Origin: Sialis fuliginosa
Taxonomy: Eukaryota; Arthropoda; Insecta; Megaloptera; Sialidae
Direction: 5' to 3'
NCBI GenBank assembly: GCA_961205875.1
Contig: OY540817.1
Location: 8,839,001-8,903,000 of the forward strand
DNA: 64,000 bases
Shown here: positions 1 to 64,000 of the stretch, piece after piece
Position numbering within the stretch: the first letter of the stretch is position 1
How the letters are laid out: the number at the start of each line of letters is the position of its first letter
Notes under the pieces: model-generated
What the model saw: the letters and a program-made list of their open reading frames with translations, nothing else
Told to the model about the DNA's origin: nothing
The model's database searches: none
Translations under genes and position numbers: made by a program

Positions 1-64
1 ATAGGGTTTATTACACTTTTGTCTAAAAGGCACGATGTTGCTGTTTTGTTTTTTCGGTCTAAAC
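1..64 (+). mobile_element. Right half of a palindromic MITE, cut by the window edge
   Basis: The stretch ends in GCTGTTTTGTTTTTTCGGTC followed by TAAAC. It matches the right arm of the hairpin element at 28325-28432, which also carries the block read here as ATAGGGTTTAT near its centre. The left arm lies outside the window. It is a non-autonomous DNA element with no coding capacity; the superfamily is unknown. Confidence 0.5.
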
Positions 65-629
65 TCGGCATTATATATACAAAAATAAGTAAAAAAAAAA
101 AGTTAAAATTCCGACCGGTTATGACCCACAGAAAACTGATTTTTCGACCTTATTCCAGCGATTTTTCAGACTAATGAACCGATGAAAAAAAAATTTCTTT
201 CTAAATTGTCGCAGTGGCTAAATTTTGATAATTAGTATTTTATAAGATCGCTTGAATAAAAAAAAAAATTCAAACCGTCGTTATTTTGTGAAAAAAATAA
301 AAAAATAAAAACGGCTTCATACAACCATAGTTACATTTATATAGATATTGATAAAAATAATATTTTTCCGATAACTCATCCCGAAATTCCGATGGGACAA
401 TGGAGAAAATTTTTTATATTTTTTAATAAAAATTCGTATTGAATGTTAAATATATACTTAATAAAATAGCCTCTACCCGATCCTAAAATAATTAGTTATA
501 CCTGTGTTTGTCTGTTGTTTGTTATATATACCTGTGAAAAAAATTCTCAAATATTGACAATTTTTTGACCCGTTACAGTAGGTTTTCCCCTTAATGTTGA
601 TAGTAACATGTAAATGTTATAAAACTTAC
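65..629. other. AT-rich stretch, no gene seen
   Basis: Homopolymer-rich AT sequence. The part from about 480 to 600 (repeated 'tatacctgtg') has the feel of a degraded LINE 3' tail, but no partner copy lies in the window. No open frame of note. Confidence 0.5.
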
Positions 630-676
630 GCATTTTAAGTTCTCGTCAGTGAAATAGATTGACTGGCAATGCTTAC
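630..676 (-). other. Candidate RS-exon (47 nt) after recursive splice site 1
   Basis: Read on the minus strand, this segment begins directly after the acceptor at 677 with GTAAGCATTGCC and ends at a second donor-like GTAAGTTTTA (629 downward). Its 47 nt are stop-free in one frame (third-base start, 15 codons). That frame is the one reached from an exon ending in phase 1, which is how the coding-like exon at 56003-56114 ends. It may therefore be an RS-exon that is normally skipped, or a small cassette exon. Both are inferences from splice signals alone. Confidence 0.35.
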
Positions 677-700
677 CTGAAAAAAAAGAAATCATTAGTA
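675..700 (-). promoter_or_regulatory. Candidate recursive splice site (ratchet point) 1
   Basis: The minus strand reads TACTAAT (700-694), then a pyrimidine tract, then TTTTTTTTCAG|GTAAGC with the junction between 677 and 676. A perfect branch-point-like motif about 18 nt before the AG, an almost pure T tract and an immediately adjoining donor are the defining parts of zero-length exons used in stepwise removal of long introns in Drosophila (for example in Ubx). The same core recurs on the same strand at 47752/47751. Chance occurrence in T-rich DNA cannot be excluded for one site; two matching sites downstream of a same-strand exon make it more likely. Confidence 0.5.
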
Positions 701-3171
701 CAAAGAAAAACATAATTTAAAAATTAATCAGATTTTATAACACATTTCAAACTTTTTACTGCATATTTTTAGTGTTTTGTACCGAAATCGCAAAAAATAA
801 TATCTGTTTATTAGTGTCTATAGGTCTAAACTGCAGCTATACTTAGCTGTCACAGAATTTTAATTTTATTTTTAAATATGTACAAAAATTGAACAAACCG
901 ACACTTCTAGAGTCGACATATTTCATGTCAACTACAATCATAATATACATAAGTATTTACAGTTAAGAGAACCCAAACAATTAATCACGTCAAGACAGTC
1001 GAGGACAATCAGTTGTGTGCCATAAGTAAATATTAACTTGTAAATGATTTGCGTGCTTCATTTTGTGCAGCAGAATATTTGATAAGCTGCGAGAGGAATC
1101 AAAGAATTAGCATATTATTCAATTAGGGCTAACCGCACAAATTAGAATACCACCGGTCGGTTTTGTAATTAACGGAGGGTTTAACTGTTCTTTGGATACG
1201 CAGATTACAAACTAATACTTGAGGTAAATAGTGAACAATAAAATCTACCCATTTATTAATCAAAGTATTTAAAAATATGAATTCTTTGATTTTGAAATAA
1301 ACTGATTTTAAATTAGATTCGAGGCAGTATTTTAAAATTCACCAATCACAAGACCTTATAGTTAGGGATGTGGTGGTAGAAATTTTAAATTATCTGTTTT
1401 TGCGGCGAAATTCAAAAGTGTGAAGATCTAACAATAAAAAATATCAGATACCATTTCTGCAATCATGGCATCTCTGCGTTTTCAATTAACAGTTAATTAA
1501 AAATGTAATAAAAAAGCTCTCCTATATTATTTGTTAGCTTCTGCAATTTATTCTAAAAGTTGTTCGTCAATATAACATTAATATAAACGCAGTTTGCAGA
1601 AATGTATGTCTCTACGTTAATTAGTAATTAATTTTTTTCATCAATTTTTGATATACCAAAAATTAAACGATTGTTCGTCGATTAACCTTATACAGAAATT
1701 TTCTTTAAGCCATTGGAAATAACATTAAGAGTCTTCTAATTGTATACCCCTGCGTGAAGGTGAATTTTTGAAAATGTATAAAAGTGCTATTATATCATTA
1801 GTTCGCTTCTGAAAATAATAGCTGCAGAAGTCAGTTTTTCTGATTTTTTCATATGCGTTAAGTGTTTTTTTCCAAAAAATGTATAAAAAATACACCATAT
1901 ATATTGTTGAATTCGTGCTTCAATAAGTTTTCATTTGAGATCCTACACAATGCTCTTGAATTTTTTTCCAATTCCCAATTTACCTCTTTTGGAGTAAATT
2001 AGGAATATTTATAAAAATCGGCAACATACAATTCTGCAACTGTTATTTTCTAGTTTTGGGTTTTAAAAAGAACAAATTAAAAACAAAAAGAATTACTAAC
2101 AAATGATTTAATAGAGCTTTTTTTTACTACTTTATTATTTTAATAAAAAATTCAGAGACATAGGTTTCTGCAAATCATATTTTTGTAATTAATACTGATA
2201 AATGAACATAATATACATTTGCAGAAACGAACTGATAATATAAAATACCTTTTTTGCAATTTTGAAATTCATTTGTTTAAAAAATCAGTAGTCTGCAAGC
2301 TCAGAACCTACTGTGATCGATTCGTTATATCAAAAACTTCACTACATGTTGCTATCAGTGACGAAAAAACCGTAAACCCATTCTGCTACCATCTCCCTAC
2401 TAACTATTATATTTATACAAAGGCCACTACAACACTTCAAATTCACCTAATGTTAAATTCCTTATGTTTGAATCAACTTGCATATGTATTTCTAAAAATT
2501 AACATAGTCATGTTATACTGTTTGTTGCAACAAGCTTGTATCGCAATTACTTGTGCTACTAATTTAATCAACCTATGTATGTATAATCTACGTAATTTAC
2601 GTTTCATACAGATTATTACAAACTTTAGTGAGACCTGCAATTCCCGGTCATACCTTCAATGTAGCTGTACTGAATTTGAACGTTACTGAATCAACTAACA
2701 TTTAATGTTGCATAATATCATTAAGTATGTCAGTGTTAATATACACGGTCTACTTCATTGATACATCAGCGTATTAATATCACAGAGAATATCACAAATG
2801 AGCTGTAATTGATGAGTACTTTGGATTTATGTTTATTGAATCAATGCAATATTTACCAAATGGATTGGATCTAGTTGTGATTAAAATAATAAACAGGTTA
2901 TACATAAACCTGTTAACGTTTATATAACATATCGGTTTATATGGGTATCAAAGCGTTATTTCAGACATAGCAAATATTTGATATTCTGTTACGAAAATTG
3001 TAAAAAAAAAAACAATTTTTTTAATTTGTAACCTGCTCCATCGATTTTAAATTTCATTCTGGAGTTTGGTCAGAAATTATTAACAAATTGTAGAAAATAA
3101 AATGCTTTGGATTGGTGACAAATATTTAATACACTATTTTAATGCCCCAGTTACAGTAAAGAAAGAAAAAA
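701..3171. other. AT-rich intronic or intergenic DNA
   Basis: No gene recognised. A short island of more balanced composition at about 1040-1200 holds a Runt-type AACCGCA and several ATTA cores and might be regulatory. A stop-free run at 2219-2689 (plus) encodes a low-complexity, composition-driven peptide with no recognisable domain and is not called as a gene. Confidence 0.5.
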
Positions 3172-3860
3172 CATCTGCCAAGTAAATGCACAGTGCTACC
3201 TCGTGTTAAATTCACCAAAGGTAGTTTTGAACAATTTAAATAAAAACTGATTGTGTTCAGATAAATTGCCTGGCATTTGTAATCCATTTAATTTTTATAC
3301 TTTACTTAAAAATATAAGTTCGAATTTTTTCATAAGACGCACCTGATTATTTTTTCGTATATTTTTAATTTTTTGACAATTTAAATCTTAATCTAAATTT
3401 ATACAAACGTCAAAATGACATTTAATATGTCAAAGTAAATATCAATTTTAAAAAAGAAAACACGATTTTTTAAAGCAAATTGAGATAAATCATTGTAAAG
3501 GAATATTTTACAACAAATTATAGGAAATTGATTGCTCTACAAAAAAGATTCTATACAATTTTCACATAGCAAGTGTTGTTCTTCAGATATCTTTAATAAA
3601 TAAATATTTAGGGATGTCACCCCTCCCCCTTACACACGATTTTGAAATGGGACTGTCATCAAGCCAGATCCAACCATCCAACCAAGTTTCATTAATATCG
3701 ATGTAATGGTTTATGAGTTACGCGTGTGACAAGGATTCAGGGGACAGACTCACAAACACGAAACGAAAAGATCAATTTAAAATTTTGAAATTCGAGAACA
3801 TTTTTTTATCTCATTTTAAAACGATCACAAAGCTTCTCGTATCTTCGATATTGCGAGGAA
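3172..3860 (-). repeat. Unclassified dispersed repeat, copy 1 (longest with 43716-44370)
   Basis: This segment is the reverse complement of the copy at 43716-44370 over most of its length. Shared blocks include the CGAAGATAC...CTTTGTGATC end, a GGGGACAGAC motif, a 'gggaggggtgacat' block and a GTCAAAATGACATTTAA block. Its other end is shared with 51366-51772 (ATCTGCCAAGTAAATGCACA). No protein is recognisable. The CTGTCTGTCC-like motifs resemble non-LTR tails, but neither terminal repeats nor a defined tail is visible, so the class is left open. Confidence 0.6.
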
Positions 3861-4257
3861 GCAATACAAAATTTTATTTAAAAAAACATATTTTTTTTGT
3901 TTGACTTGTCTTACGAAATTCACCAACATGAATAACGGGTTGATCCAATTTTTAGTTTACCAAACATAATAATTTTACGAAATCTCTGCTTATTAAAGTT
4001 ATTAATATTATAAATTACACATAGCATATCTGTACACGACATACCCTTTCAATAATACCGATATTTAATAGCATATGCAGTATGCAGCATAGTTTTAAAT
4101 TGAGTATCATATACCATATTAAATAAAGTATTAGCATCAGTCAAAGCGAACAACTTGAACCGGGCTAGCTTAACAAGTTGCAGCTAGTTCCAGCTGCAGA
4201 GATTCCGTGTAATGACTACGTAATATCCATGTTTATAAAATCTGTTTTAAATTACAG
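3861..4257. other. AT-rich spacer
   Basis: No gene seen. It ends in the candidate acceptor of the next feature. A small island at 4140-4200 contains GTTGCAGCTAGTTCCAGCTG, with two AGCT-containing half-palindromes. Confidence 0.4.
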
Positions 4258-4351
4258 GCCACATTTTAGATGTCGGATTATCTTTACACATAACACAACT
4301 TCCCGGTTTATAACACGCTAAGCTCGGCACAAACTCTTTGAGAAGAGGCAG
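4258..4351 (+). other. Candidate non-coding exon (94 nt)
   Basis: The stretch is bounded by an acceptor-like TTTTAAATTACAG and an optimal donor CAG|GTAAGTAAT. It is richer in G and C than its surroundings. All three frames contain stops, so if spliced it would be a 5' untranslated or long non-coding RNA exon. It lies on the strand opposite to the presumed host gene. Splice signals are the only evidence. Confidence 0.25.
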
Positions 4352-5307
4352 GTAAGTAATAAGACACTGCACGTCAAGAGATTTTCATGATTTTAGAGTA
4401 ATTCCTTGCTACAGTAAACCTACGCGTTGTTCATTTTGGTTTTAGGGATGAGTTTTGTTTTATGATGTTAGTAAACGAAAAATAAAAATAGAACTGAGTG
4501 TGGAAGAGATTACGTACTGACAGAAAAAGAATGTTTTATTTTTATTTCATATTTGATAAACAACTTTTTAATTGGCCTGATTTTTATTGTTTTTCTTTGA
4601 TATTATTAGTTGATGCTTACAATTTGTCTGTGACGTTAATATTTTTAAATTAAATCAAAAACAAAAATGGAATAATCTAGTTTTGTTCAGTCTAAATAGA
4701 ATAATGTTTCTGGATTAAAATATATTATCATGTAGGTAAATTTAATGATTTATTCATGAAGTTATTTTCATTAATACAATTAATTTGGTATCAATTTAAT
4801 TATATTATATATATTTTTTTATGTCATATTCTTCTGATATCTTTAATATGACTGTAATTAAAATATGTAAGCTAGAATTATCATTTTCGATTGCAAGTTA
4901 AATAAGATAAAATTTAACGGAGAAATGCATAAGTAGCGAAGTTAGCAAGAATAACACTATACTTAAAAAACGCTTAGAACTTTTAAATTTGCAAACTAAC
5001 TAGAGCGAAAATCTTCAATCACCACAGTTTGAAATGGTGCAGGATTTGAAAATTTAATCTCACAATTTGATAAGCCAATTCAATTGAACTTCTACGCTCG
5101 CAATTTATTTTCCGTTTAAAGTTTGTAAGCGACAACAGATTTTTCGGATTAGAAATCCTCTCGACGATGGTGAATTTTTTGTTGTTAAATTTTAAAGTGA
5201 TATATTCACAGAGTTCGTCTATTGATAAATGTAAAATAGGTCAAATTACTTACAAACTTTGTTAATAATAGCATGCTTTGAACACGGTAATTAGATTGAA
5301 ATTCGCC
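4352..5307. other. AT-rich stretch, no gene seen
   Basis: After the donor-like GTAAGTAAT the sequence is AT-rich without open frames or recognisable repeats. Confidence 0.4.
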
Positions 5308-5823
5308 AAATAGAAGAAAAAAATTATAAAGTTTTGATATTTTGTCCACGAACTCTCAGTAAGGTTCGGAATAAGAGCCCGGAAAGTTCCCACATAAATC
5401 GTTTGAAAAAAATTCGTGGTACATGGATCTCATAGAGAAGATTAAGTTCTATAATTTTTTTCAGCTGTTTTATAAATATTTATGGTGAAAACTCATGTTA
5501 TGCCGATTTTTTGCTGCGTTCCCAAAACTACCCTTCACTTTGATCAACGATTGCGAGAGTAGGCTGAGGATTAACCGAATAGTTCACATGACATTTTTTA
5601 CGTAGAATTTTATATAGAATCTTTAATTCCTGTAATATTTTTTTTTCGAACTGAAGTTCGGATGAAAAATGAGAAATACTGGAATACATTCCACAACGGG
5701 GGTTGTTTTTCACGTGAAAGGGGATGTTCCATTCTCGATTTAGTTGGGAACTTTTCGGGATCTTATTCCAAACTCGAGTTCGTGGATAAAGTATCAAAAC
5801 TTTATGAATTTTTTCTTCTAAAA
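5308..5823. repeat. Long inverted repeat (foldback), arms about 80 bp
   Basis: The left arm (5308-5392) contains AAAGTTTTGATA, TCCACGAACTC, GGAATAAGA and GAAAGTTCCCA. The right arm (5742-5823) is its reverse complement with scattered differences. The spacer is about 350 bp. This is the shape of a non-autonomous DNA transposon with long terminal inverted repeats. No target duplication or second copy was identified. The 140-codon stop-free run on the minus strand here mostly follows the arms and spacer and resembles no known protein. Confidence 0.55.
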
Positions 5824-6004
5824 TATTTAATTTACTTGGACTATAATTATTTCCCAAATGTCTAGACATAATGTAAAATATAAATGTAAGTATAAATATC
5901 TGCCATGGGAGCCACGGTACTTTTTTATACGTAACACTGAGAGTGAACAATGTAGGTGTTTCTAATTTTCAAGAAAAATATTTCAAACTAATAAAAGAAA
6001 GGGC

Positions 6005-6393
6005 TAATACTAAATTACATTTTAAGGATTGAAATTTTTATTTTTCAGTTTTTTTTCCAAGGATTGAAATGTAATTCAGTTATAAAATAAAAAAAGAAAA
6101 TAAAAAATATGTCAATTTTAATAATTGACTTGATAAGTTACATCATATCATAAAATTCAAACAGATTTCCAGTATTAGTACATTTTATAATCCCTTTTAA
6201 AAATTATTGGAGAAAAATATTAAATTATTAAAAATAATTTATTGTACCTTTTAAAAATACATGGTTACCGGTTATACATGAAAAGGTTCGGATTCAGGTT
6301 CAGGTTCGTTGACTTTGAAATATAGTGGTTCGGTTCGGGTTCAGGTTAATGAAAAATACGGGGTTTTTCGGGTTTACGGTTCACAAGTAAGGT
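6005..6393 (-). mobile_element. hAT-type MITE, family A, truncated copy
   Basis: The reverse complement matches the fuller copy at 38051-38685: a TGTAATTCAGTTATA block, GATAAGTTACATCATA, then the GGTTCAGGTTCGTTGACTTT and GGTTCGGGTTCAGG repeats typical of the subterminal region. The terminal GGTTCAAGT motif is degraded here (GGTTCACAAGT). The other end is missing. Confidence 0.7.
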
Positions 6394-7324
6394 AACAACC
6401 TGATTTTCAAAATTATTTACCCGCAAAAAGTTTTATTTTTTTAAGTAAATTTTGAAGAAATGATTTCCATACCTGTAATTTCGAAACGAATTGATACATT
6501 ATTACAAGAAAATTCATTTCATCAACATTGACGGAACTCGCACATTTTGTACGACGTATTTTAATTAGTCTATCAAATCCATAAAAAAAAACATTAAAAT
6601 TTCATTACAATTTTAATTTCAAAGTTATAGACATTACATATGTACCTGCTATTACAAAAATATTTATTTTTAATCTCAGATACGAAACTGAACAGTAAGT
6701 CAAAAGAAATCCTGCTATCAGAATGTAAGCGTTATTGAAAATTCTATACAATCCATTGAAAGTATTGAATATCACACCACGGTGACTGGAGCGTGTTATT
6801 GTATTTCCCAGCGGGAGGGGGTAATGGTACCGTGGTGAGGTTTGCGGTAGAAAGTCTAGAATCGAGGAAATTAAAGTGGAAAATATTGTGAAATTGTTCT
6901 TAATATCTAAAGGTATAATAATTGTTTCGTTAATTAATTAATTCCTGGTTTGTTAATACCTTTTGCTTCAATTATTGTATGCAGTATATGATATGTTTGA
7001 ACTAAATTACTAATTATACTTTTTGTTAATACCTAGTTAATACTTAATTAGTTGAGTGCTTTTCGGAATCCAATTAATTTTTATTACTAGATACTTCATT
7101 TATTTGTCAATAAACTATTTCTCATCTATAACATCCTATTTTATAGTAGATATGTTTATAATAAAACACTGATTAAAAAAAAACTTTATCTATAAAAAAT
7201 ATATTGTTAAGACAACTTTAATAAAATCTTTAATTGCAAAAGTGAATATTATTTTGTACAAGAAAAATACGTCTTTTGACGAGAAAATGCGAGTTCTACA
7301 TATTTTCATTCAAATTATTTAAAT
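6394..7324. other. AT-rich stretch, no gene seen
   Basis: A short GC-richer patch at about 6780-6845 (GGTGACTGGAGCGTG, GCGGGAGGGGG) stands out. It is flanked by CACCACGGTGAC and TACCGTGGTGAGG, which form a small imperfect inverted repeat. Nothing else recognised. Confidence 0.4.
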
Positions 7325-7777
7325 AGAACCCAACACAAAAATAATGAGATTTGACTATTGGTTGAAATTTTCGCAACTTTAAGAAATTATTGTTCAAAGT
7401 GTGTTGATCAAAAGTTGTAATGTGGGCAAGCGATGAAAACTCATAATTTCCGCTTGAAGGAAACGAAACTTTTTATTTATTTTTATTTTTATATCTCCAA
7501 AAGGATCAACTTTAACAAAAAGTAATGTGTAAAAAGTGCTTAAAATTATTTATTAGAATTTATTATAACATTATTTAATTTTATATATAACTGTCGAAAC
7601 AAAAAACTAAAAAATGACATAAAATGTACAAAAAATAAAATAAAATAAAAAACAATAAACATGAAATTATTTTCGTAGATTGTACTGATTACAATTTTTT
7701 ATCAGTACGATTTGAACTATACATTTCCCAAATTACAAAAAAATTCAACCAAAAAGTCAAATCTCGTGCGGGTTCCT
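7325..7777. mobile_element. Inverted-repeat DNA element with 35-45 bp arms
   Basis: The left arm (7325-7370) reads AGAACCCAACAC...GAGATTTGACTATTGGTTGAA. The right arm (7742-7777) is the reverse complement (TTCAACC...GTCAAATCTCGTGCGG). A single matching arm (CCGCACAAAAATAATGAGGT) also lies at 37976-38020, just before the hAT copy at 38051, so the arm belongs to a dispersed family. Superfamily undetermined. Confidence 0.5.
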
Positions 7778-8403
7778 TTTTAAAAATACTTCAACAAGCA
7801 AACTTCAAAATGGTTACGATAAAATATCATTTCAATGAAAACTTAAAAATGAAATAATCATATTTCATTAAACATTTAATTAAACTTGTCTTAATTTAAA
7901 ATATTCTACGATACTCTCGTAATAAATTGTCGACAGAATACAATGAAGGGCTGGAATGAATTGTTCCTCGCGCCATCTCTAAGCATGAGACAACAATACA
8001 GTTATTTTATTTATTTAATTAATTTTTACATTAAATGAACGTCATCTCCATTTAATACCCGCAAAAAATTTCCGACCAAAAATATGCGTAACAGCAAACC
8101 TATTGTTATTTTGTTTGGAAAGTGTTGGGATTGAAATTGTAAATTGGTTTTGTTACTTTATACCAATTAATCAATAACACATTTAGGGAAATTAATGTGA
8201 ACGTTTTTGTTATTCTGAAAAACACACAATGTACACACAAATGGCAAAGTAAAGTTTAGAAAACCCATTTAATTTAAATTTATAACAACAGTAGGGGAAT
8301 GTGTTTTACCTTGGGTCAACTTTTTAATATTGTTTTGTATAACTTTTTCATTGTCAGGACATTTACTAAAAAAAATACGTTAGTAAACTTAGAGATACTC
8401 ATA
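7778..8403. other. AT-rich stretch, no gene seen
   Basis: No open frame, repeat partner or splice-bounded segment noticed. Confidence 0.4.
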
Positions 8404-8925
8404 TTAGAGCTGGGCGCGTGAGTAATTTTTGCTCACGATCACGCACCCTCACGAGAGAAAATTTTTTAGATACACCTGCTCACGAATCAACTTTTTTTAA
8501 TCACGCCCGATTAAGGCACGGCGGATCACGCTCGTGACACAATTTAATGTAAATAGTTGCAAATTAAATTTTGAAATGATGAAAATTAATGTTTTTTACG
8601 TGTAATATATTATGTGTATATTTTATTTTCATATTATTTATCTAAACTGCATTTTTAGTACAAGTAATAGCAAACAAAACAATTAAAAAAATAAATCAAG
8701 CATTTAAAAACTTTTTTGGTGTTCCGGTAGAGTTGACAATACTGACCATACAAAAATGCATTTTTAGTTCATATATTAAAAGAAAATAAATAAGTTTATA
8801 AAAAAATCTTCAAAATATACTCACGGATCACGCACAAGAAAAATGAACTCACGCACGGTTGTTTTAATTTGACTCACGATCACGCACGCTCACGATTCAT
8901 GATTTGAAAATCGCTCACACTCCGA
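8404..8925. mobile_element. hAT-like element with CTCACG subterminal repeats, one end lost
   Basis: It starts with TAGAGCTGGGCGCGTGAG and carries many copies of CTCACGATCACGC near both ends (8430-8540 and 8815-8925) around an AT-rich core. Clustered subterminal motifs of this sort are usual in hAT elements, where they bind transposase. No matching inverted end is visible on the right, so the element is degraded or cut. TAGAGCTGGGC recurs at 19989. Confidence 0.5.
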
Positions 8926-9682
8926 AAAATTCATTTTATGACTTCTGACAGCTTGAATCGATTTCTGTTATTTGTAGTAGCTAAGCCTCACAAAGCCATA
9001 TTTTATTATTTTTTAATCAATTTTAATTATAATATATTTTTATGCTATGGATTATGAGTCATGGTATATTGTACCAGTACCACTACTAAAAATTTTATGC
9101 AAAAGTTTATATAATAAATATTTTTCTCTTTATGTGATCGTATGTTTCACCCCTAGAGCTTGCCCAGCCTACCCCCCTCCCCCCTCTCTTAAGTTACAGA
9201 AAAGTATTATCCACGTCTTCTATTACAATTACAATACTAAAAATGCTTTGATAACTGAAATATCTAAAAGGTTTTTATACATTATAAAATTTTAAAAAAC
9301 TTAGCTATATTTTTAAAACTGATAAATATCAAATTATTTTATGCTTGGTTTTTTTTTGATTCTGTTTTGAATATTTTTTAATCCGACAAATTGTAATTAG
9401 AAATTAACTTGTATATTTTCCAACATAAATGTAAATATACGAGTTATTAGATTAAAAAGGTTCAGAAAACATTTTCCTAAAAGTTTTATGCGTGGTTTTC
9501 AAAGCAAAAGTTTTTTTTTTGACAAAAATCTGTAATTATATATTTACATTCAGTTTTAAAGCTCCCGGTTTTTCCTCTGATATGTAAACGAAGAAGAATT
9601 TAAATAATGTTATATATACCTTCAAATAAAAACAAACATAAAATTCAGATATATTAGGGTATTTAATTAATAGAGAAATATA
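8926..9682. other. AT-rich stretch, no gene seen
   Basis: Contains a short C-rich run at 9165-9190 (ACCCCCCTCCCCCCTCTC). The 82-codon stop-free run across it is low complexity and not called. Confidence 0.4.
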
Positions 9683-9684
9683 TA

Positions 9685-10194
9685 AAGTACTGACATCAGT
9701 CTTGCATCATACCCCAGTGTTGGACTCTTGTTTAATTCAATATCCTAAATTAGAAATATCTATTGATATTTCATTACTGCCATTACTGAATCATAATCCA
9801 GACACAGCTTAATTTGATAACAATCGGCCAATAAGTATTAAATATCATAGCATCTGCTTTACATTGTTTCAAATTTTATGATTTTTTATTTTATAACTTT
9901 TGTGTCTTAATACCTACTTATCATTTTGTAATCATAAGCATGTATCTATCACTGGGTGCCCATTACTGGTTTTAATTTATCCATTACTGGAGAAAAAACA
10001 TAAATAAAATAAAAGACTTTAATTTAAAAAACAAACTATGTATATATGCAGACTTTGGTAATTAAATTGATTTAATAAAAAAAGTACTTGTTTTATTAGT
10101 AACATGAGTTCTTGAGAATTACAAAAAGAAGTTCATCAATCCTAAAAAACAGTATACTTTGATCTTAAAGCAGTCAAGATTGGTGCCAGTATCT
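9685..10194 (-). mobile_element. TA-flanked MITE, family T, copy 1 (510 bp)
   Basis: It is flanked by TA on both sides (9683-9684, 10195-10196). The right end GGTGCCAGTATCT and left end AAGTACTGACATCAG are inverted relative to each other. The interior matches 40680-41150 closely (CATAGCATCTGCTTTACATTG, TTTGTAATCAT, CATTACTGG). TA target and short TIRs suggest Tc1/mariner-type mobilisation; no coding sequence remains. Confidence 0.75.
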
Positions 10195-11467
10195 TACTTT
10201 CATACATAATGACATGATAAAATGGAGATAATAAGAAATGTTATACCAAAGTAATTTTTATTTAATTTAATTTAATAGTTCAATCATCTGAACACCAAGA
10301 CATTTATCTTTTTAAACAAAGAAGGTCTTTCATTAATTGCTCGCAATAAAAAAAATCAATTTTCTACTTCCTTCAACTATTTTCTTTAACAAATTTCTCT
10401 CTCAACTTTATTCTCTAATGAGTTATCATGTCAAACAAAAAACTAAAGAATCGCAAACTGCTACTGTCAAAAAAATACAACTTTATCTCACTCTGGCAAT
10501 ACAGCAAAACACAATGAATGACGAGGATGAAAAATTCTCGAGTTTGATAAATAACAGTTCCTTAATTTCCGTTCCAGAAGTGTCTGCTCGGATATTTTTC
10601 TGACGCCAACTTCTCACATCGTTTCTAACCCTCCCCACCTCCACACCCCACGCATATTGCGGCGGGTAAAAGCTAAGATGTAGCAGTAGGTACTGGTGTA
10701 ATTTTACCAGATATATATTTCCTGTACCTTTGGGAGAAAACTGTATCTTATATTTGTTTTAGCTATTAAAGTACATATTATAGGGATTTTTTCATTCAAT
10801 GTTTATTTTTAGAACTGTGACAAGAATATCTGACGTTTAGCTTTTTATTAAGATGAGTTTTATATGATATTTGATTTACCTACTTTTAAAAATCATAAGA
10901 AAGATTGTCTCATGAAATCACATGAGTATATTTAACATTTAAGTTAATGTTTTGATATTTATAGAGAAAAACTGTTTTACCTGATCTAATTCTATGACCA
11001 GAATATTCACCAAACTCTTTAGAAGTTAGGTAACTAGTCAGGGGTGCTTGTTTCTTAAAAATTAACTGCAAAGTTAATTGTAAAATCAAAATGTTTTTTT
11101 TTTAATTAAGGATCGATTTATTGTCTGTAACAATATAACATTTTGAGTTGTTTACTAAACCGATTTTAATAAGACTTTCACTGTTTGGAATCCTTAGTGT
11201 TTGGAATTAGTTAGGATGGAAATTTAAGCTCGTATCCAGGAAAATTAATAGATTATAAATAGTTACTATAAATGAATATACAATATGAAAAATACAATTA
11301 AAAATATAAATTTTATTTTTGGCGTAACACTTTTGAATGTCATGAGCTAAAAAAATGTAAGAAACAAATTTACATTAATTGTCACTAAAAATTTGACTCA
11401 TGTAGTTTCTAATGTAATAAATAGAATTGCTAAAACGTTTTCATTAATTTATCCATTTCATTTCAAG
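10195..11467. other. AT-rich stretch with one ambiguous ORF
   Basis: An 88-codon plus-strand run (10337-10603) has a mildly protein-like C-terminal part (MNDEDEKFSSLINNSS) and is followed by a C-rich patch. No domain is recognised, and splice signals or a homologous copy are absent, so it is not called. The rest is AT-rich. Confidence 0.35.
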
Positions 11468-11507
11468 AAGCCGCCTAACTCTGTATAGCAGTACGTTAAC
11501 AGAATAG
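11468..11507 (+). other. Candidate 40-nt micro-exon, non-coding
   Basis: A pyrimidine-rich acceptor (CATTAATTTATCC...TTTCAAG) precedes AAGCCGCCTAACTCTGTATA, and the segment ends at GAATAG|GTAAGTATCT, a strong donor. Two frames have early stops and the third ends in TAG, so it would be non-coding. Splice motifs are the only evidence. Confidence 0.2.
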
Positions 11508-11620
11508 GTAAGTATCTCTAAAATTGAACATGGTACGCAAAAAGAAATCCATTATGCAAAAAAGAAACTTAACAGAAATAAAAGACGCTACTTCTCTTAC
11601 TCCCCTTATCCCTAACTCTA

Positions 11621-11700
11621 TGTACTCCCTGATGCCACATTAAACGGTTAGGTTTTTCAAAAGAAATTGATATGCGCTCACCAATGAAGCACAAAATATA
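11621..11700 (+). repeat. Direct repeat, copy 1 of 2 (partner 13105-13180)
   Basis: Shares CGATGCCACATTAAACGGTT-type sequence (here CTGATGCCACATTAAACGGT) and the following TTTTTCAAAAGAAATTGATA with 13105-13180. The hAT element at 12348 lies between the two. They may be two copies of one dispersed element or remnants of its ends. Confidence 0.5.
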
Positions 11701-12339
11701 TGGAATGTAAAGGAAGATGGATATAAATGTATGCCGTACGATCTGAATAATTCAAATTTTAAATATAACGTTTGGTGAAAATAATAACCACTCAGAATTG
11801 CAAATTTAGTTCGAAATCTTAATGGTTTAGTATAGTTTTATAAGTTTTTTCAAAAAAGTATTGAAAAGTAATTGTACTGTACTTAGAAATGCACTTAACT
11901 AAGTTTTACTTTCTTATTGCCATAAAATATAGTCTATTTAATCGACTTTTTTCGAATTTATAACCGGAAGCGAATGTTAACTCTTGTTAGTTTTTGAATT
12001 TACAAATTATTTTAGAAACGGTACGCATTAAAAAAAAGTGGTGGGTCTCACCCACATAAGCGCACGGTTGAAATGAAACTTTCTCTGTTTTTATTAACCT
12101 TACGAATTAAATAAATAAAGCTAATTGTAAACATATTAAATAAATAATCAAACGTATAATCCGTATACAAACACAAAGCACAAAACATGGTTTTGTTGAC
12201 TTGAACGCATACGCTACTCTACATCTTATACATCTACTCATCGCTCTCTTCCTTAGCGTTTTTATGTTTGATTATTTGATGAAAGTGTCGAAGGTATTCT
12301 AAATCTCAGCCTCGTTAAAGAAGTTCCACTTCAAAAATG
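11701..12339. other. AT-rich stretch, no gene seen
   Basis: Nothing recognised up to the target duplication of the next element. Confidence 0.4.
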
Positions 12340-12347
12340 GTTTAGAT

Positions 12348-12843
12348 CAGCGGTTCTTAAACTAGGAACTATTGCCGGGGGTCCGTGAAACATGTTTGGC
12401 ATAAATTAAAGTACTTTTTTACATTTCTATTTACCAATGATTAATTACTATCTTACGACCTACTTTGTTTTTCTGTCAGGGAGGCAGGGGTTATTTCAGT
12501 GTGTAGTTGTAGCTTATTTCTGCAGTTGTAAAAGCTAATTTTTGCAGTGCAAAAAATTGAAAAAATGTATAATAAATAAATAAAATAATAAAGTGTGTGA
12601 AAAAAAAGTCATTGCAGTAATAAAGCAAAAAATATAAGAAATGTAGAGCAAAAAAAAATTATTGCCGTTATAAAAGCAAAAAATGTATGAAATGTAATGC
12701 AAAAAACAAAAATCATTGCAATTGAAAAGCAAAAATTGTAAGTATGGAGCAAAAAAAACGGTTGTAAAATTTTCTTAAAATAACTCCTGAAAAATAATTG
12801 TTCAAAAGAGGGTCTCTAGACTAAGTAAGTTTAAGAACCGCTG
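12348..12843. mobile_element. hAT MITE with perfect 8-bp target duplication (496 bp)
   Basis: Termini CAGCGGTTCTTAAACTAGG and, inverted, AAGTTTAAGAACCGCTG form TIRs of the widespread CAGYGGTTCT hAT type. The 8 bp on each side are identical: GTTTAGAT at 12340-12347 and 12844-12851. The interior lacks a transposase and is largely a tandem repeat (next entry). The intact duplication suggests a fairly recent insertion compared with the other elements here. Confidence 0.9.
12540..12770 (+). repeat. Imperfect ~50-bp tandem repeat inside the hAT MITE
   Basis: Three to four units of the form CATTGCARTAATAAAGCAAAA, a spacer with AAATGTA, then GAGCAAAAAA follow one another, with units of about 48-53 bp. 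The repetitive 65-codon minus-strand run at 12535-12732 is an artefact of it. Confidence 0.7.
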
Positions 12844-12851
12844 GTTTAGAT

Positions 12852-15800
12852 AGAAGTTGTATATAGGGAATGTTATCGTTTATATTTATGTCCGTTTCAT
12901 TTTTTCTCTACTTTTTATCAGTTAGTCAAAAATAAATGTACAGTGTTTATTTTCAGTATAACGTATTAAAAAATCCCCTCTTTTAATGTATTTAATTAGA
13001 TACTTTAAGACAAAATAAAAATAAATCAAAATTTTGCACAACATATATTTAGAACAAGAAGATAAGTGAATTCTATATTAAAAAACAGTGCCCCAATTGT
13101 GTACAATCCCCGATGCCACATTAAACGGTTAGATTCCTAAAAAGGAATTGGTATGCGTCCCGTAGTAAAGCTTTCATCAGCTGCGTTTTCCGTTTTGTTA
13201 TATATCCTTTTTCGCTGTGAACATCGCTTTTCCGACATTTTCTCCTACTGAATAGTTTCATACAACGTTATTTGTTAAGAATGCCGAGCTGCAGATGTGT
13301 TCTGTATGAGTTTCTAACTTTGCACAACTAACTAATGTAACCAATCAATAAGAAATGATGTTATAATTAGAGCTCGTTCAAGTCGTGAATTACATTAGTA
13401 AGCATTTTTTTTTAATAGACCGATTAAATTAGATTTTTTAAAGGAATTAATATTTGCCTCATTTATTTTAGCGCTAATAGATGGCAAATGATGCCCATAT
13501 AATATATCAAAAATGCAAGGCTGTAATACAAAAAAAAAATATGAGTGTCGGTTATGTTTAAATCGTCGATGCAGTGAAAACGTTGTAAGATAGAGCAAAA
13601 ATTAACAGAATCAATTTTACAGATATTTTTCCTATAATAATGATACTCCGGTTTATCTATACCTAAAACTAATAGTTCAGGAGTGAGAGTCGTTCAAAAC
13701 TCGAGATTAAAATGTAGTTTTTTTTAAATGTCGCAATTTGCCTCGGTTTTCTATAAAATTTAATATCAAAATTTTCAAAAAAATTCACGGTTTAACTAGA
13801 TACTATTGGAAAGCTACTCACGAGTTTAAAACTTATTTTTATTTTAAATTGTAGCTATAGGGGCAGTACTAAGAAATAATTTATTGTATTTTATTGTCTG
13901 TTTTGCATGTTAATTTTTCCATGATCTATTATTCGCCGAATAAAACAAAAATATTTGTTTTAAAGATAATTTTATCCACCACAAATTCAATCTCTTGATA
14001 TTAAATCGTAACTGCAATCGCTTACAGTTTTTAAATAAAAACAAGATGGCAACTTTGGTCAAATTAAAATTATACGTAAATAAAGATAGCTGGGTACTTA
14101 TGTATAGCAATTTACTCAATTTAAAATGCTACACAGCTATCTATCGGAAGTTTATAATTTGAGTGGACTATTTTGTATTATCACAATAATGTTTAAAAAG
14201 TCTGAAATAATCGATTTATAAATAAAATTGAAAAACAGTTTCGTAATCAAAATAAAACTAATAAAATATGGAAGTGGTCGATATATCTTCTGAAACACGA
14301 AGGTTCATTAATACAAAGACTTGAACCAACCTACATCAACTTATATGTATTTTGCAATTTAATATCAAAAGAAGGTAAAGTATAAATATGTAGGATAGTT
14401 CTTCAGGAAGTAACATTTCTCATGACTTGTATATTTATGAAAATTATATTTAAAATTCAAAACATCAAAACAGGACGGCGTTTCATTGAGACTAAAAGAA
14501 ACATTGTCAATACACAAGAACAGAGCGAGGTTCATGAAACGGAATAAAAGATGGGGACACTATAAATAATTCAACATTTTTATCTGGCGCAAAACAGTTC
14601 CTGAAGGTAAACGCTGAGGTACAATATTAATTCAACAACAGGGAATACTACAAACGTTTTCAGACGGTGTAGAACTAAAATGATATGGAATATCTAAAAA
14701 CCAAATCGTATAGATCAGGCGCGTAGATTTTTTTTTTTTGTATTAAAAAATGTTTATAACCATGAAAATCTAATTCATACAAAAAAATTTTAATAAAATT
14801 TAAGGGGATTATTTAGTGTATCAATTTGGAAGGAGTGTACATTTTTTTATTTAAGAGTAGTGTTACGAAATGTGAAGTATATGGTAGACAATGAATTTTG
14901 CTATACATACGAACGTAATGTTGCATTGTAATTAAAAAATATAAGCTGCAGAAGATCACATTGAGTTAGAGGAAGGTGCCACTTATGAGCCAGGACTCGT
15001 TAAGTAACAGTTAAAATCAAAATTCGATCAGACTAAGAAAATCTTCATTAAATCAATAAAATATGAAAAAACTTTTAACGCGTTTTCCCCAAAACTATGT
15101 TTTTTAAAATGTCTGACATACATAATATCTCAAGATCTATTTGACCGAATTACTTCATATTTGGTGTGTACCTTCAATGCACATGTCTTTACAGCCGGTA
15201 GTTAAAATTAATTTTCTAATTTTATAGTCCACGTAAAAAAGGAAATTAATAAGTTTTTAAATCTGATTTTTACTCAAGAGCAGAAAATCTAAAATCATGA
15301 CAAAAAAATGGTTAAAATAACTCATCTTACATCTATAAAAACTACTTTGATCATATTATTCTTTGACAAAATATTAATAAATAAATTCTGATAGATTCTT
15401 TTTTTGTTCTCTTAAAATAATCAGTAAAGATGATGAAAGCTTAGTAAAGAAGTATTGAACGAAACGGGAAGATTTATATATTTATTGAATAAAATTGACT
15501 TTTCAATTTTAATTTTATCTGAATTTAATTAAATATAGTGCACGAATTAAGTTCTCAATATAAAATCCAATTTAGTAAGAATTTCCAAGACTTCTAATCT
15601 GAAATTAAACAAAGAGGAAACAGAAAACCAATAAATCTGAAATTCCTCAATATAAGATATTCGATTAGACTGAGAAATAAATATATTTTAACAAATAATT
15701 GTTAGAGAATATTAAACATTCAAGGAATTCTTCGTCGCCTTTTTAATGCGAATAAAAATTAGAGAAACTTAATATGTGTCATATAGTAAGTGGAGTATAA

Positions 15801-16002
15801 GTTATAAATACCCTCCCTTTCTATTTTCTTATTGTGTTGTTTAGAGGATATTTTAACAAAATTTTAGAACTGCACAATTTGAGTAAAAAATTTGACAAGC
15901 GCAAGAAGAACTCGAATCTTGTGGGTTCCTTACCGTTATATAAAACTTATTTACAATCTCCGTTTTACATTGTTTACCAACACAATTCAAAAATTAAAAA
16001 AA
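12852..16002. other. AT-rich stretch, no gene seen
   Basis: About 3 kb without a recognisable gene. It holds the second direct-repeat copy at 13105-13180 and a T tract after ATCAGGCGCGTAGA (14716), possibly one end of a lost DNA element. Stop-free runs at 13395-13598 and 13910-14119 (both minus) are AT-driven. Confidence 0.4.
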
Positions 16003-16260
16003 TACTAGCTGTGCCCACGTGGACTACGGAATTATTGTTTAGGATTTTTGAAAAATATAGTTGAATTAAGTACAAACACATTATTATCGTGATAATAACT
16101 AATTTACCTAAAAAACGAATCAGAACAAAAATGACAAATAATTTTTGTTCTGTTTAAATTTAAAAGTTAATAATTGAAAATAAATAAACAACTGCCGGTC
16201 GAACGCAAATTCTTTCCCTCTGCCATCATAGTTCGCGCGAATTGCCGCGAATAATATGTT
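16003..16260 (+). mobile_element. LINE-tail family B fragment (partner 54393-54635)
   Basis: Starts with ACTAGCTGTGCCCACGTGGA, the degraded form of the 'tagctg..cccgcg..ttcg' start common to insect RTE-like non-LTR tails. The following ~240 bp match the minus-strand copy at 54393-54635 (AGGATTTTTGAAAAATATAG, TTGTTCTGTTTAAAT, CGCGCGAATTGC, AATAATATGTT). Confidence 0.6.
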
Positions 16261-16657
16261 GCTTTATGTATATGTCAAGTTATTTCCTAAGATACTTATT
16301 AAATAAACACTAATTTTGAGTAAAAGACTGTAGCTCCATCAGGAAGAATTTCCGGACATAGGTTCACATAAGGTTTTTTCTTTAAAATTACATCCTCGAT
16401 CTACTGTTAATTTTTTTTACACTAGTTGTAAATCACCCTGTATATTAAGGATTAAATTGTACATTTAAAAAAATAAACATTAACATTTTACAGAACAATA
16501 TATTTAAATATTGCTACTGTTTACAATTAAAATTTTCAAGTTTCTAGTTTATATAGTTTCCGAGATATTTTTCTTTGCCTGAAAAGAACGGACGGACGGA
16601 CGACAAAGTGAGGTCAACGGGGTTTATTCGGAACTCTAAAATGAAAATAGTACGTTA
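16261..16657. other. Spacer with a probable LINE-tail scrap
   Basis: GACGGACGGACGACAAAGTG after a CCGAGATATT motif (16560-16610) is the usual composition of non-LTR 3' tails; no partner copy of this scrap is in the window. The rest is AT-rich. Confidence 0.35.
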
Positions 16658-16781
16658 TACAAGTCTTGATGCTTCCGCGGTGATTTTGTTATGGATCTTG
16701 GCTTTTGGTGTGAGCCGCATCGGTTTGGTCATGTTATCAGCCAACGTTTCGTCACACATTGCAGTGGACATCTGCAGATCC
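16658..16781 (-). mobile_element. Penelope-like or related retroelement end, fragment
   Basis: Matches the left arm of the palindrome at 47222-47440 (CGTTTCGTCACACATTGCAG, AAGTCTTGATGCTTCCGCGG). The minus strand carries a GATGTCCACTGCAATGTGTG...ACGAAACGTTGG block of a kind that abounds near termini of Penelope-like elements. It is a fossil fragment with no usable coding sequence. The family assignment rests on motif style and is tentative. Confidence 0.4.
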
Positions 16782-17057
16782 ATATCAAGATAACGTATTG
16801 TTTGGGACAAAATAACACATAGTTTTATTAGAAAGAAACCAACAAAATGTTGTGTCGAGTTAACAAAAAGCACATAGCTTCACCTAGACATTGGCTGCTT
16901 GTAAGAAACAAAAGAGCATCAATCTATCTTAAGTACGCTCTAACGAAAACACTTCATTTCCTTTCATAACACATGAGATAAACTCGTTTAGAACATTTAG
17001 TTGTTCAACTCATATATGATGTGTCTCAATACAATGTACATGCGCGACAGTGACAGT

Positions 17058-17153
17058 TTACGGGGTTAAGGATTTGCCGTCCTTCTCTAACGATTGCTTT
17101 TCCTCAGGACGTGACACATTTTCTACAATAAGTGTACGTTCTTTTTCTGCCAT
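17058..17153 (-). CDS. Short coding-like ORF of 31 codons, unrecognised
   Basis: From ATG at 17153 to TAA at 17058 the minus strand encodes a hydrophilic, charged peptide starting MAEKERTLIVENVSRPEEKQ. Its composition is unlike that of the AT-driven frames around it, and codon third positions are mixed. The frame stays open 13 codons upstream of the ATG (to about 17192). A CCCC|GTAAAC donor-like site overlaps the stop, so it could be an exon of the minus-strand gene, a tiny gene, or a relic of a mobile element. No domain is recognised and no signal peptide or membrane segment is present. Confidence 0.25.
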   Translation of the reverse strand: MAEKERTLIVENVSRPEEKQSLEKDGKSLTP

Positions 17154-17414
17154 ATAATAAAGTTTGTACTGGGGTTTTGAAAATTGAAGTTTTTAAAACG
17201 GATTTACTGAATTAAAGAAATTAATATAGCTCCTATGAACTCGAGAACTATTTTTAGATGTTGCAGACTGTGTATGTTTCCATTTTATGTACATGAATCG
17301 TTGAACCAAGTAACTTATAATTCAATATTTTGAACTTATATTTACAATTCGAGACTATAAATTTAAGTACATGTTCCTAATCTGTGAGAAGTTTTGTAAA
17401 TCAAAAAAAAAAAA

Positions 17415-17680
17415 AGGTATTGACACTAGACTTGTTTAATTAAATGTACTGAATTAGAAATATTTCTTGATGTTTGATTACTACCATTACTGAATCAAAA
17501 TCTATAGATACTTAACTGTAAAATAGCATGATTTGATGACAATCGGTCAATGGGTGTCAAAATGGTGGACATGTAAACTAATTATTAATTATTAATTATT
17601 ATATTATCATAGCATCTGCTTTATATTGTTTACAATTTTACGATTCTTCATTTTGTAACTTTTGTATCTTTATTATACCA
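17415..17680 (-). mobile_element. TA-type MITE, family T, copy 2 (truncated)
   Basis: AGGTATTGACACTAGACTTG followed by the shared AATTAGAAATAT, CATTACTGAATCA, GACAATCGGTCAAT and CATAGCATCTGCTTTA blocks matches 9685-10194. The second half is missing. An (ATTATTA)-type run at 17580-17600 interrupts it. Confidence 0.65.
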
Positions 17681-18278
17681 TTTAAATCTGTCGAATTTTA
17701 AAATCTGTTTCACTTCAAAAAACCTACTTATTTCCTTACTTAATTTTTAACAGCTTATACGTTATATTAAAGAAGGACTTGGGAACAATTACAGTCATAC
17801 CATTTGTTCAAGTCACATTGCATAGATCGAATCAATAATATTTTATATTACGAAAGCCGGTCGGTCGGTACAATAACTAAAGAGACGTAAATCTGAAACA
17901 AGCACCGAAATTTCGAGGAATTAAACATTAAAAATTCACATAAATGTGATGAGCCATCTTGTCTTTTAATGCATGTATAAAATATAAGTATGTTTGTTTT
18001 TTATTTTACATTATATTTCAGATAAAAACTTGTCTGGCATTTCTTATAAAATTTTATTTCATAGAAAAGCAAGATAATCTTATGAGATAATATCTTATAT
18101 GTCAAAATATTTTTAAACTTATTTTCCATGAAAATAATTAATATTAACATGGTATGATATATTTTGAAAGTAAAAAGTTTTGCTTTGAAATGAAGTTTTT
18201 GAGTTTAAGGATAATCTCAAATAAAAATTCTTTTTAGTGCACAAATAAACATTTATGAATTTTTTATTTTATTACATA
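17681..18278. other. AT-rich stretch, no gene seen
   Basis: Nothing recognised before the LINE tail. Confidence 0.4.
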
Positions 18279-19236
18279 ACTAGCTGCTACCCGCGACTTC
18301 GCTCGCGTGGATTTCGAAACCCTTCATATGTGACAGGGGGTAAAATATTAAATTTATCTTATTTTTAGTTTTCTTTAATTATACAAAATCGTAAATGTGT
18401 CGGCTCCTATGCGAGATAGAGGGGTTTTTCCGCCCTAAAACCCCCGCCCCCGTGGTATTTTTCCCGTTGGATCGAATAAAACCACTTACAACCCTTCATA
18501 TGTAACGGGTAAAATATTAATTACTAAAAAAAATTAAAAATTTTCCTCCCCCTTGCAATTCCTTAGGGGTTGAATTTTCGAGATACGAAATAGCCTTAAT
18601 CCGTCCTCGGGATGTAAGCCATCTCACTGCCAAATTTCATCAAAATCGGTAAAGCAGTTTAGTCGTGAACAGGTAACAAATAGACAGACTGAGAGATACA
18701 CTTTCGTATTTATAATATAAGTCGCGACTCCTATGTAAGATAAGGGGTTGTTTTGTCCCCCTAATAATCCCTCTTCCGTAGTATTTTTGCCCGCCAGATC
18801 GAATGTAATCAATTACAACTCTTCATATGTGACAGGGGGTAAAATATTAAATTTTTCTTATTTTTAGTTTTCTTTCATTATACAAAATCGTAAATATCTC
18901 GGCTCCTATGCGAGATAGAGGGTTGTTTTGCCCCCTAGAACCTACGCCCCCGTGGTATTTTTCCCGCCGGATCGAATAAAACCACTTACAACCCTTCATA
19001 TGTATCGGGGGGGTAAAATAATAATTACTAAAAAAAATTAAAAATTTTCCACCCCCTTTCAATTTCTTAGGGGTTGAATTTTTAAGATACGAAATAGCCT
19101 ATGTCCGTCCTCGGGATGCAAGCTATCTCACTGCCAAATTTCATCAAAATCGGTAAAGCGGTTTAGCCGTGAAAAGGTAACAAACAGAAAACAGACAGAC
19201 ACACACACTTTCGCATTTATAATATTAGTATGGATA
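18279..19236 (+). mobile_element. RTE-like LINE 3' region with internal tandem duplication
   Basis: Starts ACTAGCTGCTACCCGCGACT and ends in CACTTTCGCATTTATAATAT followed by TAGTATGGAT, the usual borders of short insect RTE-type tails. The section 'CGGCTCCTATGCGAGATAGA...CCCGTGGTATTTTT' appears three times (from 18400, 18724 and 18898). The 'CTGCCAAATTTCATCAAAAT' plus 'GTTTAG.CGTGAA' tail appears twice (18629 and 19130). Two head-to-tail copies, one partial, explain this. No reverse transcriptase is left. Confidence 0.75.
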
Positions 19237-19308
19237 TCGTAAAATGTCCAAATATTACTTTACTTAGTATTTTATTAACTAATTAAAATTTGAACAATAA
19301 AACTTAAA

Positions 19309-19390
19309 TTTTTCGAAAAATTGTTCATTCGAAGAATTTTGATTCGAAAAATTGTGATTCGAAAAATTGTGTTTCGAAAAATTTACACCA
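19309..19390 (+). repeat. Short tandem repeat, unit about 18 bp
   Basis: Four or so units of the form ATTCGAAAAATTGTG follow each other. TTCGAA makes each unit partly self-complementary. Confidence 0.7.
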
Positions 19391-19407
19391 AACCTAATAA
19401 TTAATTT

Positions 19408-19594
19408 CGATATTTTACCTTTCATGGAAGTGAAATGTTTCTTCATATTTAAATTTTCAATCAATATAGGCATTTCAAAATATTTAATTGTTAATATGTG
19501 TCAAAAATCATTTAATTGTTCGACAAAATATTTTAAAGAGACATAATCATAGTAACCTAAATTAATAAAATAAAATATTGAAACCGTAAATTAT
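19408..19594 (-). repeat. Dispersed repeat C, copy 1 (partner 46676-46829)
   Basis: About 160-190 bp shared with 46676-46829, including TTTACCTTTC.TGGAAGTGAA, TTTAAATTTTCAATCAATAT and GATCATAGTAACCTAAATTA-type blocks. On the minus strand both copies keep the same frame open over a peptide of the form IENLNxKKxFTSxKGKIxKL, which suggests a relic of a coding element. Not recognised. Confidence 0.55.
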
Positions 19595-20160
19595 AAAATT
19601 CCGTATTCCATGGCTAGGTACTATGTTTTTATATACCTAAATTATAACATACCTGGTTAAATTATTTCTATATCGTCCCCTCCAAGGCAAAGTAGCGTAA
19701 GATACACTTTTTGCGAAATTGAGTTATCGATTCTAAAAATCTCATATATAAGCGACAAAATTCTCTTTTCCGCTAAAAAATCTGTTAAAACTTTTACTAT
19801 CGTATTCCTCCAGACAATGTATTCTAAGCACCGATATCTGTTTTATGAAATATCGTAACCAACAATAATATAGTATCGTAACCAGTGACGTAGCTAGCCC
19901 TGAGTGGATCCTGACTGGCCTATATGGAAGGTACTTGCCGCAACGGAATAATATAGTGCTGTGACGGAGTGCTTTCTTATTTATTCATTAGAGCTGGGCT
20001 TTTATCAATTTTAATTTTATTAATTTTAAGATATTTTAGAAAAATCGTACCTGTTAAAACTTTATTGCACAAACTAAATATGGTTTCTCTATGAGGTTTT
20101 TTCAATATATTTGTTACCCTCAATAACTCAATTTGGTTGATATTGAAGTATGATGTAGAA
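19595..20160. other. AT-rich stretch with possible element ends
   Basis: CCAGTGACGTAGCTAGCCCT (19881) looks like one end of a DNA transposon of the CAGTGRCGTAGCTA type, and TAGAGCTGGGC at 19989 repeats the start of the hAT-like element at 8404. Neither has a partner end here. Confidence 0.3.
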
Positions 20161-20230
20161 CAGTGCTTCCTAAACTTTTCCTACGACAGAACACTTCACA
20201 AATCCTGAAATTTTAATGGAACGTCTTGGT
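20161..20230 (+). mobile_element. Single left end of a hAT-type element
   Basis: CAGTGCTTCCTAAACTTTTC matches the common CAGTGNTTCTCAAACTTT hAT terminus. No inverted right end was found downstream; the element at 20371 lies close behind. Confidence 0.4.
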
Positions 20231-20370
20231 TATTTTGTAAGTAATATATAAAATAATGAAAAAAGTAAATTTAAATCAGTCAAGCATGTTTGAACTTCTC
20301 GCAGCATTTAAAAACATTGAATATTTGTTTTACGCTTAAACTGATAAGACATACGTTATATATCGTAGTA

Positions 20371-20657
20371 CAGGTATTCCTCGACTTACAACCGAGATAG
20401 GTTCCTAGACATCGGTCGTAAATAGAATAAGTTGTAAGTTAACACGTACAATATGTACATATTTTTGCTTTTGACGTTTTCCTTGATGTGAAGCGAATCG
20501 CATTTTCTATACATCAAACAGTTGCGGGTTCCCAAAAATATCTACATAAATAATAATATATTACATTTTTGGGAAATTCCCGGAACTGTTTGTTTCATTT
20601 ATGTAATATGTGCATGTAAGAAAGAGACAAAGACAATTATAAGTCGAGGATTACCTG
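20371..20657. mobile_element. pogo/mariner-type MITE, 287 bp, TA target
   Basis: The left end CAGGTATTCCTCGACTTACA and the right end, inverted, CAGGTAATCCTCGACTTATA form about 20-bp TIRs, with TA on both sides (20369-20370 and 20658-20659). The CAGGYA..CCTCGACTTA terminus is of the Tigger/pogo style. No transposase; a stop-free run over the right half (20522-20728) has no transposase features. Confidence 0.8.
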
Positions 20658-20659
20658 TA

Positions 20660-21839
20660 TATTTGTTTACGATGCGTTTTCAACTCTTGTCGTATGAAAA
20701 TATATTGCATACTAAATACATATTATGACATTTGTTTCTGATATGACAACGACAAAAAATTATTTTATGACTTCTATGTTATAACTATATAATTAAAACA
20801 ATTTTAAATTAATATATTACATATAATTTTAGTGACTTTTAAACATATGGTACATGTATTGTATTACATCATGTACTTACATGATTTGAACATTTTATGA
20901 ATATTAAAAATAATTTCATTTTTGGTTTTTCTGCTCGTGTCTTTCAAAAATTCATCAATGTCTCTATATAAATACATTATTAGCTCTTGTAGATACTCGT
21001 ACACCCTTTGTACAGTTAATTAATTAATTACAATCAAATATAGGTACTTGTAAATTGAATGAAGTTTTCGTAACAATTCGCAATAAATCAACATCTTGTT
21101 TTAATTTTGTAAATGTACATTTTAGGTTAGTATGAATACATTGGGTAAAGATGACAGATATACAGTTTCAAACAACAATTAAAATAATATCATTTAAAAT
21201 TACAATGTTAATTTGAAATTATATAAATTCTTCTGATATTTATGATTACAAATAAATATAATAAAATACCTATACCTAAGAAAGTAAAAATATTGATAAT
21301 TCAATGACTTAAGATTAAAAAAAATGTCATTATATACTTAATTTTTATTTGTACCGGGAACACATATCTATCGCCGAATGTTGGTCGAATTGTGTCCGAA
21401 TGCTGTAATTGTTTGTCTTCAATTTTTTTGTCAAATTTATTTATGAAAATTTTAATTATATATTACATTAGAGTTGTGCATATTTTTTCATTCGTTATGT
21501 TCTTTATATTTCTTTTTTGTTATATTTTATTGTTCACTTCTACTGACATTTAAAATTTTTTAAAATAATCAATAAAATATAATGTATCCATAGTTACGAC
21601 ATTTGCAATTAATTTAGTAAAAATGCTTAAAGCGCATTATATGTAAACGTATTTTGTTTATTTTCTCCTCTTTAACATATCTTTTTCAAAAATCAGACAC
21701 GGGTTCATGGTTGTCAATTAACCAAAGTATTTGAAAAAAATTAAAAAAATCTAATATCGGTTTTCGTTTTGATACTTTTTTACATCAAAACTTTTTTTTT
21801 CCTTTTTTTTTCATTTTTTTTAAATCTGAAATTTGAACC
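20660..21839. other. AT-rich stretch, no gene seen
   Basis: Uniformly AT-rich; short ATTAATTAATTA runs only. Confidence 0.4.
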
Positions 21840-22080
21840 TTACATTATATCGCCCAAGGAATATAAAAAAAATAATAAAAAAATTCTAACTTTTTTTTTG
21901 AAAAATTGGGGGCCCCTTGTCACCCCATTTATAAACTTTTTCAAAAAAGGCCCACTAGTTGTTATTTTTTACCCCCAAGGAATATATATACCAAATTTCA
22001 AGGTTCTCCGATGAGTGGAAATGGTCAAAAAAATGATTATCAGTCAGGGCACTTCGTTATATATAGTAGATGTAGATACT
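21840..22080 (+). mobile_element. LINE 3' tail fragment, different family
   Basis: TACCAAATTTCAAGGTTCTC, AGTGGAAATGGTCAAAAAAA and CAGTCAGGGCACTTCGTTAT followed by a TATATATAGTAGAT end are typical of non-LTR 3' regions in insects. Two 'gggccc..ttgtcacccc'-like segments (21910-21975) precede it. Truncated; no coding sequence. Confidence 0.5.
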
Positions 22081-22100
22081 TACCTAACTAAAATAAAAAA
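22076..22100 (-). promoter_or_regulatory. Weak candidate ratchet-like site
   Basis: The minus strand reads TTTTTTTATTTTAGTTAG|GTAAGTAT with the junction between 22084 and 22083. The donor is optimal, but the pyrimidine tract is interrupted and the site abuts a LINE tail, so it is much weaker than the sites at 677 and 47752. Confidence 0.2.
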
Positions 22101-23364
22101 AATATATATATTTTGTACAACACAAATATTCTTTTAAATAATTATTGTAGATATATAAATAATATAGGTATAAAAAGTTTTCATAAAAATCACAAGTTTT
22201 CAGACCGCTATTAAACAAAAAGAAAAATGTATTTTTTAATTTTATTTGAATTTTATAAAAACAATTAAAAATACGGGATAAATTGTCACTGAACTACTTT
22301 TTTAAATTATGTTAATTATATTATAAAATTATATCACAACGTTTTTTTTTATCAAATTTTGTTATTTCATTTTTATATTGAATATCTATCAGTAATAAAA
22401 ATTCTATTTCTAAAAATGTAACTTTCCTATAATAAAATACGAAAACAAATTAAAGGCAATAAATGTTTGCCCTTTTTGCCAGATAAATAAACGCATAGAT
22501 TACAATTGACACAAACAAACTAGCATTCACATTTAGCTAATAGATGTAACGGGAAACACATTTTTAACTGATCGTAACAACTGAATAACTATAATCTTTT
22601 TTTCGTGACATTGGGCAGCAAAGTGCACCTTTGTGAGAGTTGAATTGGCCGCATCAGTCCTGCATAAGTGCCATTAAACGTCTGCATGCGACAAATACAA
22701 ATAGTTCCACCAACATAAAAACACAAATTCACAGGCACTTTGTCACATGATCACATATATAAATTGCCCCATATACAGAGAATCTGTTTGTCACCGGCAG
22801 TCGTCAAAAGTTTTAACAATACATGTTATAGTGGGTACTTCACGAAATGAACAATTTTGAAAATCAATATTTTGATAAGTCAATTCATTTTTTTCTTATT
22901 AAAATCAAATAAATAAATATATCATTGAAATCGAATGATTGTTGTTAACTTTTTGTAATTGGTGTAATACGCAAAGTATTAGTATTTTTTCCAGAAGGAA
23001 TTGTGGCGTTATAAAAAAAAACAATTGAAAAATTCAAAAAGGGTAAAAAATCCAAACGTGCTCTTTTTGGCGTACTATTTACATACATAATTTATTGTTT
23101 TATTAAGAACATAAATATTGTATTTTTGTACAGGATATTTCCTCAATATTACAATAACTCCGAAAATATTTTTATATATGAAAAAGTCCTCACCTACCCA
23201 CCCTCTTGAATAAAACAAAAAAAAGCTAAACGTTTCTAAAACAATATTTTTGAGCGTTTTTCCTATTTTTTTACCTCTTCTTTCATTGTGTTTTTCCTAT
23301 CTGACAATTAACTAAATGAATTTATCCAATGTTGCACGTTACTTTTAAAATGTTAAAAACGTAT
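22101..23364. other. AT-rich stretch with one balanced-composition island
   Basis: About 22590-22830 is visibly less AT-biased (GGGCAGCAAAGTGCACCTTT, GTCTGCATGCGACAAATAC), without open frames. It could be a host regulatory element, but no partner or known motif cluster proves it. The remainder is AT-rich. Confidence 0.3.
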
Positions 23365-23849
23365 AATAGGCATGATGCCTAATTTTTAAAAGTTATTTTA
23401 TGATGATTTTACGTGTCTCTTAATTCCAAAAAAATGTTTATTTCTGCAGAAAATAAAGGTTTAATCACAAAAATTGACCATTTTAAAACTAATTTTGAAT
23501 TTGACGCTAAAACGCTGGCGTATTTTTGACGTCACGCCTATGTCTTGTCAACTTTAATAAATCCTTGTTCCATCGCTAATGTTTCTCGGTTTTACTTTTG
23601 GTAACACAAAACTGAGCAAATTGATAATTTAAAACCATAAAATAATTTATAAACAGTGCAGATATTAATGAAACGAAAATGACGTTTACGTAGCCGTGAC
23701 GTCATCCATTTGTTTTTTTATTTTAACAAAAATCATATTAATCTCGCTTTTAATATAAAAATAAATACATTTTTTAGAATCTTTTTAACCTATTTCATTA
23801 TTTTAAATCATAATTTCAGTAATATTTTGTTACTGGCATCATGCCTATT
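23365..23849. mobile_element. Putative palindromic DNA element, TIR AATAGGCATGATGCC
   Basis: AATAGGCATGATGCC at the left is matched by the inverted GGCATCATGCCTATT at the right. Inside, TTTTTGACGTCACG and GCCGTGACGTCATCC also sit in inverted order about 200 bp apart. No clear target duplication. Confidence 0.45.
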
Positions 23850-24426
23850 CCAAATTTTGACAATTTTATGAGTGAAATTGAAAAGTTGAGAAACACTGCT
23901 TTAAAACACATCACCGGATCGTAGAAGGCGACGTCGTTGTGGTTGGCGTGTTGACCAATGATACCGTTTTATCTTGGTACCATAAATTGAACTTTCAACA
24001 CACACACACAACACTCACCCACCTGGGGTAGTTCAGGACCCCAGTCCTTGTTTAGTTCACGCCTTTTATGCAAAATAAACGACCGTAAAACCAGATCGGT
24101 GAATGTATATGCGTCTGTTTTTCACAACTGCTTCTGTCGAAACAAATATTACGTACATCCATCTCTGTGCCGCCTCGCGTTCACGCTGGACTGATTTATT
24201 TTTTAATTGTATTTGTATCTGGATTGAAATTGTGAAAAATAACAGATCTATAGTATGTCAGCGATACACAGACTTTCGAGTTATTTATTAAGATTAATGT
24301 ATATTCAATTAGTAAGTTATTTATCACATTTAACAAAAAAAATAATAATCAGGTGAATGCCGGGCACTCGTGCTGTGTTGTGTTCCGCATTTGTTTCGCA
24401 CATTAAAATGATCAGTGATAAACGTA
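23850..24426. other. Balanced-composition island next to a pogo element
   Basis: 23920-24230 has higher G+C than the rest, with GAAGGCGACGTCGTTGTGGT, a (CA)n run and a perfect 7-bp stem hairpin CTGGGGT..ACCCCAG (about 24023-24044). No splice-bounded frame is convincing. Candidate regulatory element or an old insertion. Confidence 0.25.
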
Positions 24427-24428
24427 TA

Positions 24429-25130
24429 CAGTAAAATCTCCTTATTCGCGCTTCCTTCATTCGCGTTTTCACTATTCGCGGATTAAAAAAATGCGACCCA
24501 ATTCCTATATTCGCGGCTAAAGATTTCTTTATTCGCGGATCTAATCAGTACATACATAATAATAAAAAGGATTCCAACCCAATATCCTTTGTAAACGCCG
24601 TGAAATGGACTAATAAAAAAGTAAAATAGACCTTATTACAACTTTGCCTAAAGTATGTTGTTAAGGATGTATGGGATGTATTTCAAAATGCTACCAAATA
24701 TATGAAAATTGGTTGGAATGAATTTAATTTGAAAAATCTTAGTGAAGGTTTAAGAATGGCAAATGAGCTTTGTGATTTCTTTATGAAAATTGATCCGTCT
24801 ATGGAACGAAGTCTTATTTTTAAGAGGCAAATTGCTAATGCCACTGCTGAATATCAGTCTGAATTGAAGGAGCTTTTAAAAACTTCCAAGCAAGAAAAAA
24901 TTACAAAATTCTTTAAGCCATTGCATTGCCTAAGCCTGAAGATAATAATTAATCAACATGGCCAAAAACTTCAATTAAATTGATTTTTTTATATTGTATT
25001 TGTTTATTTATTTTGTCACCTAGGAACGTATCCCCTATAATCCCATATGAATTACCATTCCGTATTCACGGTTTCTATATTCGCGGCATATTTATGGAAC
25101 ATATACCCCGCGAATAAAGAGCTTTTACTG
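24429..25130 (+). mobile_element. Tigger/pogo-type DNA transposon remnant, 702 bp
   Basis: Termini CAGTAAAATCTCCTTATTCG and, inverted, CAGTAAAAGCTCTTTATTCG form TIRs typical of Tigger-like pogo elements. TA duplications flank it (24427-24428, 25131-25132). Several ATTCGCGG motifs sit below each end. It is an internal deletion derivative that keeps only the end of the transposase (next entry). Confidence 0.9.
24702..24983 (+). pseudogene. C-terminal remnant of a Tigger/jerky-like transposase
   Basis: Ninety-three codons encode a peptide with LCDFFMKIDPSMERSLIFKR and later KQEKITKFFKP. This matches the pattern at the C-terminus of Tigger/jerky (DDE_1, CENP-B-related) transposases, where an acidic 'E-F-M-x-I-D' segment and a terminal 'Q-x-x-I-T-x-F-F' motif follow the catalytic domain. 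The HTH DNA-binding and DDE catalytic parts are absent, so it cannot move itself. It lies inside the TIR element in the expected orientation. Confidence 0.75.
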
Positions 25131-25309
25131 TACTTTACTATTTAAATATGAAATCAGATTTTATGTAGTTTATGCCGTTATTGAGATAATGCACATTGAA
25201 AATAATTGACTGCATTTTATATAAACAACGTCTGCAATGACTTAAATATTTAAGTTACAAAGGTATATGCTCTCGCGGACTTATATGTAGAACTAATTGA
25301 ACTAGTTAA

Positions 25310-25548
25310 CCCAATCGTGCCCAGCGTTGTATATATGCAACAGAGCGCTTTTGTTAAGATTTTGCGTTGCTGTAAAATTATTTTAATTCGAATGGGTTTG
25401 AAATCATACTTATTTTCGAGTATTGGATTGAACATATCAACAATGCAATTACCAACGTTCTGGAGTTTTAATATATTTAGATAGGTATGAATTGATGATA
25501 GAAAAATCAGCAATATAAGTAACAAAAAAAACTTCGGTCACGATTGGG
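25310..25548. mobile_element. piggyBac-type MITE, 239 bp, TTAA target
   Basis: CCCAATCGTGCCCAGCG begins directly after TTAA (25306-25309). Its inverted counterpart CGGTCACGATTGGG ends directly before TTAA (25549-25552). Short C-starting TIRs plus an exact TTAA duplication are diagnostic for the piggyBac superfamily. No transposase; the 91-codon minus-strand run across it is not one. Confidence 0.8.
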
Positions 25549-25631
25549 TTAAGGCTAAATTATTCAGTGCTCAGCTTTTTGCAATGATAGTGTGATTATA
25601 TATATCTACGTGAGATAAATTTTTAAAATTA

Positions 25632-25682
25632 AATAATATTATATTTAGGTATAATATTATATTTAGGTATAATATTATATTT
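25632..25682 (+). repeat. Three-unit tandem repeat, 18-bp unit
   Basis: AATATTATATTTAGGTAT is repeated almost exactly three times. Plain AT-rich slippage repeat. Confidence 0.85.
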
Positions 25683-28324
25683 TAATGCGGATTTATTGTC
25701 CAAAAATGGAGTGACGTAACACATAAGTTTAAATAAATAATGAGTTATAACCTTTTTAGTGTAGTTCAATTCTTAATTTTGTTTCCGTTATTTATACGAA
25801 ACCCCCTACAAAAGAAGCATTTTTGAGAGTAAGTCAGTTTATTCATTTTGACTCACACGTACTTGCTTCTATTATAGCCCAAATAAAATTTCAGACTCTG
25901 ATCTTTTCAACGCTTTTTTTTTAATAACTGAATCCATTTGATAATGACAGCTGATAAGTTTGAGCACCTTTCAGTGAAACGCCCATTATTTAATCATTTT
26001 ACTATATAAAATTACTTTAAAAAATCAGTAATTGAAAAAAAATGATATAAGTACGGATAACATAATAACTTTAAAACAAACGATAAGAAAAATGTAGAAA
26101 CTAGGACACAGGATCTTCAGCAATCTTCTAAGAGTTTATGGTAACGATAAACAAAATCCAAAATGACACAAAGCTAAATAAAAAAATCCTACATGAAGTA
26201 AAACATAGCACAATATGGCTGGTTGTTTTTTTCGCTTTGCATACAACATTGATATTTAGATATGTACAGAAAAGACTTCGTAGGTATTATATGTTGAATT
26301 TTTTCTTTTACGTTGACAAATATATGTCTGTTGTAGTGATGACGGTAAGGAATTGAACGTCTACCAAGCATGTAGTCATTAGTGTTATAGTCAAGAGAAA
26401 ATGACGAAGTTCCTCCTATTGTTATAAATTATTTCATGTCGAGATGAAAAAAGAAAATATGCAACTATTTTTTCTGAAAATGTTGTCGATAGTTAAGTAC
26501 ATTCAGGGAAAATATTATCACAATAATAAAGAAAATGCAATTTAAAAAATTGTATTATGTTTTTTCATTACTTATATGGTCGTGTTTACGACCAGAACTC
26601 TATTAATTGCAATTTGCTACTAATAGTCCAACCGTTAACTTAAAATTTAAACTTATTTTGTCATATTCAAGCGAAGAAAATCCATTGTTTGTCGCAAATG
26701 TTTTAAATTTGAGGTTGGTTTAAACGTTGTAAAACAACACCAAAAAACATACATCAGCTAAAATTAGACTAAAACATTTTTTTTATATCTGGGCATCAAA
26801 GTGTAAGTTTTAATCAATAGAATTAGACCTTATTTTTTTTAATAAAAAAATGGTTAAATTGAGAAAAAAAACTAACATAAGTAATTACATATTTTATAAT
26901 AAGTAGTAATTTCATTTCATTAGTTGAAAAAGTATGCAATCCATCTATTTAGTAATTAATAAATAAAACAACAAAATTAAATTTCCGATTGTATAAACAC
27001 AAAAAAATTACTTTAAGTGATGCATTCATTTTGTACTAAAAAAGAAAAGAAAAAAACATTTTTGTTTTTACTTCATTTACAGATTCATTAAATATTTTCA
27101 AGTTGCGAGAAGAAACGTTTAAAGCGAGAACGTTCGTTATACTTTTCCAGCCGTTTTCCTACACACATTTCCTACCTATTTCCAAATTTAATTTCCTGAA
27201 CATTTACACGAAACTTTATTAAAACTGTGACTCTGATCCATATCGTTTTTGAAACGAGTTCACCGCAATATCAAAACCATTTGTTTTTAATTAACACCCA
27301 AGTCTTTCAAGTAAAAATTTAATTTGAATTTAACCGTGAATTATCGGATTCCATTTTTACATCTCTCGGGTGTTAGGTTAAAAGGCTATTCAAAAATTAT
27401 TTTCATCGAACATTTTATAATCTGTATTAATAGCAAGAGTATTTTTATTAAATAAATAAATTGTCGTACAGTAAGTGATTTATAAAATTTTATTATTCTT
27501 TTTGTTTTGTTTGGGAAGCACTGGTTTAGATTATCTAATGAAATTCTAATGAATATTCAAATGAAGAAAATTTTATAGGAGTGGTTAAGAAAAAGCAATT
27601 TACTACGAACTAAGTTTATCGATTTACACATTTTCTACCCTGCGCCTACACCAAGAATAAGTTTTCTAATTATTATATGAATTTTAATCGATTCAAACTA
27701 AGTAGCGCCAAAACATATTTATAAAATTATTTATTCATGAAACAAAAATTATATTACTTCCAAGAAGTTAAATTAAATTTTCAAAAGTAAATTTTGTCTT
27801 ATATTTCATATAATTCATAACTCGCAACTCTTCAACTTTTCACATAGAACATAATTTAGTTAACATTTAATAATTTATACTAGTATTTTCATTTATTAAA
27901 ATAATTAAAAAAATTATTATATTTGTATCAAACCAGAATCTTGGAAAATTAGCCACTATTTTCATTTCTGAAATAGCTTTCGATTATAAAATAAATGACG
28001 TCTTGAATGAAATACAATTCACATATAGAAGTAAAAATAATAGCTGATATAATCATTCATCTTCCAACAGTGGCCTCCTATGTCATGGCATTAGAAGTGA
28101 CGCCAAGTTTGTCAGGTAATATGAAATTTGGACTGATAGCTTATAAATATACATAAATAAATGTACAAACATTCCTAATTAATTTTATTGTCTCGATTAT
28201 CACACTTTCATTCTAATGCAAAAAATGGCACTTTACTTACTAGGTACACAAATAACTATTTTATCAGCTTAGGAATTTTTTTGCATGTTGTAAATGTACA
28301 ACATATATGGTATCAAATCTAATG
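25683..28324. other. AT-rich stretch, no gene seen
   Basis: About 2.6 kb. A short hairpin GGTCGTGTTTACGACC lies near 26579-26594. Overlapping stop-free runs at 26138-26371 on both strands are unremarkable. Confidence 0.4.
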
Positions 28325-28432
28325 CTGTTTTTAGACTGAAAAAACAAAACAGCTATAAACCCTATGCATTTTTAAATACGATATGTTTTCAAAACCCCGC
28401 GTTGCTGTTTTGTTTTCTTTGGTCTAAACACA
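28325..28432. mobile_element. Palindromic MITE, about 108 bp
   Basis: The left arm TTTTTAGACTGAAAAAACAA..ACAGC and right arm GCTGTTTTGTTTTCTTTGGT..CTAAAC are reverse complements with few differences, separated by about 45 bp. A second copy's right half forms the window start (1-64), which shows the unit is dispersed. Confidence 0.65.
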
Positions 28433-30143
28433 AATACCATAACTACCGAGGAGAACATGTCTCTCTGTGAGACCTAGCGCGTCAGCTGCCGGGTTAAAAT
28501 TTCCCAATCCACGATTAGCTTAAATCTAGTAAATCCGGATCGCACCGCATCCACGCATGGAAACAATTCACACCTACGAATTAACTGCATTTAGATAGAG
28601 GAATACCACGGAGAGGTGAGGGGATTCGATTCCAGACAAGTAACTTGCTATGAGAACCACTGATCTGTAACAAAGTTTCCACATGAAGTGAGAGCTAAAC
28701 TGCTCGTTTCATGTGAACTATATATCTGCCGCTAAACTCGTGAGCTATGTGCGCGTATAGCTCTTACTAGATCTACACCGCACTCTTGTTGTTTTTATGT
28801 TAACAGACTCATCTTTGTCTGTATGTTCAGACAATAGCGGTACGTGGCCAAGAGCAAGCGGGAGGTTGAATATTTTACCATTTAATTTTATGATACAGAA
28901 ACGAACAAAATATACGTCGACTGTAAAATCATTTTTTGGTATACACAAAAAAATATTTGCAATTTTTATATATTTACATAAAGTGGTAGGAAAAAAGTAA
29001 TAGTGAAGGGGAAAGGGCGCACTGCTTTTACTAAAACGAAACTATTTTTAGCCAAAAACAAATATTAAAATATAAATCATGCTTTCTAAAACTGAATTTA
29101 AAGTTATTTCAATAATTGAAGTAGTCACTTTAAATTTCACTAAAAGAATAGTAATTTCGAATCTAAAGTAACGCCATTATGGTATTTATTCTTATTTCAT
29201 TTTATTAATTATTAATAATAAATCAGGTTAGTTTATTTATACAAAACTTGAAGAATCTAACAAAAATAATGTTTAGTGTGTTTGCAATAAACGTTTATTA
29301 TTAATTTTGATTCTTTCATAAATTAGATAATTGACATATTCATAACTGACATAGAAGTTAAGTTATGAATAATTAAGAGATTATTGTCATGCGTAAGGAT
29401 TTTATATTTATCTATGCTTATTAAATAATGAATAAGTTTTTCTAGATTGTTCCAGTTTTTGACATTAAAAATAAATAAAATAAAAACCTTAAATTCTGTC
29501 ATAGCTTAAGAAACAACTGTTCCCTAATTCAAGTAATGAATATTCACTAATTCGTAGTGGTATATTTTTAACTATGAATTTGTGATTTCAAACTAATACA
29601 GTTTTAGAGAGTAGATATCAATTAAAGTACCCTATAAAATCTTGATAGTCTGCCACTGTACTTGTACGCTATTAATAGATACTGTTGCAACCAGTCTGTT
29701 GCGGCTTCATTGTGTGATAACGATCCTATGTATCTAGTTTATGCGTTAACATCCTGATGAGTCCTGTTTTTCGAGCAAGATTTATACAGTGTACGGTTTA
29801 ATGACAAGCAAATTAAAATGTGATAGTTTAATTGGTTCGTACAAAAACAGGTTGTGTGCAATTGTGGAATAGTTGGCTGTGGGTAATCAACAAAATGCAT
29901 GCGATTGCTAATTTGCACAACCAACGGTAGCAGTTTTTGTATTTGATTTGTTACATCTACCTACCTATCAGTATATCTGTAAATTCTCTTGCAGAGTTGG
30001 ATTAAAAAAAAAGTTAAAAAAATAGTATTTAATATTTTCTTGGAAAGATTTATAAATATGGTTAAGCAGCAATTATGTTGTATTTAATAAAATATTTAAC
30101 TTATCAACTTTACAGAAGATACCCTTAAATTCAAGCATAAAAA
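28433..30143. other. Balanced-composition island then AT-rich DNA
   Basis: 28450-28870 is the longest low-bias block in the window (CGGATCGCACCGCATCCACG, GGTACGTGGCCAAGAGCAAG). Short overlapping stop-free runs exist on both strands (28745-29000), but no frame carries convincing splice borders. It could be a promoter or enhancer, an untranslated exon, or an unrecognised insertion. From 29000 on it is AT-rich, with a second, weaker island at 29640-29930. Confidence 0.3.
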
Positions 30144-30145
30144 TA

Positions 30146-30300
30146 AGGTACTGGGACCAGTTATGGCCGCTATAAGACCAAGGTTTACTGTTTTTGTGAT
30201 TGACGGACTTCTCTTTTGTAAATCATGTTACTAATAAAACAAGTGACTCTTTATTTAATCAATTGAATTACCAAAGTCAGCAAATATAGTTTATTTTTTT
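30146..30300 (+). mobile_element. TA-type MITE, family T, copy 3 (left part only)
   Basis: After TA, AGGTACTGGGACCAGTTATG and GCCGCTATAAGACCAAGG... through CAAATATAGTTT match 33612-33770 almost base for base. The right half is absent. Confidence 0.75.
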
Positions 30301-32076
30301 TAATTATAAAATAAAAATTATTTAATTATAGAAATTAAAAAAAACCTATCAACACGGAAATTTTAAACTGTATTTAAGGACCTCCTGTCATATCAAGATC
30401 AATTTTTGTATACAGTTTAAGATTATAAAGTATACAGTACACAGTATACATAAATAATATAAATGTTCTTTTCAAATGTAACGTAACTAAATGTCTTTTT
30501 ATTTGTGTTTCTTTTTTTTGTTTTAAACTTTTAGAATGCACTCCACGTTTTTCCTTTTATTTTATTTCCTTACGGACTTATTCACCATCTGCAAACAAGT
30601 CAGAACTGAATAAATTATTATTATTGCTTAAAGACTAGAGGCTCTACCCCTAAGAGCTTGCACTCCTACCTCGGTATTATGCATTTAACTAAAAAAAGAA
30701 CAACTTAAAAAAAGTATTATTAATTCATTAAAGAATCTCGAATTTTTTTGACAGATGTATAAATGTCAATTGTGTATTTTATTTACTTCTGTAGCTAATC
30801 TCAAGAGATATATGACAGACAAAGAAAAGGTTTTAATTTACAGTGAATTTTTTGTTTTAACATTTATTAAATAAATAAAGTATGGTGGTCATGTCTGGCA
30901 TTTGGTTCTTTTAATTTCTAATATACCATTTATTATGTTATTGAAACAGTTGATTGTTTTGTAATACTTTTTTTGATACATATCAAAAACAAAATCGTAG
31001 TAGAGATATACTGATTATGTTTTTAGTGGAGACAGTAGTGTTTACCAGTTTTGAAATATACGCAAGCGAAACCACGAAAATTCAATTAATAATTTTAAGA
31101 AATCAAAAAAACTTAAGCTTTTAGAATTTGTTGAAGTTCTCTTTACAAAATATTAAATACACTGGAATTTATGTAGTATACAAAATAGGCAAACAAAGTT
31201 TTCTAGCCTGGTCTTTTATTGTATACAAACAACTGGTACAAACAAATCACGGGCTTAAAGTTTCAAAACAAGATTGTGTGGGTGCGTTTAAACTTTATAA
31301 AAGCAAGTTACTACATAAATAATACAACTCTATAAGTCAACAACACTGTACTCATCTTTCTGCTTATTATTTAATTATTTTTACCTCACTGTAGTACGCA
31401 TAAGAAAGGTAAAAATGTTCATCAGTATATGTATGTAAGACATATTATGTTTGTTTTCGTTTACAGCTTAAACGGCTGAACCGATCTTGACCAAGCAAAA
31501 ATTTCATTTGTTAATTTAATAATTTTTATATAATTTTAATTTACGTATTAATTTATATAGAAAAATATTTCTTTTAAATCAAGAAATTTTTTTATATGAA
31601 ATTATTTTCTTTAAAGAAAATGTTTCTCTGTAAAGTCTTTTTAGGAAACTAATTTAAAACAGTGATTTCATATCGTATTTTTATTTTTATAATCGATATT
31701 CATTTACTTAATTCGATTCAACATTTAGCAATTTCATTCACAACTACAAATCTTTCTGCGTTGTCATTTAAAGTAATTTCGAATGATCTCATTTAAGAAA
31801 AATTTTGTTCTAGACGTCAATAACAATATTTTTCATAAATAATTCAATTAATAATCCTCTTAAACATGCCCTAACAATAACTAACTATTCCTGCTATAAT
31901 ATTAACACTCCCAATTAGTTATTAATCCCTAGAACAATAATGATAATTAATTACATTTTCATTAAAATGGATTAAAACATCATTGGTTCAATTCAACTAT
32001 GACTTATAGTAAAAACAATAAAACCGGTCAACCTTTTTTTATAATATACGTAACTTTAACATAGGAGGTCAGTACT
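30301..32076. other. AT-rich stretch with a LINE-tail scrap
   Basis: 31390-31505 contains CTTAAACGGCTGAACCGATC, a standard phrase of non-LTR 3' tails. No gene seen otherwise; a stop-free 64-codon run at 31128-31322 is not recognised. Confidence 0.4.
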
Positions 32077-32080
32077 TTAA

Positions 32081-32865
32081 CCCTAGACGGCTAATGTTAG
32101 TCGTTTCGACTAACACAGCGAATATTTTTTGCTCTATCTTTTTAACTATAGTAGTTAATGTATCGCGTTGTTTCCTCGTGCCAACTCACAAGAGAAACCC
32201 TTGTAGCTATTCTTTCTGATTTTCTTCATATTGAAATATGTTGTGGAGCAGGGTTCCCTGATAACACCTATACCCAGTTCTGGACGTAGACGGGTAATAA
32301 TTTAAAAGATACGATCCAAAATATTGTTTAATGCTGCGTTAGATTCCCAATGTGTGACTCAAATTTTTATTTTTAACTGCACATTTTCAAAATGTTTGTT
32401 CGAACTGTAGACATAAGCATAGAATATATGCAGCATTAAAAAATATTTTGGATAATATCTTCTAATCATATCTTCTAAACTATTACCCGTCTACGCCCAA
32501 AACTGGGTATAAGTGTTATCAGGGAACCCCCCTCTACAACATATTTCAATATGAAGAAAATCGGAAAGATCAGGTTCAAAAGTTCCCCTTGTCAGTCGGC
32601 GGTAACTAGTGTCACCATAAGAAGTTTTTTTTAGTCGAATCGACTATTTTTATTTTATTTAGTTTATTTAGTAAAAAAATATAAGAATATAGTTTTTGTT
32701 TTGTTCCTTCTGCAAAAGATTTTTAGAATAAAAATGATTTTTGTTACCATATTCCTCTAAATATAATAATTACATGTATAATTAATGAGGATAATAACTG
32801 ATGTTAGTTTAATCAACTAACGAAAAACCTCTGCGTAGATAAAATACGATTAGCTTTTTCTAGGA
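32081..32865. mobile_element. piggyBac-type element, 785 bp, with a foldback core
   Basis: CCCTAGACGGCTAATGTTAG follows TTAA at 32077-32080. The right end reads, inverted, TCCTAGAAAAAGCTAAT and is followed by TTAA at 32866-32869. CCCTAGA is the classic piggyBac terminus. A subterminal GTTAGTCGTTTCGACTAAC palindrome lies next to the left end. No transposase is present. A nearly identical left end stands alone at 45472-45502. Confidence 0.75.
32213..32570. repeat. Long foldback inside the piggyBac-type element
   Basis: Arms 32213-32338 and 32430-32570 are reverse complements over about 125 bp (TTTCTTCATATTGAAATATG, GTTCCCTGATAACAC, ACGTAGACGGGTAATA-type blocks) around a spacer of about 90 bp. 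It may be a nested element or a part of the family itself. Confidence 0.75.
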
Positions 32866-32869
32866 TTAA

Positions 32870-33609
32870 AAACGCCCCTCGCATTCATTTTGTTTCCATT
32901 AAAAGAAAATTTTATATTCAAACAGAATAATGCACACATTCGGTTCAGCCATCTCAAAGAAAAATACCAATTTGCAAATTTAATTAGAAATTAGCATTGT
33001 AAAGTGGACATATACCACACAAAAAGTATAACTAACCACAACTCCTCTTCAGTTGGAATAGAGAAGTACGTAATGGAAGTAGCCATTGCTTGATAACTAG
33101 TCTAATTCAATTTGTCTATAATTCAGCGCATGCATTTGCATAAATCTTGTATAAAACAAACATGAATTGAATTAGTAGTGTGTTATTATCTATAGCTTCG
33201 TTCGGTATATACAATAATGAGTGCAATGAAGTGACAGAAATTATATACATATGTGCATATACACATTTACATTGAAAAAAATAATCAATCGAATTTAACT
33301 ATCAAAATAATCTGAACCAAAATATTTGAGGTCAAATACGAGCAACTCGAAATTTGGTTAAATTGCCCAAATCTGTTAAAAATATTTAGTAAAATTGAAC
33401 CCAATATATTTTCAAGTTAATCAAATATACTGTGCTTGATGGTTAATTTTTTGTTCAAAGCGATTTCGGTTTTTGTGCCTAGTAATATCTGTCATACATA
33501 CCTATACCATAATAGTCAAAATAAATATTTCTATCGAAATCTCGATTTCGAAAATTTTAGCTTTTATTTTTACTATATTTTCTTATACAATATATTTTAA
33601 ATATATAAT
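32870..33609. other. AT-rich spacer between two elements
   Basis: No gene. It contains the octamer-bearing island listed next. Confidence 0.4.
33060..33200. promoter_or_regulatory. Possible regulatory island with an octamer motif
   Basis: A perfect POU-type octamer ATTTGCAT (33134-33141) lies within GCATGCATTTGCATAAAT. Two CTAATTCAATT / AATTGAATTAG blocks (33101-33112 and 33166-33178) are inverted copies of each other around it. The symmetry is seen; any function is inference. Confidence 0.2.
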
Positions 33610-33611
33610 TA

Positions 33612-34118
33612 AGGTATTGGCACCAGTTATGGCCGCTATAAGAGCAAGGTTTACTATTTTTGTGATTGACGGGCTTCTTTTTTGTAATTGTCATCAATTC
33701 ATGTTACTAATAAGTAACTCTTTATTTAATCAATTTAATTTTATTTAAGTCCGCAAATATAGTTTTTTTTTATTATAGCCTTTTATTTTATTTATGTTTT
33801 TTTTTTCTCCGGTAATGGATAAAGTAAAATCAGTAATGAGCACGCAGTGATGGACACTTGCTATTGATTACACAAAAAATATAAAAGAAAGAATCGTCAA
33901 ATTTGAAACAACGTAAAGCAGTTTCTATGATAATATAAAAATTAATAATTAGTTTAAATGTCCACAATTTTGACACCTATTGGCCGATTGTCATCAAATC
34001 ACGCTGTAAGACAGTTAAATGTATATAGATTAATATTCAGAAATGGTAGTAATCAAATATCAACACATATTTCTAATTCTGTACATTTATAATAATTCCT
34101 AGACTGGTGCCAGTACCT
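33612..34118 (+). mobile_element. TA-flanked MITE, family T, copy 4 (507 bp, best TIRs)
   Basis: AGGTATTGGCACCAG on the left and, inverted, AGGTACTGGCACCAGTCT on the right, with TA at 33610-33611 and 34119-34120. It is complete with well-matched ends and defines the orientation of the family. Interior AT-rich and non-coding. Confidence 0.85.
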
Positions 34119-34120
34119 TA

Positions 34121-37100
34121 GTCATTCTGTAAAACAGTTAAATAATAGATATAAATGTAAAAGTTGTTACAACTGACCCCACTCTCCCCTAGTTATAATC
34201 GATAAAATGTAATTATATCAATTACTTCCAGTTCATAGCCTATCAGTGGCTTTGCAAATTTGCAGACGCGGTTGATATATTGCTATCGACGCCAGCATCT
34301 CTTCTTCTTTCCCCCCACTCCTCTCTGCTGCCATGTTCCCCGTCACTCTATAGCTCGTCCTTGTCTCGTCGCTTATCCACATAACAAACAAGGCATGTCG
34401 ATGAATAAATGCTACTGAATTAATGTTGTTCATTATTCGATTCTAATCACACAAATGTGATATAAAAATGTTCAAACTTATTGTTAGTTTTATAAGTTCT
34501 TATAAAATGCAGAAATTTCCGTTTTTGTGTAAACCCATTTTTTTGTTAACTTTAATTAAAAAGTCACACACAATAATTTTTTTCAACTTTTTTCATTGCT
34601 AATTAAATAATAATAATTAATACAGTGAATTTTATATTTTGTTATATTATTTAAGTTCCAAAAGAATTAGTTTTAAATTTTACTTTTTGTTGATTTTCTT
34701 AAAAATTTAATATTTTAAATGTTCAAGTACCTTTAAGAAGTAAATACCTGGTAAAGTTAAGTAAAAATATTATTAAGTACATTATTCCTTGTACCTTTCA
34801 AAATAATTTTTCCCTCGTTGTTTTTAATGTTAAATTTTTAGGACACTCAACAAAAAACTTTTATTTTATTTTAATATAAACATATAAACCTACTTAATTC
34901 CAGATTTCCGCATGGATTAGTTTTATTATTTTAATTTAGTATTTTTTATCTCCAAGCATTTTTAATTCTATTATCAAAACACCTAATTGGTAGTGAAATT
35001 TTCAGAAAACAAAACGATTTCTTTATGTTAATATTCACCATAACATTTCTTAAAATAATTAGTTTTCCTGAATTGTAAAACTCAATTGAACATTTTCAAC
35101 TAATATAATCAATTATTTCAATTACTGTTAAACAATTATAAATACTAACTAGAACTAAATTACGATTTCCTGTTTTCTAAGAAATAAATAAATGTTTTTA
35201 TACAATAATAATGGAATAAAACAAAATTTGAATTAAAAAATAAATTAACTGAATTATAATAAAGGGGTCTTTTTAATGATATAAATATTATTAAAGACTG
35301 TAGAAGACTTAAAAAAAAACTCTTTGACTGTCTTGTGTGGATTATTATTAAAAAAAATTGTTTTTTCCATTCATTCTAATGTATTAAGCAAATAAATTTT
35401 TAAATATAACGAATTATACATATTTTTTTGTTTTAAAATTAATATTGATAAATTTTAAAAACCGAGATTTTTGACAAAATTTATTAATTAAGTTGATTTC
35501 ATCTCGGCATAATTTCAGCCAATTACGTTTCGCCTTATCCACAGAGATCTGTAATTTTTTTCCAATCCTTCCGCTGTAATTGGTTGAAGACTGCTGACAA
35601 AGATAAATAGGTAATCTACTTGCATATATTTATTTGAAATTATCAAGAGATTAATATATATTAAAATAATTAATCAACAAAAGAGAATTGTATGTATAAA
35701 TTTAACATTTTCATTATTGTCGATATTTGATAATATCTCAAATAATAATTCCGTTAAACAAATAAAACATGTATAAATACGATTAAAATTACTATAAACA
35801 AATGTTCAAAAGGCTCACATGTGTGTTCATATACATATATCTGACTATTATCAACATAAAAACAATAATCAAGCTCGATGTTAAATATTCACATATGAAC
35901 GCTCAAATACGTATGTATAGCTTCTATTGAATTATTATGTCAATATAATATTATAATTACATTTCAACGAATTATGTACGCTTAAATATATGTTAATTAT
36001 ACCTACATATAAAATATCATATGTAAAAATTAAACACAAAATATGTATTCACATAGTTTTGCAAAAGTGGGACGTAATTTTCATTTTAAAATATATGATA
36101 ATTTTTTTGTACGTGTTTCATGAATTAAATTAGTCACTAACACAATTCGGATCTAAAAAAGTTCAAAAAATCATAATAAGTGAAAAATTTTAAAATTAAT
36201 TCTCATTTTACAGATTCCAAATCAATCTGTATTTAATTGAAAATATGTAAAATTTACAAAACAAAATGTTTAATTTTAATAATTTTGCTTCAAGCAATGT
36301 TTATTTTATTGGCAATTAAAACAACTAAATACAGAATTTACAAGTATTAATTTTATCATATAACAATATGTACTAATAATATCCTATTTGTTTTAAAAAC
36401 AAAAATATTTATTTAATACAAACAGATATTTATATTAAACGGAATTATTGATATACATATTTTCTATAAATAAGTTTACCAAATACTGTTTATTTTTATT
36501 AAAGAAAATAAAGCAGAGAAGAAAAAGAAAAATATAGATACAAAATTTACCAAATGCGAGTCGAGCTCCGTGCATTAATATCTCGTATCGTAGATTTAAT
36601 CTCTAAGCAAATATAAAAAACACCAGATTAAAAATATTTTAGTGTTATAAGCGCTGATAATTTTTTTTGATCTCAGTATCATTAATCCCATTTTCATTTT
36701 TTTCTCATTATTACTTATATGGGCAAATATTTGTACGATTTTTTTGAAAATTTGTCAAACGTATATTTTAATAGTAACATACTCCGGTCTGTTATTGACC
36801 CACTATTTATATAAATATGCCAATTCTTAGCTTTCTAGGCACATGATTCTAAAAATAGGCGAAATAGACATATAAAATGGTTGTTGGTTTCTGTTTTTTT
36901 TTTTTTTAAATTAAGTTTATAAAGTGTCTAATCTTATTAAACGGCACCTACTGTTAACTGGGGCTACATTGATACATTTTTTTTCAGAATACACTTTTTT
37001 TAAATCCAAAATTCAACTTCTTCTTATCCCAATAAAAGTTCCTTAGCTGTCAAATTTATCAGTAGTTTTTTTTGTAATCAGTCAGGATATTAAAATAGAC

Positions 37101-37307
37101 ATCAATGCTTACAAATAACCAACATAATAATTATCCTACTGGAAATCGAAGAAACTGTGACTTCTTAGTCACTTAAACTAAAATATACACTTTAGCCACA
37201 AGAAAACAAAATAAAAAACAATACTTATAAGAAAAATTACAAAAATATATTAATCAGTATCCTCACATACATACACTCTCATTCATAGGGTAGATTTTTT
37301 GAGCCTT
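34121..37307. other. AT-rich stretch, no gene seen
   Basis: 34235-34400 is a GC-richer, purine/pyrimidine-biased patch with a 66-codon minus-strand run (peptide part NMAAERSGGKEEEMLASIA) that is not recognised and lacks clear splice borders. The rest is AT-rich. Confidence 0.35.
35495..35610. promoter_or_regulatory. Possible regulatory island with paired homeodomain-type sites
   Basis: CAGCCAATTACG and CTGTAATTGGTTG face each other as an imperfect inverted pair about 55 bp apart in an otherwise AT-only region. CCAATTA/TAATTGG is a common homeodomain core. Function is inference. Confidence 0.2.
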
Positions 37308-37942
37308 TATACGTTGTGAGAAATATATAAACAAGTTCTGGTAGAATATGCCACAGGTGATGCAGCAAATCCAGACGATAACAACGATAGCCACATTTGC
37401 AAATTGCACGAAGATTATTATTGTCCTTCTTCCCCTTTTTTTCGCGCGTCAGGTCTATCAAAAGAAAGTTATCCTTTCTGTCATCGGAAGAAGGGTCATT
37501 CACAGATTGTGGACTAGAACCTATTTAGACAGGTTTAAACCTGTCTAAACTCTACTGTCAAAGTAACCCCTAGTGTCAAAGTAGCCTCAATTTACGGTAC
37601 TGTATGCAATATGATCAAGAAACAAATTCAAAAGTTTTGATTAAATTATATAATTATTACAGCTGAATTAATCAACATCTACAATACTACAGACTATCTA
37701 CACAAGACAAATGTACCTACAATCCATAGACAACCATATTGCACATGTCTACGTACACTTTATATAGAGTTCCATATGTTTGAATAGTGGGGTATAAAGG
37801 AGACTTCCGACTGCGACGTGCATTACTCTGCACTATTTGCCCACAGTTTGCGGTCAGCAGGAATGGGAATACCTGCCGCTTGCAATAATGCTTAATACAT
37901 AGATTCTACCAGAACTTGTTTATATATTTCTCACAACGTATA
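37308..37942. mobile_element. DNA transposon with 40-bp TIRs, about 635 bp
   Basis: The left arm TATACGTTGTGAGAAATATA...GTTCTGGTAGAAT and the right arm ATTCTACCAGAACTTGTTTA...CACAACGTATA are near-perfect inverted copies. TA steps at both borders fit a TA target. A minus-strand run (37279-37503) starts MNDPSSDDRKDNFLLIDLTR and then has a Cys/His-rich part (CKCGYRCYRLDLLHH); it could be a relic of an element-encoded protein but is not recognised. Confidence 0.7.
37524..37549. repeat. Perfect 26-bp palindrome
   Basis: TTTAGACAGGT and its exact reverse complement meet at a TTAA centre, giving a 26-bp self-complementary sequence inside the TIR element. It could form a cruciform or be a dimeric binding site. 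Confidence 0.9.
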
Positions 37943-38050
37943 TTTTTTAAATTAAATAAATTAAAAATAAAAAGACTCCGCACAAAAATAATGAGGTTTG
38001 ACTTTTGGTTGAAATAATTTTTTGTTACTTGGGAAAATGATTGTTAAAAT

Positions 38051-38685
38051 CAGGGACTTGAACCTGAATCTGAACCCGAATCCGAAACCCCCCAAAAAAA
38101 ACATATTTTTCATTAAACTGAACCCCAACCGCTATATTTCAAAGTCAACGAACCTGAACCTGAACCTGAACTTTTTCATGGATAACTGGTGACTATATAT
38201 TTTTAAAAGGTTCAATAAATTATTTTTAATATTTTTCTCCAATAATTTTTAGGAGATTATAAAATGTACTAACTCGAAATCTGTTTGAATTTTATGGTAT
38301 GATGTAACTTATCAAGTCTACTACTAAAATTAACATATTTTTTACTTTCTTTTTTTAATTCTATGGTATAACTGAATTACATTTCAATTTGCAAAAAAAA
38401 TCTGAAAAGTAGATTTCAAGTTTTAAAATGTAATTTTATTGTTTGCCCTCTTTTCTTCTCATATTTTAATGGCTATTAATGTTTTTTCATCTTCAGAAAA
38501 TGTTTTATTTGCTAATTATAATTTTTCTTTAAATTACAAACTTGAATTCGAACCCGAAACTGAATCCTGAAAAAATAACGGTTTTTGAACCCAATTAATT
38601 TGCTCCATGCTGAACCCAAACCCAAACTCAAACCAAAATTTATATTTGAACCCGAACCATAAATAAATTCCGGTTCAAGTCCATG
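38051..38685 (+). mobile_element. hAT-type MITE, family A, longest copy (635 bp)
   Basis: CAGGGACTTGAACCTGAATC at the left and, inverted, CATGGACTTGAACCGG at the right form the TIRs. Flanks GTTAAAAT and GTTCAGAT agree in six of eight positions, as expected for an old hAT 8-bp duplication. Arrays of GAACCYGAACC subterminal motifs lie at both ends. Non-coding. Confidence 0.8.
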
Positions 38686-38810
38686 GTTCAGATTAAAAGT
38701 TGTAATGAGAACTTTTTGTTCCAGAGAGCATCGAAACATTTTATTTTTATCTCATTAATATCAACAATTACAGTTGATAATTTCTAACAAAATGTAGACA
38801 CATGAAGGGG

Positions 38811-38856
38811 TTTCGATTTTGAAATAAACGCGGGCGAAGCCGTAGGGAAATTCTAG
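38811..38856 (-). mobile_element. LINE-tail scrap (RTE-like)
   Basis: On the minus strand ACTAGAATTTCCCTACGGCT followed by TCGCCCGCG and ...ACCCCTTCATG is the start of an RTE-like tail of the family at 18279. Only about 45 bp remain. Confidence 0.55.
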
Positions 38857-40009
38857 TACTATACATAATATAATTTTGTTTTACTAAAATATACATAAAC
38901 ATGTTTTTTTTATGTCAAAAATCTCTATGCAGATTTATTAAATAATGCCATTAAATAACTTAAAAAATACACGAAATAAGCTAAGCTTGTAGACCCCATA
39001 ACAAATTTTTACTCAGACATAAATGTTTTGAAAATTTGGACAAAACATCAGACGGAGCGGCAGAATTGAAAATCGATGCGACATCCTTACTTCCGTTTCC
39101 CCTAACAGTGACAACACCGCTGTGAGAGCGTCACGACGGCTGGATGTGACGTCCTGGGTGACGTACGCCGTTCATATTTTAGTCTCGGCGTGCGTGCATA
39201 GCTTACCAACAAGATGGCACTTTTTTGTTGTTGAAAATTAGAGCGGAAGACGGTTATTTTTTTGGGGTAAATGGTTTGTGTGAGACTTTGATTTAGGAAA
39301 TAATAACAACAAAACGGATTGTTTATTTTTTATAATTATTATAACTAGAATTGTATCACCATAAACAAAAATTATATTTTGTTAATTTCCTTATTTTGAT
39401 AACTATATGTATACAGCATATTATATACAGTGTATTCCAAGTTGATTAAGACATAGGAAATTTAACATGGGGACAATTAGAAATGTTGTAGTAACCTTTG
39501 GTCAAATTTAACGATGTGTCATTGGTGCATTTTGAAATACCGCCACAAAATTTAATAAAAATATAATATTTATAATAATTATTTATTCTTGTCTTCGTAT
39601 TTTTTGATATTTTAACAACATATACAATCAAAGAAGTACAAATTCGGCATTGTAAAATCATTAAAAAAAATTTCGCAGACAATTTTGTCTATTCGGGTAG
39701 TGTCATTTTTATTATTCTTAAGTTGGTACGTTCTGTGGTTTTGAAAACTTTATATACCTTGGTATTTAATATTTATCGTTAATAGTGAATTAATTTTACT
39801 TTATTTTTAATTTCGAATATGGCAAAATATGAGCAAGGTGACGAGTGACGACGGTGATAATTCTATCTGACCTAACCTCAAATCTATAGATATGATTTTC
39901 GTTGCGTTCCTAGCATGCAATGAATATCAAAAAAATTTAAATCTTTTGAAAAATATTGTACAGTCAATAAGATGAATACAAATGCTTTAATTCATTCTAC
40001 AAAAAATTT
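38857..40009. other. AT-rich DNA with a GC-richer patch
   Basis: 39050-39250 is notably GC-rich (GCGTCACGACGGCTGGATGT, GACGTACGCCG) and might be a regulatory island or the edge of a lost element. No open frame is convincing. The rest is AT-rich. Confidence 0.35.
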
Positions 40010-40133
40010 CAAAAATATGTTCGTTTACGCCATGACTCGAGAATGGTGGGAGGTGAAGGAAGAGAAAAAATTAAGAATAAACAAAACTCAGCATTTCAGA
40101 TAAACGAGAATTAGAATAAACGAGTCCCGACTG
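40010..40133 (-). mobile_element. Single end of a pogo/Tigger-type element
   Basis: Inverted, the end reads CAGTCGGGACTCGTTTATTC then TAATTCTCGTTTATCTG, a Tigger-style terminus, followed by TA (40134-40135). The other end was not found, so the element is truncated or recombined. Confidence 0.5.
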
Positions 40134-40135
40134 TA

Positions 40136-40677
40136 ATATTATTAATTTGCTATACTGCAGTACTAAACATTTCATTCGATTTACGTCGAACTCTATCAGT
40201 ACAATACACAGCTCGAGCTATTAAGCACACACAGACACATTCACGAGTACGATGTGATAAAATATTAAACATTAATAGAGCATGACAGTTGTGTGAAGAG
40301 GCTGTAGCAGCGCTATTCTACATCGGCACATGGCCTGACAAACACACATCTCTCCATCAGACTTCACTTTGCACTCTAACCAATAAGTGTTTATTGTATA
40401 TCGAGTGTGTACATGTTTGTCTCTACATATATATACAGGTTATAAACTACGGTACATACGGAAATCAATGTTATTTTAGATACATGCAAAATTTTGTTCA
40501 AATTCGTCGAGATTTTTCATAAAAACCGATAGAATTTTTTTATGTTCAGGGTGAATGTAATCTTTCAATTTCATACAAAAAAGTTAAAATTGACAAATAT
40601 TTTAAATCATTTAAACAATAAAAAAAGTGCTTATTTTTATTTCAAATACTTACATACATATAAAAACTTTACTGCTA
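40136..40677. other. Balanced-composition island, function unknown
   Basis: 40195-40430 has mixed composition and a 77-codon plus-strand run whose first part (CEEAVAALFYIGTWPDKH) is protein-like, but there are no clear splice borders and no known domain. It could be a regulatory island or an unrecognised exon remnant. Confidence 0.25.
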
Positions 40678-40679
40678 TA

Positions 40680-41150
40680 AGGTATACTGGCATCAAATGC
40701 ACTAAATTAGAAAATATCTAATAATCTATAGACAGTTAACCTTAAAACAGCTTAATTTGATGATTAAAATTTGAACTTATTATCAATGTAATCTATTTAT
40801 TTATTATTATATTAACATAGCATCTTCTTTACATTAGTTCAAATTTTATGATTCTTTATTTTATAGTTTTTGTATCGTAGTACTTATCATTTTGTAATCA
40901 TTAGTAAGTATCCATCACTGTGTGTCCATAACTGGGTTTTCTTTGTCCATTATTAGATAAAAAACATAAACAAAACAAAATAAAATAAATCATTAGAAAA
41001 AAAATTGCGGACTTAATTAATTTAATCAAGAGGTATTTACTTATTTAATTAGTATTGAGTTCATGAGAATTATAAAAAAGAAGCCCATCAATCCCAAAAA
41101 ACAGTAAATTAACCTTGCTCTTAAAGTGGCCAAGACTGGTGCCAATATCT
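40680..41150 (-). mobile_element. TA-flanked MITE, family T, copy 5 (471 bp)
   Basis: AGGTATACTGGCATCAAATG to GACTGGTGCCAATATCT, with TA at 40678-40679 and 41151-41152. The interior follows 9685-10194 from end to end, with small deletions and substitutions. Confidence 0.8.
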
Positions 41151-41152
41151 TA

Positions 41153-43715
41153 TAGCATTATTGATATTTAGCACAAGGACGTATTGTGATGATGTTTTTT
41201 AATTTGTTACGCAGTTAAATTGCACACCCTGTATGTATCGTATACGTACTATGTATACAATATGAGCGGTGAAGATAGATATACGGAACACTTATACATA
41301 TATCGAGATGAATGTACATTTAACCTGTCTATCTGTCTCACTGTAATATTAGAGTACCAATAACGAATAATGATAAATGTTGTCGCAGCTGCGTATAGAA
41401 TTACGATTAGGGTAATTACCAGCCTCTATCAAATTAAAACCTTTGTGCACATTAATTTATTATGTTTCAGCGTTCTTTTCACCCTGAAAAATTAAATTAA
41501 TTTATCTTTGGAAATAATAAATAAATATATTTGAATTTACGAAATTTTAAAATTAAAATGAGATGAATTATTTGTAAAGAAAGGGTGAGAATTACTACGA
41601 TATGTCACTTGTAAAACTTATTTTCAAAAATAAGTCGAATACATTAATTATAGTATTGGCAACAATAAAAATAACAAGTGAATATTATAAAATAACATAA
41701 GCTATGACAAAAAATATTCATTTACATATTATCGAAAATAAGTTTCCTTTAAAAAAAGGTTAAAATTGTTTTTATTGTCTATAAAACTATGTACAGTTTA
41801 AAAAACATAAATTGTAGTGACGGACGGAGCCTACATGTATACTAATAATATGGCAAATAAAATAAAAAAAACGTTAATTAAATATTATATTTATCCTCTA
41901 AAATCATCGGCTGATATAAAAAAGCGAGATTGAAATTTTTATTTATCTTAGTGAAAACAATCTTCTTTAATTAATTCCAAACCTTTTATACCAATAAAAG
42001 TTTTCCCGAATTGAAATCCCATTCTGAATATTTATACCGCTTCCTGTAAACAAAATTTCAGCAAAATTAAAATAGTAAAGAATTATCTTAAATCTTCCAT
42101 TAGCGAAATCGTCTTCTCAACCGTCTATTGTTTAACTTGAATTATGTTTACCTAATTCCCTAAATCAGTAATTTGCAAACTTTTTAAATTGGGTTTTGCA
42201 TTTCAATTCTGTATTTTAGCACATACTTCGCTATTCTTTTTTATTTTTGTTTTCGTTTCTCTCTCGCGATTTCCATTGTTCACGAAAAATGTAAAGATTT
42301 TTTAAGAGCTGGGATAGAGTTTATTTTAGTGAAGAAGTAGACATTTAATTATCATAATAGGTTCGAAAAAAATGTACAAAATAGTTGCTTTGAAAACTTT
42401 ACTTCAATCGGATTTTTTTTGTTTTCTCGCAAAAAACTTTTTAATTTCTGAGTTAAAATATGACGAGTATTCCATTACGAAATAAATAGGGAAGATGCTA
42501 AAAATGTATGGGTCTATTTTTATCTAATTTTTTCATGAAAATTCAAGGATTAATAAACTGGAAACAAATGATCGTAAAAAAAAACAAGAGCGAATTTGGA
42601 ATGTTGAAAGTCTTTTCTTCATAACTCGATCAAAAATGGTCGTACAAGCAAATTTAAGAGAAAATTCTAATCTACAAAAGTCATTCATTAGAATGGGTCA
42701 AAATTTATCAAGACCCATGAAAGATCTCAAAATTGATACAAATTTTCTATTTTTGACGATAGCAAATTTGAGGTTCAGTACGGCTACGTGTATTTTGTAA
42801 CTGAACAGGTAGTAAAGTCACAAAGTAACAAATAACTTTTTTTTAGAGGTTAAGTTGCCATATGGCAGTGAAAGTGTTATATTTTTAGTGAATTATTTAA
42901 GTTTATTATATATATATGTGTGTGACGTTATATTATAGTTTAAATATAAAGTGCATGAAATTAAGCAATTCTTGGAGGGAGTACGTATCCATTATCATCT
43001 CGCAGAAGGCTGTTTCAATAAATTGCTGGAACAACGCAATACTTTCCTTTGATCCCTGATTCCCATGAATTTGCAAAAGGACACCACGACAATAAGGTTC
43101 GGTTTTTCGAGTATTATTTAGTTTAAGGCATCAATATTTATTTTGATTTAGTTAGTTTTACACTGTTCATTTATTTGTGGGGAACATCAGGCCCCAACCT
43201 AAAAATATGTATGTTAGAAAAACACAGTCCGGTTAACAGTACATGGCCTTTTTCTTGTGGGGCTATGTAATCAATTTCCATGATTAAAAATACATAGTAA
43301 AAAAAATATAAATACGTGGTTAAAATTACATTGTATTGATTTAAATATCAAACTGTTAAATTGTGACAAAGATAAAATTCAAATATATTTGCTATAGAAA
43401 TACACACATTTAAAATATAAAAAAAGTATCGAAACGAGTTTGAAAATAGTTGGAACGCTTTTATGCATTTCATGCAACAAAGGTATTGCATTTCCATTGT
43501 GTAAACAAAACAAATAAACAAACAAGGGGTTTTCAATGCACCACGACCAATGTAAATATTGAATATACCATGTGCGTTCATCTACATAGAATCATAATCA
43601 TTAATATTTCAAATTGAAAAATAATACAATCAAGTAATCTATAGTGTTCAGTTGATAGTTTAAAAAAGTGTTAATATTATACACAGAAAATATTTTAAAT
43701 TTTGATTATATATAC
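41153..43715. other. AT-rich stretch, no gene seen
   Basis: About 2.5 kb. CAGTAATTTGCAAACTTTTT (42166) resembles a hAT end without a partner. 42975-43090 (CATCTCGCAGAAGGCTG...) is richer in G+C and may be a scrap of a mobile-element gene, with no frame open for more than about 25 codons. Confidence 0.4.
41375..41475. promoter_or_regulatory. Possible regulatory island
   Basis: GTCGCAGCTGCG (E-box CAGCTG in a short palindrome) is followed by ATTACGATTAGGGTAATTAC, three homeodomain-type cores within 25 bp. Not a member of any repeat seen in the window. Function is inference. Confidence 0.2.
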
Positions 43716-44370
43716 CGAAGATACTAGAAGCTTTGTGATCATTTTAGAATGAGACAAAAATAATTGTTCTGCGATTTCAAAATTTTAAATTGATCTTTCC
43801 ATTTCAGATCAAGACAAACACTTTTCACCCCGTATCTGTTTGTTTGCCTGTATGCGTGTGTCTGTCCCCTGAATCCTTGTCATACACATAACTCATGAAT
43901 CACTGAACCGATATTAATGAAAATTGGTTGGATGGTTGGGACTGGCTTGAAGACGGTCCCCATCCCCCAAAATCATCAAAATCATATGTAAATGGGAGGG
44001 GTGACATTCCAAAATATTTCTTTTTCAAGATATCTCAAGAACGACACGTGTTACGTGAAAATTTTATAGAATCTTTTTCGCATTCAATTTCCTATAATAT
44101 AGGTCTACAACGTTTGATGTAAAATATTCCCTTACAAAGATTTATCTCAATTTGATTTGAAAATTCGTGTTTTTTTTTTTTTTTTTAAATTGATATTTAC
44201 TTTGACATATTAAATGTTATTTTGACGTTTGCATAAATTTAGATTTAGATTGAAATTGTCAAAAAATTAAAAATATACGAAAAAATAACCAGGTGCGTCT
44301 TAAGAAAAAATTCGAACTAATATTTTTTAGTAAAATTGTATATGAATTAAATGGTTATCATGTTTTAAGT
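43716..44370 (+). repeat. Unclassified dispersed repeat, copy 2
   Basis: Runs parallel to the reverse complement of 3172-3860 from CGAAGATACTAGAAGCTTTG through GTGTCTGTCCCCTGAATCCT, GGGAGGGGTGACATTCC, ACGTTTGATGTAAAATATTC and AATAACCAGGTGCGTC. It includes a T15-like run that the other copies lack. No coding capacity seen. Confidence 0.65.
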
Positions 44371-45471
44371 ATTTTTAACTTCAAATTTTTGCAAAAAATC
44401 GACATTTTTTTCAAACAATTGTCATTTCCACATTTTTATCTAATTTGTTCCCTATGCTACTCATTTTAGACGTATTCTGACAATCCTAATTTTACTCTCA
44501 ATGTGAAACAATAACTAATGTATTTAATGATAATAATTTAAAAAAAAAATCTTGAAAATTGCATTAAAAAAAAAATAGTTTATTCAACTTTTCCGAGCGT
44601 CAAGGTGGCGTCACCCCTTAATTTGTGAACTTATCTAAACTATAGTAATTTTTTAATATACCTATCCATGCAATTTGTAAATGAAATGAGATTTATTAAA
44701 TATTGACATTCTGTAGAAGTTAACTAAAACATTGTGAAGTCAAATTTTCGCGAAATAACAAATTGGTTGATATAAATTATTTTAAATTAACAAAATACAC
44801 TCACCTAAATGTTTATCTTAAAGTTAAATTAAATATTCTGTTTTCCTTTTATGAGAAATATTAATATCTTCCGTCTTATGTACATCTAAGAGAACGGCGT
44901 AGTTAGGTAATATAAAATACATAGCGCTACTATATGTCTTCGAAATGAAGGAAGTTATAGTCGTATTTCTTTCTGTAAAAGGAGGGGCGAGTCCGTTTCT
45001 CCTGAAGTATTTCTCTTCTTGGGACGTTTACTTTCTTTGAATACTTCTTTTCCTAGTTATAAACTATACAGTTTTTGTGGTAAATAACAAATATTTATTT
45101 ACATTTAGTGTGCGCACATTGAAATAATTTATTGAGCGGAAATATCTATATTAGTTTAGATCTTGTACAACCTTTATAAGTTAATTAATCACCCGATTTT
45201 AATCGTTTTTGCATTAATCGGAAGTTTTTATATTCTATATGTGACATCAGGTATAATAATATATATAATAATATTAGAAAAATTATCACAAAAAACAAAG
45301 CAAATCGTAGCGTTTAATTTTTTCTTAAATATCTGGAAATATTTTTTTTATAGAGGACAGACATAATTTCAGGTATATTGTTAAAAAAATAATACAACTG
45401 TCTGTTCCTTAGGCTAAATGTACATGATTTACATCAACTAGATATGTAGGGTACAAAATGTTACCTGTGTT
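44371..45471. other. AT-rich stretch, no gene seen
   Basis: Contains a small GC-richer patch at about 44590-44620 (GAGCGTCAAGGTGGCGTCAC). No gene or repeat partner recognised. Confidence 0.4.
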
Positions 45472-45502
45472 AGTCGAAATGACTAACATTAGCCGTCTAG
45501 GG
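45472..45502 (-). mobile_element. Solo end of the piggyBac-type family at 32081
   Basis: Inverted, it reads CCCTAGACGGCTAATGTTAG then TCATTTCGACTAACACAG, nearly identical to the left end at 32081, and it is followed by TTAA (45503-45506). No opposite end with TTAA was found upstream. Confidence 0.65.
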
Positions 45503-45592
45503 TTAAAATAAATTATACATTTAATAATAAATATTATTATCAAAACAAAGTCAATTCAGGTTTCATTATTTAATTGACCAAATGAATAAGTA

Positions 45593-45692
45593 CTCTCTTA
45601 AATTGAATTAGTTAATAGTCACTGATTATCAGTGACTTATGTATGTTCACTGAAGGAATCAGTGGAATTCTCGCTGATTCAGTTTAAGAGAG
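45593..45692. mobile_element. Very small TIR element, 100 bp, TA-flanked
   Basis: CTCTCTTAAATTGAATTA on the left and, inverted, CTCTCTTAAACTGAATCA on the right, with TA on both sides. The interior holds a further TCACTGATTATCAGTGA palindrome. It is a minimal MITE, probably mobilised by a Tc1/mariner-type transposase. Confidence 0.7.
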
Positions 45693-45724
45693 TATTAAAT
45701 ACATAATTTGCATGTACGTTTATT

Positions 45725-46013
45725 CAGGGACTTGAACCGTATTTTAATTATGGTTCGGTTCGGGTTTAGGTTTAGGTTCAACATGTTGAAAACTATTTGG
45801 TTTCAAAACCTATAATTTTTTTGGGTTCGGGTTCAAGTTTGTAATTGAGAGAAAATTATTTCGTTCAAAGAAAAAAATTATAATTAACAAATAAAACATT
45901 TTCTGAAGAAGAAAAAAAACATTAATAGCCATTAAAGTATTGCTTAAAAAAGAGGTTCGGGTTCAGGTTAATGAAAAATACGGTTTTTTTTGGGGTTCAG
46001 GTTCAAGTTCCTA
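45725..46013 (-). mobile_element. hAT-type MITE, family A, short copy (289 bp)
   Basis: CAGGGACTTGAACCG and, inverted, TAGGAACTTGAACCTGAACC are the ends. Flanks CGTTTATT (45717-45724) and CTTTTATT (46014-46021) agree in seven of eight positions. The interior is an internally deleted, reversed version of 38051-38685 (GGTTCGGGTTCAGGTTAATG, ATTAATAGCCATTAAAG). Confidence 0.85.
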
Positions 46014-46021
46014 CTTTTATT

Positions 46022-46675
46022 ATTATTTTATTCGTGCACTAAAACCTAGAATCTAATAAAAGACTGCGGATTGTTCTTTTCATTCTCTTACAAGTTCTAA
46101 ATAAAATTTAATAATGCGGTATACTATTTACCGTTGTATTGCAACGTTTGCTCTGTAGAATTTTCCAAAGGAGGAAACTAAATAAAAGCCATTGCAGTCC
46201 GGTGGCCCCAATTCGTTTTTCTTTTCCCCTTCCTCCGACCGATATGTCTCACGTGTACGTACACGCTGTTACCACAATAGGTTCCTTATTGATGTATGCA
46301 ATAAGTTTTTTTTTATTATATCTGTGTTTTACCCTATCCTACAACGTTTTTAGATGTATTAAATGTTTTATATAATATCATTTTACAAATAAAAATAAAT
46401 AAATAATGAAATAGGTAATATAGAGAAAATATAATACAGATAGGAAATAGAAAATATAAGCTTATAGATAGGGTGTAGTGGGGTAAATGCAAATATCATC
46501 GCTAATATTGTATGACTAGCGCATTGGACCGGTGTTACCCAGGTTAATATCCTCAAACTATACACCAAAACCTTCTTTCTTTTAATTTGTGAAAACCAGA
46601 ATACAATCAGTTCAGTAGACTCTATAAATATCAAAAATAAATAAATAAATAGGTTAGCAACAATCATAATCAATT
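46022..46675. other. Mixed spacer, no gene called
   Basis: 46140-46290 is less AT-biased (GTCCGGTGGCCCCAATTCGT, CACGTGTACGTACACG with a nested palindrome). A 78-codon plus-strand run there has no recognisable domain. Confidence 0.3.
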
Positions 46676-46829
46676 TCGTTATTTTACCTTTCTTGGAAGT
46701 GAAATATTTCTTTATATTTAAATTTTCAATCAATATATTTCAAAATATTTAATTGTTTGATCAAATATTTGAAAGAGACGTGATCATAGTAACCTAAATT
46801 AATAAAATATTCAAACCGTAGATTATAGA
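46676..46829 (-). repeat. Dispersed repeat C, copy 2
   Basis: Aligns with 19408-19594 (TTTACCTTTCTTGGAAGTGA, CATAGTAACCTAAATTAATA). On the minus strand it keeps the peptide form IENLNIKKYFTSKKGKITKL, part of a 116-codon stop-free run (46383-46733). Confidence 0.55.
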
Positions 46830-47221
46830 AACAAAACACGATTTGATAAACGATTTTTTTAGTCTGATGTTAAATCTTAAGTTTTCATAAAATATGAATA
46901 GTTACGAACACCCACTATTTAACTATTGATGAAAACCGCATTAAAATCGCACCAGTAATTTTCGAGTTTACCTGTAACATGTAGAAAATAGAACTTCCTT
47001 TTATAGAAGTGGAGATATACTCTATAGGTAACTTGTTAATTATTACTACAAAGCTTTGTAGTATTTCTTTTTGCTGGGGTGGATTAACATTTAAATAAAT
47101 AATCTATTTAAACTTTGACCAATTATGATATACAAAACGTCAAACACACAAAAAGTTAAATGAATTATATTCCAAAGTATTATGAGTAATAGAAACAAAA
47201 TTCACAATTTTATTTATATTA

Positions 47222-47440
47222 CAAGTCTTGAGGCTTCCGCGGTGGTCTTGATATAGATCTTGGCTTCTGGGTGTAAGCCGCGTCATTTTGGTTGTGTTAT
47301 CGGCCAACGTTTCGTCACACATTGCAGTGGACATCTTCAGGGCTCTTCTAAAAGTGCTTTTAGAAGAGCCCTGAAGATGTCCAAAACGTTGCCCGATAAC
47401 ACGACCAAAATGACGCGGCTTACACCCAGAAGCCAAGATC
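47222..47440. mobile_element. Head-to-head palindrome of a Penelope-like end
   Basis: Two copies of the sequence seen at 16658-16781 meet head to head. The arms are 47256-47354 and 47357-47440, around a 2-bp centre inside CTTCTAAAAGTGCTTTTAGA. The outer part ACAAGTCTTGAGGCTTCCGC occurs only on the left. The arms differ in length, so the two copies did not stay identical. Penelope-like elements are known to form such inverted junctions, but the family call is tentative. Fossil; no complete gene. Confidence 0.6.
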
Positions 47441-47713
47441 TTTATTTATATTATTTTTATTTAAATTATTATATTACATTTACCCCCACTTTATATTTTT
47501 TATGGACGTTATAAAAAATGTAAAAAAATCAACTGAATTAAACATTAGAAAGTTTTAATTATTTTGAAATATTGTACATGTTAAAACATACAAAAAGATG
47601 TATTTTTTATTATGTCTATGTCATTAAAAAAAACGTAGTATTCAAATTAAAAACAAATAAAGTACATTCTTAAATAGAAAAGCACGTAATAAAAGCTTCT
47701 ACAAAAAACTTAC

Positions 47714-47751
47714 CAAACGTCAAACGTGTAAATGAAAGAATATGTGCTTAC
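47714..47751 (-). other. Candidate RS-exon (38 nt) after recursive splice site 2
   Basis: On the minus strand it begins GTAAGCACATATTCTTTC right after the acceptor and ends at CGTTTG|GTAAGTTTTT, a second donor. Entered from a phase-1 exon it meets a TGA after ten codons. An RS-exon that carries a stop and is skipped by use of the regenerated donor is the known arrangement. Inferred from motifs only. Confidence 0.35.
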
Positions 47752-47775
47752 CTGAAAAAAAACAATACAATTAAA
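47750..47775 (-). promoter_or_regulatory. Candidate recursive splice site (ratchet point) 2
   Basis: The minus strand reads TTAATTGTATTGTTTTTTTT then CAG|GTAAGC, with the junction between 47752 and 47751. The twelve bases TTTTTTCAGGTAAGC-like at the core are the same as at 677/676, and a GTAAGT donor follows 38 nt later, as at the first site. It lies 8.25 kb downstream of the donor of the exon at 56003 and 47 kb upstream of site 1. Confidence 0.5.
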
Positions 47776-49910
47776 AACTAATTTTAAAACCTGGGACGTT
47801 ACTATATAACTATAGTTTTCAGTGGAATTTAAAACTTTTTCATTTAAAATCCTCTTCACTTGTATACAAAAGACAAAATGTAAAAAACCTTAATAGTAAT
47901 TAGTTATATATTATAATTACAGACATAGAGTAGAGAATTAGTTCTCGTCTAGTACACGGAGAAATCTCAGTTTCGTGTAAATAAAAAAAATACATTTAAG
48001 AAGTGAAACTTCTTTAGCGAGCTAGTGAATTGGAATGACCTCGAAAAGTTTTAAAATATGACAGGTTTTCAAGATGAAACACTAAGGAGAATGGTTAATG
48101 AAAACAAAAGAAGTTTTATTTCATGGGTGAGGCATACTCCACTTTTTTCTATCAATTCTTAAGTAAAGAAAGAAACAAAGATATTTTAATATAGTTAACA
48201 AATATTCTGTATATATAACTTCAACTATTTATTATAAAGGTTAACATTTTTTATGCTACAGTTACAAAGTAATTAATTTACATTACAAAAAGTAGCATAA
48301 TAATACAATATTTTATAAGAAAATGAAAAATTCATATAGTATTTTTAAATCAAGCAGTTTTTTATAGATACTTTTAGTCATTGTTGGTTCCTATCTGAAT
48401 ATAATTTAGACACGTGTCACCATTTTACTCCCAACTAACAAAAAGTTTAATTATTCTTTGTCTTGTACCACCAAAAAAATTAAGTAAAACAAAGTTTTTT
48501 ATCTTTCATGAAACGCCACTGCAAGAATATACTGTATATTATCTAAAAACGAATAATGTTGCCCTGTATGCAAATAATTTGTTATTAATACACCTCCAGA
48601 GGCAACAGCTAATACATACATATAGTATATGATGTTTATAAATAACGTTTAGATGTAATTAGTAGATAGCATACGGCAGATTTAAAGTACACACGTTTTT
48701 GGTACTATATTGTATGATAAAATAAAACAAAATTTTAATATTCAACACAACGTTAAATGTATGTGTGTAATAGCAATAACTTTGTTCTCATTATGACAGA
48801 GATACAAACAAAAATATGAAATTAACATTTTATTAAATTCAGTACTGGAATAATTTATAAGCAGAATCATATTCCGGGAAACTAATTTCACAAAATTCTT
48901 TTTTTAATATTATTGTTATATCTATGTGGCTATATTTCATGAAAATATTAACAATACACTGCTTTAAACGGTTCGTTATAACGAAAAAATGGTAAGAACA
49001 TAAATTTAAGATAATATAGGGATTAATTTGAATGAAATTTGTGTGTCTGTCTGTCAGTCTGTAAATGCTCTACATCCAAAACGATGAAACATAAAAACGT
49101 GATATTTGAAACTCAAAGTTTTTGTATATTACATAAAAAATAATGAAAATTAATATTTATAAAGTAATTTATGATGTTCCTTCTTATTTTCTTATTTTTA
49201 AATTGATATTTCTATGAAAAGTAAAACTAAATTTTAAAATTTGACTAAAAATTTATGAAATTTCGATTTCGTTAGAAGTATGTTTATTATAATGTAGAAT
49301 TTTAGAATCATAAATAAAAAACTAATAATCACGGCTATACCAAGAAGCCAAGAAAAACATAGATATAATAAAAGCATACAAGTAAATAGTTATGTTTCTC
49401 TTATTCGCACTCTTTCAAAAATAATTTGAAAATTCAGGAATTGATAAGAGTAAACATACGTTTCCGGTTTAGTGATTACGTTTAAAAAATTGTTTGAAAA
49501 TATTATTGTCTATAAATTATGTCACATTAATTTTATTCTATCTTTTATGTCTGTTCAGTCTTAATATTACGTATAAGAAAGTCCCGTAGCTCCCATGGCA
49601 GATGTTTTAAATTTGTTACGTCATTAATTTAATGTACTTTATATATATTCAAAATTGTTAAGAAAAATTTTAACTTAAAGACAGAAAAATAAAATTATCA
49701 TATTATATTTTGATATAATATGATTATTTTATTATGTATAAAATATGCTTCTGTATAATGATGTATAAAAAAGTATTGTGCTAGCCAAAGCAATTTATTT
49801 TATATAGTCAGCATATAAATACATATTAATTCCTTCGATGTTCATATTAACATCTTCTCTTTCTCTTCTGAGTGTTAATTAATTAATTGCAAAACATACA
49901 ATCATCATCA
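47776..49910. other. AT-rich stretch with a LINE-tail scrap
   Basis: 49035-49110 (GTGTGTCTGTCTGTCAGTCT, CCAAAACGATGAAAC) has the composition of a non-LTR tail. No gene is seen in the rest. Confidence 0.4.
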
Positions 49911-50211
49911 TGGGTGTCCACTGTTTTTTAAAAATAAAATTCCCTGAGTACAATTCAAAATTCCCTGACCACTATAGGCTCAGGGGCAAGAAGTGATCAA
50001 GAGGCCCCAGAATGTGAAAAAAAAATTTGAAAACCTTTTTTTGCTCATCAACTTAAATTTATACACTTTTTCTTCTTCACTGACTTCCCAGATATAATAA
50101 ATTCACTGACTTTCCAAAAAAAATTTGAAAAATTCCCTGACTTTTCAGAATTTTAAAGAAATTCCCTGACCACTTTAGGTTTCCCTGACTTTCCAGAAAG
50201 TGGACACCCTG
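49911..50211. mobile_element. hAT-type MITE, GGGTGTCCACT termini, about 300 bp
   Basis: TGGGTGTCCACTGTTT on the left and, inverted, CAGGGTGTCCACTTTCTGGA on the right match the widespread CAGGGTGTCCA hAT end. AATTCCCTGAC is repeated five or more times below the ends. Flanks ATCATCA(T) and ATCATATC are similar, in keeping with a worn 8-bp duplication. Confidence 0.75.
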
Positions 50212-50713
50212 ATCATATCTACTGAATCCTCAAGGCAAAATACCAACGAATAAATTCAAAACCAGTCAAGCCTAAAATCCGTAACGGGAATTCGGCACTC
50301 GCACACGACACAGCAGTATAAGGGATAAGTGATGCGAAACTCCCTTACATAATCTACTACAGTCTGGTGCGTTACAAAGTCGACACGTGCATATAATTAC
50401 GGCAATATCTCATCTTTACTGAAAAGCGGTTGTCGGTCTATAGGTAAGGTGTATTATAAATTACAGCGGCCAGCAATAAATCCCTGAAATTTAATCATCC
50501 CCACCATCGCCGCAGGAACAATTGATGCGATGTAAGCAACGGAGAAACCCAGACAATTCACGCAATCTGTGGTCCAGTATGTTCTCTCGCGTCTTATTAA
50601 CCCCTAAGTAGACTCGTATATTATTGTTATATAAATACACAAGCCAGATGCTTTACACGCTGAGTATATATTGGGAGCGTTCACCTCTGACCAAAAAACG
50701 GAACAACGAGCTT
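50212..50713. other. Balanced-composition island, possible regulatory region
   Basis: 50265-50640 is about 375 bp of low-bias, non-repetitive sequence (GAATTCGGCACTCGCACACG, CCCACCATCGCCGCAGGAAC) with a CTATAG|GTAAGG donor-like site at 50447. No frame is open across it. It could be an enhancer or untranslated exon of the host gene; function unproven. Confidence 0.3.
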
Positions 50714-50987
50714 TGATTGGTTGATTCATGGAATTCTGGTGGAATGTACCAGAAATTAAAAGAATGTCATTTTTTAAGCATGTAAGGAAGTGAGAAAGAA
50801 GTAACTAGAAAGCGATAGAAACTAGTGACCAGGCTAACCAAAGAACTTTTATGTTCATCAAATGTTGAGCGTTTCTACCAGAACACTCTTTCTGGTTACT
50901 TCTTTCTCACTCCCTTACACGCTTAAAAAATGACATTCTTTAAATTTCTGGTACATTCCACTAGAAATTCCATGAATCAACCAAATC
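50714..50987. mobile_element. Foldback element with 100-bp arms
   Basis: Arms 50714-50812 and 50888-50987 are reverse complements with few differences (GGTTGATTCATGGAATT, GGAATGTACCAGAAATT, AATGTCATTTTTTAAGC, GTGAGAAAGAAGTAAC). The left arm is preceded by GGGAGCGTTCACCTCTGACC, a motif seen at DNA-transposon ends; the matching part on the right is lost. No coding sequence. Confidence 0.75.
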
Positions 50988-51365
50988 CTGTCAAAAAAGA
51001 AAACTCCTAAAAACCTATTATATGTAATCTAAGGGTAAAAAACATTATAGAGAAATTTTTCATACTCCAAAAGTTTATCCCGATCCCAAAATATAAAAAG
51101 GTTTTCTATATAGTAGCAATATGTACAATAATAATATACTCGAGAAATCACGGCTTTCTAAGGGCAACAATTCCAAATTTGAGGATTTTAGCTCATTTTT
51201 ATTATACTTCTAGTTTTTATAACTCACGCATTGAAAATTTGTATACAAACAACATTGACAACTGGGCAGAATATGAATTGTGACGTCACAAACGCATTAA
51301 TCAATCACGTCAATTTGTTCAATATTATTATATTTTTTGGCCTAATCTTTGCAATTATGTCAAAA
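50988..51365. other. AT-rich spacer
   Basis: No gene or repeat partner recognised. Confidence 0.4.
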
Positions 51366-51772
51366 AATATCTGCCAAGTAAATGCACAATGCTTCCTCGT
51401 GCTAAATTCACCAAAGGTAGTTAATTATTCTACAATATTTAAATAAAAACCGATAGTTTTTATATAAATTGCCTGGAATTGGTTAACCATTTAATTTTTA
51501 TACAATTTTACTAAAAAATATTAGTTCAAAATTTTTCTTAAAACGCACCTGAATATTTTTTCATATATTTTTAATTTTTTGGAAATTTCAGTCTAAATCT
51601 AAAATGCAAATGTCAAAATGACATTTAAAACGTCAAAATGACATTTAATATATCCAAGCAATATCAATTTAGAAAAACAAAACACGAATTTTTAAAATAA
51701 ATTGAGATAAATCTTTGTAAGGGAATATTTTACAACAAACGTTGTAGACCCATATTATAGGAAATTTAATGT
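51366..51772 (-). repeat. Unclassified dispersed repeat, copy 3 (partial)
   Basis: ATCTGCCAAGTAAATGCACA through AAAGGTAGTT, TAAAACGCACCTGAATATTT, TGTCAAAATGACATTTAA and ATTATAGGAAATT matches 3172-3550. A 19-bp segment holding GTCAAAATGACATTTAA is duplicated in tandem here. The part facing the CGAAGATAC end is missing. A short scrap (AACAATTTAAATAAAAACCG) also lies at 52791. Confidence 0.65.
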
Positions 51773-54392
51773 CAATAGATATATGGATTTTTAAAGTTAT
51801 AATTAAAATTCTATAATGGTTACAAATTGTCATTCCTCACTTGAAAACCATTAAAGCAATGTATAAAAAAACAATAAATATACTTTTTCAATTGTCGAAT
51901 GAAATGTCACTACCGTTTAACGAGTATCTTTAACATCCGGTTTAATAGTAATTCCACAGGTATCTGCATTCCACTAATACAATACTAGAATCATTTTCAA
52001 TGAGTGTAATAGACGCTCTCAAAGTTGTTAATAAATTGAACACTTTCAATTGCTAGGCAACCGATAATGCACACTTAAAGGGTAAGCTGTTTTGCCCCTT
52101 ATCAACATTTATAAAAGGTCGTTATTAATGTTTTCGTCACTTGCATCTGTGCCTTTATTGTTTGCTTTTATTTACTCTATGGATGTTAGTTTCTGGCACG
52201 AATTGTTTTACAAACACGCTAACAAAATATGTAGTAAAAGAATAATTGCTTGTAAGAAACACAATAAAGAGTGTAAATTAATATCTGTTTTTATTTGTTT
52301 TCTTGTGTTCCGTCAAATAAGAAGATAGATTTATTTTATTACAAAAGAACATATCCATAAATAAAAACTTTGTAATGTTATTGAAAATAATATAATACAC
52401 TTGAATTATGATTAAGCGGATAAAATTCCATATTATGTACTTTCTTAAGTTTAGAAAAAAATGTTTCATATAAAAGTTGTTTGGATTTAAAATCGGGAAA
52501 ATGGCATTTTGGTGGACGTTTTTAAGATAAACTATTATTTTTTAGATAGAAACGGAATCTGATTTTATGGTAACAAAATTCAACATTTAGTACGATTTCC
52601 ATTTTCTATTACGATTTTCCAAAATAATTTCAAAAAACTTGACAGAAATCGAAAAATGTCTATTTAAATCTAATAAAACTTATTATATCAGAATGTTTTT
52701 ATTGCCTTTTTTCCGCCTAGATAAATTTAAATAAACAAATTTTTTCTAAGATTTCATAAACTTTTTTTTTTTTGTAAACCTGTGTTATTAAACAATTTAA
52801 ATAAAAACCGATAGTGGAAAATTCACTATAATATTAATAAGTAAATAAATCCAGTAAACTAGACAATTCCATTAACACATACAATCAACCCCAAATAAGT
52901 TTGAGCGCCTTCAACAAAACCAATTAGCATTCGAATGCAGTACAAAACCTATTACTTCACATAATAGAAATAAATCGATACAGTGAACAGAGCAAATATG
53001 AATAGTGGAAAATAACAATGTACGGAAAACAATCATCAAATGAAAATAACGTTCTATCGGTTAACCCTCCGCTGCGTCAATAATCAATCAATTAAAACGG
53101 ACACATCAAAGTCTCGCTTGAACACTGGATCTGGATTAAATTGAATGCATACCCACCAACATCACCTTAAACTTGCTCTATCTTCCTTCCCTTTCGTGAT
53201 GTTTGCTTAGTTTCTACATACCAGGGATACTGAACTTATTATTATGAAGCTAATACAATGTCATTGTTACATAAAATTATAAATTGTAAATTATATGTAA
53301 CAATTCTTTGATGTTTTTTTTTCTCAACCTTTACAGTATTTTGGCCTGAAAAATAGTGATGATAAAATACATATAAAAAACCATTGTTACTTTTTAATAA
53401 AATAAATAAAATTTAAAAACAATTTTTCAACTTCTAAATTTTCGTGAATTTTCAACTTTTTTTACGCAATTATTGGTCTATTTTATTTGATTGTTTTAGT
53501 TTAACGCGTTTTAGAAAATTATGGAACATATCCCTAATTTTGTCTTCTTTTGTGCGATTTCTTATACGCGATTTGCTCTGAATCGTATCTACCGCGTAAA
53601 AAGAGACCCTACACGGGTAGAAAAAAACAATATTTTCTTAATATATTCTTTAAATACAAAAAAATATTGTTTCTTTTTAAAGCAATACTGTCGGACGAAA
53701 ATAACGTTTTCGTTATACATAAAACAAGATTTTCTTAACCCGTCACTTTTCTACCTGTGTACTATTATCTATTAAAGTCAATTACCCAATTTCTACAAAA
53801 AACATATGAAATAATTATCAAATTGCCTTTTTCAGACGGAAATATTGAAATTTTTTTTAAAAAATTCACGTTTTTGGATACCCAGATTTAGCATTATTGA
53901 GGAAAAATGAGAAATTCATAAAATAGTCGTTTAAACATGTATAATGTATAAGTAGATATATGAAGTGCATTAAAATCAGTGAGATATATCTCGCGTTATT
54001 CCCTTGTCAATCTCGATCACGTGTACAAGACAAGACAGCTTACATTTCCGTCGAAGCGAGAATATCGATTGTAAATACGATATGAGACGAAGCATATTTT
54101 AACCTTAGGCTCCTTTCACACTATACGGTTTTGACCGTACCAACAATATCCGAATGAGCAAGTTGTTCACACTATATGATTTTTATACAGAAACAAGTGA
54201 TAATGAACCGGGAAACTTTTCGTAGCATTTCTATCTTTGTAGATATCAAGAAATTTGTCCCACAGCACAAGTCTGGTTTGCACAAAAGTATAATTAAAAA
54301 TTCTTCATCAATATCTGACATTATATAAATAAGTAATAAATAAATTAACCAAAAATGATCGTTTAAGAAATAACTTTAAATATACATACGGT
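51773..54392. other. AT-rich stretch, no gene seen
   Basis: GGTTAACCCTCCGCTGCGTC at 53060 looks like a lone TTAA-flanked piggyBac-style end, and CCTTTCACACTATACGGTTT at 54111 resembles another DNA-element end; neither has a partner. No gene recognised. Confidence 0.4.
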
Positions 54393-54635
54393 AACATATT
54401 ATTTGCGCGAACTAAAGAAGACCCTTTGATAATAAATTGTTTATTTTGTTTTCAATAATTAACTTTTATATTTAAACAGAACAAAATTATTTTTTGTTCT
54501 GTTTCGTTTTTGTAGGTGTTGATAAGTTATTATTACAATAATAACTAACCGTGATTGTACTTAATTCAACTATATTAAAAAATCCTAAACAATAATTCCA
54601 TAGTCCACGCAAGCGAAGCCGCGGGTACACTTAGT
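54393..54635 (-). mobile_element. LINE-tail family B, second copy
   Basis: The reverse complement begins ACTAAGTGTACCCGCGGCTT then CGCTTGCGTGGACTATGGAA, the intact form of the start that is degraded at 16003, and then follows that copy for about 240 bp to AATATGTT. Confidence 0.7.
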
Positions 54636-55474
54636 TAATACATATACCTAGTAATGATATTTTCTCATTTACTGTCTTTTTTTTAGTTTTATATTTTATT
54701 TAAAAATACAAAACAAATATTTAAGATAATTGATGTTTATTTAAAAAAAATTAAACTGACGAATAAGATTAAAAGAATTTTTCAATAAATAAATGGGTAG
54801 TCGATTTCACATTCTAAAATTTTTTTTTTGATTAAAATACAAAAAATAAAGTAAATTAGTTACTATTTTTAAATGACTTATTTTATATTCACTCACTCGA
54901 AACTACTTGTTGAATACCACTGTGATTTGGTCAGTCTATCAGGTACATTATACAGGTTAGATCTACAGGCAGGCTTAATCTGCAGTATCCATACAATCCA
55001 TCAAAGGAAATCTGATGATACATTGTAGCAGCCAATTCGGGTATATGCATTGTACTTTTGATGCTTTGTCGAACGAAAGGTAATACGTATTTATATTAAT
55101 AATGTTATTTGTTGTAATCTTATGGGTCATTGATACAGGCTGATGGGAAAGTCGGTTACTGATTTTATTTTGCTATTAAATAAATAAGATCACACTTTTC
55201 TTTTTCTTCAATGCTTTTCTTATCAGCTGGATCATCTTCTTTTCTGACAGCTCTGCATGTATTTCTTTATATTATGTGTGTGTGTTTGTAGGATGCACAT
55301 GGACACAAGATAGTAAAGTAATATGCTAATGGGCCGATCATAGCACGTTTTGACGTACAGAGAAACCATGTTAATATTTAATAGGAATAGTTTTTTTTTT
55401 CTAAATTCTTTAATAATATATTTGCGGTTCTATGGTAAAACTAGATATGCCATTTTTCGGTGGTTTAAATGCTT
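54636..55474. other. AT-rich stretch, no gene seen
   Basis: A (TG)n-like run lies at 55278-55287. No gene recognised. Confidence 0.4.
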
Positions 55475-55620
55475 CATCGCAATATCGAAGATACGAGAAA
55501 CTTTGTGATCATTTTAGAATGAAACAAAAAAAATGTTCTCCAATTTCAAAATTTTAATTTGATATATCCGTTTCACGTCAAGACAAACACTTTGCGTTCC
55601 GTGTCTGTCTGTCCGTCCGT
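55475..55620 (+). repeat. Unclassified dispersed repeat, copy 4 (end only)
   Basis: TATCGAAGATACGAGAAACT, TTGTGATCATTTTAGAATGA and GTCAAGACAAACACTTTGC match the start of 43716-44370, then break off in GTCTGTCTGTCCGTCCGTG. Confidence 0.6.
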
Positions 55621-56002
55621 GATGAAATGTAACTGTAATATAGCATGCGATAGACTATAGACCGTATATGACGCGAAGTGTTCTTCCAAAAAAATCTATC
55701 GTTTGTTTTGGAGAATGTTGTCTAACACATAGAAATGAATGTTAGTGACAATATTTTCCAAAAACTATCAAAACATTTTTATCTTCCACACATATTCAAA
55801 AGTATCGATGAAAAAATTGAAAACTATTAGAAGGCTTTCGCTGTTTTTTTCTCTAAAATAGGAAACATTAGAATTATGAACATTAAAACCACGCGAGTGC
55901 CTATGTAAAAATAATATAAAAACATTTTTTAATTCTTCGGACGTTCGTGTATCATGATTATTATTATTATAGTACAAGAAAATCAGTATTGTGTAAACCT
56001 AC

Positions 56003-56114
56003 CCCGAAAATCCATGGTCATTTGGGCGTCGTAAATGTGCCTACCCTGGTTGCCACGGGGCAAGTTCCTTTCCTCACAGTAATCCCTATTCGGTGAGGGG
56101 TGTGATGTAACTGG
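56003..56114 (-). CDS. Coding-like internal exon of an unrecognised minus-strand gene
   Basis: On the minus strand CCTAATTTTTTATATACAG (branch-like CTAAT, T-rich tract, AG) precedes 112 nt ending in TTTTCGGG|GTAGGTTT. The frame entered at phase 0 is open for 37 codons and leaves at phase 1. Its peptide contains HPSPNRDYCEERN and GRHIYDAQMTMDFRG: hydrophilic, with one Cys and balanced amino-acid use. The exon is much richer in G+C than its flanks. No membrane segment or known domain is recognised. A second frame is open for 31 codons, so frame choice rests on full openness. Downstream on the same strand are two recursive-splice-like sites, which fits a very long following intron. An unrecognised non-repetitive pseudo-exon is the alternative. 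Confidence 0.55.
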
Positions 56115-57390
56115 CTGTATATAAAAAATTAGGTCTAAAAATATATATATAAAAAAAAAACCAGTAACCAACTTTCCCACCATCTTGTATTTGTTGATGA
56201 ATCGTTATATGACATATCCATTTTATTCACGAAAGAAATTTATTTCCGAACTTTAAATTAGAACTCGAGATTCAGTAAATTTAACCTTTAGAGTGTATCA
56301 ACACGGCCAACTATGAAAACATTTTTTTTCTTACATCATTTCTGCTTTTATAATAGAAAATGTGTTTCAGCATAAAATAATTTTCATAACGGCAGATTAT
56401 GTACATGTTTTTAATTTCTTTTTCTACTTGGTTCTTTTGTATACTGAAGTTTTCCATTTTACACTTAACTAGATGTTGTTTTAATTATTACACTGTAAGT
56501 GGTTCTGCAGTAAATGTAGAAAAAAACACCAGTGAGAATAATTTTAAGAAATAAAAGCAATGACAAAAAACAAGATTCCAAAGAAAACAAATATAAATTT
56601 AAGGTTACCTATCAAAAAAAATAAATGGATGTGATTTGTATTTTTTGTTTTCATTTCTTTTTGTATTTATAGAAATTTTCGAGGTAATTGTGTGATAATT
56701 CAGAGAAAACAGATAACATATGTTCGCAGTTCAATTGACCGAATTGAACATTTATTTTTTGTTCAATTAAATGTAACGAATTGTAGTCTTTATTAAAGAA
56801 AATTATATAATATTTTGCCAGTTGTTAAAAATGTAACAAACTTCAGCTTCTCATTAAAACCATAGACTATAGCTACTTTTATAAAGAATAATAACGAGAA
56901 TTGTATAAAACTTATAATTATTCAAAAGTTTTTTTTTAACAATGAAGTATTATGTATAGACAAACTTTTATTTTATTTGGAATTTCAAAACAAACTTGGT
57001 ATATACTATTTTAAAAATATTATTTATAATTTACAATTCAACTCAAATAGGGTAAGCTATTGATACGTGACTTAAATCGGTGAGGTCAAAAAATGAACTA
57101 TGAAATGTGTTTAATTAAATAATTCACTATTTCCATATTTCAATTTCATTTTTATTATTAAATTAAAAGAATTAAGAGATTTTTTTGAGCTGTAGTTTTT
57201 GATTCTTTCTACTGTAATAAGCACAAACTCCTAAATGAATATTATTGTAAATTCACTTATTTATTGAAAATAGCATCTATTCAGGTATTATGCGTGAATA
57301 ATATTCTTGTGTTTATTTAAAGAATTATATCAGTTATCAAGAACTAAGCGTTATACTAATTAGGCTTTTAATTTTATTAAAAAAATAAAT
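56115..57390. other. AT-rich stretch upstream of the exon
   Basis: After the acceptor region of the exon, no gene or repeat is recognised up to the telomere-like run. Confidence 0.4.
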
Positions 57391-57436
57391 AACCTAACCT
57401 AACCTAACCTAACCTAACCTAACCTAACCTAACCTA
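57391..57436 (-). repeat. Interstitial telomere-like repeat, (TTAGG)n
   Basis: Nine exact AACCT units plus a partial one (46 bp); the minus strand reads TTAGG, the ancestral arthropod telomere repeat. It follows an A-rich stretch (AAAAAAATAAAT). Such runs arise by break repair with telomerase or by insertion of telomere-associated sequence. Confidence 0.95.
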
Positions 57437-57566
57437 TATACGCAACAGTACATTTTATTGGTTGTTTTTTGAAGATAACCAACCATTTTTTCATATTTTT
57501 GATTAGTTAAGTATACTAATTTTCTTTATAAAAGAAATTAAATACTCTAATTGTTAAGCGAATATA

Positions 57567-58457
57567 ACACAGCTCCAAAAAAATTGTTTGTGCGGATCTG
57601 ACCCACCGTACTATATGTAATTGAGCATGCTAAAACCGAATCCGAAGTCAGGTTTTTTCCTAACCTCAAAAAACAAAAAAATCATAAAATTCAATAAAAA
57701 CCCAAACAAAACCTCATATATCCCTTCAACCCCACAACCAACAGCGGTGCGCGAGCTGTATTCAGGTGAGGCCATGCGAATTGCTATCATAGATCGAACA
57801 CATTCGGATTTTGTCGTGTCTTCCGAAAGGGCAATTCTCTGCCGTACTGACCATAGTCGAATGTGTCTGATCTTAACATAAACTGTCACTGGACTCACAT
57901 GAATATAGCTCGCGCATCGCCACTGCCCACAACCCCATAACTTTAAAATCCCATAACCTAATTAAAAAGATACTTATACTCGTTCAAGCAGTGAAAATCA
58001 ATATGTTTGAAACAGTTATGCCCTTTAACCCCTCAACCACGTAACCTTAAAATCCCATAATCCTAAGCCACATAGGATTATGGGGTTTTAAAGTATGGAT
58101 TAGTGGGGTTGAGATATATAATTATGGAGTTTTGTTTGGGTTTTTAATTAATTTTATGACTTTTTTATTTTTTGAGGTTAGGAAAAAACCTGACGCGATG
58201 GAGTTATTTAGATTCCGGATTCGGTTTCAGCATGCTCGATTGCATAAAGTACGGTGGGTCAGATCCCCGCAAACAAAAGTTGGGTTTTCTTTTATTGAAT
58301 TTTATGATTTTTTATTTTTTGAGGTTAGGAAAAAAACCTGACATGATGGGGTTATTTGGACTCCGGATTCGGTTTCAGCATGCTCGATTACACATAGTAC
58401 AGTGGGTCAGATCCCCGCAAACAAAAAAAAAGTTGATTTTATTTTGTGGAGCTGTGT
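57567..58457. mobile_element. Composite palindromic DNA element, about 890 bp
   Basis: The ends ACACAGCTCCAAAA and, inverted, ACACAGCTCCACAAAA match. Next to the left end, GGATCTGACCCACCGTACTA, GAGCATGCTAAAACCGAATC and TCCTAACCTCAAAAAA appear once. Their reverse complement appears twice in tandem on the right (58135-58270 and 58280-58415). A hairpin ATCCCATAATCCTA..TAGGATTATGGGGT sits near 58050-58095. Overlapping stop-free runs here follow the repeats. Superfamily not determined. Confidence 0.7.
57742..57925. mobile_element. Nested TIR element inside the composite element, about 184 bp
   Basis: CAGCGGTGCGCGAGCTGTAT and, inverted, CAGTGGCGATGCGCGAGCTA are the ends; ATTCAGGTGAG/ATTCATGTGAG continue the TIR. 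A second inverted pair (CGAACACATTCGG / GTCGAATGTGTC) lies inside. CCCACAAC occurs on both sides (57731-57738 and 57926-57933), offset by three bases on the left, which suggests a worn 8-bp hAT-type duplication. Confidence 0.6.
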
Positions 58458-58970
58458 AATTATTGATTTAATTGTTTACTTCGATTAATTTAGGTTAGAT
58501 GATAATTGACCCGATTGCGTTATTTTCAATTTTTAACACTGAACGCGTCGCTACCATCGCGACACATATCAATACAATGATTGATACTTTACGCTCAATT
58601 ATTGGCACTTCACTCTCTGACATTTTATAATTTTCGAAATAATTTTTCCAGAGCTATAACAATGTGGAGAGTTCTTAATTGTTGAACTTTTAAGCTTACA
58701 ATCCTCGTTATTTAATAAAGTCAAGTACGTAAATGACTACTGTAGTGTTAAAATAGTGTACCTTACTGTACCTACTTTTATATATTATATAGCACTAAAA
58801 ACAGATCCAATAAAAAACAGTTCATCTTATCATTCTCATCTATCCACTTCAGAGCAGGTAGAGCAAAACAAAACAACCAAATAGCAATTTAGAATATCTA
58901 CGCAGAAGCCTTATCTCAGTGACGTCTCTGAGATGTCTATAGGGCAATATTGGATTGAGGTAAATAAGTA
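58458..58970. other. AT-rich spacer
   Basis: CTGAACGCGTCGCTACCATCGCGAC at about 58541 is a small GC-rich patch. No gene recognised. Confidence 0.4.
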
Positions 58971-58971
58971 A

Positions 58972-59115
58972 TATTGGGTGTTCGACAAGTTCGTAGCGAT
59001 TTTTAAAATTATATCCAGAAGTTATAATTTTTTTCTGTGATTTATGCAATTCGGTATAAAGCGAAATAAATGATATCAAGCTCAGGTTGAGATGCAACAT
59101 TTTTTCGGGTTTCAA
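58972..59115 (+). mobile_element. Mariner-like left end, truncated
   Basis: After TA, TTGGGTGTTCGACAAGTTCG followed by TAGCGATTTT has the style of mellifera/irritans-type mariner termini and 5' leader. No transposase and no opposite end are found. The minus-strand stop-free run over it is not a mariner gene. Confidence 0.4.
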
Positions 59116-59160
59116 ATAAATTATTATTTAAATAATTTTCCATAAAACTATCTATTTAAA

Positions 59161-59225
59161 CTAGTTATGTCCAACCCGTGGGCTGCATATAGCCCAATTA
59201 AGGCTTTCACGACCCTTTAGAAGTT
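59161..59225 (+). mobile_element. hAT-type left end, single
   Basis: TTATGTCCAACCCGTGGGCT then GCATATAGCCC matches the Charlie-like hAT terminus form 'TGTCCAACCYGTGGGC'. No right end is seen. Confidence 0.45.
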
Positions 59226-59486
59226 TTGAATGATTGACTATATCTAATGAATTGTTTTTATAAAAAATATTAGAAATCATACGCGTATACTTAACCATAT
59301 ATTTTGCGTTTTTTTATCTATAAAATACAAAAGATATTCTTATTGCGTCAAAATTGTTCAAAAAATTTCAAGGAAAAATCATTAACATAATAACATAAAT
59401 AAGGAGTTATTTTTATATGTAGACCAATAATATTTTTTTAGTAAAATAAATAATTTCAGTTTATAAAATCTAAACGCTGCGTTGAA

Positions 59487-59592
59487 ATCCATACACATAA
59501 ATGCGAAAGAGTCTGTCAGTCCGATCTTGATAAAATTTGGCAGGTAGATAGCTTGCATCCTGAGGAAGAACGCAGGTTATTTTGTAATTCGA
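59487..59592 (-). mobile_element. LINE 3' tail fragment of the 18279 family
   Basis: ATCCATACACATAAATGCGA, GATAAAATTTGGCAGGTAGA and TAGCTTGCATCCTGAGGAAG are the reverse complement of the tail at 19080-19236. About 105 bp remain. Confidence 0.65.
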
Positions 59593-61050
59593 AAAATTTA
59601 TTAGATAAAAAAAGGGTGTGACGTTTGCACACGCGAGCTGTTTTATCGACTATCAAAACAGAAATCTGTATTCTCTAACTTTCTTCTTCACAGGTTCTTC
59701 ATAGTGTATTTTCTCCTTTTCTGACAGCTAGTGTTATAAATTTCCAATTAATAAACGAAAATTAAAGTGCTGTAAATGTAGATAACCTCCCCTAATAATC
59801 ACTCATCTGGACACCACTGACTACAACAAGGGGGCAGTACCCAAGATCGAATACTGTCCGTCACTCTACCACGATTACGGGTGTCACTTTGGTAGATGCG
59901 ATTCGTAATTTTTTTCCACTCCCCCACCGAAAACGGAAAAACGTACGTAATTGGAGAAAGTATTAAACATTTCAAGATAAATGACGGCTTTCCAACATAG
60001 ATTTATGTGTTCAGTGTACGCGAGAAGAACACTGCTGTATGTGTGTTTTTTTTATTTTGTTTTTTATTTTTTGCTGAATTTAGATTCAAATGCGAGCGTT
60101 TATTCAATATGTCACGTCATGAACAGAAATGAACTGATTGAAATATGTTTTCAATTTTTTGCTGATATAAATACAAAAAATTGAATGTATGTATGTGTAT
60201 TAAATAAAATCAAACTAGAGATTTATTTTATTTTCAAATTAAATTCAATCAAATTGTTGATATTTTTTGTATTAATTTAGAAAAAAAAAAGTTTTTATGA
60301 CGAATTTGTTATATTGATATATATATACATCGAAAATGACATTTAGTCAAAGGGTAACTCCAGTTATTGCTGCAAAAAAAGTTATAAAAACTAACATTGA
60401 TAAAAATTAATTACAATTAGTTGATCACCAGTGTACTTTGTCAATTAAATTTATCGTGATCATCAGTATTAATATAGTACAGGATGGCGCAAAATTAGCT
60501 AAACAATTTGTTTTCTATGTAATATTTGAACGAAATATAATAAATATACGGTGAGTAATAAGTGACAAGCTTAAAACAAATAAGCATTTTGGTCTAGTTA
60601 AATATATACCTTTGAATATATACACATATATAACATATACCTTTGAAATCAGTATTTCGAGTTGCGCCAAATGGTATATTCATCATAACTCGATGATGAA
60701 AAATACGTCGCTTCTATTAATAAATTTTACAATAAGCAACATCATATATCACAACGGACATTATTTCATTAAAGAAAGGTCAAAACGTATCTAATTTTAG
60801 AAGATATAAAAAAAATACCTACAAAAAAATGTACAAAATATTACATTTTTGTCTTCTGTAAAATTTGGTAAATGTAGAAATGTAGATTTTTATACGGTTG
60901 TTTCATATTTCATTGAATTTTAGGAGGTAGTGAGATATATTTTCTGGTTTGAGGATTATTGGCATATATTTTATCCTTAAGTTAGTCTATAGTGGTTAAA
61001 TCTGATGAACACGGTTGTCATTTGACCACCCCTATAATAATAATAATTGA
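59593..61050. other. Mixed spacer, no gene called
   Basis: 59760-59960 is a balanced-composition patch (GTACCCAAGATCGAATACTG, CTACCACGATTACGGGTGTC) without an open frame. The rest is AT-rich; CAGGATGGCGCAAAATTAGC at 60480 may be the end of an unidentified element. Confidence 0.35.
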
Positions 61051-61267
61051 TAATATAATAATTAATAAACAGATTACACTAATAATTAGTTTAAATTTTC
61101 CACAAATTGGCCGATTGTCATCAAGTTAAGTTGTTTTACAGTAAGTGTCTACAGATTATGATTCAATAAATGCTTTAATCAAATATCAACAGATGTTTAT
61201 AATTTAGTACTTTTAATTAAACAAAAGTCCAACACTAGGGTACGATCCCAGACTGGTACCAGTACCT
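61051..61267 (+). mobile_element. TA-type MITE, family T, copy 6 (right part only)
   Basis: ATTGGCCGATTGTCATCAAG, GTCTACAGATTATGATTCA and CAGACTGGTACCAGTACCT followed by TA (61268-61269) match the right half of 33612-34118. Confidence 0.7.
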
Positions 61268-61269
61268 TA

Positions 61270-62042
61270 TTAACTGTTTATTTCCCACCTTCACAAATTC
61301 TCTTAAGTTACTCGTAAATCGTTCAAATCCACTTATAAGAAATTTAAATTAATCCTGTACAAACATTAATAAAATTGATCAATATGCATTATGTGTATTA
61401 TTTTAATTAGAAATAAAAAGTATGTCTACACGTATCGTATATTAAACCCGATACTGTATTTGTATTCAATTTTAATTAAAATGTAAATACATATAACAAA
61501 GAATTTTCACGATGATGTGTCAATTTTTTTAATCAACTCGTGGAATATAAAATATGATACATGGTACTTTTTGTAAAACAAACAGAATAATAAACGAACT
61601 TAGTTTTTACTGGATACAAAATAAATTTTCATACGAAAAGTTAATTATGATATATGTATATATGGGTGTGGTATATGTATATGGGAGTTTTCTGGGGAAA
61701 GTTATAAAAACAAACATGAAAATAGTACATTTTCATTTGGGTTGAATTTTAGCGAGACATTCATTAACTCAGACTAAAGTAAATTATTGTGACATAAACA
61801 TGTATTTTTCTTATTTAATATCTATATTATTATTTTAAATAATGTTTTATGAAACAGAAACAAAGAAAGTTTTTATTTAATTAAATTGTCTTACCCCCTC
61901 AACAACAACATTGTTATTGAATAAGCAGCTTATCCTAGGTATCTCAGTCTTTATTTCATTAATAATAATTAGAATAATTTTAATTACTAACCCAAGAACA
62001 TCATAAAAGCCATTTTAAAAATAAAACTTCGCACCAATTTAC
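61270..62042. other. AT-rich spacer
   Basis: No gene or repeat partner recognised. Confidence 0.4.
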
Positions 62043-62048
62043 AGGCTT

Positions 62049-62390
62049 AGGGCGTTTTTCCACACACCGGCAAAACGTTGACGGCGCCGGTTGCAATGTA
62101 ATCAAATCAGAGCGTTTCCACGTAGACCGGCCCGGCTAATTTGCCGGTGACTACACCGGCACCGTCAAATGCTGCCGGCGTTGAACTCGACAATCGGATA
62201 AGTACCTTACAGTCAACAGAGGATGTACCCAATACTGCCTTTTTTATATTTGTGATTTATATAATTCCTTCTGAGATATAATAACGCAAGAAGGTAACGC
62301 TTATTGAACAGTGCAGACATGTTTCTATCACTACAGCTAGAACTCAACTGTACCGGCACTGAGAATGCCGGTGTGTGGAAAAACGGCCAT
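62049..62390. mobile_element. GC-rich TIR element, about 342 bp
   Basis: GGGCGTTTTTCCACACACCG on the left and, inverted, TGGCCGTTTTTCCACACACC on the right are near-perfect TIRs of about 25 bp ending in GGC. AGGCTT flanks both sides (62043-62048 and 62391-62396), and the similarity may extend to eight bases. The left third is packed with CCGGC/GCCGG motifs, which contrasts with the AT-rich host DNA. No transposase. The superfamily could be hAT, but the duplication is not clear enough to decide. Confidence 0.75.
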
Positions 62391-62396
62391 AGGCTT

Positions 62397-63307
62397 GGTA
62401 GTTTGTTCTTTTCTAGGTCTATGTTGTTGTTTTTTTTTTTTTTGCATACATGTACGTTGATCAAATTAGTATTATTTTTTAAGGGGTTACATAAAATGTA
62501 TTAATTAATATTTGACATTTTTTTACTGGCTTTAAAAGAAATTATAAGCAAAAAAAATTATTTTAATTTTTAGAGCTCATTTTCTAAAGCGTATCTGAAC
62601 GAAACAACCTAGATGGTGAAATTGATGAAAAATGGGTGATAATGAGTAAACCAATTGACAATTTACTAAAATTTTCTAATTCAATTATTAGCACCAACTA
62701 GAAATTACACTTTTAATTTTACAATTCAGATATCTAATTATAAAATTACTAATTTAAATAGGTATTTTTATTTACATTAAGTAATAAAAATATTTTGTCA
62801 ATCTGCCATTTATAAAAATATAAAATAATTAATATTTACTTTCCCTGACCATTGCATTTTAATATTTATATTTTATATAGGTAAATCATATTTTTCACTT
62901 TATAAAAATTTTTATAAAGTTTATCACACAACATTTTTTGAAACACAAGCAAAAAACCCACCTCTACATACCGTAAAATAAATATAAAAGTAAAAAATGT
63001 AAATATAATGTAAACTACATTCAATACAAAAAAATGGTAATTAAACAAATGTTAAAAATAACAGTGTTTACATAATTTACAATTTACATCAACATATACC
63101 GACAGACTAATCACAACTAGGCATATTAGTATTGTGTAAATAATACAGTAAAAGTATACACATTTATTTGTTCGAATTTTGAGAACTGGCCTTGTGTTTA
63201 TTCATGCTCAAATATACAAAAAAACTGAATATGTGGATACTGAAAATATTAAATACGTACAAACAAATTATCATTGTAACACGTTTTACTCTGATACGCT
63301 TACTTAC
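62397..63307. other. AT-rich stretch, no gene seen
   Basis: Nothing recognised. Confidence 0.4.
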
Positions 63308-63391
63308 ATTTCCCCGTTGTGGAATGGGGGAAAAAAAGTAAATTTGACACGATCCGGAGGGTATAATACAAACAAAATTATTGTTTTCATC
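63308..63391 (-). CDS. Weak candidate exon, 28 codons, minus strand
   Basis: On the minus strand CTATTTTTAAAG|GATGAAAAC opens a 28-codon frame ending at GGGGAAAT|GTAAGTAAGC, a strong donor. The peptide includes FVCIIPSGSCQIYF and SPIPQRGN. It would join in phase 0 to the exon at 56114, which also starts in phase 0. The acceptor is poor and no domain is recognised, so it may be chance. Confidence 0.2.
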
Positions 63392-64000
63392 CTTTAAAAA
63401 TAGCCCGGTCCAAACCAATGGTATAGACATTTTTTGAAAAAGTATGCATAAAATTAAAAAATATATTAACAATTCTTTCAATTGTTGTTTTCCATAAGAT
63501 ACATTTTATTAAACTTATTTATAAACAAAAGAAGAATCTTAATCATGTCTGTCAGTAAAGTATGGATACAAAGAGCAAAAAATAATTAAAGAATAATAAA
63601 AAGAAAAGATCAAGTAGATATATTTTCTTCTTGGAAATTTTGTTTTTGTTTACCGTGCTTATTCTTTTTAATTTGAAAAGATCAAGGTTATCATGTTCTA
63701 TTCAACCCTTATCCTGTGTAAAATTTTTTACTTGGGCCTCGCAGATTCGATAATAGCGTCATTATTTATCAACAATTGGGTGCGTTATTCTTTCTTTTGG
63801 TAAGAAGGTTATAATTGAAATAAAAACTACTGTACATACGGTAGTAAGAATTTATTTCGATAACATATTAGAGCTGCAGCTTGACCATATATTTTCGACT
63901 TAATCGGCAAGATATATGTACATGAAATCAAAATTGTAAAGTGAAATTTTCAGTATAACATGATTTTACTTACAATTCTAATACATAGTACCAGCCAGGA
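63392..64000. other. AT-rich stretch to the window end
   Basis: No gene seen. ATTTTACTTAC near 63964-63974 is donor-like on the minus strand but lacks an associated exon. Confidence 0.4.

Follow-up and report, generated by a model that had tools for sequence, protein, structure and literature searches.

On the minus strand of the 64-kb window (the whole stretch of DNA analysed here), the signals of a splice acceptor and a splice donor abut each other at position 676, which raises the question whether this locus is a recursive splice site (ratchet point) in a long intron and, if so, what becomes of the short segment that follows it. In the direction of the minus strand, and with a slash marking the splice break, direct reading of the letters gives a candidate branch point TACTAAT (694-700), a polypyrimidine tract with the CAG end of the acceptor (677-693, CAG at 679-677), and GTAAGC, the putative ratchet-point donor (671-676), which adjoins the acceptor at the break between 677 and 676. 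A putative cryptic RS-exon of 47 nt (630-676) follows, bounded by the ratchet acceptor and a further GTAAGT, the latter forming the candidate RS-exon donor TGC/GTAAGT (624-629). The original prediction had named TACTAAT, the T tract, CAG/GTAAGC and another GTAAGT 47 nt on, and all of them are present; the 630 of that prediction is where the segment ends. The site thus has the juxtaposed 3' and 5' splice sites of a ratchet point, (Y)nNCAG/GTAAG, with GTAAGC and not GTAAGT, and in sequence also the short RS-exon closed by a downstream donor. About 100 nt past the 629 donor, at 531 on the same strand, there is a weaker AG/GT site, CACAG/GTATAT (score 9.7), which could permit an alternative gene model with a short intron.

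TACTAAT occurs 15 times on the minus strand of the 64 kb, which by arithmetic corresponds to a chance of about 0.7% for any given 31-nt stretch. Upstream of 676, pyrimidines occupy 12 of the 14 positions from -18 to -5. The strength of the splice sites was judged with a position weight matrix (PWM) built from assumed insect frequencies, by which the acceptor is outscored by 10 of 2706 minus-strand AG sites, the GTAAGC donor at 676 by 1 of 3316 minus-strand GT sites, and the 629 donor by 240 of the 3316. With the same matrix, CAG/GTAAGC scores 13.0, or 11.0 when remade after a candidate exon at 56003 (see below), and the 629 donor 5.2.

How often would such a site arise by chance? Among the AG/GT sites of both strands, the two best by PWM are 47751 (18.2) and 676 (17.8), followed by 22083 (16.2), all three on the minus strand; the best plus-strand site scores 11.6. 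Markov sequences of orders 1-4 (60 per order), which lack real genome structure, contained on average 0.05 to 0.18 sites with a score of at least 17 per 64 kb, and none of the 60 sequences at any order had two or more. Taken singly, the best simulated sites had scores of 17.9 to 20.5, which makes one such site alone unremarkable. A consensus rule, YAG/GTRAG with pyrimidines at 11 or more of 14 upstream positions, picks out three sites on the minus strand (47751, 22083 and 676) and none on the plus strand, where the lone CAG/GTAAG, at 4352, has no pyrimidine tract. At least one consensus site was present in 24, 14, 29 and 37 of 400 simulated windows (orders 1-4, respectively), and at least two in 0, 0, 1 and 1 of 400, which amounts to 2 of 1600 overall.

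The telling feature of 676 and 47751 is the second donor. GTAAGT is found 12 times on the minus strand of the window, and only 0.8% of minus-strand positions have one 25-70 nt downstream. Two of the 160 minus-strand AG/GT sites do, and they are exactly 676 (at 47 nt) and 47751 (at 38 nt). On the plus strand the count is 2 of 146 (20374 and 20401), neither of them among the 15 best-scoring sites of that strand. Consensus sites with a downstream GTAAGT were present at least once in 1 of 1600 simulated 64-kb sequences and twice in none of the 1600 (orders 1-4), figures that are somewhat flattering because 676 and 47751 were already known when the consensus rule and the distance of 25-70 nt were fixed.

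The companion site at 47751 has, by direct reading and PWM, a T tract with CAG acceptor (47752-47762, minus strand) and a GTAAGC that would be its ratchet donor (47746-47751). Its putative cryptic RS-exon has 38 nt (47714-47751), contains a stop codon when entered after one carried-over base, and ends at the predicted donor TTG/GTAAGT (47708-47713, PWM score 9.1). This donor was absent from the earlier finding and therefore provides a partly independent check of the RS-exon design. At both 676 and 47751, the PWM from assumed frequencies rates the ratchet donor above the RS-exon donor, as is usual, although not universal, for ratchet points. A search for TACTAAY at -50 to -12 of 47751 found none. 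The weaker third ratchet-like site, TTAG/GTAAGT after a T tract (22078-22083, minus strand), was found by both PWM and consensus rule, and has no GTAAGT 25-70 nt downstream.

As had been claimed, 676 and the site at 47.75 kb share their core: CAG/GTAAGC follows a T run in both, 18 bases are identical (670-687 and 47745-47762), and identity from -12 to +8 is 90%. Together with the many repeat families in the window, this could mean that copies of one mobile element brought in both sites. The flanks speak against it. Compared without gaps, the upstream flanks have an identity of 0.307 and the downstream flanks one of 0.229, random pairs averaging 0.297, and there is no extended gapped match in register. 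A few short matches persist when the core is masked and the low-complexity filter is switched off. The best of them (28 bp at 86%, E 0.004) is not nearly colinear; another, exact over 13 bp (E 0.012), is close to colinear and lies about 250 nt downstream of both sites. We read them as noise of AT-rich DNA. Self-BLAST of 400-1200 against the window at E ≤0.01 returned nothing besides the 18-bp core. Within the window, self-BLAST and flank comparison therefore support the earlier statement that the flanks differ and that the core is not simply part of a shared repeat, and we consider descent from a common mobile element very improbable. Repeats as such are present: a diverged family in both orientations, 82-89% identical, at 3166-3863, 43712-44357, 51362-51771 and 55470-55612, is possibly a transposon family, and a direct repeat of about 410 bp (18318-18722 and 18817-19229) is 90% identical.

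A ratchet point presupposes an intron, and the candidate gene context has to be considered. The window is AT-rich (GC 24 to 33% per 2 kb), has two stop-to-stop frames of at least 120 aa, the longer one of 166 aa, and contains 35 diverged repeat pairs at E ≤1e-10. Rfam at gathering thresholds gave no match in the window, and a bacterial-code tRNA scan found no tRNA. A pure (TAACC)9.4 array at 57390-57436, within apparently chromosome-internal sequence, is the complement of TTAGG, the insect-type telomere repeat, and makes an arthropod the likely source of the DNA.

The best candidate for an upstream coding exon, according to an ad hoc exon search, is a segment of 112 nt on the minus strand (56003-56114, phase 0 in, phase 1 out). 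Its acceptor scores 7.3 and its donor 10.5, its GC content is 0.53 compared to about 0.29 around it, and its sole open frame leaves one base over. When splice scores and GC are added up in an ad hoc ranking, it comes first of 61 minus-strand internal candidates, overlapping ones included (31.6), a modest lead over the top one among 55 on the plus strand (28.4). Both 676 and 47751 are on the strand of this exon, 676 at a distance of 55 kb, and the downstream exon would fall beyond base 1. That 676 belongs to an intron is plausible, with one candidate exon as the basis. The second-ranked minus-strand internal candidate, 10492-10721 (230 nt, GC 0.42), would, if real, split the presumed intron between 47751 and 676.

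The peptide of exon 56003-56114 alone had no match in Pfam. A pattern search with the 73-aa frame around the exon picked out 10 stretches of viral_contigs and 143 of genome_contigs, of which none was confirmed as a relative; a lack of relatives in these viral and prokaryote collections is expected, since they contain no animals. A Pfam scan of 10 minus-strand translations (X at stops, E up to 1) covered three frames each of 49001-63999, 34003-49001 and 1-14999 and one of the three frames of 15001-29999. Nothing in these translations exceeded the curated cut-off. The sole row, OAD_gamma (E 0.4, 11.8 bits compared to a cut-off of 27), was rejected.

Drosophila ratchet points with cryptic RS-exons, reportedly treated also by Joseph et al. 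2018, offer the closest comparison. In passages of Joseph et al. 2021 (PMC8605326), which treats the Drosophila cases Ubx, kuz and Bx, ratchet points in long introns are described as including a cryptic RS-exon, about 50 nt in length and followed by a downstream donor; this exon has to be recognized before splicing proceeds from the ratchet donor and the exon is lost. The same passages state that the ratchet donor is generally stronger, favouring skipping, and that cryptic exons as a rule do not keep the reading frame, and they mention an hth reporter in which the exon was skipped although the ratchet donor was weaker. The sites in our window resemble these ratchet points in the abutting acceptor and donor, the T-rich tract, the weaker downstream donor and a length that is not a multiple of three, and their segments of 38 and 47 nt are to be compared with the about 50 nt given for Drosophila in these passages. 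They differ in having GTAAGC at both sites, where the consensus quoted in PMC2773006 is GTAAGT, in the possible intron segments, which are longer than is typical for the fly, and in being known from sequence alone. As for vertebrate RS-exons, in the portions of PMC6224609 and PMC8605326 that deal with them, exon definition via a downstream donor is likewise followed by competition between two donors; they are mostly expressed according to PMC8605326, whereas the 47-nt segment is predicted to be removed.

We favour a model in which 676 is likely to be a ratchet point in a long minus-strand intron, with a 47-nt cryptic RS-exon that would be removed. If the Drosophila model applies, the acceptor at 676 and the GTAAGT at 629 would jointly define the 47-nt cryptic exon. 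The upstream exon (56003-56114 or another one) would then join 676, either in one step or by way of 47751, and the new junction would recreate a strong donor, ..G/GTAAGC. This remade donor would be expected to outcompete the weaker donor at 629, so that the 47 nt would leave together with the remaining intron, and the mRNA would bear no trace of the event. It is most likely that the 47 nt are first defined and then removed, since the ratchet donor outscores the 629 donor and a length of 47 nt does not divide into whole codons. The sequence itself shows the signals, how they are spaced and how rare they are, the bias towards one strand and the ranking of the donor scores; we infer the membership of 676 in an intron, the order of the steps and the removal of the segment. 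As the prediction of a site of a known type, 676, originally proposed as a recursive-splice-like site at 0.68 kb, is well supported at the level of sequence by its PWM rank, the downstream donor and the simulations.

Some observations do not sit easily with a ratchet point. The donor is GTAAGC and not the consensus GTAAGT, and 47751 is without TACTAAY. Distances are a further point. From 56002 to 47751 there are 8.3 kb, followed by 47 kb to 676, or by 25.7 + 21.4 kb via 22083. Fly segments are typically roughly 9-15 kb long, and 63% of fly introns above 40 kb have a high-confidence site, as stated in PMC6110457. If one intron uses both sites, all segments but the one of 8.3 kb exceed the fly-typical length, which counts against the model.

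Two other readings would give the 47 nt a different fate or none. The segment may be an expressed coding microexon, alternative or constitutive and similar to that of Ubx, that starts with GTAAGC, uses the 629 donor and inserts GKHCQSIYFTDENLKC after a phase-1 exon. Its GC content of 0.38 compared to about 0.28 locally would fit, some fly RS-exons are expressed according to passages of PMC8605326, and the original prediction was right that a phase-1 exon such as 56003-56114 leads into the segment in an open frame: one of its three entry frames is open, namely the one that follows a single carried-over G and encodes this peptide. However, any given frame is open in 34% of the 47-nt stretches on the minus strand, so that the open frame carries little weight and is no evidence for inclusion. 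An expressed RS-exon of the Ubx m1 type would be expected to have a frame-preserving length, as cassette exons usually do, and neither 47 nt (676) nor 38 nt (47751) preserves the frame. The 629 donor is weak, and the 53-aa peptide made by joining the exon peptide to the 47-nt segment had no match in PDB chains or Pfam, although a query this short can miss. With its length, the chance expectation for its frame and the stronger ratchet donor all pointing the other way, the earlier hint that the segment may be included in mRNA is weak, and we regard an expressed microexon as unlikely. Alternatively, the site may play no part in splicing and be a motif that arose by chance or a decoy, located in DNA that is not transcribed or in ordinary intron sequence. 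Splice signals are short and degenerate, single consensus sites turn up in the simulated windows at the frequencies given above, and the 17-mer core TTTTTTTTCAGGTAAGC is found in 8 stretches of viral_contigs, so that these 17 bases cannot by themselves identify such a site. What speaks against a decoy is the rarity of two sites in one simulated window, above all with downstream GTAAGT, the strand bias of 3 to 0, and the companion site of the same design, and we consider a decoy rather unlikely, though not negligible. A combination is also conceivable, namely a two-way switch, normally a traceless ratchet, in which regulated retention of the 47 nt would shift the frame after a phase-1 exon and lead to another downstream frame or to mRNA decay; we give it only a slim chance.

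The site at 676 is probably a further instance of an already known mechanism, since enrichment of ratchet sites relative to the complementary strand in introns above 50 kb was reported in 2009 for fly, mosquito, bee and beetle (PMC2773006). Table 2 of that paper lists 1.03 sites per 100 kb for mosquito, 0.48 for bee, 0.81 for beetle and 2.20 for fly. The excess on one strand in mosquito, bee and beetle is mirrored here by three consensus sites in 64 kb, all of them on the minus strand. The published analysis was statistical, with other scoring and with known introns, whereas our intron is itself presumed. Among the open-licence papers listed for Lepidoptera, Bombyx, aphid or arthropod, no title or abstract start described recursive splicing in these animals. 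In passages of a paper on bee ELAV (PMC8553928), recursive splicing is brought up and ruled out for an exon of 3 nt, and the passages of PMC13105047 on recursive splicing do not mention insects as such.

The value of 676 is that of a clean, testable case in a genome that is probably not that of the model fly, and the window shows the cryptic-exon design twice. We suggest a search rule that can be applied without RNA, namely juxtaposed CAG/GTAAG with GTAAGT 25-70 nt on. If the prediction is confirmed, the scheme known from the fly, in which a throwaway exon is used for each step of intron removal, would also work in an AT-rich, repeat-rich and probably non-fly genome.
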